34,115 bases of DNA from Pseudomonadota bacterium (GTDB taxonomy: Bacteria; Pseudomonadota; Gammaproteobacteria; Acidiferrobacterales; Acidiferrobacteraceae): contig JAJYRD010000042.1 of NCBI GenBank assembly GCA_021794275.1, positions 1 to 34,115 on the forward strand, read 5' to 3'. Position numbers and translations under genes: made by a program. This document shows, piece by piece, positions 1-34,115 of this stretch. Positions within the stretch are counted from its first letter, which is position 1; every line of letters begins with the position of its first letter. Under the pieces are notes generated by a model. That model saw only the letters and a list, made by a program, of their open reading frames with translations, did not search any database and was not told the origin of the DNA.

Positions 1-297
1 GTAGCATCCGGAACTGGTCCTTGCCTGCCGAAGTATGGCTCAATCGCCCGACCGAGGAGTGCCAAGACACCTCACAATGCGACGCGGCCTAAATGATCAG
101 GCGACAGGTACCTTGACAGCCGCCGCCTTCGCCGAAAGTGCTTAGGCCTCTTGCTAAACGAATTTGCCTGGATCCACAAGGCCCCTTAGATTGTTTCCGA
201 ACGGGAGCCCTCATTCCCGTAGGCCCGCCTCGCTTGCGTTTCCTCGCGGCATCCTCTAGTCTCATGACTATTTTTATGGTCAAAGGGGGATGCCTGG
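1..297. other. Region upstream of vapBC, no recognisable gene
   Basis: No open frame here resembles a known protein. Just before the antitoxin start there is an imperfect dyad, GACTAT at 266-271 and ATGGTC at 276-281. It could be the operator that Phd/YefM-type antitoxins usually bind to repress their own operon. That role is inferred from position only. Confidence 0.4.
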
Positions 298-531
298 ATG
301 CGCACCGTGAATCTCGCCGATGCCAAGGCGCGGTTGAGCAAAATCCTGAATGATGTGGAGGCGGGCGAAGAGGTCATCATCACCCGCCATGGTACCCCGA
401 TTGCCCGTGTCGTCCCGGCGCGTGGACCGCGCAAACCTCTGCAATCGCTTGCCGCCTTCCGCGCGCAGTTTCCACAAGTGCGCCAGTCCAGCGCCGAACT
501 TATCCGCAGGTTGCGCGACGAAGGGTACTGA
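298..531 (+). CDS. Phd/YefM-family antitoxin of a VapBC-type pair
   Basis: A 77-aa protein starting MRTVNLADAKARLSKIL, the typical start of the Phd/YefM antitoxin fold, followed by the motif GEEVIITRHGTPIARV at about residues 23-38. In this family the N-terminal half dimerises and binds operator DNA, and the C-terminal tail wraps the toxin active site. The stop overlaps the start of the PIN-domain toxin by one base (TGATG), so the two are translationally coupled. Upstream GGGGGA gives a ribosome-binding site. It would neutralise the toxin and repress the operon. The family call is strong; specificity for this toxin is inferred from adjacency. Confidence 0.9.
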   Translation: MRTVNLADAKARLSKILNDVEAGEEVIITRHGTPIARVVPARGPRKPLQSLAAFRAQFPQVRQSSAELIRRLRDEGY

Positions 532-962
532 TGGTCTACCTCGATACCAGCTTCATCGCCCCGCTTGCGATTGCCGAGGCGAGTAGCGAGTCCGTCGAGG
601 CGTTTCTTCTCAGGCGCAAGGCCGAACTCGCCACATCCCAGTGGACGCGGGTGGAGCTCGCAAGCCTCGTGGCCCGACGGGTCCGCATGGGCGAGTTGGA
701 TGCGGGCCAGGCGGAAGCCATTCGCGCGGTGTTCGACCGCCTGTTGGCGGAATCCTTCACGATGCTGACCGTCGCTACTGCGGACTTCGCGGCGGCCGTG
801 GCGTTGCTCGTAAAACCCGACACCGGCCTGCGCGCCGGGGATGCCCTGCATCTCGCCATTGCGAGAAATCACAGGGCGAAAACGGTGTATACGCTCGACC
901 GCGGGCTTCTTAAGGCCGGAAAGCGGCTCAAACTTCCGGTCAGTGCTGGAATTGCGGTGTAA
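531..962 (+). CDS. vapC: PIN-domain toxin (VapC-like ribonuclease)
   Basis: A 143-aa PIN-domain protein. The acidic residues that hold Mg2+ or Mn2+ in VapC nucleases are all visible: Asp5 in LDTSF, Glu42 in RVELASL, Asp104 in AGDALHLA and Asp123 in YTLDRGL. Length matches the family (about 130-145 aa). Known VapC toxins are endoribonucleases that often cut tRNA or rRNA and arrest growth; the substrate of this one cannot be read from sequence. The gene overlaps the antitoxin gene by one base and has no separate promoter. It appears intact. It lies outside the proposed element, in the chromosomal flank. Confidence 0.92.
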   Translation: MVYLDTSFIAPLAIAEASSESVEAFLLRRKAELATSQWTRVELASLVARRVRMGELDAGQAEAIRAVFDRLLAESFTMLTVATADFAAAVALLVKPDTGLRAGDALHLAIARNHRAKTVYTLDRGLLKAGKRLKLPVSAGIAV

Positions 963-1001
963 GGGGCCGACATTCAGCCAATGGGAGTGGACACAAGACA
1001 T

Positions 1002-1489
1002 ATGACCTTCCCCGAACTCGCCAACTTTATCTGGTCCGTGGCGGACTTCCTGCGCGGCGATTACAAGCGCGCTGACTACGGCAAGATTATCCTCCCGTTT
1101 ACCCTCCTGCGCCGCCTGGAGTGCGTGCTCGAACCCACCAAGACCACAAAGTCTTGACGGAATACGAGAAGCGCAAGAAGGAGCCCGCGCTCGATGTGCG
1201 CCTCACGCGGGTGAGCGGGCAGGCCTTCTATGACGTGAGCCCCTTTACGCTCGCCGCATTGCTCGCGGACCAAAAACACATCCGCCAGAACCTCACGGCC
1301 TATCTTGGCGACTTCTCGGCGGAGGCCCGCGGCGTCTTCGAGAACTTCAAGTTCCTGGGCCGTATCGGGGAGCTCGAGGACAAGAACCTCCTTTTTCCCA
1401 TCGTCCAGAAGTTCGCGGCCATCGACCTCCATCCGGACGTCGTCCCGAACGAGACCGCGGGCGAGCACTTCAATAGCCCGCATTTTTAA
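1002..1489 (+). pseudogene. hsdM: Type I restriction-modification methyltransferase (hsdM) remnant
   Basis: The frame from ATG 1002 reads [19 protein letters not shown] and continues to [12 protein letters not shown], the classic N-terminus of HsdM, the DNA adenine methyltransferase subunit of type I systems. It hits TGA at 1155. The match continues one frame over ([15 protein letters not shown] onward), which implies loss of one base near 1140-1150. The later part jumps from HPDVVPN to ETAGEHF, two segments that in full-length HsdM are separated by roughly 20 residues, and then ends at 1489. The catalytic NPPF region and the C-terminal half are gone. No hsdS or hsdR is seen nearby. This is a dead fragment. 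Confidence 0.85.
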
Positions 1490-1740
1490 GGCCCAAAAAG
1501 TTGACGCAAAAAGCAACAGCGCCCACCATGGTGCCTGTACGGCTAGTGCGTTTCGATGGGTGCGGCTAAGCAGCACGCCGGGAAGCCCGGACGAGCGACA
1601 GGCTCAAGGCTTGTTGTGGACCTCTGGTCATTGGGCAGAGGGCGCGGCCTTGGGTTATAGAAAAACCAGACCGCCCGCGCGCTACAATCCAAGAGGGCTT
1701 CGGCTCCGCGTGCGTAAGCGGCCGCCTTTATCAGACTCCC

Positions 1741-2432
1741 ATGCGGCGTTACGCCGTCCTTATCGACGGGGCTTTCTCAAAAAGAAGCTGGGCTCACAGC
1801 GGGCGCCCATGGATGGCGTTTGTTACGATGCGTTCCTTGAGGCCCTGAAAGCGCATGCGTCCTTATCGGCCTGTCGATTACACCGCATTTATTACTACGA
1901 TGCCCCGCCGCTGGAAGACCTATTGAGCGAACCCTTGGGAGGAGGAGGGGGTAACCTCGCAACCACGGACTTGTCGCGTCAAAATAAGGCCCTACTGGGT
2001 CGACCCAGGGAAACGCCCTTCGTATCACTTCGCCTCGGCGAGCTTGCGTTTCGAGGCTGGCGGCTTTCCAAGAGACGGTTATCGGACAATAGCGCCACAA
2101 CGGCGGCAATTGTAGTCCGCGCAGCAGACTTACAGCCCGATATTCAGCAGAAGGGTGTCGATATGCGCATCGGATTGGACATTGCCTCCCTCACGTTGAA
2201 GCGCCATGTCGACATTGTTGTTTTGGTGACAGGCGACAGCAACTTAATCCCTGCCATGAAGTTTGCGCGCCGCGAAGGGGCGCGGCTCTTTCTTGCGCCG
2301 TTGGGGCACGGCATTAAACCGGGTTTCAAGGAGCACGCCGACCTCAATTGGACAACATTGAGCCGCCCCAACTTTCCGCGCAAATGCCGGCAGAGTCACA
2401 GCCAGCCCTCGATTCCGTCACGCCCTAAATAG
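1741..2432 (+). pseudogene. NYN-domain (LabA/DUF88-like) protein, frameshifted
   Basis: From ATG 1741 the frame reads MRRYAVLIDGAF, the first strand and catalytic Asp of a NYN/PIN-like ribonuclease domain. It then loses frame near 1769-1785 (ctttctcaaaaagaag). The expected continuation, LKKKLG, is found in the next frame and runs to 2432, including YYYDAPP, the GVDMRIGLDIASL region and DIVVLVTGDSNLIPAMKFAR, all typical NYN motifs. One missing base in or near the short T/C/A runs explains the shift. The second acidic motif is present, with Asn where TGDSD is more common. Either the gene is broken or the assembly dropped a base. The 250 bp before it hold no recognisable gene. Confidence 0.8.
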
Positions 2433-2614
2433 CGGGCCAACCCCCCGGTCAGGCGCTCGCCTTCGCCCTGCTCAGTCTACGGCATGCGCCGCAACCTCTC
2501 ATGGCTCGTGCAACAAATGCACTGTGCCAGAGCGTACCCGTGAGGGAAAATGCCACGAACCCGTACCCAAAGCCTGGAGGGGACCTCAAAAGCGCTGTAA
2601 CTTCTTGATCTTAT

Positions 2615-2662
2615 TGGTGGGCGATAGTGGGATCGAACCACTGACCCCTGCCGTGTGAAGGC
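2615..2662 (-). other. 3' fragment of tRNA-Val(CAC): probable attachment site (attL)
   Basis: Read on the minus strand, these 48 bases contain an anticodon loop TTCACAC (anticodon CAC, valine) closed by GCC/GGC, a variable region, a T-arm with GGTTCGATCC, an acceptor 3' strand and the terminal CCA. The D-arm and 5' acceptor strand are missing; sequence 5' of the anticodon stem is unrelated. Tyrosine-integrase elements commonly integrate at tRNA 3' ends and leave such a fragment at the far end. Orientation fits: the intact tRNA should lie to the right, beyond the integrase. Confidence 0.82.
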
Positions 2663-2844
2663 GAAACTTGTACTTAGTCATGCTGCGCCCTGCGACTAAA
2701 TGCTTGTTTATAAAACCGTCTCTTAAGCACGGACAAGCACCAAGCAGCATAGAATCATAGTACGATTTTCCCAAAATTTTCCCATGGGAACGCTTCAAGT
2801 TTTCTGTTAAAAGTTTTTCTATTGGCGCTTGCCAGCACTAGGGA

Positions 2845-2868
2845 GCACAGCTATACTTATAGCGTGTG
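2845..2868. promoter_or_regulatory. Dyad symmetry near the left element end
   Basis: GCACA-GCTATA and TATAGC-G-TGTGC form a long, nearly perfect inverted repeat around GCTATACTTATAGC (2850-2863). It contains a TATACT hexamer that could act as a -10 box. It may be an operator for the AlpA-like gene or an arm site for excision. No direct evidence separates these. Confidence 0.4.
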
Positions 2869-3040
2869 CAGGTAGCGCCTTTTACTGCACGACCTGAGGG
2901 GTTGACTGATGCCCCTCTTGAGACTGAAGGCGCCGGCCATCGACAGCATTGACAGACGCTGCCGGGGGGGATAAAGGCTAGGCGCCATACCATGAGTATG
3001 CGATAGCTCGGTTCTGTCCTCAGATATTGAGGACTGGACT

Positions 3041-3316
3041 GTGGAACAACAAACCTCGCAAAAGTTGTATTCAAAGCCCGATTTGTACGGGCCCGATTTT
3101 CTTCAGATTTCTCCTAGAAAGTTTGACCTTATGGTGGCCGCGGGCGAGTTCCCCGCACCCATCCGCATTGGGCGCTTATGCCGGTGGACTCAAGCCCAAA
3201 TTGATCAATTTCTTGAAACGCTGAACGATCGCGCGGTGGACGTGCCGGCCAAGCGCGCACCTTCCAGCAAGCGTTGCCCCGGCCGCCCCCGTAAATCCGG
3301 GGGTGCCGCATGTTGA
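3041..3316 (+). CDS. AlpA-like helix-turn-helix regulator/excisionase
   Basis: A 91-aa protein read from GTG 3041. The segment LYGPDFLQISPRKFDLMVAA, then GEFPAPIRIGRLCRW and TQAQIDQFLE, is the MerR-like winged helix of AlpA/Xis-type proteins, in which the helix is followed by a Pro-rich wing and an Arg-Trp contact. The tail is basic (KRAPSSKR, GRPRKSGG). AlpA-type proteins in integrative elements act as excisionase or activate the integrase gene. It is the first gene inside the left end, as expected for such a role. It overlaps the next gene by seven bases. An internal ATG does not offer a better start. Confidence 0.75.
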   Translation: MEQQTSQKLYSKPDLYGPDFLQISPRKFDLMVAAGEFPAPIRIGRLCRWTQAQIDQFLETLNDRAVDVPAKRAPSSKRCPGRPRKSGGAAC

Positions 3317-4008
3317 CCTCCCGCATCCAACAACACCACACGGCCCCGCGCCTATCGCCTGCTGCCCTGGAGGCGGCCGCCACGGCCTTTCTGGCCGAGG
3401 CCGAGGGTAAAAAAGCCTCGACGATCCGTAACCGTAGCTGGCGCTCAGTCATCCAGCAGGGGCCGTCCGCTGACGCGCTGGCGTGGCGCATCGCACAAAC
3501 CGAAGCCGAAACAGACACCGACACCGACACGATCGGTTCCGCATTTCGGTCAGACAGCGACCGGCGCCGGCCTGGGGGCGCCGCGCGTGGGGTAGATAAA
3601 AACACATGGAACGCCATCCGGGTCCTAGCCCTAACCGATTGCGATTGGCCGGACCAGGATGTGCTGATCGCCAGCGCCCAGTACGAAACCGCTGAAGAAA
3701 TCGGGGAAATCGTGGGCCGATGCCCGCGCCGAGTTCGCCAGCTTCAGGATCGGCATATGGCCAGAGCGCGGGCCGTCCTGGACCCGGCAGCCATCGTCGC
3801 CCACTTGGACGAGCCCATCACCACGGAGGCCGTAGTGCCCCGCGCCCCATCCCGGCGTGGCCGTAAAGCCCGGCTGGCGCCTCGGCCGGTCCTGGCCCTG
3901 GTACCCCACACCCCCACGCCCCTACGCACGCCACGGCCTTACCGGCCGCGTGCGCCGCGCCGGCGTTTTGTAGATCCAGGGCAGCTCGATTTTTTGCAAG
4001 CGGCATAA
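3310..4008 (+). CDS. Hypothetical protein with possible HTH segment
   Basis: A 232-aa protein of unknown function. The start overlaps the AlpA-like gene (ATGTTGA), which suggests co-translation. Residues about 126-153 (ETAEEIGEIVG then RRVRQLQDR) resemble a helix-turn-helix. A short Thr-Asp repeat (TDTDTDT, near residue 62) is encoded by tandem gacacc units. The C-terminal 50 residues are Pro/Arg-rich and strongly basic, so nucleic-acid binding is plausible. Its place before the primase gene would suit a replication or regulatory accessory protein. This is inference; no family was recognised. Confidence 0.6.
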   Translation: MLTSRIQQHHTAPRLSPAALEAAATAFLAEAEGKKASTIRNRSWRSVIQQGPSADALAWRIAQTEAETDTDTDTIGSAFRSDSDRRRPGGAARGVDKNTWNAIRVLALTDCDWPDQDVLIASAQYETAEEIGEIVGRCPRRVRQLQDRHMARARAVLDPAAIVAHLDEPITTEAVVPRAPSRRGRKARLAPRPVLALVPHTPTPLRTPRPYRPRAPRRRFVDPGQLDFLQAA

Positions 4009-4036
4009 CCCCAACCATCAACAAAAGAGGTGACAT

Positions 4037-4306
4037 ATGAAACAGAAGAAGCTTGTTTTGCAGGGGTCTTCTTACTCCCCGGATTGCGAGGAGATATTTA
4101 CTACCATCGAACTCCACAGAAAATATGGTGGGGTGCGGGTGACGGCCACCGTCGTCCACACAGAAGAGGTCCGTGACCCAAATCTGGAGCAAATTTTGGC
4201 CGAGCTTTCAGACTTGTTCGGGGTGGGACTGGAGTTCTCCACGGACAGCGAGGAGCACGGCCGCATCGCAGAATGGCTGGAACAAGAGAAAGACGACGCC
4301 GCGTAA
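4037..4306 (+). CDS. Hypothetical protein
   Basis: An 89-aa acidic protein preceded by AAGAGGTGACAT, a good ribosome-binding site. It has no signal peptide or membrane segment. The C-terminal half (NLEQILAELSDLFGVGLEF onward) looks helical and acidic. It lies 28 bp after the previous gene in the same direction, so it is probably in the same operon. No family was recognised. Confidence 0.6.
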   Translation: MKQKKLVLQGSSYSPDCEEIFTTIELHRKYGGVRVTATVVHTEEVRDPNLEQILAELSDLFGVGLEFSTDSEEHGRIAEWLEQEKDDAA

Positions 4307-4374
4307 ACCAACCGGCCGGGGTTCTGCCCCGGCCGCCACCTTCCGCACATGTCCCAGGAGTTCCAGGAGGCAGC

Positions 4375-4518
4375 ATGACAGAAAAGGAAGAAAAACAGAT
4401 CCGAATCTGGCTAGAGTCTCTCGGAGAGACGCCGGAGGCGATCGAGCGCGATATCGAGATCGCGCGGCGTCATCCGGACACGGCCCAATGGCTCCTGGCC
4501 CGTGCTAGTGCAGCATAA
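4375..4518 (+). CDS. Small hypothetical protein (47 aa)
   Basis: ATG 4375 follows a strong Shine-Dalgarno (CAGGAGGCAGC). A longer in-frame extension from 4273 overlaps the preceding gene and has no such signal, so the short start is preferred. The product begins MTEKEEKQIRIWLESLG and holds alternating acidic and basic helices (ETPEAIERDIEIARRH). Its stop codon lies inside the 18-bp palindrome at 4515-4532. Function unknown. Confidence 0.55.
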   Translation: MTEKEEKQIRIWLESLGETPEAIERDIEIARRHPDTAQWLLARASAA

Positions 4519-4537
4519 CATGCGCATGTTATTGCAC
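4508..4537. promoter_or_regulatory. Perfect 18-bp palindrome with flanking arms
   Basis: ATAACATGCGCATGTTAT (4515-4532) is perfectly palindromic. It is flanked by GTGCA (4508-4512) and TGCAC (4533-4537). It lies just upstream of a promoter-like pair at 4553-4581 and fits a binding site for a dimeric repressor. It overlaps the stop codon of the preceding small gene. Confidence 0.5.
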
Positions 4538-4552
4538 AATAATTCTGGAAAC

Positions 4553-4581
4553 TTGCGTGTGTCTTACGGATGGGCTATGCT
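4553..4581 (+). promoter_or_regulatory. Candidate sigma-70 promoter before the primase operon
   Basis: TTGCGT (4553-4558), a 17-bp spacer and TATGCT (4576-4581) match sigma-70 boxes with ideal spacing. The transcript would start near 4588 and meet the hairpin at 4599-4625 almost at once, so readthrough into 4658 may be controlled. Confidence 0.45.
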
Positions 4582-4598
4582 TTCCGACAGACAAAAAG

Positions 4599-4625
4599 AA
4601 AGGCCCCGAATCGGTCGGGGCCTTT
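4599..4625. terminator. Hairpin terminator or attenuator
   Basis: AAAGGCCCCGA and TCGGGGCCTTT form a perfect 11-bp stem with a 5-nt loop. The A and T ends make it work in either direction. It may end the small-gene operon or act as an attenuator between the promoter at 4553-4581 and the gene at 4658. Confidence 0.65.
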
Positions 4626-4657
4626 CGTGAATCACCAGGCTATAGTGGAGCGCTGGC

Positions 4658-5038
4658 ATGACTGAAATAATAGCAGAAAATCCCCAGAACACAAGCCCGT
4701 CACTCGCCGAGCGACTTGCCGCGATGCGGGCCGATCTGGATAAACAATGGATCGGCGGTCATGAACCCATTTTTTCGGCGGGGGAGCGCGCCACCATGAA
4801 AAATTGGAGCCTCCAAAAGCGCCTGAACGTCGCCATCAAGAATCTTAAGAAGCGCAAAATACCAGCTGTCAGGACGGCGGCCGCGCCTCGAGTAGCCCAT
4901 CGAGGTGCCCGCGCCCGCCGGTCTCCAGCCTCCCAGCGCCGGGCGACCACCGATTCCGGCGGGGACCCAGAACCAGAACCTCCCCGACGATCGCCTTATA
5001 ATAGTCTCCCCGCGCGGCGTGACGGGGGTGCCGCATGA
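4658..5038 (+). CDS. Hypothetical protein upstream of the primase
   Basis: A 126-aa protein. The N-terminal half (SLAERLAAMRADLDKQW, then SLQKRLNVAIKNLKKRKI) appears helical. The second half is Arg/Pro/Ala-rich and low in complexity, suggesting a disordered basic tail. The stop overlaps the primase start by four bases (ATGA), so the two are coupled and the product may assist replication. No family was recognised. Confidence 0.55.
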   Translation: MTEIIAENPQNTSPSLAERLAAMRADLDKQWIGGHEPIFSAGERATMKNWSLQKRLNVAIKNLKKRKIPAVRTAAAPRVAHRGARARRSPASQRRATTDSGGDPEPEPPRRSPYNSLPARRDGGAA

Positions 5039-8000
5039 GCGCCCCCCTCGAAAATCTCCTCTCAAGACTTGATAAGGTCCGCAGGTCTGGCGGCGAGTGG
5101 CAAGCGTTGTGCCCCGCCCACGACGACCACTCTCCAAGCCTGGGCATCAAAGAGACCAACGACGGCACTGTCATGATTAAATGCCGCGCGGGCTGCGAGA
5201 CCCGCGACGTGCTGGCGGCGGTCGGGCTCGACTTTTCTGACCTTTATCCCGAACACTTACGGAAAGGGAAGAAGGGCGCGCCCATCGACCCCGGGGCCGC
5301 CGCTCGCATCGAGGCGGCCAAGGCCGGCCGCCGGAAGGCAAGGAATAAAGAGCTTTCCTCGCGCGTGGAGGACGCCCGGAACGCATGGAACGCCGCGCAG
5401 CCGATCACAGAAAACGGCTATCTCGCAGGGCGGGGTGTCCTGGACGCCGCGATCGCCGCTGGTGCGCGACTCCTGCCAGACTCTTACAAAGCGTCCTGGA
5501 ATCCCGATGCCGGAGCCCGGGCCGCGTGCGTCTTGTGGCCTATGCGCGATCCGCGATCGGGCGATCTCGTGGGCGTGCAACGCGAGTGGGGACGCGGACA
5601 CAAGAACAAAAAAATGATAGGGCGGCACATGGTGCCAGTGGACCCCACGAGCCCGGATGTTTTGCACTCTGCCTACCTCCGTTTTCCAGGGGTGCGCGAC
5701 ACCCTCTATATATGCGAAGGGCAGGTGTCTGCGGCGGCGGTCGCGACCGCTACAGGCTCGCGGACGATCGCGCTCTTCGACACTTCGGGGATCAGCAAGC
5801 CCCCGCGCCAGGTCATCGAGCGCGCGATCCGGGACGGGGCCATAAGGATCGTCATAGCCGGGGATTCTGGCGCACCAGGAGAGAAAGCGGCGCTGGAATG
5901 CGTGCATACGATCCAGACGTGGGGCTTACAAGTGAAAATCATATGGACGGTGCCCCCAGAGAAAATTGACTGGGCTGACATATTGGAGAGGGACGGCCAG
6001 GAGGCCGTGCGCGCCGCGCTGCTCGCTGGCGAACGCTCGATCCCGGCGCCAGAGAAAAAGCCCACAGCGTCGGTTTGGTCGATCCAGGCATGGCGCCCGG
6101 CCGCCGTGCCGGTCCTTCCCGCCGCCACCGTACCCGTCACAGACGCCCGCGTGGTTATCAAGACCGGTGTGCAGATGATGGTCACGGATTACATTGGCTG
6201 GCTCGCAGAACTCGACAAACGGCGCGAAGAGAAAAAGAAAGGGCGCTTGCCGTCGGCAAAGCCATGGCTCTTCAAACCGACGACCGGAACAGGTAAAACC
6301 ACTGAAATTAAAGACTTGATCCGTAATGCGGCGCTTTTGGGCGCCGGCGGTTCGGTCCTGGCACTGGTCCCCGATCATGCCCAGGCGGACGCCTATCAGG
6401 CTGATGGATGGTGGCACTATCACGGACGGAACTCAGACCCATCGAACCCCGGCTACTGCCCAAACCACCAGGCTATGATGGAGGCCGTGGAAGCCCACCA
6501 CATCCCTCAAGCCGAGTTCTGCCACCGTTGCCCGAACGGGCTAAAGTGGGCTGGCAAACCCGAAAATTTAGCCGACCTCGCGCATATGGGGTACGTGGGC
6601 GAGAAACTAGCAAAACTGGAAAAATGTGTATGGCAACAGCATTTGCGCGACACTTTGGAACAACCGTTCGTGGTGGCCCCCTCTGGGTCCTACAGCGAAA
6701 CACTGGCCTCGTGGGCGCCAGACGGACTGGAGAGCGACACGCCCCTGCGCCACCGCCTGGTCACGGTCGATGAGCGCATGCAGGCGGCCATGCCGGTGAC
6801 CGTGGGGCTGCCGGACATAGACCTCTGGGCAAAGCGCACGGCCGACACCCTGCGGGCATTGGGAGCCATTCAGCACAAAGTGGAGGAGGTAAATAAGGTC
6901 ACCGGGGCGTCCAACGTTCAGGCCATTCAAGAGGAAGCCGCTGACCGCGTGCAGCGCATCGAGGCCGCCAAGGCCGCGCTGGCGCTTTTCCAGATCCTAG
7001 CCTCCGAGATGGGGCGGCTGGTTGGGCAGGAGGGGCGCATCCAGGTCGCGCCCGGATTACTAGACGCGGTCCAGAAAATGTTAGACACGGATGATGAGGA
7101 CGTAGCGGCGTGGGAGCGGCTGGAGTTCAATCGCAATGGGTCCTTGCAGATGACACCCCTCCGCGCCGCCTGGGCGATTCGCCAGACCTTGAAATACCAG
7201 GACGGGCATGTCAAAGAGGGAAAGCTGCACATATCCGGGGTGCGCCCGCTGGTTGAGCGGATCGGCAAGCGCCCGATCGCGTTCTTTGATGCCACCCCCG
7301 ACTCCATCATAGCGGATGCGGTACGCGATCATGACGGGCATATCGTGCAGGCTCTGGCGGCGCAGCATGTCAAAATCATCAGGAAGGCCACGCGGTTTTG
7401 GGGACAGAAGGCCCTCGGTAAGCGGGCCACACCCGAGCAGCACGCACGGGCGTGCCGGTATTATCAAGCCCTACGAAAACTGCACCCAAATGAAGTTTTG
7501 CTGGTCAGCAAAAAGGCCCGCGCGATCCTCGACCCAGACGGCGAGGATGAGCTATTAGGGCACTGGGGCGCCGACCATCGCGCGCATGACCGTTGGGCCG
7601 GGCGCAGCATCGTGATTATCGGCAGCTTTTTTCCACCGATGGATTTCTGGCGGGAGCAGTATCAAGCGGCGCGGGTCGCGGCCCTAACAGCCAGCGCCGA
7701 CCCGACCCATTGGCCCGAATGGCCGGACTCAATGAAAATGGAGACCGGCGCGTGGATCTCGGAGGGAACACACGAGGTCCAGTCCCGCCTACCGCTCCCA
7801 TACGACCCGCAGATCCGCCGTTGGTTGCTGGAAATGATCACAGCCGAGACAGTGCAGGCGATCGGGCGCGCCCGCGGCGCCAACCTCGACCCAGCGAACC
7901 CAGTGACGATTACCATTTACGGCGGGGTGCCCCTGCATGGACTGGGGAAGCATGGCCTTACGGTGGACAGCTACCAAGCTGACGACGACCCATTGCTGGG

Positions 8001-8379
8001 TGCCAGCCGGTCCGGGCAAGCCCTCGATGCTCGCAAGGCCATCGCGGGTGCCATGAGCGCCGGACAGCGCACCATCAACTCGATCCGGGCCTGGGTAGAG
8101 ATCCGATTCAAGATCCGCGTCGGGATCGATCGCGTGCGGAGTGTCATGCGCAGCCTGGAAGAAGCGGCGCGCTCCAGCGGGGACGACATCGAGGCCATCT
8201 ATCAGCAAGTTGCGAAACGCGCAGATAGCTACCTGCACGGCGCACGTGGCGACCTGGACGCCGCCATGGCCGCTGCGGTGGCCACCCAGGACTGGACGGT
8301 CGCCGAACTCCTAGACATCCCCACCCAACAGGCACAGGCGACACGACCTCCCGCCGTGGGCGGGCCCGGCGCGGCCTAA
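5035..8379 (+). CDS. Primase-helicase fusion (zinc ribbon, Toprim-like, SF helicase)
   Basis: An 1114-aa protein. Residues 26-54 carry a CHC2-like zinc site (C26-x2-H29 ... C50-x3-C54) with HDDHSPSL, as in DnaG-type primases of mobile elements. Residues about 222-300 look like a Toprim domain: CEGQ at 226 and IAGDSGAPGEKAA near 273. A Walker A motif (TTGTGKTT) lies near 415-423, and QAIGRARG near 940 fits helicase motif VI. The protein would prime and unwind the element's own replication. It is much longer than the usual phage-type primase-helicase; the region between Walker A and motif VI has unrecognised insertions. It is the last gene of its operon and is followed by two terminators. Confidence 0.82.
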   Translation: MSAPLENLLSRLDKVRRSGGEWQALCPAHDDHSPSLGIKETNDGTVMIKCRAGCETRDVLAAVGLDFSDLYPEHLRKGKKGAPIDPGAAARIEAAKAGRRKARNKELSSRVEDARNAWNAAQPITENGYLAGRGVLDAAIAAGARLLPDSYKASWNPDAGARAACVLWPMRDPRSGDLVGVQREWGRGHKNKKMIGRHMVPVDPTSPDVLHSAYLRFPGVRDTLYICEGQVSAAAVATATGSRTIALFDTSGISKPPRQVIERAIRDGAIRIVIAGDSGAPGEKAALECVHTIQTWGLQVKIIWTVPPEKIDWADILERDGQEAVRAALLAGERSIPAPEKKPTASVWSIQAWRPAAVPVLPAATVPVTDARVVIKTGVQMMVTDYIGWLAELDKRREEKKKGRLPSAKPWLFKPTTGTGKTTEIKDLIRNAALLGAGGSVLALVPDHAQADAYQADGWWHYHGRNSDPSNPGYCPNHQAMMEAVEAHHIPQAEFCHRCPNGLKWAGKPENLADLAHMGYVGEKLAKLEKCVWQQHLRDTLEQPFVVAPSGSYSETLASWAPDGLESDTPLRHRLVTVDERMQAAMPVTVGLPDIDLWAKRTADTLRALGAIQHKVEEVNKVTGASNVQAIQEEAADRVQRIEAAKAALALFQILASEMGRLVGQEGRIQVAPGLLDAVQKMLDTDDEDVAAWERLEFNRNGSLQMTPLRAAWAIRQTLKYQDGHVKEGKLHISGVRPLVERIGKRPIAFFDATPDSIIADAVRDHDGHIVQALAAQHVKIIRKATRFWGQKALGKRATPEQHARACRYYQALRKLHPNEVLLVSKKARAILDPDGEDELLGHWGADHRAHDRWAGRSIVIIGSFFPPMDFWREQYQAARVAALTASADPTHWPEWPDSMKMETGAWISEGTHEVQSRLPLPYDPQIRRWLLEMITAETVQAIGRARGANLDPANPVTITIYGGVPLHGLGKHGLTVDSYQADDDPLLGASRSGQALDARKAIAGAMSAGQRTINSIRAWVEIRFKIRVGIDRVRSVMRSLEEAARSSGDDIEAIYQQVAKRADSYLHGARGDLDAAMAAAVATQDWTVAELLDIPTQQAQATRPPAVGGPGAA

Positions 8380-8414
8380 GCGCCACCACCACAAAACCTA
8401 AACCCCGGCATCGA

Positions 8415-8447
8415 CCGGGCGGGAGCCCCATGGCCTCCGCCCGGTTT
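8415..8447 (+). terminator. Hairpin after the primase gene
   Basis: CCGGGCGG (8415-8422) pairs with CCGCCCGG (8437-8444), with extra pairing GCC/GGC inside the loop and a short T run after it. It lies 35 bp after the primase stop. Confidence 0.55.
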
Positions 8448-8570
8448 CCGCGCGTCACGGGTCCGGATATGTACACAAAACGGCGTTCGGCACGGCTGTT
8501 TTCAAGCTTTTTCAGTTAGAAAAGACGACGCGGATACGGGGAGTCAAATTTTTATGGGGAGGCTCGCGAC

Positions 8571-8600
8571 ACCCCCTTGTGAGTAAGGGGGTATTTTTAT
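8571..8600 (+). terminator. Rho-independent terminator
   Basis: ACCCCCTT and AAGGGGGT form a perfect 8-bp stem with a 6-nt loop, followed by ATTTTTATT. The strand and T tract make it a strong stop for rightward transcription. The 190 bp between the primase stop and this hairpin hold no gene. Confidence 0.75.
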
Positions 8601-8649
8601 TACGAACCCGGAGGGGAGTGTTTCGAGTTTCGAGACTTCCTGTAGGCGT

Positions 8650-8676
8650 AAAAAAGCCCCGATCATTACCGGGGCC
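8650..8676 (-). terminator. Rho-independent terminator of the leftward operon
   Basis: On the minus strand GCCCCGG, a short AT-rich loop and TCGGGGC are followed by TTTTTT. It sits 20 bp after the stop of the zinc-finger gene and ends the leftward operon that starts at 11224. Confidence 0.8.
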
Positions 8677-8695
8677 ATGTTGTCGGCGGCGGGGG

Positions 8696-8995
8696 TTAGT
8701 CGGCGCCGGGTTCGCGCTCCTCCGCGTCCATCGTCTCCCGACAGTCCGGGTAGTGGCGACAACCAAACCACGGGCCGCGCTTCCCCTCCCGGAAAAACCG
8801 CATCCGCCCATGCGCGGGGTCGCCCGGGCAGGTCGGCGCGGGTCGCCCGTCCGGACCCAGGTCCACGGTCGCCTTGCAGGCAGGGTACTCAGCACAAGAC
8901 AAAAACCGCCCGTTCTTCCCCGATACCTCGCGCATCGGTCCGTGGCACAGCGGGCATGTTATTTCACCTGGTGTCACAATATCATTCTCGTTCAT
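8696..8995 (-). CDS. Protein with two topoisomerase-type C4 zinc fingers
   Basis: A 99-aa protein. Two zinc ribbons are visible: CPLC ... CAEYPAC, then CPGDPAHGRM ... CRHYPDC. The GRFLSCAEYPACKAT pattern is the signature of the C-terminal DNA-binding zinc ribbons of topoisomerase I. No catalytic topoisomerase domain is present, so it probably binds single-stranded or structured DNA. Start chosen at 8995 because AAGGAG lies six bases upstream; an in-frame ATG at 9013 has no such signal. It is the last gene of the leftward operon beside oriT. A role in handling transferred DNA is plausible but inferred. Confidence 0.8.
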   Translation of the reverse strand: MNENDIVTPGEITCPLCHGPMREVSGKNGRFLSCAEYPACKATVDLGPDGRPAPTCPGDPAHGRMRFFREGKRGPWFGCRHYPDCRETMDAEEREPGAD

Positions 8996-9009
8996 ATCAT
9001 TCTCCTTGT

Positions 9010-10017
9010 TCATTGCGGGACTTGCAGACAAGTTTCTTCTGCAGGGCAAGAGTGAGCGGCCTTGATCATCCCCGTTCCAGAAAAGCGCACCGTGGGCCAC
9101 CGCCCCGGCGTGTGGCGATGATATGTGAGGAATTGGTTGGTAATGAGCTTGTGTTCCAGAAGTGCCCCACCCAGCGCCACGGCACCCCCAGCCGATGCCG
9201 CGAGCAGCAAGGCAAAGCTGGCTGACACCCAGGACCTCGCGATCGACCTGCGCAGCGCGGTCCGCGCCTGCCGCTCCACAGCGGAAGCCACCTGCGCCTT
9301 CCACTGTTCCACGAACGCTTCTGCGCGGTTCTCGGCCATCATATCTAACCCCGCTGCCGCCTTTTTGAGCGCATCCGCGCCATGCCCGCTGGCGGCCAGG
9401 ATGACGTTTGTCAGGTTGGCCCCGGCCTCGTCCGCTTTGGCCTTGATCCCTGCCTCTAAAACGGCCTTGAGATCGGCTCCGGCGCTGGTGACGTTTTTGT
9501 AAAGCACGTCGGGGATCTTGGCGGCCTCATCGAGGGTGACGCGTGCGCCCACCGCCGCCGTGGTTGCCGACCACGCCAGCGCGACCATGGCCCACGTTGG
9601 GTCGTTGGGGTCCACGATGTTGTGATCGAGGGCCATCTTTAAAACGCCCTCGCGGGCCGTATTGGGAATGGCATTTAGAACCTCTTCGCGTAAATTCATT
9701 TCAATACCTCTAGGGCTAGAGAGAGGCCGGGGCGGTTTGACCGTGGCTTGCGGTTTCTCGGGTGATGGGGTGCTGCACGCGCAGGTCGCGGCGGCGGCCT
9801 CGATCACGTTTTTAATCGCGTCCGTCAGGGCGCGCCGGTCAGGAAAAACATCACTATAGAGTTCGCCGGAAAACCCTAGGTTTGCCAGTTTGTAAGCTGC
9901 GGTTGGGTCGACCTCGGTCCTGTGGCGGAGCCCACAGGAGGGGCAAGTAGCCAGTGTCTTAGCCTTGATGGCGATAGCGCGCGCCAGTTCTGTTTGCTCA
10001 GTCGTTTGCTCAGTCAT
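9010..10017 (-). CDS. StbC-like position: protein with CxxC motif and one C-terminal TM helix
   Basis: A 335-aa protein from ATG 10017, preceded by GGAGAAAAG. The N-terminal part has CPSCG and CAC cysteines that could bind metal. The middle (MNLREEVLNAIP ... TWAMVALAWSATTAAVG) is helical and Ala-rich. Near the C-terminus SFALLLAASAGGAVALGGAL is a clear transmembrane segment. A second in-frame ATG near 9699 with AGAGG upstream could give a shorter product lacking the cysteines. The order after the ATPase gene matches StbC of R388 or TraM of RP4 by position only. Sequence similarity to either cannot be judged here. Confidence 0.6.
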   Translation of the reverse strand: MTEQTTEQTELARAIAIKAKTLATCPSCGLRHRTEVDPTAAYKLANLGFSGELYSDVFPDRRALTDAIKNVIEAAAATCACSTPSPEKPQATVKPPRPLSSPRGIEMNLREEVLNAIPNTAREGVLKMALDHNIVDPNDPTWAMVALAWSATTAAVGARVTLDEAAKIPDVLYKNVTSAGADLKAVLEAGIKAKADEAGANLTNVILAASGHGADALKKAAAGLDMMAENRAEAFVEQWKAQVASAVERQARTALRRSIARSWVSASFALLLAASAGGAVALGGALLEHKLITNQFLTYHRHTPGRWPTVRFSGTGMIKAAHSCPAEETCLQVPQ

Positions 10018-10069
10018 GCTCTTTTCTCCAAGAAAAGCCGGGGCACCATGCCCCGGCATCGTGTTGGTA

Positions 10070-10786
10070 CTACTGCGGGACGCCCAGCGTGACCACCGAG
10101 TGCGCGGCACTCAACCAGCGGAACAGCAATGCACGGTCCGCGATTTTGAGGGGCGAGTCTTTGGCGATCAGTGGGGAGTACCCGCCCGGCATGTCACGGA
10201 TCTGCTGATCCAACAGCGGCGGCTTAAAGAGCGGCATGACGCCTTCCTTGCCGCCCTCACTCAAGAACGCCTCGCGGGCCTTGGAGCTAGCCCAATGAAA
10301 GCCCTTGGCGGGCCCACTGATCTCACTCATGACCACGATGCGGCGGTCGGCAGGGACCGCGGACAGGAGACCGCGCTCGGCCGAGTCAACGAGATTCTTG
10401 GTGTGAATGTCGAGCGGCCCGACACTGTAAAAAACCGTCATGTCCTGCCCGAGCAGGCCCAAGGAATCGGCCAGCAACCCGGCAAATTGGTCTAAGGTGT
10501 TCGAGGCCTGCCCAGGCAAATTGATAACCACATCCTTGCCTGCCGCGTGTTCTTCGAGCCATCCCCCCAGGGTGGAGAAAACCTCTTCCATGGCATCGGG
10601 TCGGTTCAGGTTGATAAACCCCGTCTCGATCTGGTCACCGTACCGTTTGCCGACGTCGGCCCCGCTCTTGTCGCCCTCGACAATCACGACCGGGCGGCCC
10701 TGCTTCTGCAGAAGATCCACAAGGACCATCGCAAGACGGGATTTACCGACCCCGCCCTTTTCACCATGTGACACGTAAACTGTCAT
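10070..10786 (-). CDS. ParA/MinD-like ATPase (StbB/TraL-like)
   Basis: A 238-aa protein from ATG 10786 with GGAGATAC upstream; a longer frame from 10840 has no ribosome-binding site. The deviant Walker A KGGVGKS with signature Lys10 and catalytic Lys15 marks the ParA/MinD/SIMIBI group. VVIVEGDKSGAD (about 37-48) is the A' motif and DVVINLPGQ (near 89) is the Walker B strand. In R388 StbB, and in RP4 TraL, such an ATPase is encoded beside oriT and affects plasmid placement and transfer. It follows the small DNA-binding-type gene and precedes a membrane protein, the same order as stbABC. It could place the excised element at the cell pole or the channel. Confidence 0.8.
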   Translation of the reverse strand: MTVYVSHGEKGGVGKSRLAMVLVDLLQKQGRPVVIVEGDKSGADVGKRYGDQIETGFINLNRPDAMEEVFSTLGGWLEEHAAGKDVVINLPGQASNTLDQFAGLLADSLGLLGQDMTVFYSVGPLDIHTKNLVDSAERGLLSAVPADRRIVVMSEISGPAKGFHWASSKAREAFLSEGGKEGVMPLFKPPLLDQQIRDMPGGYSPLIAKDSPLKIADRALLFRWLSAAHSVVTLGVPQ

Positions 10787-10850
10787 GTCCGTATCTCCGT
10801 TTGTTGTGGCGGCCAGCGCCGCCATTGTCTTTAGCTGCACGCGTGGAAAT

Positions 10851-11224
10851 TCACTCGATCCATTTGTGGTCGTCCGCGGCCTCCTTTTTTGGTGGGACCG
10901 CGGGCGTTCTAAACCCCGAGACCGGGTCTATCCCCGCTGCGGCCCCCAACGCCTTGGTGGCCGGGGATGAGCGCGTGGGGGTGGGCGTCGGGGTCGCGGC
11001 AGGGGGTTCTAGCCGCCCCGCTTCGACCTCGGCCAGGGTCCAGAGATAGAGCTTTCTCAATGAATCGGGGTTGACCCCCATGGCCCCCGCGATCCGGTGC
11101 CAGGGGCATTTTTGAAGGCGCAGAGCCTGGATCATTTTGAAATCCGCGAGGACACGCCCCGCGAGGTTCTTTTCCCGTAGCTCCCCGCGCCATTCCCCGG
11201 CAAGTTTCTGAAGTCCGTCTTCCA
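10851..11224 (-). CDS. StbA/TraK-like small oriT-proximal protein
   Basis: A 124-aa protein from ATG 11224, which has GGAGGG upstream and is preceded by the shared leader motif (11268-11287). The frame extends further upstream but without a start signal. Residues 38-75 (LQKCPWHRIAGAMGVNPDSLRKLYLW) look like a helix-turn-helix; the C-terminal half is Pro/Thr/Ala-rich. It faces away from the relaxase across the repeat-rich region, the place held by stbA in R388 and traK in RP4, whose products bind direct repeats there. It is therefore the first candidate to bind the TTCAGA repeats at 11330-11497. Confidence 0.65.
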
Positions 11225-11267
11225 TTGATGTCCCTCCGATGGGCCGCCCGATGTGGCCCTTCGCTAT

Positions 11268-11287
11268 TAGCTGTCGGCGCGGAAATT
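11268..11287 (-). promoter_or_regulatory. Leader motif AATTTCC-N7-CAGCTA, copy before the StbA-like gene
   Basis: On the minus strand AATTTCC, seven bases and CAGCTAATAG stand 43 bases before ATG 11224. A small stem, GGGCC/GGCCC (11241-11259), lies between the motif and the ribosome-binding site. The same motif occurs at four other gene starts in the element. Confidence 0.7.
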
Positions 11288-11329
11288 CCCCGGACTCCGC
11301 CCGGATCGAATCCGGACGGCCCGTGAACG

Positions 11330-11545
11330 ATTTCAGACGCTTTTCAGACAAGGCGGCACGGAAGCGGCACAAATTCAGATTGTGTGAACGATTTCAGACG
11401 GGCGGGAATGAATCCGGCACGGAAGCGGACGGATTTCAGACATTTATGCGGACGGATTTCAGACCTCTAGCGGCACGCTGGCGGCACAAATTCAGAGTAT
11501 GCGGCACGGAAGCGGCACGCTGGCGGCACGGAAGCGGCGCTTTTC
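11330..11545. repeat. Direct-repeat array (TTCAGA-type and GCGGCAC-type) next to oriT
   Basis: ATTTCAGAC occurs exactly at 11330, 11391, 11433 and 11456, with variants TTTTCAGAC at 11341 and AATTCAGA at 11372 and 11489. Interleaved are several copies of GCGGCACGGAAGCGGC (11353, 11501 and 11523, with a near copy at 11416). Short repeats of this sort beside oriT are the binding sites of StbA in R388. The array may also control the divergent promoters. Confidence 0.8.
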
Positions 11546-11574
11546 CGGCACTGGCCGGCAAGCGAGGTTAGGCG

Positions 11575-11711
11575 CCCACCCCGTGGGGGTGGGCTAGAGA
11601 GATCACACATCCGCACCAGCGCTTCGCGCTTGTGGGCCGTGTCCCTCCGGGGCCTCGAAAATCGGCCCCTTCGGTCCACGGGGTGCGGATGATGGCCCGC
11701 GCCAGCGGGCC
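11575..11711. other. oriT: Candidate origin of transfer (oriT)
   Basis: The region lies between the divergent StbA-like and relaxase genes and is packed with hairpins. CCCACCCC/GGGGTGGG has a 3-nt loop (about 11577-11595). CATCCGCACC (11608-11617) pairs perfectly with GGTGCGGATG (11682-11691). Inside are AGCGC/GCGCT and GGGGCC/GGCCCC, and GGCCCGC/GCGGGCC follows (11693-11711). MOBF relaxases recognise a hairpin next to the nick. No exact match to a known nic site was found, so the nick position is not assigned. The 210 bp from 11712 to 11920 hold no evident gene. Confidence 0.6.
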
Positions 11712-11921
11712 TCTCCCCGTTGCCGTAGGCGCGATGGTGGCCGGGCATCGCTGCGCTCATTGCAGGCCGAATGGCGTGGGCACGGGCTTTGGCGGGGCCG
11801 GATGGGTCTCCCGCGGCTGGCGCCGCCACCCGTCCGCTTCGCGGAGCTGGGGCCGGGGATGGGGCGGGTTCACCCCCCTACGGGGTGCCACCCGCTCCCC
11901 GGCCTTGGGTCGCCAGGGGGG

Positions 11922-11941
11922 AATTTCCACGGGTGCAGCTA
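11922..11941 (+). promoter_or_regulatory. Leader motif AATTTCC-N7-CAGCTA, copy before the relaxase
   Basis: AATTTCC (11922-11928) and CAGCTA (11936-11941) stand 30 bases before the relaxase ATG. GGGGAG (11944-11949) and CTCCCC (11965-11970) can pair and enclose the weak ribosome-binding site in the loop. Confidence 0.7.
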
Positions 11942-11971
11942 AAGGGGAGTCCATATATAGGAATCTCCCCA

Positions 11972-14848
11972 ATGCTTCGCATCCACCACCTGAAATCCTC
12001 GCGGTCCTCTGCCAGCATCGCCGACTATTTTGAGCACAAGAAACGCGAGGCTGAGGCCGCGCGGTCCGCGGGGTACTACCAGGCCAAGGCGGCCCCCAGC
12101 CAGTGGCTCGGCCAAGGCGCCGCGACCCTGGGCCTGCAAGGGGAGGTCGGTAGGGAACAGCTCGTCGAGTTGTTGGAAGGCCGTCTCCCAGACGGCACCG
12201 ACCTATCCACACGTGGAGGCAAAGCCGCCAGCGCCAGGCGCGGGACGGACCTGACCCTGAGCGCCAGCAAGTCCTACTCGATCATGGCCCAGGCCGACCC
12301 CCGCCTAGTCGCCCTCTGGGATGAAAGCGTCAAGGTCGCCGCCGCTGTATTGGAAAAAGAGTGCGCCACCTCCCGGCACGGGCACGGCGGGGTCGAGGTC
12401 GAGCGCACGGGGAATTTGGTGATCGCCTCCTTTCGCCACGAGGACACGCGGACGGTCGAGGGGGTCGCGGACATGGATCTGCATAACCATCTCCTGGCCT
12501 GCAACATGACCCAACGCGCGGACGGCACCTGGGTGCGACTCGACCTCGATTTTGGTCGCCAGATGGAGTTGGCCAAGCTGGCGGATTTCGCCCAAAAAGC
12601 CTTTCTCGCCAAGGGCGCTCAAGCACTCGGGTATGAGATTCGGCAGACCAAAGACGGCTGGGAGTTCTCTGCCGTCCCCCAAGAAGCCATCGACGATTTC
12701 TCCCGCCGCTCTGCGCAAATTGACGCCCATCTAAAAGCCCAGGGCCTCGACCCCGAGACCGCGACGGACGCGCAGAAGGAGGCCGCCTGCCTCGCCACCC
12801 GCGGCGGCAAAGCGCAGGCCGGGCAGGATGAGCAACGCTGGGAGTGGCGGTCCCGCATTCGGGAAGCAGGTCTCGACCTGGACGCCATCGTGGCCGAAGC
12901 CCGTGCCCGCGGCCCCATCGAGGCCCCGGATCTGACCGAAGCGGCAATCAAAAGCGCCGCCCGCCACCTGGGCGAACGTGAAAGCGTGTTCGGGAAAAAC
13001 GCGACGCGCCTTGAGGCTTTGAAAGCGGGCATGGGCGGCACCACCATAAACGCAATCGACGCTTCCATAACAGCCGATGGCGCCGTCATCGACGTTGGTG
13101 GAAACAAGCTCATCACCAAGGCGGCCTTGGTCGCCGAGGCGCGCATCCTCAAGATCGGACGTGCGGGGCATGGTGTATCCCAGGCACTTATGACCCCCGA
13201 GGCCGCCGAGTCCTTTATATCTCAGCGCGAGGCCTCCCAAGGTTTTCAGTTTTCCCCAGGCCAGCGTGAGGCCCTGGCGCTGGGCCTGACCTGCGCCGAT
13301 CAAACGTTCGGTATCCAGGGCGCGGCGGGCGTGGGCAAAACCACTTCCATGAAACCTTTAATATTCGCAATGCGCGACGGCGGATATGAGGTCATCGGCT
13401 TGGCCCCAACCACCGACGCCACGACCGCCCTGGTCGGCGCGGGCGCGGATGACACGCGGACCATGCAGAGCTTCCTGGCCTCCCCGGTCCCCAAAGACCC
13501 CAACACCCCGCGCTTCATCATTCTGGACGAGGCGGGGAAGGTCTCAACCAACGACATGACCCGCCTTCAAACCAAGCTCGCTGCGATGCCGGGCGCGCGC
13601 CTCCTGGTGACTGGCGACTACCACCAGACGCCCTCGGTTGAGGCGGGCGCGCCTTTCAAAGCTTTGATCGAGTCGGGGGCGATCCGGTCTGTCAAAATCC
13701 GTGAGGTCCAGCGCCAAAAGGACCACGCCCTGCTGTCCATGGCCCAGTCGTGGGCCGATGGCGATGTGGCCGGGGCGCTCGCCAAAGCCAAAAGTCTTAT
13801 CACCAAAGTGGAAGTACCGTTCGATGAGAAGGCCCGCAAGCGCCCCAACACCGACGAGCGCCGCGCAGCCTTGGCAGCGGCTGGGGCAAAAAATTATCTG
13901 GCCCGCGACCCCGAGCGCCGTGACGCCACCTTGATGATGTCCGGGACAAACGACGTGCGCCGACGGGTCAACACCCTGGTCCGCGACGGGCTCAAAGAGC
14001 GCGGGGTGATCACCGGCGGGGAAGTGACTATCCGCGCCCTGGACCAAAAGGACATCACCAAGGAGGCCGCCACCCGCCCCGACTCCTACCAGCCGGGCGA
14101 GGTCGTGCGCCTCACTGAGGGCCGGGGCCGCCAACGGGCCACCATCGACTACCGCGTGGCCCGGGTAGAAGGGCGGCACGTCATTCTCGCCAACGATGCA
14201 GGGGAGGAAAAACGCTGGCAGCCCCACAAGGCGCGCGAGGGCAGCTTTGTCATTTTCACAGAACGCCAAATGAAGTTAGCGGTCGGTGACGCGGTGCAGA
14301 TCCGCGCCAACACGGGCAACAAACGCGATCCAGACTTTCTGGGAAACGGCCAAACAGGAAAGGTCGTGGCCTTGGACAAGGACGGGCCGCGCCTGCGCCT
14401 GGCCGATGGGCGGGAGGTGGTGCTGTCCGACCAGGCCCGCCACTGCCTGGACTACGGTTGGTGCCGGACAGTCAGCAAGGCACAGGGGTCAGAAAAAATG
14501 GGCGCGATCCTGTTGGACGAGGCCTCTCAGGGGTCGTCGGCAGAACTGGCAAATGTCGGCCTGACGCGGGGCATACAGGATGTAGAGATCCTTTCCGACA
14601 ACCCCGACCGGACCCTGAGAGGTTGGTCCTCTTGGGCCGACCGCGAGCAGGCCAGCGAGGCCACGCGGCGCCTGGGTGACATGGACCCCCAGCGCCTGGA
14701 CACCCTCCGTGCCGAGATCCGCGCCGAGTTGGAACGCGAGCCCGGGGCCGACATGGGCCTAGGCCGCGCCGGCGACCTCGCGCGCGCCCGTGAACAGCGC
14801 CCCTTAGAGATCGAGCAAGCCCGCCAAGAAATGGAGATGGACCGATGA
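11972..14848 (+). CDS. MOBF (TrwC-type) conjugative relaxase-helicase
   Basis: A 958-aa protein. It opens with MLRIHHLKSSRSSASIADYF, with candidate catalytic tyrosines in ADYF and GYYQ near residues 19 and 35. The metal-binding histidines are in MDLHNHLL near 167-174, after the FRHEDTR strand, as in TrwC/TraI. The C-terminal half is a RecD/Pif1-type helicase: GAAGVGKTTS (~450), ILDEAGKVS (~516), TGDYHQTPS (~547) and DYGWCRTVSKAQGSE (~827-841). It would nick oriT, stay bound to the 5' end and unwind the strand for transfer. The frame runs upstream to 11771, but through the non-coding leader; the family N-terminus fixes ATG 11972. It overlaps the next gene by four bases. Confidence 0.95.
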   Translation: MLRIHHLKSSRSSASIADYFEHKKREAEAARSAGYYQAKAAPSQWLGQGAATLGLQGEVGREQLVELLEGRLPDGTDLSTRGGKAASARRGTDLTLSASKSYSIMAQADPRLVALWDESVKVAAAVLEKECATSRHGHGGVEVERTGNLVIASFRHEDTRTVEGVADMDLHNHLLACNMTQRADGTWVRLDLDFGRQMELAKLADFAQKAFLAKGAQALGYEIRQTKDGWEFSAVPQEAIDDFSRRSAQIDAHLKAQGLDPETATDAQKEAACLATRGGKAQAGQDEQRWEWRSRIREAGLDLDAIVAEARARGPIEAPDLTEAAIKSAARHLGERESVFGKNATRLEALKAGMGGTTINAIDASITADGAVIDVGGNKLITKAALVAEARILKIGRAGHGVSQALMTPEAAESFISQREASQGFQFSPGQREALALGLTCADQTFGIQGAAGVGKTTSMKPLIFAMRDGGYEVIGLAPTTDATTALVGAGADDTRTMQSFLASPVPKDPNTPRFIILDEAGKVSTNDMTRLQTKLAAMPGARLLVTGDYHQTPSVEAGAPFKALIESGAIRSVKIREVQRQKDHALLSMAQSWADGDVAGALAKAKSLITKVEVPFDEKARKRPNTDERRAALAAAGAKNYLARDPERRDATLMMSGTNDVRRRVNTLVRDGLKERGVITGGEVTIRALDQKDITKEAATRPDSYQPGEVVRLTEGRGRQRATIDYRVARVEGRHVILANDAGEEKRWQPHKAREGSFVIFTERQMKLAVGDAVQIRANTGNKRDPDFLGNGQTGKVVALDKDGPRLRLADGREVVLSDQARHCLDYGWCRTVSKAQGSEKMGAILLDEASQGSSAELANVGLTRGIQDVEILSDNPDRTLRGWSSWADREQASEATRRLGDMDPQRLDTLRAEIRAELEREPGADMGLGRAGDLARAREQRPLEIEQARQEMEMDR

Positions 14849-15390
14849 TCTTTTCCCCTCGTACCAGAGACCGTATCCGCTGTTGGTTCCTCCCGCGTTC
14901 CCATCGCCGTCGCATCCGATCGGCCCGGCGCGTCCTGCGCAAGATCCGCCCATGGCTCCTGGAGCCCAACGGCCCCGCGCGGGTCTTCGGGTATCTCAGA
15001 AAGATCGACGCCCTGGCCTTTGAAGAACTCACCCTGCAAGCGTTCGTGGACATGGGCTGGCATGTGAAGCGCGGTACCCGCTACTCAGGCGATGGCGGGA
15101 TCGACGGCCACACGCGGCCCCCCGGCCACCCCTATTGGTGTCCCATTCAGTGCAAGCGGTACCGGAACTCGATTGACCCTACCCACGTCGCGGACTTCGC
15201 GCACCTGATCTATCCCCACCTCGGCTTTTTCATCCACACCGGCCGCACGGGCGCGGCCTCCTGGGATGCGCGGCGGGGATCAGGCGTGGTGGTTGTGAGT
15301 GGGGAAAAACTGGTGGCGTTGATCGATGGCCGCTTCGAATTTCCACGGGCGCAGCTAAGAGGGCAGGGCCGCATCGGGCGGCCCTTCTAA
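14845..15390 (+). CDS. Mrr-like PD-(D/E)XK nuclease-fold protein
   Basis: A 181-aa protein. After a very basic N-terminus (SHRRRIRSARRVLRKIR, residues 19-35), residues 60-120 show the Mrr_cat pattern: FEELTLQAFVDMGW, SGDGGIDG with Asp87, and PIQCKRY with Gln102 and Lys104. These are the metal and catalytic residues of the restriction-endonuclease fold. Mrr-type proteins cut modified or foreign DNA. Here ATGA overlap with the relaxase points to a transfer-linked job, such as processing transferred DNA or defending the element, rather than chromosomal restriction. That is an inference. The 3' end of the gene contains the next copy of the leader motif. Confidence 0.82.
   Translation: MIFSPRTRDRIRCWFLPRSHRRRIRSARRVLRKIRPWLLEPNGPARVFGYLRKIDALAFEELTLQAFVDMGWHVKRGTRYSGDGGIDGHTRPPGHPYWCPIQCKRYRNSIDPTHVADFAHLIYPHLGFFIHTGRTGAASWDARRGSGVVVVSGEKLVALIDGRFEFPRAQLRGQGRIGRPF
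15338..15357 (+). promoter_or_regulatory. Leader motif copy inside the end of the Mrr-like gene
   Basis: AATTTCC (15338-15344) and CAGCTA (15352-15357) lie within the last codons of the upstream gene, 45 bases before ATG 15403. They are followed by a perfect stem AGGGCCGC/GCGGCCCT (15365-15385) and then CTAAGGAG. A conserved non-coding motif inside a coding end points to a DNA or RNA signal. Confidence 0.7.
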
Positions 15391-15402
15391 GGAGTGCTCA
15401 CC

Positions 15403-16098
15403 ATGAACAAGCTTGGAATTGCAATTTTGGCCCTGGCCCCGGCTGTCGCCCTGGCCCACAACGCCCCCGGCACCCTGCGCCTCGGGGTATCTCAAATGCA
15501 CGTGGCGATGGGGGCCGGCGCGGCCGCCAACATGCCCGGCCTACGCCTGGGCGTGGGTGGGGTGTACCACGGGGTCGGCATCCGTGCGGGAGTGTCGTAT
15601 GCCCGCGGTGCGGGCGCGTCCCTGGAAAACCTTGGGGTCCGCGCGACGGCCAACCCACGGGCAGCCCTGAGCCCCTACGCGAGCGCGGGGGTGATCGACC
15701 TGGCCTCCCTGTCCGGGGCGACCAGCACGGCCACCACCTACCAGGTGAATAGTGGCGGGCTTATCACCCCGATCACCACCGCCACCAACCTACCCCCGCG
15801 CGGGGTAGTAATGGGAGTTGGTTTCGTGGGCCTGCGCGCACGTCTCGACCTCAACCCCCACTGGTCCGTGTCCGCGCATGCGGGTATCGGGGCCGGTATC
15901 GGGGGTTCGGTGACGGGCCTCCCTGCCACCACCGGTAGCCACAGCCCGTTCGCCACCGACCTGGGGATGGGGATTCGTTACCGGGTAACACCCCACGCGA
16001 TCGCGGTCCTGACCTACAGCCGCCTCGCGGTTCCGGTCCGAGGCGTGACCTTCAAAAGCGAAGGGGTCGCTCTGACCGTGGCGCGGACCTTCCAGTAA
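15403..16098 (+). CDS. Outer-membrane beta-barrel-type protein
   Basis: A 231-aa protein with a signal peptide (MNKLGIAILALAPAVALA, cut before HNAPG). The mature part is Gly/Val-rich with alternating residues typical of amphipathic strands (LRLGVGGVYHGVGIRAGVSY, VVMGVGFVGLRARLDL, AHAGIGAGIGG, GIRYRV, LTYSRL) and ends in VARTFQ; near-C-terminal Phe is usual for barrel proteins. Start at ATG 15403, eight bases after AAGGAG; a GTG at 15394 overlaps that signal. It sits in the transfer block with a lipoprotein gene. A surface role such as entry exclusion or mating contact is possible. No specific family was recognised. Confidence 0.7.
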   Translation: MNKLGIAILALAPAVALAHNAPGTLRLGVSQMHVAMGAGAAANMPGLRLGVGGVYHGVGIRAGVSYARGAGASLENLGVRATANPRAALSPYASAGVIDLASLSGATSTATTYQVNSGGLITPITTATNLPPRGVVMGVGFVGLRARLDLNPHWSVSAHAGIGAGIGGSVTGLPATTGSHSPFATDLGMGIRYRVTPHAIAVLTYSRLAVPVRGVTFKSEGVALTVARTFQ

Positions 16099-16106
16099 AG
16101 CAGAAC

Positions 16107-16129
16107 GGCCACCCCACCACGGGGTGGCC
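16107..16129 (+). promoter_or_regulatory. Strong hairpin before the lipoprotein gene
   Basis: GGCCACCCC and GGGGTGGCC form a perfect 9-bp stem with loop ACCAC, followed by TCCCTATATAAGGAG. It lacks a T tract, so it is more likely a leader or mRNA-stability hairpin than a terminator. It resembles the hairpin-TATAAGGAG arrangement of the other leaders here, but without the AATTTCC motif. Confidence 0.55.
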
Positions 16130-16151
16130 TCCCTATATAAGGAGATTACCA

Positions 16152-16613
16152 ATGAACATGAAGCATCGAGTTATTACTACGGCTCTGGTCGCCTCCCTGA
16201 CCGGCTGCGCCATGCCCCCGCAAAACGCGAACGTGTACGCGGGCTCGTCCTCCATGCAGGCCCGCCAGGTGGCTTTAGGTCAAGTGATCGCCGTCCGCCC
16301 CATTCAGATCCGTGCCGGATCACAGGACGGCCAGACCGGCGCCGAAGTCGGCGGCCTGGGCGGGGGCGGGATTGGCGCGGCGCTTGGTAACACCCGCGGC
16401 GCGATCATCGGGGCCCTGGCGGGGATCGGCCTCGGAGCCTTTGTCGGCAGCCAACAGACACGCCCCGGCGATCTTGTGACCGTGAGATTCATCACGGGCC
16501 AGATCCGCGCGTTCGCCCAGCCCCTGGCCGCCAAAGAACAGCAGTTCACGGTCGGGGAGCGCGTCGAGGTGGTGATCGGTCGCCACGACCGCGTTATCCC
16601 ACTACACAGCTAA
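16152..16613 (+). CDS. Glycine-zipper outer-membrane lipoprotein (SlyB-like)
   Basis: A 153-aa protein with a lipoprotein signal: a basic start (MKHR), a hydrophobic core and the lipobox LTGC, giving Cys19 as the lipidated residue. A glycine zipper covers about 66-102 (GGLGGGGIGAALGNTRGAIIG, then ALAGIGLGAFVG), the 17 kDa/SlyB-type two-helix domain. A small beta domain follows (GDLVTVRFITGQ ... VGERVEVVIG). Such proteins sit in the outer-membrane inner leaflet and stabilise the envelope. In a transfer locus it may replace a T4SS lipoprotein or protect the envelope during mating; this is inferred. Confidence 0.85.
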   Translation: MNMKHRVITTALVASLTGCAMPPQNANVYAGSSSMQARQVALGQVIAVRPIQIRAGSQDGQTGAEVGGLGGGGIGAALGNTRGAIIGALAGIGLGAFVGSQQTRPGDLVTVRFITGQIRAFAQPLAAKEQQFTVGERVEVVIGRHDRVIPLHS

Positions 16614-16624
16614 AAGGAGGCCTT

Positions 16625-16777
16625 ATGACGACCATTCGAAAAAAACGCGGTCCGCGTGGCGAACATCCGAGCCCCTACCCAGGCGCTACTCGCTGGAACG
16701 ACCGACGCCGCCAATGGGGCGCGGTCTCGGGGGGCCGAACCATCAACAACCGGACGTTGCTGCCCCGTCGCAAATGA
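16625..16777 (+). CDS. Small basic protein (50 aa)
   Basis: A 50-aa frame starting at ATG 16625, preceded by a strong Shine-Dalgarno (AAAAGGAGGCCTT). It starts 11 bp after the lipoprotein stop and ends at a TGA that touches the next leader motif. The product is rich in Arg and Lys (MTTIRKKRGPRGEH, then WNDRRRQW). A small DNA- or RNA-binding role is possible. The start signal and exact fit between neighbours support a real gene; no family was recognised. Confidence 0.55.
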   Translation: MTTIRKKRGPRGEHPSPYPGATRWNDRRRQWGAVSGGRTINNRTLLPRRK

Positions 16778-16796
16778 ATTTCCGCCGAAGCAGCTA
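16777..16796 (+). promoter_or_regulatory. Leader motif copy before the coupling-protein operon
   Basis: AATTTCC (16777-16783) and CAGCTA (16791-16796), then ATAG. A stem GGGGCC/GGCCCC (16804-16821) and TTATAAGGAG lead to ATG 16841. It marks the likely start of the 16841-19646 operon. Confidence 0.7.
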
Positions 16797-16840
16797 ATAG
16801 CACGGGGCCAATCCCGGCCCCTTATAAGGAGTGAAGAACA

Positions 16841-17074
16841 ATGAGTGAAATATCCGATGCCGTTTTTGCGCGCGCCTTCGATGCTGTTCTGTTCGAAGGG
16901 AAAGCTAAACCTGATCTGACTACCGAGATCATGGCCTCCCTGCGGGGGCTTCGCCACCCGCGCGGCGTGGAGGCGGTGCTGCTTGACTCTCACCTGTCCG
17001 GTGGAGAGGTGTGGGGCCGTCCTCACCTGGACCGCTTGAGGGACAAATACCTCAACAAGGAGACTGAAAAATGA
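16841..17074 (+). CDS. Hypothetical protein
   Basis: A 77-aa protein with AAGGAG upstream, beginning MSEISDAVFARAFDAVLFEG. It appears soluble and mostly helical, with no signal peptide or recognised motif. The stop overlaps the next start (ATGA), so it is coupled to the following gene. It is first in the operon that ends with the coupling protein, so a transfer accessory role is likely only by context. Confidence 0.6.
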   Translation: MSEISDAVFARAFDAVLFEGKAKPDLTTEIMASLRGLRHPRGVEAVLLDSHLSGGEVWGRPHLDRLRDKYLNKETEK

Positions 17075-17301
17075 CTGAGGCCGAGCTGGAAAAAATGGAG
17101 GGGGTCGTGTTTGCCGCGATCCCCCCAGGAGAAGTCCATCTGATTCTTTCAGAGTGGTCTGGCAATAACTACCAGCGCCTGATCGAGGCCTTGTTCCTCT
17201 ACCTGAATCTCAAGGAGGTCAAAAAGGCTACGCGATGTGGTGTCACCACGGCGGATGAAATGATGCTGATCCGCGCGTGCGGCACCTACACCCTGCAATA
17301 A
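17071..17301 (+). CDS. Hypothetical protein
   Basis: A 76-aa protein, translationally coupled to the preceding gene by a four-base overlap, with GGAG in the upstream coding end. It begins MTEAELEKMEGVVFAAIPPGE. The middle (YQRLIEALFLYLNLKEV) is a helical, partly hydrophobic stretch, but not a convincing membrane segment. No family was recognised. Confidence 0.6.
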   Translation: MTEAELEKMEGVVFAAIPPGEVHLILSEWSGNNYQRLIEALFLYLNLKEVKKATRCGVTTADEMMLIRACGTYTLQ

Positions 17302-17313
17302 GGAGATTGACCC

Positions 17314-17985
17314 ATGAACGAACTTGACCAAGCCAAACTGGAAGCCTGGCGCCTCGCTGAGCAGCGCCGCATCGACCAACGCCGCGCCGACGACCTGGAC
17401 GCGGCCGACCAACGCCGCGCAGACGACTGGGCCCGCGCTGAATTGCGCCACCGGGACGCCATGCGCCTCGCGGACATGCGCGCGAGCGACGACCCCGCCA
17501 CCCGCGAAATCGGGGAGAAGGTGCAAAGGGTAATGGACTCCCGCGACCGGCAGGAGGCGCGGGACCAGGATCTGACGGGGCGCGGTGCCCCCATCCGCGG
17601 CCCCCACGGGCAAGAACTGCCTGACCCGCATATGGACCCCGGCTGGCTCGCCCGCTGGGAGCGGGAAGGGACCTTGACCCAGCTCACGCCCGCCGAGCGG
17701 GAAAAACTTCGGGAGATCGACCGCCAGGACCCTATGGGCCGTTCACAGCGTGAGGCCTTTCTCCCCCGCGAGGTGCTGGGCATCCGGGCCAACAGCGACC
17801 GCCAGATGGCGGCCTTCCGGGAGGAACGCGACATTGCCGGCCGCATGGCCGGGGCGGCCCAGGTCCAGGTGGAGGAACGCCCCCACAGGGTTGTCCAGGC
17901 ACAGGAGCCTACCAAGTCCGAACCTAAGGCCCCCGCGGCGCAACACACGCAGGACCAGGACGAAGACGAAGAGCTGGAAATGTAA
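17314..17985 (+). CDS. Charged coiled-coil protein upstream of the coupling protein
   Basis: A 223-aa highly charged protein starting 12 bp after the previous stop, with AAGGAG upstream. Residues 1-70 are a long Ala/Arg/Asp/Glu helix with an imperfect repeat (RRIDQRRADDLDAADQRRAD), suitable for a coiled coil. The centre has GRGAPIRGPHGQELPDPHMDPGW. The tail is disordered and ends with an acidic run (DQDEDEELEM). It has no membrane segment. Acidic disordered tails occur in proteins that dock to coupling ATPases, so it may be an adaptor or relaxosome accessory. That is inference. Confidence 0.6.
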   Translation: MNELDQAKLEAWRLAEQRRIDQRRADDLDAADQRRADDWARAELRHRDAMRLADMRASDDPATREIGEKVQRVMDSRDRQEARDQDLTGRGAPIRGPHGQELPDPHMDPGWLARWEREGTLTQLTPAEREKLREIDRQDPMGRSQREAFLPREVLGIRANSDRQMAAFREERDIAGRMAGAAQVQVEERPHRVVQAQEPTKSEPKAPAAQHTQDQDEDEELEM

Positions 17986-18011
17986 TCACTCACAAGCAAA
18001 AGGAGAACACC

Positions 18012-19646
18012 ATGGAACACTTCGACATTCACAAGGCCGTCGCGAAACACAATCGTGAGGTATCAGGGGGCAAGCCCCCGTGGCTTCTATACTGGCAATT
18101 GGCAGGGGCCGCGCTCGTGGCGATCCTGGCCGCGTTCGGTTTCGGCATCGCGGGGCTCTGGAACCTCGCGCGCCACCGCGCGCCACGGGGCACTCTGGCA
18201 TTCTACACCCCAGCCCAGCCGGCGATGGCCGCGTTGTTTTTCCTCCTCGCGATCGGCTCGGGTCTTGGCGCCTGGTGGCTGATCCAGCACATGAAGGCGT
18301 GGGGTGCGCGGCTCATCGACATCGATGGCGGCCGTGAGGACGAGGTCCACCAGAAGGGCACAAAAATCCTGCACGTTCGCGACGCAGCCTACCACCTCCC
18401 CACCCCCCAGGGGGCTCTCACGATCGCGGGCATCCCGCTACCCGCGAGCGTGGAGCAGCAACATATCCTCCTGGCCGGCGCGCCGGGGTCTGGCAAATCT
18501 GAAGCCCTCAAAACCCTGGTCGCCCAGGTCCGTGCCCGCGGGTCCGATGGGGCTGTGATCCACGACCCCACGGGAGAAATGGTCGCGCTTTTCTATGACC
18601 CCAAGCGCGGGGATCTCATCATCAACCCCTTGGACGCGCGCCATGCGCCCTGGGATCTTTGGTCGGACCTACAGCCCGGAGAGGAGGCGAATCTCGCAAA
18701 AGCGATCATCCCCAGCGCCACAGGCGACAACAAGTATTTCAGCGACGCGGCACAGGCGTTGCTAGAAGTACTGTTCCAGCAGACCCACACGGTCGACGAC
18801 CTTGTGAAGGCCGGTTTGGGAGAGTCCGCACAGGAGCTTGTGGAACGGTTGGAGCGCGCGGGCATGGGCGGCCTCGCGGGCAATGTCAAAACCTTTGGCA
18901 GCGTCCGTGGCAACCTCGCGCCCTACCTGCGCAGCCTGGCGCTTCTCCCCCCGGTCCCTCCGGGGCTGGGGATCAACCTCGCGGAGTTTTGCGAGAAGCC
19001 AAAGGGCCGGTTCATATTTTTGCTGACCCGCCGGCGGACCAAGGACGCGCTGCGGCCTTTGCATCAGCTCTTCTTGACTCAGGTGGTGAGCACCGCGACC
19101 AGCCTGCGCCCCGATCCTACGCGCCGCATCTGGCTGTTCCTGGACGAGCTGCCGGAGCTGATGCCATCGGACGCGGTGGCCACGTCACTTTCCCAGGGTC
19201 GCAAGTTCGGACTGTCCTCCGTGCTCGCGGTGCAGGAAGTTGGGCAGATGTACGACCGCGTTGGGCAGTACGAGGCGCGGGCATTGCTGTCCATGCCCAA
19301 AACTCGCCTGATCCTCCGGGTCGGCGACGGAGAATCCGCTGAGGCCATGTCCAAGGAGGTCGGGGACAGGCAAATCCAGCGAAAGGTGGTCTCACTAAAG
19401 CAGAACGAGGTCATGAAGAGCGAGCAGAACGTGGCCTCGACCACCTGGCAGACCACGACCGAGCGCGCCGTCTTGCCTGCTGAAATCATGGCCCTCCCAG
19501 ACCTTAACGGATACCTGAGGATCGAGGCTTCCACGATGCGGGTCACGCTGCGCTACACCCCGCGTACGACGGTTGCAGAGGACTACAAGCCGGTCCCGCC
19601 GCGCCCGCTGCCAGTCGCAGAGAAAAAGGAGGCGGAAGAGAAGTAA
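18012..19646 (+). CDS. Type IV coupling protein (TrwB/TraD/VirD4 family)
   Basis: A 544-aa protein. Two N-terminal membrane helices (about 24-50 and 70-95) precede the cytosolic motor. Walker A is GAPGSGKSE near 156-164. VIHDPTGEMVALFY (about 178-191) is the family strand, and IWLFLDELPEL near 372-382 is Walker B. QEVGQMYDRVG and ALLSMPKTRLILRVGD follow, as in TrwB. Couplers bring the relaxase-DNA complex to the type IV channel and pump DNA with ATP. It is the last gene of its operon. No VirB-type genes follow, so the channel must come from elsewhere or lie outside the window. Confidence 0.93.
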   Translation: MEHFDIHKAVAKHNREVSGGKPPWLLYWQLAGAALVAILAAFGFGIAGLWNLARHRAPRGTLAFYTPAQPAMAALFFLLAIGSGLGAWWLIQHMKAWGARLIDIDGGREDEVHQKGTKILHVRDAAYHLPTPQGALTIAGIPLPASVEQQHILLAGAPGSGKSEALKTLVAQVRARGSDGAVIHDPTGEMVALFYDPKRGDLIINPLDARHAPWDLWSDLQPGEEANLAKAIIPSATGDNKYFSDAAQALLEVLFQQTHTVDDLVKAGLGESAQELVERLERAGMGGLAGNVKTFGSVRGNLAPYLRSLALLPPVPPGLGINLAEFCEKPKGRFIFLLTRRRTKDALRPLHQLFLTQVVSTATSLRPDPTRRIWLFLDELPELMPSDAVATSLSQGRKFGLSSVLAVQEVGQMYDRVGQYEARALLSMPKTRLILRVGDGESAEAMSKEVGDRQIQRKVVSLKQNEVMKSEQNVASTTWQTTTERAVLPAEIMALPDLNGYLRIEASTMRVTLRYTPRTTVAEDYKPVPPRPLPVAEKKEAEEK

Positions 19647-19669
19647 GGCTATAAATGGCGCCGCTTAAT

Positions 19670-19693
19670 GCCCCTCGCATGGGGGCCTTTTTT
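19670..19693 (+). terminator. Rho-independent terminator after the coupling protein
   Basis: GCCCC and GGGGC around TCGCAT, followed by six T residues. It ends the 16841-19646 operon and lies just before the next leader motif. Confidence 0.75.
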
Positions 19694-19699
19694 ATGGGC

Positions 19700-19719
19700 A
19701 ATTTCCGCCGCCGCAGCTA
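19700..19719 (+). promoter_or_regulatory. Leader motif copy before 19752
   Basis: AATTTCC (19700-19706) and CAGCTA (19714-19719), followed by TAGACAG. It follows directly on a terminator and stands 32 bases before ATG 19752, so it must mark a new transcription or leader start. No GC hairpin follows this copy. Confidence 0.7.
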
Positions 19720-19751
19720 TAGACAGACACACTTAAGTAGGAGACAAAATC

Positions 19752-20009
19752 ATGGAAAGCGAAAGCATCTGGAAAAACGCGGCATGGGAAGTTCTAGAAA
19801 CAATTCGCGCAGACGGGCGGCGGCAAGTCGGTAGAAGACCCTCGGCAAAGCAGATAAAGGCGGTTCTAGCTGACACTGAGACGCTGAAAGTGGTCTTGAC
19901 CCGAGAAAATCCGGACACAGCAAATATGCTGTTTGACGAAAACGGATATCTGGCGCGGACCGGCGCGGGCGTCATTGCGACCGCGACTTTACTGATACAG
20001 GGAGATTAA
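19752..20009 (+). CDS. Hypothetical protein
   Basis: An 85-aa protein from ATG 19752 with TAGGAG upstream. It begins MESESIWKNAAWEVLETIRA and contains a basic patch (GRRQVGRRPSAKQIK). It is probably helical. It pairs with the small membrane protein that starts one base after its stop. Its own leader motif suggests control together with the transfer genes. No family was recognised. Confidence 0.6.
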   Translation: MESESIWKNAAWEVLETIRADGRRQVGRRPSAKQIKAVLADTETLKVVLTRENPDTANMLFDENGYLARTGAGVIATATLLIQGD

Positions 20010-20010
20010 A

Positions 20011-20172
20011 ATGGTCGCGCTCGTTTTTAGCGTCGTTGCGTTTCTGACGTTTCTGGTTCTGCTGTCATATGGCCCCGCCGCCGCGTTTGCCTTTGGCCTT
20101 TTTTTGGGTGGCGTCGCGTTTCTGTTTTGCCTGCCTTGGGTCGTCCTGGGCAACCCGGGCGACCACAAATAA
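20011..20172 (+). CDS. Small membrane protein (53 aa)
   Basis: A 53-aa frame with GGGAGATTAAA before ATG 20011, one base after the preceding stop. Nearly all of it is hydrophobic: residues 2-20 (VALVFSVVAFLTFLVLLSY) and about 25-47 (FAFGLFLGGVAFLF, then LPWVVL) form two membrane helices joined by GPAAA. The polar tail is GDHK. It may act in entry exclusion or assist a channel; such small proteins are common in transfer operons, but nothing specific is shown. Confidence 0.6.
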   Translation: MVALVFSVVAFLTFLVLLSYGPAAAFAFGLFLGGVAFLFCLPWVVLGNPGDHK

Positions 20173-20190
20173 ACGCTACATAGGAATAAT

Positions 20191-20218
20191 GGCCCCCAAA
20201 AACTCGGGGGCCTTTTTT
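20191..20218 (+). terminator. Rho-independent terminator
   Basis: GGCCCCC and GGGGGCC with a short A-rich loop, then six T residues. It closes the 19752-20172 operon. The next 235 bp hold no recognised gene. Confidence 0.8.
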
Positions 20219-20454
20219 ATGGAACGCATAGCGAAAACCTACCCCCAACCAATAACTGAAGTAACCCCCTTAATAACTTTTTAACCCGCCGTCTTGATTG
20301 CGCTCTATCCGTCTCAGCGGTTCTGCAAGCCTCATCTCTTGCCCCATGCCGCGTTCGTTCGCGTCTCCCTCACAAGTCCCACGCCAGCACAAAAAGCCGT
20401 GCTGTCATGGGGCCCTTGCCGGTCGCCAAAAGCCGCTCACTACCTCGGCCTTGA

Positions 20455-21249
20455 GTGAGGGCAAGAGCTGACGCAAGACGCAGAACCAACAACCAGGAGT
20501 CGAAATATGAAAACGCGCAATCAAAGACCGACGGCAGAACACAAGTCGAGGGGCTTCAAGCCTCCGCATCCGCAGGGGGGCAAACCCACGACATTCACCA
20601 AGCGATCACTAACCAGATTCTAGCGGCCATGGAGCAAGCCCGTACCACAGGCCGCAGGCTCTGGGACAGTCAGCCCAGCCTTCCCATGAACCTCTCGACC
20701 GGCAAGCCCTACCAGGGCATAAACGTCTTGATCCTCTGGAGCGCAGGCCTCAGCCACGGGTACACCTCACCGTACTGGCTCACCTACAAACAAGCGGCCG
20801 ACATGGGCGGTCAGGTGCGCAAGGGCGAGCACGGCACGCGCTGCGTGTTCTATAAGCCTTGGGAATCGGAGGAGGTCAACGACGCGGGCGAGAAGGAAAC
20901 CATCCAGGGCGCGATCCTCAAAACCTTCACCGCGTTCAACCTGGACCAGATCGACGGCATCGAGGGCCCGGCCAGAGAAGAGCGCCCGGCCTTCGAGGTT
21001 CTGGCGGCCGCCGAAGCCCTCTTGCAGCACACCCCGGCGCCTATCATCGAGGGTGGGCACAAGGCCTGCTACATCCCGAGCCGCGACGAGATCCACATGC
21101 CAGCCCGCGAGACGTTCGTAAGCCCGGAGGCCTTCTACTCAACCGCGTGCCACGAAATGACCCACAGCACCGGCCACAAGAGCCGCCTTGACCGCCAATT
21201 CTCAACCCGGTTTGGTGATGAGGCCTACGCCATGGAGGAGCTGGTAGCC
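20455..21249 (+). pseudogene. ardC: ArdC-like antirestriction protein, 5' part (split by RIT element)
   Basis: The frame encodes the ArdC N-terminal ssDNA-binding domain (HDIHQAITNQILAAMEQ; WDSQPSLPMNLSTGKPYQGI; ILWSAGLSHGYTSPYWLTYKQ) and the metallopeptidase motif HEMTH near 233-237 with EELVA at the end. The gene is cut after GCC 21249; five bases into the insertion the frame ends (TTATCTTGA). The missing C-terminal 65 residues are at 31500-31697. ArdC proteins protect incoming DNA from host restriction. The best ribosome-binding site (CAGGAG) precedes ATG 20507, which is in another frame. A missing G in the run 20575-20580 would join that start to the ArdC frame, so the GTG 20455 start is uncertain. 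Confidence 0.9.
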
Positions 21250-21263
21250 TTATCTTGACAGTC
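21250..21263 (+). repeat. Left terminal inverted repeat of the RIT element
   Basis: TTATCTTGACAGTC, matched at the right end with one mismatch. The 190 bp between it and the first recombinase gene hold the leader and no other gene. Confidence 0.85.
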
Positions 21264-21455
21264 TGCACCGCCAGCAGATGACCATCTTGTTCTGAAATCA
21301 TCTCAACTGGAATAGACTCGCCGCGTGGTGAGCCAGAGCGGCCCGTTCACTGCGGGCGCAGTTGCTTGCCCGACCCGGAGACCAACAATGTTGAATTCAA
21401 TAAAAATGATAGTGGAAGGTGGCAAGTCTGCCTTCTTGTGTGCCGGTGAGTACCG

Positions 21456-22862
21456 TTGATTACGCTTCAGGAGCATCGACCCGGTGGCGTTGAGAATGGG
21501 GTTTCCCCGCGAGATTTTCATGTCCCACTGATTCTTAAAAACGGTGTGCTCTATAACCCCGATCTGGACCGGTTTTTCATGGACTTGCCGTTGAATGGCG
21601 TACGCTCGCCACATTCTTTGCGAGCCTATGGTTACGACATCATGGTCTGGGTGCGGTTTCTGGATGAGGCGCGGGGAACGAACATTTGGAAGGCCGAGCG
21701 AGCGGATGTCATGGCTTTTCAGCGAGCCCGACGGCGTCAAAGTGCGGAAGTAAGTGTGTCGGCGTCATCATGGAATCGCAGTGTGGCCGCGTTCGAGAAG
21801 CTGTACAGATGGGCTGAGGCCGAGGGCCTGATGTCATCCAGCCCCTTCACTCATCGTGACATTTGGATGCGCACCCATGGCACGGGCCGGGCCCGCGCGG
21901 TGGCGCGGAACGACGCCTACGAGCGTGCGGCAAAGCGCTCGGATATTCGCTTTGTTTCGCTTGAGGAGTTTGGTGTGTTCAAGAACGTTGGCCTGCGCAC
22001 CTTGACGCCGAGCGGCACCCCGCGTGTCGGTGCCCGCGACCGTAACGGCACGCGCAACGCACTCTTTGCGGAATTACTGGTCAGCACCGGGCTTCGCTTG
22101 GAGGAGGCCTCGTTTCTGCTGGAATCCGAGCTGCGAGGATTGATGGCGCTGAATTCGAAAGGGAGTCGTCAGGTTCGACTGGAACTATCGCCACCACTCA
22201 CCAAAGGTGATCGCGGGCGCACCGTGCTATTGCCACGCCGCATACTTCAGCAAATCTCCACCTACCTTGCGATCGAGCGGACACATGCGGTTTCCAAATT
22301 CAAGGCGCGATCCGGCTGGCAATCCATGGACCGACCCATATTAATTCGCCGGCCCGCCGCCGGTGCCGTGAGCTTTCCGCTGCTACACGGTGGCGCCCTC
22401 CCGCTCGCGGCCCTGACGCCGGATGAGCGTGGCCGGCTTGTCATTTGTGATGAGGACGGTACGCCCGCCGAGCCCGCTGTATTGTGGGTGACTGAGACGG
22501 GTCAACCCGTTCAGCCCAACTCATGGGAAGTCATTTTCGCGCGCGCCTCGCTTCGCTGTGCCGAAGCGGGTATTCCAATCCGCATTAACCCGCATCGCCT
22601 GCGGCACACCTTTGCGGTGCATATGCTGTCCATGCTGATCCGGCACCGCTTGCGCAACGCCGCGCAGGAGCTGACCGATCCCGGCATTGAGGCATACCGT
22701 CGCCTGCTGGGCGACCCGCTGCAGCAGGTTCAGCGCTTGCTCGGTCATGCCAGCCTGGCGACGACCTACATTTATCTCGACCACATTGTTGCTCAAGCGG
22801 ATACGGTTGATGCTGCTGTAGAAGAGATTCTCGCCCTGGTTTCTGACGTGCGCGCATCATGA
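21456..22862 (+). CDS. ritA: RIT tyrosine recombinase A
   Basis: A 468-aa tyrosine recombinase. An N-terminal SAM-like domain (SPHSLRAYGYDIMVWVRFLDE) is followed by the catalytic domain: TGLRLEEASFLL with Arg box I (~210), HRLRHTFAVHML (~380) with the HxxR motif, LGHASLATTYIYLDH (~430) with the second His and nucleophilic Tyr. All key residues are present, so it may be active. The start is uncertain; TTG 21456 gives the full domain, and a nearby GTG is out of frame. It overlaps recombinase B by four bases (ATGA). In RIT elements all three recombinases are thought to act together. Confidence 0.88.
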   Translation: MITLQEHRPGGVENGVSPRDFHVPLILKNGVLYNPDLDRFFMDLPLNGVRSPHSLRAYGYDIMVWVRFLDEARGTNIWKAERADVMAFQRARRRQSAEVSVSASSWNRSVAAFEKLYRWAEAEGLMSSSPFTHRDIWMRTHGTGRARAVARNDAYERAAKRSDIRFVSLEEFGVFKNVGLRTLTPSGTPRVGARDRNGTRNALFAELLVSTGLRLEEASFLLESELRGLMALNSKGSRQVRLELSPPLTKGDRGRTVLLPRRILQQISTYLAIERTHAVSKFKARSGWQSMDRPILIRRPAAGAVSFPLLHGGALPLAALTPDERGRLVICDEDGTPAEPAVLWVTETGQPVQPNSWEVIFARASLRCAEAGIPIRINPHRLRHTFAVHMLSMLIRHRLRNAAQELTDPGIEAYRRLLGDPLQQVQRLLGHASLATTYIYLDHIVAQADTVDAAVEEILALVSDVRAS

Positions 22863-24658
22863 GCAGCCGCCCCCGTAAAGGCTGCTCAGTTCAATTCAGC
22901 GCGGAAGATGGTGCCGATCTGCCGCCGTCCACGGACCCGGTTACCGGGTTACGCTTCACCATCGTAACGTCAGACGGTGGCGTGGTCCTGATCAATTATG
23001 TCGCGCTTCAGCCACGCCGGCTTGCACTGGCGTTCGCTCGGGCGTTACGACACATGGCAAGCCCGGCCGGCTCGCTGGGTGTACGCTCCACCGTCAAAGC
23101 GTATGCGGTCACCCTGCCAAAATTCTTTGCTTATTTAGCGGAATCAAGCGAACCGATTAGCGGCCCCGAAGACCTCCGGGCCAGTCATATTGATGGGTTC
23201 GAGATCTGGCTGGAAGGCCGCGGCCTCACACGCATTCATCTTTTCACAATACTCGTGAAACTGGTTGGGGCGCTGAGGGTCATTGCAGCGGACCGTATCA
23301 GTTCGATCTCTGCTGATCTTCAGCACCGGCTTCGCTATGTCAGCGCCAAGCCGTATCAGCGCAGCGCACCTCGCGACGCCTACAGTCCCTACGTGGCGCG
23401 CCAACTTCGCGACGCTGCCCGCGCGGACATCCGCCAGATTATTCAACGCGTGGAATCCGGTCCCCAGGATGATCCAGAGCTGAAGATCAGAACCATCGAG
23501 ACGGCCGCGCATGCATTCATCACGGAGCACGGCGTCATATTGAGTAGTGAATCGCTATGGAAGAGGCTGTATCGCGCGCGGGTTCGCTTTGGACGACCGA
23601 CGAAATCGCTAACCGATGATTTACACGGCGCCCACTACCTGGGCGCGCACGACGTCATCCCATTTCTTGTCGCGCTGGCCTTGGAAACCGGCCTTGAGAT
23701 TGAATGTTGTAAGACACTGGGGGTGGAATGTCTCCAGAACGCATCCGGTGGCACGGTGGACATCGCCTATACAAAGTTGCGAGCCCGTGGCGCCGAGCAT
23801 AAACAGATGCGCGTCCGTGACAATGGCTCCGGCACGCCGGGAGGCTTGATTCGCAAGCTGATCACGCTTACGTCGGCGGCTCGCCACCACCTTCCTGTCG
23901 AAAATATCTGGGTCTACCATCGTGAGGCAGCGCTCGTTGCTGGCATCAAGCATTCCCAGGGTTTGATTGATGCGTGGATCAACCGTCATGCCATCGTTGA
24001 TGACCATGGACGACCCCTGCAACTGCTCCTCTCTCGCCTCAGGAAGACGCATAAAGCGCTCTGGTATCTCAAGACCGAAGGACATATGGCGCGCTTCGCT
24101 GTGGGGCACACACCGGAGGTTGCGGCGCGCCACTACGCCAATATTCCGTCGCTTCGGGCGCTGCATGAAACAACGGTGGCGAATGCGCTAGAGGATGTCG
24201 TTGCCCGCGCCTTGCAACCCCGTGTTCTTACGCCTGAGCAGGAAGAGGCATGGTTGCTCGACGCAGGCGCCGTTGCGGGCCTACCCGCAGGAGCTGATCC
24301 CATCACCATTCTTGGCGGGGACCAGGATGTCTGGCTCGCCAGCTGTGGCGGCTTTTATACCAGTCCATTTGGCAGGCCGGGCGCGGCCTGCCCAACACCC
24401 GTCTGGGGTTGCCTGGAGTGTTCAAACGCTGTCATCACGGCGCAGAAATTGCCGGCCATTATCGCCTTTCTCGGTTTCATTGAGGCGCAGCGTGAGGGGC
24501 TGGCGGAGGATCATTGGGTTGCCAAGTTTGGTCGCGTGCACGCGCGGATCACACGGCAAATTCTGCCTACGTTTTCGGACGAGATTGTCGCCCAGGCGCG
24601 TCTCGCCGCCAGGGTAGCCGGAATACCGACTTACCTGCCGCCGGAAATCAGCTTTTGA
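22859..24658 (+). CDS. ritB: RIT tyrosine recombinase B
   Basis: A 599-aa protein starting in the ATGA overlap with recombinase A. It has a SAM-like domain (TVKAYAVTLPKFFAYLAES). In the catalytic part the first Arg box appears altered (ETGLEIECCKTLG). The box II region reads RLRKTHKALWYLK, and GHTPEVAARHYANI gives the final His and Tyr. After the catalytic domain comes a Cys cluster (CGGFY ... CPTPVWGCLEC) that may bind zinc. The changed Arg box suggests that it depends on its partners for catalysis. It ends in a TTGA overlap with recombinase C. Confidence 0.85.
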   Translation: MSSRPRKGCSVQFSAEDGADLPPSTDPVTGLRFTIVTSDGGVVLINYVALQPRRLALAFARALRHMASPAGSLGVRSTVKAYAVTLPKFFAYLAESSEPISGPEDLRASHIDGFEIWLEGRGLTRIHLFTILVKLVGALRVIAADRISSISADLQHRLRYVSAKPYQRSAPRDAYSPYVARQLRDAARADIRQIIQRVESGPQDDPELKIRTIETAAHAFITEHGVILSSESLWKRLYRARVRFGRPTKSLTDDLHGAHYLGAHDVIPFLVALALETGLEIECCKTLGVECLQNASGGTVDIAYTKLRARGAEHKQMRVRDNGSGTPGGLIRKLITLTSAARHHLPVENIWVYHREAALVAGIKHSQGLIDAWINRHAIVDDHGRPLQLLLSRLRKTHKALWYLKTEGHMARFAVGHTPEVAARHYANIPSLRALHETTVANALEDVVARALQPRVLTPEQEEAWLLDAGAVAGLPAGADPITILGGDQDVWLASCGGFYTSPFGRPGAACPTPVWGCLECSNAVITAQKLPAIIAFLGFIEAQREGLAEDHWVAKFGRVHARITRQILPTFSDEIVAQARLAARVAGIPTYLPPEISF

Positions 24659-26856
24659 ATGCATTTACCAAAGCGAAACCCGCGACACTATTCGACACCA
24701 GCGTCCGTGACCAGCGTCCTGTACTGGCGGTCGCGCCACTGCGGCCGGGTTTTGTCCGCGACGATCTCTCCCGCTACGGTGATCCAAGCTGGGACCTCCA
24801 ACCCGGCGTGTTCAGAGAAAATGCCCGACGCTGCCATACCACCGTGCATTTCCACAGCGTTGACGATCCTGTAATCGCGGAGGCGCTCCGGGAACTGCTT
24901 TATGCGCGGCTGAATATCGAACTGATCGGCTATAAGGCTCGCCTGCCGCCGGCCTGTGTGCGCCAGGTGTTCAATCGGTCGCGGCGTTTTTTTGAATTTG
25001 TCCGGCAGGACCTTGGCGTATTCGACCTTGCCCAAGTAAACCAGGCGTTGCTTGATCGCTATGCCAAAGCGTTGCAAGCCACTACGCTCCGGCCTATCGT
25101 CATGGCGCAGTTGCTTGAGGTTGTTTTCCATCTCTACGCCTGGCGCGAGCACCTGCCCGCCGCGCGTTTATTGTTTGAGCCATGGCCGGGCCGGTCGCCC
25201 TACTGGGTTGCGGGACACCGCTCGCAAAAAGGGGAGAACCTGACACCCCGCATACCCGAGTCAGTGATGGAACCGCTCCTGGCCTGGTCGATCCGCTATG
25301 TGACGACCTTCGCACCGGACATTTTAGCGGCGCGCAACGAGCTGACCTCTCTCGAAGACCGGCGCGATGCGATGATTGCAGCGGATGCTCCATTGGTGCC
25401 GACGGAGCGGCGGGCCCTGTACCGGCGGCGGGTTGCCGCGTATCTGGAGGAGCGGCGCCATCGGGGACGCGGTGTGCCGATTTGGACGACGGCGCACAAC
25501 GGGGTTATGCGCCACGACCTGGCTACCGGCTTGATGACGCCACCGGTCAATTGGCTATTGATCCATCTGCACGCGGGTATCGATGCACAGGCTGATCCAG
25601 CCAGCCATCTTTCACTCACGACCGGAGCACCTGATCTGATTGCTGCCGCCATTGACACACTCGGCGTTGAGAGTGGCGGGATGGATACCCCAATCTCAAG
25701 GGATTCCGTGACCAGCCCGCCCTGGCGGTCGCGTTTTGACGCCAAGACGCTCGCGAGTGAAGAGCGCATGCTGCAAGCCGCCTGCTACGTGGTGTGCGCC
25801 TATCTCACCGGCATGCGCGATTGCGAGGTGCAGGCCATGCGGGTGGGTTGTCTCTCCCTTTCACGCAGTGAGGACGGCATTATTGAACGATACCGCATCC
25901 GCTCCGTTGCCTACAAAGGCCGGGCGGCCTCAGGTGAGCCTGCTGAATGGGTGACGATATCACCCGTTGCCGAAGCCATCCGAATTCTTGAGCGACTGGC
26001 CACGAGGGCAAATGCGGCGCGGGGTACGGACACCCTCTGGCCGGTACTGGTCTTCAGACGCACGACAAAGTCTCACGTCTCCGCTGAGATTGTGCGGCAG
26101 CTTAACGAGTTCCGTGATCACCTGAATGGGGTGTTTGGTACCGAGGCAGAGCCAGCAGTTCCCATGCATCCCACTGGCACACCCTGGCGCATCACGACGC
26201 GCCAGTTCCGCCGCACCATCGCGTGGCATATTGCCAACCGTCCCTTTGGCACCATTGCCGGCATGATCCAGTACAAGCACGCGTCGGTTGCCGCTTTTGA
26301 AGGTTATGCCGGTGCCAGCCCATCAAGCTTTCGTGCCGAGGTGGACGCCGAGCGACGCCTGGGTCAGCTCGACGATATTGTGACCTATTTTGATGACCGG
26401 CAGGCGGGGCATACCCTTTCCGGCCCGGCGGCCAGTCGCATTAATCGTACGCTGGACGCTGTGACGAATGAACTGGAGCCGCTCCCGGGCATGATCGCTG
26501 ACCGCGCGCGCCTGCGCACGCTGCTGGCCAGCACAGCCCGTACACTGCACGTCGGTGTTCTCGCGGATTGTTTCTTTGATCCGGCGATGGCCATGTGCCT
26601 GAACGAGATGCCCAGTCGAGATCGGACAGGACCTCTAATATCACTCTGTCAGCCAACCCGTTGCCCCAACGCCTGTATCACGGCTCATCACAAGCCGGCA
26701 TGGAAGCAGGCCGCTGATAACGCCCGCGAGTTGCTGCATGAGAAGCGTTTGTCAGGACTACAGCGGATTGTTCTTTCCGAAGAGCTTGTCCGCCTTGACG
26801 GCGTGCTCGACGGCGTCGGCGTGGCTCCTCAGGATAGGTTGCCCCACGGGTGCTGA
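24655..26856 (+). CDS. ritC: RIT tyrosine recombinase C
   Basis: A 733-aa protein if read from TTG 24655, which overlaps the stop of recombinase B (TTGA), matching the coupling seen between A and B. The frame is open upstream to 24514, but inside recombinase B. A SAM-like part (QVFNRSRRFFEFVRQDLGVF) precedes the catalytic domain: TGMRDCEVQAMRVGCL with Arg box I, YKGRAASGE with a candidate Lys, RQFRRTIAWHIA and YKHASVAAFEGYAG with His and Tyr. The tail has a Cys pair near the end (CQPTRCPNACI). It is the largest of the trio, as usual in this family. Confidence 0.85.
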   Translation: MNAFTKAKPATLFDTSVRDQRPVLAVAPLRPGFVRDDLSRYGDPSWDLQPGVFRENARRCHTTVHFHSVDDPVIAEALRELLYARLNIELIGYKARLPPACVRQVFNRSRRFFEFVRQDLGVFDLAQVNQALLDRYAKALQATTLRPIVMAQLLEVVFHLYAWREHLPAARLLFEPWPGRSPYWVAGHRSQKGENLTPRIPESVMEPLLAWSIRYVTTFAPDILAARNELTSLEDRRDAMIAADAPLVPTERRALYRRRVAAYLEERRHRGRGVPIWTTAHNGVMRHDLATGLMTPPVNWLLIHLHAGIDAQADPASHLSLTTGAPDLIAAAIDTLGVESGGMDTPISRDSVTSPPWRSRFDAKTLASEERMLQAACYVVCAYLTGMRDCEVQAMRVGCLSLSRSEDGIIERYRIRSVAYKGRAASGEPAEWVTISPVAEAIRILERLATRANAARGTDTLWPVLVFRRTTKSHVSAEIVRQLNEFRDHLNGVFGTEAEPAVPMHPTGTPWRITTRQFRRTIAWHIANRPFGTIAGMIQYKHASVAAFEGYAGASPSSFRAEVDAERRLGQLDDIVTYFDDRQAGHTLSGPAASRINRTLDAVTNELEPLPGMIADRARLRTLLASTARTLHVGVLADCFFDPAMAMCLNEMPSRDRTGPLISLCQPTRCPNACITAHHKPAWKQAADNARELLHEKRLSGLQRIVLSEELVRLDGVLDGVGVAPQDRLPHGC

Positions 26857-26942
26857 TCCTGGATTGAGGGGGCGTCACAGATGGCTGGCGATGCTTAGGG
26901 CGCCGACACATTGTCGGGGCATGGAAGCATGCTATTTTTCTT
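26857..26942. other. Right inner end of the RIT element before the IS insertion
   Basis: No gene. It contains a small stem, CCGACA/TGTCGG (26903-26917), and the left copy of the 8-bp target duplication TTTTTCTT (26935-26942). The remaining 14 bp of the RIT end lie beyond the transposon at 31486-31499. Confidence 0.6.
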
Positions 26943-26966
26943 GTGTATCCGGAATTCCGTGTTGAT
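26943..26966 (+). repeat. Left terminal inverted repeat of the ISL3 transposon
   Basis: It pairs with 31454-31477 with two mismatches. Target duplication TTTTTCTT flanks both ends. Confidence 0.92.
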
Positions 26967-27170
26967 TTGAGATGACGCTGAGGCGATGCCTCTTGGCCCT
27001 TAAACCGGAATATTGTGTGTATGCGTGGCGGTTATCCCAGTCGCAATCGAGCTTCCCGTTTCACCAGTTAGTTCGTAGCGCCTTCTGATTTGTGGAAAGC
27101 CAGTACACGGAAGGGCCAGACCAGCACCCCAGTATCCAGGTAGGGATGTCCGAGGTCGGGTTTCCCTTCG

Positions 27171-27206
27171 GGGTGGTTGGGGTGGTTGGGGTGGTTGGGG
27201 TGGTTG
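27171..27206. repeat. Four perfect 9-bp tandem repeats (GGGTGGTTG)
   Basis: Four uninterrupted copies of GGGTGGTTG, followed by a partial fifth (GGTTG), end two bases before the -35 box of the regulator promoter. The regularly spaced G triplets could form a G-quadruplex. The region 26967-27208 holds no convincing gene. Confidence 0.85.
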
Positions 27207-27208
27207 GG

Positions 27209-27258
27209 TTGACATCGTAGAACTTGGCCATTAACATATGAACACTTATTCGATTGTT
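27209..27258 (+). promoter_or_regulatory. Promoter overlapped by an ArsR/SmtB-type operator
   Basis: TTGACA (27209-27214), a 17-bp spacer and TAACAT (27232-27237) form a good sigma-70 promoter. AACATATGAACA-CT-TATTCGATTGTT (27233-27258) matches the 12-2-12 SmtB/CzrA operator, with its TGAACA and TATTC half-sites. It covers the -10 and the start point, so the regulator should repress the promoter until zinc or a similar metal binds. Confidence 0.8.
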
Positions 27259-27290
27259 ACTTTGATCTGACATGGAACTACCCGATAAGC

Positions 27291-27596
27291 ATGGAACCGA
27301 CTTTTGAGCAGGCCGAAGAATTGGCGGGCATGTTCCATCTGCTTGGCGACGTCAATCGGCTGCGACTAATTTGTGCTTGCCTTGAGGGAGCGGTCTGCGT
27401 CCAGGATCTGGCCGATCGCTTCAGCCTGACCCCCTCTCTGGTGAGTCATCACTTGCGTCTGCTGAAGGCGGCACGCCTCATGCGTGCCGCGCGACGTGGC
27501 AAGCAGGTGTTCTACACAGTCAACGATGAGCACGTGCGTCGGGTACTTAGTGATATGACGACCCACGTCGCTGAAGACGCTGGGGGCGAACGTTAA
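27291..27596 (+). CDS. ArsR/SmtB-family metal-responsive repressor
   Basis: A 101-aa winged-helix protein. The recognition region SLTPSLVSHHLRLLKAARL (about 45-63) and the wing RRGKQVFYTV are typical. The last helix carries Asp79, His81, His92 and Glu95 (DxHx10HxxE), the alpha-5 zinc site of CzrA/SmtB. Only one Cys lies in the alpha-3 position (VCVQDL), against a CadC-type cysteine site. It should release the 27233-27258 operator when zinc (or cobalt/cadmium) rises and so switch on the efflux genes downstream. Confidence 0.9.
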   Translation: MEPTFEQAEELAGMFHLLGDVNRLRLICACLEGAVCVQDLADRFSLTPSLVSHHLRLLKAARLMRAARRGKQVFYTVNDEHVRRVLSDMTTHVAEDAGGER

Positions 27597-27683
27597 CAAT
27601 AGAAATTGACGCAGCTCATGCCCAGGTGCGGCGCCCAAGCACGCGGCCTCGCTCTGGGTGGGCTATTCGGAGAGGTGCCGAAC

Positions 27684-28691
27684 GTGACACATACCCATCC
27701 CCATGAACACGATGCGAACGGACATGACTCTAACCGCTATAACCATGGGCATGCGCATGACCACCACGACCATGCCCATTCGATCAGTCCGGATGCGGAC
27801 AAGCGCTATCTGACGATCGCGCTGGCGTTGCTGCTGGCGTTTATGGCAGTCGAAGTCGTCGCGGGCCTGAAGGCCTCCTCGCTGGCACTGATATCGGATG
27901 CAGGGCACATGCTCACCGATGCGGGCGCAATCGCGATGTCGCTGGCTGTGATGCGTCTGGCGCAGCGGCCCGCAGGAGGGCGGTTTACCTTCGGCTTCAA
28001 GCGTGCTGAAGTCCTCAGTGCCCAGATCAACGGTCTGACATTGGTGGCATTGGCCGGCTGGTTTCTGATTGAGGCGGTGCGCCGCCTGATCTGGCCGCCT
28101 GCGGTCGATGGACTGCTCGTGACCTGGGTCGCCCTGGTGGGTATTGTCGTGAACCTGTTGGCGACATGGTCGATGAGCAAGGCCAATCGGGAAAGCCTCA
28201 ACGTCGAGGGCAGCTTTCAGCACATTCTTACCGATCTGTACGCCTTTATCGTCACCGCAATCGCCGGCGCTTTGATCCACTGGACGCATTTCTACCGCTT
28301 CGACGCGCTCGCCGCCCTGGTGGTGGCGGCCTTGATGCTACGCGCGGGAGTGGGTCTGCTCAGGGAATCGGGGCGTGTCTTCCTCGAGGCCGCCCCCAAG
28401 GGGGTGGAACCGGATGTCATCGGCCGCACATTGGCTGCGGATCCAGGCGTGTGCGAGGTGCATGACTTGCATGTCTGGGAGGTAACAGCGGGCTTTACCG
28501 CCCTATCCGCGCACATCCTCATACCCGGTGACAAGCCTTGCCAGGGAGAGTGCCATGCGGTGCGTCGCCGTCTTAGCGTACTGCTTGCCGAGCGTTTTGA
28601 CATCGCGCACGTGACGCTCCAGGTGGACCACTTCCACACCGAGTACCGGATCCCCATGCAGGAGATTCGTCAGTCCATGGCCGCTGCCTGA
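27684..28691 (+). CDS. czcD: CzcD-like cation diffusion facilitator
   Basis: A 335-aa efflux protein from GTG 27684, which has GGAGAGG upstream; a frame from 27606 adds an unlikely leader. The N-terminus has 12 His in 32 residues (THTHPHEHD, HGHAHDHHDHAH), a metal-collecting tail. Six membrane helices follow, with metal sites His75/Asp79 (HMLTD) and His180/Asp184 (HILTD). A cytosolic C-terminal domain (VHDLHVWEVTAGFTALSAHI) ends with DHFHTEY. CDF proteins export Zn2+, Cd2+ or Co2+ in exchange for protons. It lies just after its likely regulator. Confidence 0.93.
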   Translation: MTHTHPHEHDANGHDSNRYNHGHAHDHHDHAHSISPDADKRYLTIALALLLAFMAVEVVAGLKASSLALISDAGHMLTDAGAIAMSLAVMRLAQRPAGGRFTFGFKRAEVLSAQINGLTLVALAGWFLIEAVRRLIWPPAVDGLLVTWVALVGIVVNLLATWSMSKANRESLNVEGSFQHILTDLYAFIVTAIAGALIHWTHFYRFDALAALVVAALMLRAGVGLLRESGRVFLEAAPKGVEPDVIGRTLAADPGVCEVHDLHVWEVTAGFTALSAHILIPGDKPCQGECHAVRRRLSVLLAERFDIAHVTLQVDHFHTEYRIPMQEIRQSMAAA

Positions 28692-29001
28692 GACGGGATG
28701 AGCCTCATGATTGGTTGACCTTAAGGCTTACCTCAAGACTGACAGTGCATCAGAACGTGCTATCTGGCTTCAGCGCCAGTTAGACAAAATGTGTGTGATC
28801 AAGAGGGGAGGATGGCACTTTGAAAGGCGCCATATTGACGGATGGTGACGGTGTCATACATAAGATATGTCGTTATCGATAAACACGCGATCATCCGCCT
28901 ACAAGCCCGATTCATGCGGTTGTTCGTCAACTGCCACAAAAAGAACCCATTGATATGCTTACACGACGGAACTTTGATTTGATGGCGTTCGAGGCACGGC
29001 T
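28692..29001. other. Gap between the two CDF-type genes
   Basis: No gene is visible. TTGACC followed by CTTAAGG-CTTA-CCTCAAG (about 28716-28738) resembles a MerR-family operator inside a long promoter spacer, although no clear -10 follows. A palindrome TTATCGATAA lies at 28873-28882. No merR gene is present in this copy of the transposon. Confidence 0.4.
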
Positions 29002-29601
29002 ATGAGCTGTGATTGCGGCCAAGTATCCGCCCGGTCAGCCATCGAGCGATTGATTGTGCGGCGTGCCTTCTTCCTCAATGCGATTATGTGCGTGATCGGT
29101 TTGGGTGCCGCCTACTTCGCTCAGTCTACAAGCATTCTGGCGGATGCGATCGACATGGCGGCCGACGCGTCCGGCTATGCTCTGGCGCTTCTCGCCGTTG
29201 GCCATAATGAGCGCTTTAGAGTTCTGGCTGCCCGTTGGACCGGTACCGTGCTCCTGTTGTTGGGCATTGGAATCATTGTCGAAGCCATTCAGCACTGGGT
29301 TACAGGAAGTGAACCATTCGGCCCAGTCATGGTGGGGTACTCGGTCATCGCATTCCTTGTAAACCTCTATGTGCTCCGGTCGCTGGCCAAGATACGAGAA
29401 GGCGGTGTCCATTTAAATGCCAGCTATATTTGCACTAGAGCCGACGTATTAGCGAATCTAGTGGTCTTCATTGCTGGGGGCATCGTATGGTTCACTGGCA
29501 CCCATTGGGTGGATCTCGCAGCCGGCATCGGGATTTCCTTATTGATTTTCAGCGAGGTGCGAGAAATTTTCGAGGGGGGGAGCAAAAGAAAGCGCGACTG
29601 A
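29002..29601 (+). CDS. CDF-type membrane protein (transmembrane domain only)
   Basis: A 199-aa protein with about five to six hydrophobic helices and a cysteine-containing start (MSCDCGQ). LADAIDMAADASGYALALLAVGH resembles CDF helix II with Asp in place of the first His (DxxxD). ICTRADVLANLVVFIAG resembles helix V with a conserved Asp. The C-terminal cytosolic domain of CDF proteins is absent and the protein ends in a basic tail (GGSKRKRD). Truncated CDF-like proteins of this kind occur in metal-resistance clusters. It may export a metal or help CzcD; substrate unknown. Confidence 0.78.
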   Translation: MSCDCGQVSARSAIERLIVRRAFFLNAIMCVIGLGAAYFAQSTSILADAIDMAADASGYALALLAVGHNERFRVLAARWTGTVLLLLGIGIIVEAIQHWVTGSEPFGPVMVGYSVIAFLVNLYVLRSLAKIREGGVHLNASYICTRADVLANLVVFIAGGIVWFTGTHWVDLAAGIGISLLIFSEVREIFEGGSKRKRD

Positions 29602-29689
29602 GAGTTCCAACTCATGATATCGATCCATCGATTTGTGGTTCGTGAGCAATCGAGATAAAATTTTCGTTTCTTGATGATTTCGTCGGTGA

Positions 29690-30049
29690 ATGGCAGTGGT
29701 AACAGTCTTTGGCCCGGCCCTGGCGCTGCTGCGTGTCGTCCTGTTGTTTGCCGTCACGGCGGTCGCCGAGATCGTCGGCTGTTATCTGCCATGGCTCGTG
29801 ATCAAGCAGGGCAGATCGCTCTGGCTGCTGTTGCCCGCGGCAACCTCGCTTGCCGCATTCGCTTGGTTGCTGACCCTTCACCCTTCAGCGGCTGGGCGTA
29901 CCTACGCCGCGTATGGTGGCGTATACATTGCCGTCGCTATCGGATGGCTATGGGTGGTCGAGGGGATACGTCCCAGTCTGTGGGATGTCATCGGCAGTCT
30001 CGTCGCCCTGACGGGGATGGCCATTATCATGTTTGCGCCCAGACATTAG
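29690..30049 (+). CDS. ynfA: YnfA-family (UPF0060) membrane protein
   Basis: A 119-aa protein with four membrane helices. The family motifs are clear: [43 protein letters not shown] and [25 protein letters not shown]. Length agrees with the family (about 108-120 aa). YnfA proteins resemble small multidrug transporters and have been linked to efflux of cations and drugs. Its place beside metal pumps suggests that it belongs to the resistance cargo. The ribosome-binding site is weak. Confidence 0.92.
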
Positions 30050-30128
30050 GGTCGTTTGGTGAAAGTGGCCACATTAATGTGCCGGCTGGACGCGGCTAAT
30101 GAAACATTCTTGGGCAGGGATCATCTGG

Positions 30129-31447
30129 ATGGATTTGTTGAGTCTCAAGTCTCTACAGCAGGGCACCGTCCATGAATCCGAACACGATTATCACATTGAG
30201 GCCTCCAGCAACGGTTCCGATCAATCTTGTCCAGACTGCGGTTCTACCCATGCCGTCGGCTTCGGGCGTAAGCGTCAGCTCTTCATGGACTCCCCTGTGC
30301 GTGGCAAGCGCGTTGGCATCTGGGTAGACCGAAAGCGGTTACGCTGCAAGCAATGCGGCAAGACCTTCATGGAACCGCTGCCCGAGATGGACGATCGACG
30401 GCAGGCGACACGGCGACTTGTGCAGGACGTCGAGCGTGAGTCTCTGCGCCGCACATTCGCCAGCATCGCCGATGACGTTGGCTTCGACGAGAAGAGCATC
30501 CGCAATATCTTTCGCGACTACGTCAACCGGCTGGGGCGGGAAGTCCGGTTCGAGACGCCTAGATAAATGGGCATCGATGAGATCCACATCGTCAAGAAGC
30601 CTTGCTGTGTGATCTCGAATATCGAGCATCAAACCATCGCCGAGGTACTGCCAAACCGGAATAAGCCAACTGTGATCAAGCGCCTGCTAATGCTGCCTAG
30701 TCACGAGAAAGTGCGGTATGTGGCAATGGATATGTGGAATCCCTATCGAGACGCCGTCAACACGGTCTTCCCGCAAGCCAGGATCGTCATCGACAAATTC
30801 CATGTCGTACGAATGGCGAACCAATGTCTGGAAACCGTACGAAAAGATTTGCGCGCGCAGCTTACCTCACGGCAGCGCAAGGGTTTGATGCACGATCGCT
30901 TTGTTCTGCTCAAACGCCGCCATGACATCTCCGACGAAGATTACCTGAAGCTCTCAGGCTGTGGACTGTCAACCATCCCTCGCTGGGAGCGGCCTACGAC
31001 GCCAAGGAGGCTTTCTATGGTATCTGGGATATGGACAACCGGCCTGACGCGGAAAGTGCTTATGAAATCTGGCGTGAGAGCCTGTCCGAGGAGATGAGAG
31101 AGGCCTTCGAGCCGATTCTCACCGTAATTGGCAACTGGCGCACGGAGATCTTCAACTACTTCGATAACCCGATCACTAACGCCTATACGGAAAGTCTGAA
31201 CAATCTGATTCGGGTGATGAACCGGCTTCGACGCGGATATAGCTTTGACGCGCTTCGGGCAAAGATCCTGTTCACCGAAGGTGTGCATGCAATCAAGAAG
31301 CCTAAATATCCCAAGCGGGGGGCGACGATGGAGGACTCGATGTTCGCGTACAAAATCTTCTCAAGGAGCATAGACATCGAACAGGAAACCAATTACGGCG
31401 CTCGGATATCAACATTGACCGCTTTGATTGAAAACGGCGATCTCTAG
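30129..31447 (+). pseudogene. tnpA: ISL3-family transposase, disrupted
   Basis: The N-terminal zinc-binding part (CPDCGSTHAVGFGRKRQLF ... LRCKQCGKTF) and the DDE signatures (GIDEIHIV, VIDKFHVVRMANQ, YTESLNNLIRVMNRLRRGYS) are those of ISL3 transposases. A TAA at 30564-30566 replaces a codon, probably Trp, between FETPR and MGIDE. A second lesion near 30955-30965 moves the frame by one base: LKLSG is followed in the other frame by TVNHPSLGAAYDAKEAFYGIWD. Start chosen at ATG 30129 with AGGGA upstream. With two lesions an active protein is unlikely unless recoding occurs. Confidence 0.9.
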
Positions 31448-31453
31448 GCCAGT

Positions 31454-31477
31454 ATCAACACGAAATTCCGGATACCC
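31454..31477 (-). repeat. Right terminal inverted repeat of the ISL3 transposon
   Basis: Complement of the left repeat with two mismatches; followed directly by target duplication TTTTTCTT (31478-31485). Confidence 0.92.
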
Positions 31478-31485
31478 TTTTTCTT

Positions 31486-31499
31486 GACTGTCAGGATAA
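31486..31499 (-). repeat. Right terminal inverted repeat of the RIT element
   Basis: GACTGTCAGGATAA, the complement of the left end with one mismatch. It lies immediately after the ISL3 target duplication and immediately before the ardC 3' part. Confidence 0.85.
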
Positions 31500-31697
31500 A
31501 TCGCCGAGCTTGGGGCCGCGTTTCTGTCCGCCGAGATTGGGATTTTTGGCGCAACCCGCGAGGATCATGCGCACTACCTGGCGTCCTGGGTCCGCGTATT
31601 GCGCGGAGACAAGAAGGCCATCTTCACGGCCGCCGCAGCCGCGAGCAAGGCCGCCGCCTACATCACGGACAGCAGAGAGGCGCAGGCCGCCGCGTAA
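31500..31697 (+). pseudogene. ardC: ArdC-like antirestriction protein, 3' part
   Basis: The frame reads IAELGAAFLSAEIGIFG, then HAHYLASWVRVLRGDKKAIF and ends AQAAA, the C-terminal helix bundle of ArdC. It continues the 5' part at 20455-21249 with no missing coding sequence beyond the six-base junction (EELVA + IAELG, normally EELVAELG). It has no start of its own and is not expected to be translated. Confidence 0.92.
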
Positions 31698-31735
31698 AAC
31701 GGTGGCATAGGCGCATGGACGCGCCTTCACCAATA

Positions 31736-31746
31736 GTCACAGTGAC
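31736..31746. promoter_or_regulatory. Operator-like palindrome GTCACAGTGAC
   Basis: A perfect palindrome 26 bases before ATG 31773. Two near-identical sites stand before the next gene (32044-32080), so one regulator may control both genes. Confidence 0.55.
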
Positions 31747-31772
31747 CAATCATGATAATCAGGAGGCACAAC

Positions 31773-32036
31773 ATGAAGAAGCGTCAATTCCCTATCAACC
31801 ATTTAACGGACAGCATCGCGCAACTGAAAGCGAGGGCGGAAGGCAGCGCTACGCTGGAGGAGAAGGAGGCTTACGGCCGCGAGGCCGGCCAGATAATCGT
31901 GCAATTCTTGCGCAGCAGCGAGGGTAAGGACGATGTGGGGTCGGGCGCGGTCTTGGGTGGCGCCCTGGGTAGCGGGGGCGGCCTCTTCTGGGCGCAACTT
32001 TTCGCGATCCTGGAGCGCGCGATCCGCGGTTCTTAA
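31773..32036 (+). CDS. Hypothetical protein with glycine-rich segment
   Basis: An 87-aa protein from ATG 31773 with a strong AGGAGG; an in-frame ATG at 31752 lacks one. The first 60 residues are helical and charged (LTDSIAQLKARAEGSATLEEKE). The C-terminal part has GSGAVLGGALGSGGGLFWAQLF, a glycine-rich, weakly hydrophobic hairpin that might enter a membrane. It follows ardC and shares an operator type with the next gene. No family was recognised. Confidence 0.6.
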   Translation: MKKRQFPINHLTDSIAQLKARAEGSATLEEKEAYGREAGQIIVQFLRSSEGKDDVGSGAVLGGALGSGGGLFWAQLFAILERAIRGS

Positions 32037-32043
32037 TGCAACC

Positions 32044-32080
32044 ATCACCGTGACGGCCTATACTATATCGTCACGGTGAC
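32044..32080 (+). promoter_or_regulatory. Promoter flanked by twin operators
   Basis: TCACCGTGACG (32045-32055) and CGTCACGGTGA (32069-32079) are perfect inverted copies; each also contains the GTCAC-N-GTGAC palindrome, exact or with one change. Between them is a -10-like TATACT (32059-32064). Their centres are 24-25 bp apart. The layout predicts tight repression of the gene at 32099. Confidence 0.7.
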
Positions 32081-32098
32081 TTTATAAGGAGGTCTCCC

Positions 32099-32356
32099 AT
32101 GCCCCGTCCACCCCTCTACCAATCCGGCCCCATGACGCCAGCCGAACGCATGCGCGAAAAACGCGCCCGCGACCGCGGGTTTGTGTGGGGCTCCGGGGAA
32201 GACCTCAAGGATTTGTCAGACTCCGGGCTTCTGGAGCAAGTCGCGATCGCGTTTCGAAAAGAGCGAACGATGCGCAGGACACAAAACCATGGCGCGATCA
32301 CACGGTGGCTCGTCAAAGAGCTTCTGCAGCGGCTCGACGAGAAGCCCCGCAAGTAG
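32099..32356 (+). CDS. Small basic protein, candidate repressor
   Basis: An 85-aa protein with AAGGAGG seven bases before ATG 32099. It begins MPRPPLYQSGPMTPAERMREKRARDRG and later has HGAITRWLVKELLQRL. MTPAERM(R)-KRARDRG openings are common in small DNA-binding or antitoxin-like proteins. It lies directly after the twin operators and could be the protein that binds them. This is an inference; no clear HTH or ribbon-helix-helix was proved by eye. No toxin gene follows. Confidence 0.6.
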   Translation: MPRPPLYQSGPMTPAERMREKRARDRGFVWGSGEDLKDLSDSGLLEQVAIAFRKERTMRRTQNHGAITRWLVKELLQRLDEKPRK

Positions 32357-32361
32357 CCCTA

Positions 32362-32393
32362 GGGGGGTTTGCGTTACCGTAACGCTACCCCCC
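32362..32393 (+). terminator. Long hairpin after 32356
   Basis: GGGGGGT/ACCCCCC outside and GCGTTAC/GTAACGC inside (32371-32385) make a long stem six bases after the stop codon. There is no T tract. The inner palindrome GTTAC-C-GTAAC is close to the GTCAC-N-GTGAC operators, so it may also be a weak operator. Confidence 0.5.
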
Positions 32394-32400
32394 CCAGCTC

Positions 32401-32442
32401 TCATCCCAACATCCCGACCAAATCTTCAGCGCGTAGGCAGCG
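32401..32442 (-). pseudogene. Remnant of a tyrosine integrase 3' end
   Basis: On the minus strand these bases read RCLRAEDLVGMLG-stop. The intact integrase at the right ends YTHLRAEDLVGMLG-stop. The match breaks off upstream. It is a relic of a second, related integrase gene, and the segment 32443-33190 lies between the two copies. Confidence 0.8.
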
Positions 32443-32513
32443 GTGGCGATGGGCTGAAATTGCGGGTGGTGGTGACGCTGCTGCGTGGCCCTTAGTATCC
32501 GGATTCTGTGGGA

Positions 32514-32843
32514 TCACACCGGCATATAAAAGATACAGTAACCCTTCGGGCTGACATGTCCTTGAACGACTTGGCAGGTTCCATCCTGCATCATGCCCGA
32601 ACCCATGGCGCCCATCATGCCGTGTCCCGCTGTGCCTCCCACCGGAATAAAGTGTTTACACATGCCGCACATTTTCCGTCCGTTGGGATGGTTTTGGTAA
32701 TGGGCAAGGGCTTTGGTCACCTTCGCCGATGTAGCAGCCTTCGCTGTCGGTTCCCCTAGAAACGGAACAATGGCTACTGCCGAGGCTGTTATGAGTGCTT
32801 TTTTCATCCAAGCGCGCCGCGAAACCAATCTGGATTTATCCAT
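32514..32843 (-). CDS. High-potential iron-sulfur protein (HiPIP/Iro-like) with Tat signal
   Basis: A 109-aa protein. A twin-arginine signal (SRRAWMKKAL, Arg9-Arg10) with a cleavage site near AKA37 sends the folded protein to the periplasm. Four cysteines, Cys59, Cys62, Cys90 and Cys103 (C-x2-C-x27-C-x12-C), and SPKGYC match the 4Fe-4S ligands of HiPIP and of Iro from Acidithiobacillus. The gap between Cys62 and Cys90 is longer than usual because of a His/Met/Gly-rich insertion (GHGMMGAMGSGMM). HiPIPs carry electrons between periplasmic dehydrogenases or cytochrome complexes and oxidases. Here it is cargo at the element's right end. Confidence 0.88.
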   Translation of the reverse strand: MDKSRLVSRRAWMKKALITASAVAIVPFLGEPTAKAATSAKVTKALAHYQNHPNGRKMCGMCKHFIPVGGTAGHGMMGAMGSGMMQDGTCQVVQGHVSPKGYCIFYMPV

Positions 32844-32885
32844 AAAACTGCCCCTTATAGAAAATCGGTCAAACTACTGTACGCT

Positions 32886-32900
32886 ACGATAACGTATCGT
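32886..32900. promoter_or_regulatory. Palindrome ACGATA-ACG-TATCGT between divergent genes
   Basis: A perfect 6-bp inverted repeat with a 3-bp centre lies between the HiPIP gene and the divergent membrane-protein gene, followed by CGG and seven T residues. It could be a shared operator. Confidence 0.4.
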
Positions 32901-32945
32901 CGGTTTTTTTGCTTCGTCACACAAGTCCCATAAAGGAGACATATT

Positions 32946-33170
32946 ATGTCTGAAACCATGCCGGGTACTGGAATGTGGCCCTTTGGCCCCCTGATGATGC
33001 TGGGGATTGCGGTGATCATTATCTTGCCATTCTGGTTGATCTTCTCTAAGGCTGGCTACTCGAAGTGGCTCAGTCTGCTCATGGTGGTGCCGCTCGTAAA
33101 TGTGATACTCCTGTATTTTCTTGCGTTCTCTCAGTGGCCAAGCCGCGGAAATAACCACAAGCAAGAGTAG
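32946..33170 (+). CDS. Small membrane protein with two TM helices
   Basis: A 74-aa protein with AAAGGAG before ATG 32946. Two hydrophobic helices are clear: about 13-33 (LMMLGIAVIIILPFWLIF) and 40-62 (WLSLLMVVPLVNVILLYFLAF), separated by SKAGYSK. The tail is polar (SRGNNHKQE). It is divergent from the HiPIP gene and shares its upstream region. A link to electron transport or metal handling is possible only by context. Confidence 0.65.
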   Translation: MSETMPGTGMWPFGPLMMLGIAVIIILPFWLIFSKAGYSKWLSLLMVVPLVNVILLYFLAFSQWPSRGNNHKQE

Positions 33171-33190
33171 CGGCTGACCCGGGAGATCCT

Positions 33191-34115
33191 TCACCCCAAC
33201 ATCCCCACCAGATCCTCGGCCCTCAGATGAGTGTACCGCTTCAGCATCTGCAGGGTCTTATGCCCCGTGATCGCCGCCACCTGCATCGGGTTCAGGCCCC
33301 TCTCAAAGAGTCGCGAGGTCGCCTCGTGGCGCAGGTCATGGAAGGTCAGGCCCTCGATGCCAGCGGCCCCACAGACCCGCTCAAAGGCCTGGGAGATCGA
33401 GTCGGGACGTAGGCCCCACACTCTCCCGTCGATACGCCGGGGGAGCCCGTCAAGGACCGCCAGCGCGGCTATGGAGAGCGGTACCCGCCTGGGCGTGCCG
33501 GTCTTGGTCTCGGGGATCAGCAGGACCCGGGCCCGCCGATCCAGATGCTCCCAACACATCGCCGCGATCTCCCCTCGCCGCATCGCGGTCTCTATGGCCC
33601 ATGTGATGATCGGGCCGATCTCGCCACTGGCAGCGGCCGACAGGAGCCGGGCTTGCTCATCGTCTACTAGGCGACGGGTACGGGCGTTAGGTGCAGGGGG
33701 TCGGCGAATATCGCGAACCGGGTTCACAAGCGCGATTCCCCATTCCTTGCGGGCGGTCTCAAAGACGTGGCCTAAGATATTCATCTCACGTCCGACCGTG
33801 GCGGGCGACACTTCTTTTAGGCGGTTATCACGCCAGAGGGCGAGGTCGGTGCCGCGAATGGATGCGATCGACCGGCGGGCGAGGGGGCTCTCTCGGAATC
33901 GGTTGAGGCGGTAGCGTTCGATCTGCGCGCCTTTTTTGGCGGACACAATCTCACGTTCGTAGCGGTTCAGGAGGTCGCCAAGGGTGGTGTTTTCCACTTC
34001 GGTCCGGGAAACAAAGACCCCCCGGGCGATTTCGTTTTCGATCCCAGATGCCCAGGCTTGAGCCTGCGCCTTGGTATCACAGGTCTTAGTGATTCGCCCA
34101 TGACCTTCCCGCTGG
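33191..34115 (-). CDS. int: Tyrosine-type integrase, 5' end outside the window
   Basis: The frame is open from the stop at 33191 to the right edge, so the true start is beyond 34115; an internal GTG at 33997 is not the likely start. The visible part holds an arm-binding N-terminal domain (GRITKTCDTKAQAQAWASGIE), a SAM-like domain (TTLGDLLNRYEREI, SPATVGREMNILGHVFETA) and the catalytic residues: AMRRGEIAAM (Arg), ETKTGTPRRVPLS (Lys), HDLRHE (HxxR), ITGHKT (His) and KRYTHL (Tyr). It should insert and excise the element at the tRNA-Val 3' end. Confidence 0.93.
   Translation of the reverse strand, partial: QREGHGRITKTCDTKAQAQAWASGIENEIARGVFVSRTEVENTTLGDLLNRYEREIVSAKKGAQIERYRLNRFRESPLARRSIASIRGTDLALWRDNRLKEVSPATVGREMNILGHVFETARKEWGIALVNPVRDIRRPPAPNARTRRLVDDEQARLLSAAASGEIGPIITWAIETAMRRGEIAAMCWEHLDRRARVLLIPETKTGTPRRVPLSIAALAVLDGLPRRIDGRVWGLRPDSISQAFERVCGAAGIEGLTFHDLRHEATSRLFERGLNPMQVAAITGHKTLQMLKRYTHLRAEDLVGMLG

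Follow-up and report, generated by a model that had tools for sequence, protein, structure and literature searches.

An AATTTCC box with a near-fixed downstream TA precedes Stb and transfer-region genes of related MobF elements and may mark an element-specific promoter

The window, i.e. the whole stretch of DNA analysed (34,115 nt), lies in a carrier assembly of 2.68 Mb (92.7% complete). StbA-, StbB- and StbC-like ORFs adjoin the gene of a TrwC-type relaxase; Stb names were assigned from gene place and from the mutual relatedness of the elements' proteins. The genes concerned are:

9010-10014, minus strand: StbC-like protein (profile matches; no Pfam match), so named from its place and its relatives
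10070-10786, minus strand: StbB-like P-loop ATPase (CbiA/ParA, below the Pfam cut-off), of a family found in 10/10 fuller elements
10851-11225, minus strand: StbA-like small HTH-like protein, candidate reader of the motif, no Pfam match
11972-14848, plus strand: MobF (TrwC-type) relaxase-helicase (PF08751, 6.4e-60)
14845-15390, plus strand: Mrr-like protein (PF04471, 5.4e-16)
15403-16098, plus strand: outer-membrane beta-barrel-like protein (PF13505, 1.3e-4, below the cut-off)
16841-17074, plus strand: 77-aa ORF heading the unit that leads to the coupling protein; the L012 ortholog has the same leader motif
18012-19646, plus strand: TrwB-type coupling protein (PF10412, 6.4e-81)
19752-20009, plus strand: 85-aa ORF behind the 19700 motif copy, related after iteration to coupling-protein-like ORFs

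Six exact copies of AATTTCC-N7-CAGCTA were located in the window, in which AATTTCC itself occurs six times, each time as part of the motif. Copies and distances from motif end to ATG are:

10832-10851, minus strand: AATTTCCACGCGTGCAGCTA, before the StbB-like gene (ATG at 10786, 45 nt); the motif starts at 10851, on the final base of the StbA-like stop codon
11268-11287, minus strand: AATTTCCGCGCCGACAGCTA, before the StbA-like gene (ATG at 11225, 42 nt)
11922-11941, plus strand: AATTTCCACGGGTGCAGCTA, before the MobF relaxase gene (ATG at 11972, 30 nt)
15338-15357, plus strand: AATTTCCACGGGCGCAGCTA, before the beta-barrel gene (ATG at 15403, 45 nt), within the 3' end of the Mrr-like ORF
16777-16796, plus strand: AATTTCCGCCGAAGCAGCTA, ahead of the 16841 ORF (44 nt) and of the genes that follow it as far as the coupling protein
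19700-19719, plus strand: AATTTCCGCCGCCGCAGCTA, before the 19752 ORF (32 nt)

An earlier, sequence-only reading had named five copies, all of which were exact, and had overlooked the one at 10832-10851 on the minus strand; the 13 positions it gave as invariant were held in all copies, and a 14th, C at spacer position 2, was invariant as well. Its placing of the copies about 30-46 nt before start codons was borne out (30-45 nt, six of six), as was that of one copy within the coding end of the Mrr-like gene (15338 inside ORF 14845-15390). Its proposal that the motif coordinates all transfer genes was too wide, as the motif precedes six Stb/transfer-region starts only; within the window, no separate copy belongs to the StbC, Mrr, glycine-zipper protein or TrwB genes. 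Allowing up to three mismatches, 12 matches were counted in the window against a shuffle mean of 5.39, so that chance accounts for the six loose ones but not for the six exact ones. Exact matches in the whole carrier assembly numbered six, all inside the window, and the pattern read backwards gave 0 matches in the 2.68 Mb.

Across 24 element stretches, 59 of 73 AATTTCC words were followed at 24-79 nt, in the same direction, by a ribosome-binding site and an ORF start, compared with 16-19% in the controls (12/73 in the opposite direction, 18.9% for permuted words); five of the 59 (L046 17065, L050 10101, L109 15508, L111 3251 and L116 4218) look like chance by eye and were kept. In a host chromosome sample (400 kb, G005), 3 of 22 AATTTCC words stood before a ribosome-binding site and an ORF, i.e. 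there was no leader enrichment, so that a clean reporter test is possible. The single-contig genome of G005 gave 11 matches to the near-group pattern and 7 to AATTTCC-N9-GATA, all in element stretches. The earlier concern that the word might be equally common away from gene starts was thus removed, and an ordinary chance repeat was excluded by the exact-copy counts (window, assembly, G005 genome) together with the enrichment of AATTTCC in leaders.

Conservation in relatives was assessed from a motif-based alignment and from a gene-first leader test. The former comprised 32 sites (31 after removal of one duplicate) picked at up to two mismatches to the motif, and conservation of the motif columns in it is therefore partly by construction. 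The latter is the fairer of the two: 14 elements of L107-L121 were reached through StbB, starts were placed by hand from tblastn matches and ORF ends, and the best-matching position in 140 nt was used. In these counts, in which kinship among elements was not down-weighted, the box was present within one mismatch in 19/21 stbA leaders and 17/20 relaxase leaders of related MobF elements of the same genus, in 12/14 stbA and 10/13 relaxase leaders of the elements reached via StbB and not via the motif, and in 6/6 stbB leaders of the window's own subgroup; by our own rough estimate, the chance per leader is about 1/5 for a one-mismatch box and about 1/100 for an exact one. The 19/21 include a box in L050 lying 131 nt from the assumed start, and one-mismatch boxes before stbB in L109 and L111 (outside the near group; 116-122 nt away) were left uncounted. 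L046 carries two tandem copies before stbA, one with a mismatch, and the stbA leader of L108 has an exact box but no TA at the expected place. No good box was found before stbA and relaxase in L109 and L112 (in L112, no box at either leader), which further weakens the claim for all transfer genes. Among distant MobF relatives, pACMV3 (L061) had no exact AATTTCC in the leader stretches inspected, and Caballeronia (L022) one two-mismatch motif match only, not near the relaxase. One exact 14-base match in G083 (L015), from another family of the class, was taken as chance because no window protein was found in that stretch. Overall, the search in related elements placed the box before most orthologous genes examined.

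Whereas the left box AATTTCC is nearly fixed across elements, the right half differs by subfamily, with CMGCTA, GATA and CACT as its three types; G005 and G006 each carried at least two right-half types, and the near-group right end reads TA-W-R-R-G. A TA mostly stood 11-14 nt after the box, at offset 11 in 27 of the 59 leader sites and at offsets 13 and 14 in 20 and 11, respectively, and the gap from box to TA was 11 bases in all six window copies. GC content over the 59 leader sites dipped to 0.14-0.39 at offsets 12-15 after the box. Compared with TATAAT, the right block is no good sigma-70 -10, the conserved T at -7 being missing. A scan for TTGACA-N16-18-TATAAT at positions 9000-20100 gave 1 match (13547-13520, minus strand) against 1.9 expected and none before motif-led genes which, with the 11-base gap, upholds the earlier statement that the motif does not fit sigma-70 spacing. 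A phage single-subunit RNA polymerase promoter and a sigma-28-like -10 (GCCGATAA) were rejected on spacing, in a comparison with consensus sequences only. The elements might also have taken over a promoter type read by an alternative sigma factor of the host: every carrier found belongs to one genus, and constancy of the left box alongside variation in the right half could mean a host-encoded reader. We consider this very improbable, because a host factor should have host targets, and all 11 near-group and 7 AATTTCC-N9-GATA matches of G005 lay in element stretches, with the G005 chromosome sample free of leader enrichment.

Leaders were folded, and a stem before the start, at -13.8 to -21.6 kcal/mol, was predicted in 5/6 of those in the window; the one of 19752 was unstructured (0 kcal/mol). 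The predicted stems and a terminator-like structure are:

10807-10824, minus strand: GC hairpin, StbB leader (leader -15.9 kcal/mol; 1/200 shuffles as good)
11237-11263, minus strand: GC hairpin, StbA leader (-14.4 kcal/mol; 14/200 shuffles as good)
11944-11970, plus strand: hairpin, relaxase leader (-13.8 kcal/mol; 3/200 shuffles as good), with the ribosome-binding site inside the stem (TCC-ATATATA-GGA at 11950-11962)
15365-15385, plus strand: GC hairpin, barrel leader (leader -21.6 kcal/mol; 4/200 shuffles as good)
16804-16821, plus strand: GC hairpin, 16841 leader (-14.1 kcal/mol; 13/200 shuffles as good)
19670-19693, plus strand: terminator-like stem (19670-19686) followed by a T run, CTTTTTTATG, ending a few bases before the 19700 copy

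A GC stem had been noted earlier in four leaders; prediction extended stems to five of the six, although those of the StbA and 16841 leaders barely beat shuffles. The motif could accordingly act in RNA: the transcript would start upstream, and AAUUUCC and the stem would be bound by a protein or a small RNA controlling translation. Besides the five folding leaders, several distant elements place AATTTCC between the arms of a short inverted repeat, and DotA-like leaders hold a strong hairpin with letters changed on both arms. Pairing between flank and spacer was, however, matched by 190/500 permutations at 30 near-group sites; at 14 distant sites the value was 24/500, a mild signal from which relatedness was not removed. 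A hairpin with AATTTCC in its loop as a common feature, prompted by the distant elements, was rejected on the near-group permutation. Stem position moreover differs between subfamilies, and Rfam gave 0 matches at gathering thresholds in the window, L107, L108 and L047. At 19752 the structureless leader is preceded by the terminator-like stem, which leaves only about 58 bp before the ATG. With near-group pairing no better than permuted, one leader free of a stem and Rfam empty, an RNA leader is disfavoured and rated as quite improbable.

Among the three possibilities raised by the sequence-only reading (shared operator, unusual promoter, RNA leader), the unusual promoter fits best, with a shared operator still live as rival or partner. 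We give a probability of about one half (0.5) to the motif forming the core of an element-specific promoter at the head of many Stb/transfer-region transcription units. AATTTCC would be the upstream recognition box, the bases after it a GC-rich spacer and the TA ending the right block the -10-like melting point; transcription would start a few bases past the TA and give a short 5' leader with a ribosome-binding site, and an element-encoded activator or adapter would work with the host RNA polymerase. With the TA set at -12/-11, AATTTCC would span roughly -30 to -24 in the group of the window, near the place that the MotA box takes up in T4 middle promoters. The distance of 30-45 nt to starts, shared by six of six exact assembly copies, speaks for a promoter, as do the box before most orthologs examined, the enrichment of AATTTCC in element leaders, the TA spacing with its GC dip, the terminator-like stem close to the 19700 copy and the absence of a sigma-70 consensus before these genes. 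Against it, the right-block letters vary by subfamily and those of the box scarcely at all, a pattern that plain contact with RNA polymerase does not explain; the right block is a poor -10, unlike what T4 middle promoters require; some leaders with an exact box lack the TA (L108 stbA), and L112 has no box before stbA or relaxase; and the real promoters may lie farther upstream, the motif then being an operator.

That a co-regulator, with the StbA-like protein as first choice, binds the motif as an operator lying over or beside otherwise weak promoters is possible but doubtful. StbA would then be a joint repressor of the transfer units and of its own unit, in the manner of its R388 namesake. 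The StbA-like protein is the only obvious DNA-binding regulator in 10/10 fuller elements (12 compared, blastp clustering at 1e-4; the remaining two, both fragments, fall in none of the four shared clusters), stbA itself is boxed within one mismatch in 19/21 cases, and the tandem pair before stbA in L046, one copy mismatched, would suit an operator. In the available parts of the R388 reports (PMC3098194, PMC3937220), StbA binds a 9-bp repeat found in several promoters and represses many, among them its own promoter and those of maintenance and transfer genes. The R388 repeat TTGCATCAT was absent from the window (0 exact and 3 one-mismatch matches vs 6.7 expected), and an operator would need neither a fixed direction nor a near-fixed distance to the TA.

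Judged by distribution only, the StbA-like protein would be the best candidate for the reader, but its recognition helices vary widely among elements with identical AATTTCC, which weakens it in that role. The product of o232 (3310-4008, HTH and basic tail) was rejected as a general reader, since its blastp cluster covered 6/12 element groups only, none was found in the L107 stretch, and it occurs on G002 and G015 contigs (L124-L126) where AATTTCC sits in places that by eye are not leader-like. Its AlphaFold model was poor (mean pLDDT 61.8) and Foldseek returned nothing at E <= 0.001; the top non-significant rows were mostly sigma factors or sigma region 4 chains. An AlpA-like HTH protein (3041-3316) clusters among the window, L046, L062 and L110, with tblastn matches also in L109, L112 and L126; it was rejected as it is not in all box-bearing elements. 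No MotA- or AsiA-like protein was detected among six proteins scanned against PHROGs. No element-encoded candidate reader fits fully.

Conjugative plasmids with shared control words are already known. The likeness to R388 (IncW, MobF) comprises stbABC beside the relaxase and transfer origin, a short word repeated in several promoters and a common regulator of maintenance and transfer, as far as described in the available text of PMC3098194 and PMC3937220; R388 differs in having TTGCATCAT in two sets of five repeats, whereas mostly a single asymmetric AATTTCC...TA stands at each gene start here, with the StbA-like protein as a candidate binder. In the NAH7 ParB-parS system, transcription of transfer genes involves plasmid sites that recur near the transfer and partition genes (PMC12421886, available part); no ParB family was found among 19 window proteins scanned with Pfam. 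GafY, which with IHF aids sigma-70 at degenerate -35 promoters of the Caulobacter GTA as an element-specific activator, binds at about -123 to -113 according to the accessible portion of PMC11150451, whereas the box here would abut the core promoter.

The T4 MotA box (core TGCTTtA) is unlike AATTTCC, T4 middle promoters need a good -10 while the -10 here is without the conserved last T, and the carrier is a conjugative-type element with no MotA/AsiA relative among the six proteins scanned. The spacing to the putative -10 agrees: in T4 middle promoters the MotA box replaces the -35 and lies 12 +/- 1 bp from the -10 (PMC2988021, available part), compared with 11-14 bases from box to TA here, where the -30 position would follow from the assumed TA placement.

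A literature search returned no report of the motif, a weak sign of novelty as subscription papers were mostly out of its scope; AATTTCC searched by letters (with promoter and conjugative) gave a single match, the visible part of which concerns C. difficile sporulation. What sets the present case apart is one asymmetric box and its near-fixed distance to a -10-like TA at many Stb/transfer starts, throughout a diverse element family of a single genus, with a partner half varying by subfamily. In genomes of this kind the box is also a handle for locating transfer operons and transfer genes that lack annotation. An element-specific promoter might, in a stronger form that we consider unlikely, be a private promoter class, in which an element-encoded adapter redirects the host RNA polymerase to AATTTCC and the -10-like TA and the conjugation programme is switched phage-style as one regulon. 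If this were true, conjugative elements would commandeer the host RNA polymerase in the manner of phages, switching of the programme as a unit would be directly testable, and divergence of the right half between subfamilies in the same host species would insulate co-resident elements.

Copies of the motif AATTTCC-N7-CAGCTA (AATTTCC being the box, and the letters after the spacer, which mostly bring a TA, the right half) were counted in the window and its 2.68 Mb source assembly. The sequence-only reading had listed five; all are exact, and the number was raised to six by a further exact copy on the minus strand (10832–10851), which leads the StbB-like gene and whose first base coincides with the third base of the stop codon of the StbA-like gene. 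Fourteen positions instead of 13 proved invariant, spacer position 2 being C in 6/6 copies. As claimed, the copies precede start codons, with 30–45 nt from motif end to ATG. All six AATTTCC heptamers of the 34 kb window belong to the motif; no exact copy was found on the rep side (3041–8379), nor a further one in the source assembly (92.7% complete). A terminator-like stem and the T run behind it finish a few bases upstream of the copy at 19700.

The surrounding genes comprise a Stb cluster (StbA-, StbB- and StbC-like, all minus strand), accompanied by a TrwC-type relaxase, Mrr-like, barrel-like and glycine-zipper proteins, small ORFs and a TrwB-type coupling protein. Three long overlapping consecutive ORFs (21456–26856) presumably resemble a recombinase trio, an antitoxin-like ORF followed by a PIN-domain protein (298–962) is probably a VapBC pair, and a tyrosine integrase stands at the window end (33191–33997). 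No tRNA was found in the window.

The 14-base form was present in 4/96 genomes (relatives plus the source assembly), three of them within the genus; the match in the fourth, G083, looks like chance. A stricter form was found in the source assembly alone among 398 genomes drawn from the phylum, and no viral contig matched it. The relaxed form ATTTCC-N-C-N5-C-N-GCTA gave 28 matches in 14 genus genomes versus 7 for the backward pattern, with 23/28 inside MobF elements (11/11 in genome G005, 8/10 in G000, 4/4 in G006). The orthologous G005 element carries six sites, two with one mismatch, ahead of the same orthologs as in the window (relaxase, StbA, StbB, barrel, 77-aa ORF, coupling protein); the coupling protein has its own site there, whereas in the window it sits downstream within the unit starting with the 77-aa ORF at 16841. 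Since relatives of StbB were found at 24 places in 6/14 genomes of the genus, more elements were retrieved.

Three right-half types were distinguished, across which AATTTCC is largely unchanged, with one-mismatch forms at some genes: mostly GC-N4-G-C[AC]GCTA in the window's group; N9-GATA in an element near 3.00–3.04 Mb of G005 (stretches L107 and L147); and, loosely, A-NNN-GGGG-N-CACT with TA shortly after in a more distant group (relaxase ~40% identical). AATTTCC-N9-GATA matched 16 times across all 14 genomes versus 2 backward, and 7/7 matches in G005 lie inside a single 20-kb stretch of the L107/L147 element.

Occurrences were scored as leader-like if the word was followed at 24–79 nt by a ribosome-binding site plus an ORF no shorter than 50 codons. 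Over the 24 element stretches, 261,802 bases in all, 59 of 73 AATTTCC words (81%) were leader-like, compared with 12/73 for the opposite-strand word and 18.9% for pooled permuted words (120 of 210 used, mean 12.2 occurrences), so that the box is not equally common away from gene starts. A 400 kb sample of the G005 chromosome contained 22 AATTTCC, 3 of them leader-like (70 permuted words: 19.6%). Nor is the box absent before orthologs in relatives: counted gene-first and with relatedness ignored, it was found at ≤1 mismatch in 19/21 stbA leaders (11 exact; lacking in L109 and L112) and 17/20 relaxase leaders (11 exact; lacking in L107, L109 and L112). For the 14 elements retrieved solely by way of StbB, the counts were 12/14 and 10/13, respectively. 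The L107 stbA leader reads GATTTCC...GATA, matching its own element's type. Before stbB the box was present in 6/6 leaders of the near group, the window's own subgroup, and at proper distance in 0/15 elsewhere. In L046 (11676–11731), a tandem pair of boxes 36 bp apart precedes stbA, the second lying within a near-perfect inverted repeat.

As to the protein reading the box, 12 element groups were compared by blastp clustering at 1e-4, which diverged regulators could escape; two groups were fragments, and StbC-like ORFs were possibly merged into the coupling-protein cluster. Relaxase, coupling protein, StbA-like and StbB-like clusters occurred in all 10 fuller elements, and the StbA-like protein is therefore the only obvious common regulator. 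StbA of R388 represses its own promoter and others (PMC3937220, PMC3098194). Against this candidate, StbA-like recognition helices diverge among elements whose box is identical; the R388 StbA repeat is absent from the window. The HTH protein o232 (3310–4008) does not suit the role of a general reader. Its family, small HTH-like proteins with a tail that is basic and reads SRxGR, is unannotated and present in 12/92 genomes searched (five of the 12 being weak matches); scans of family proteins in Pfam, NCBIfam and PHROGs gave nothing beyond weak rows, and two relatives matched none of 72,556 plasmids.

Leader stems, reported earlier for four copies, were predicted for 5/6 window leaders, the leader of the 85-aa ORF at 19752 not folding. 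Flank–spacer pairing was no better than permuted at 30 near-group sites and somewhat better at 14 distant sites, and no Rfam family matched at its gathering threshold in the window, L107, L108 or L047. From these results, the stems by the ribosome-binding site are likely secondary features of individual genes. The relaxase leader is the clearest, its arrangement being kept in 8/13 examined:

Window 11950–11962, and element stretches L012, L108, L110, L113, L114, L115 and L118: relaxase leader with TCC-(AT-rich TATATA)-GGA

Here the anti-SD TCC would pair with the SD, in a possible hairpin closing the ribosome-binding site. Distant elements (L018, 5330–7582, and relatives) encode a 750-aa membrane protein, which we take to resemble DotA/TraY; an AATTTCC leader of its own precedes the gene, along with a strong hairpin whose two arms both carry changes.

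The word points toward the gene in 59 and away in 12 of 73 cases. TA downstream of the box peaks at 11 bases (27/59) and at 13–14 bases (20 and 11), where GC content dips to 0.14–0.39 in a GC-rich context; no such peak was seen among 14 non-leader AATTTCC words. From the TA region to the ribosome-binding site often runs an A- and C-rich stretch, resembling a 5' leader. The misfit to sigma-70 was upheld, as a scan found no sigma-70 consensus before motif-bearing genes. In the promoter envisaged, AATTTCC would span roughly −30 to −24, with TA at −12/−11. In T4 middle promoters a foreign box and the −10 are 12 ± 1 bp apart (PMC2988021); the layout is similar here, with a −10-like TA 11–14 bases after the box, but the T4 promoters have a better −10 and different proteins. 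The parallel serves as a comparison of possible working and not of class membership. The motif is a real, conserved, element-specific leader module. Among the shared operator, unusual promoter and RNA leader initially considered, a promoter core is most likely what it represents, with function, start sites and reader as we infer them.
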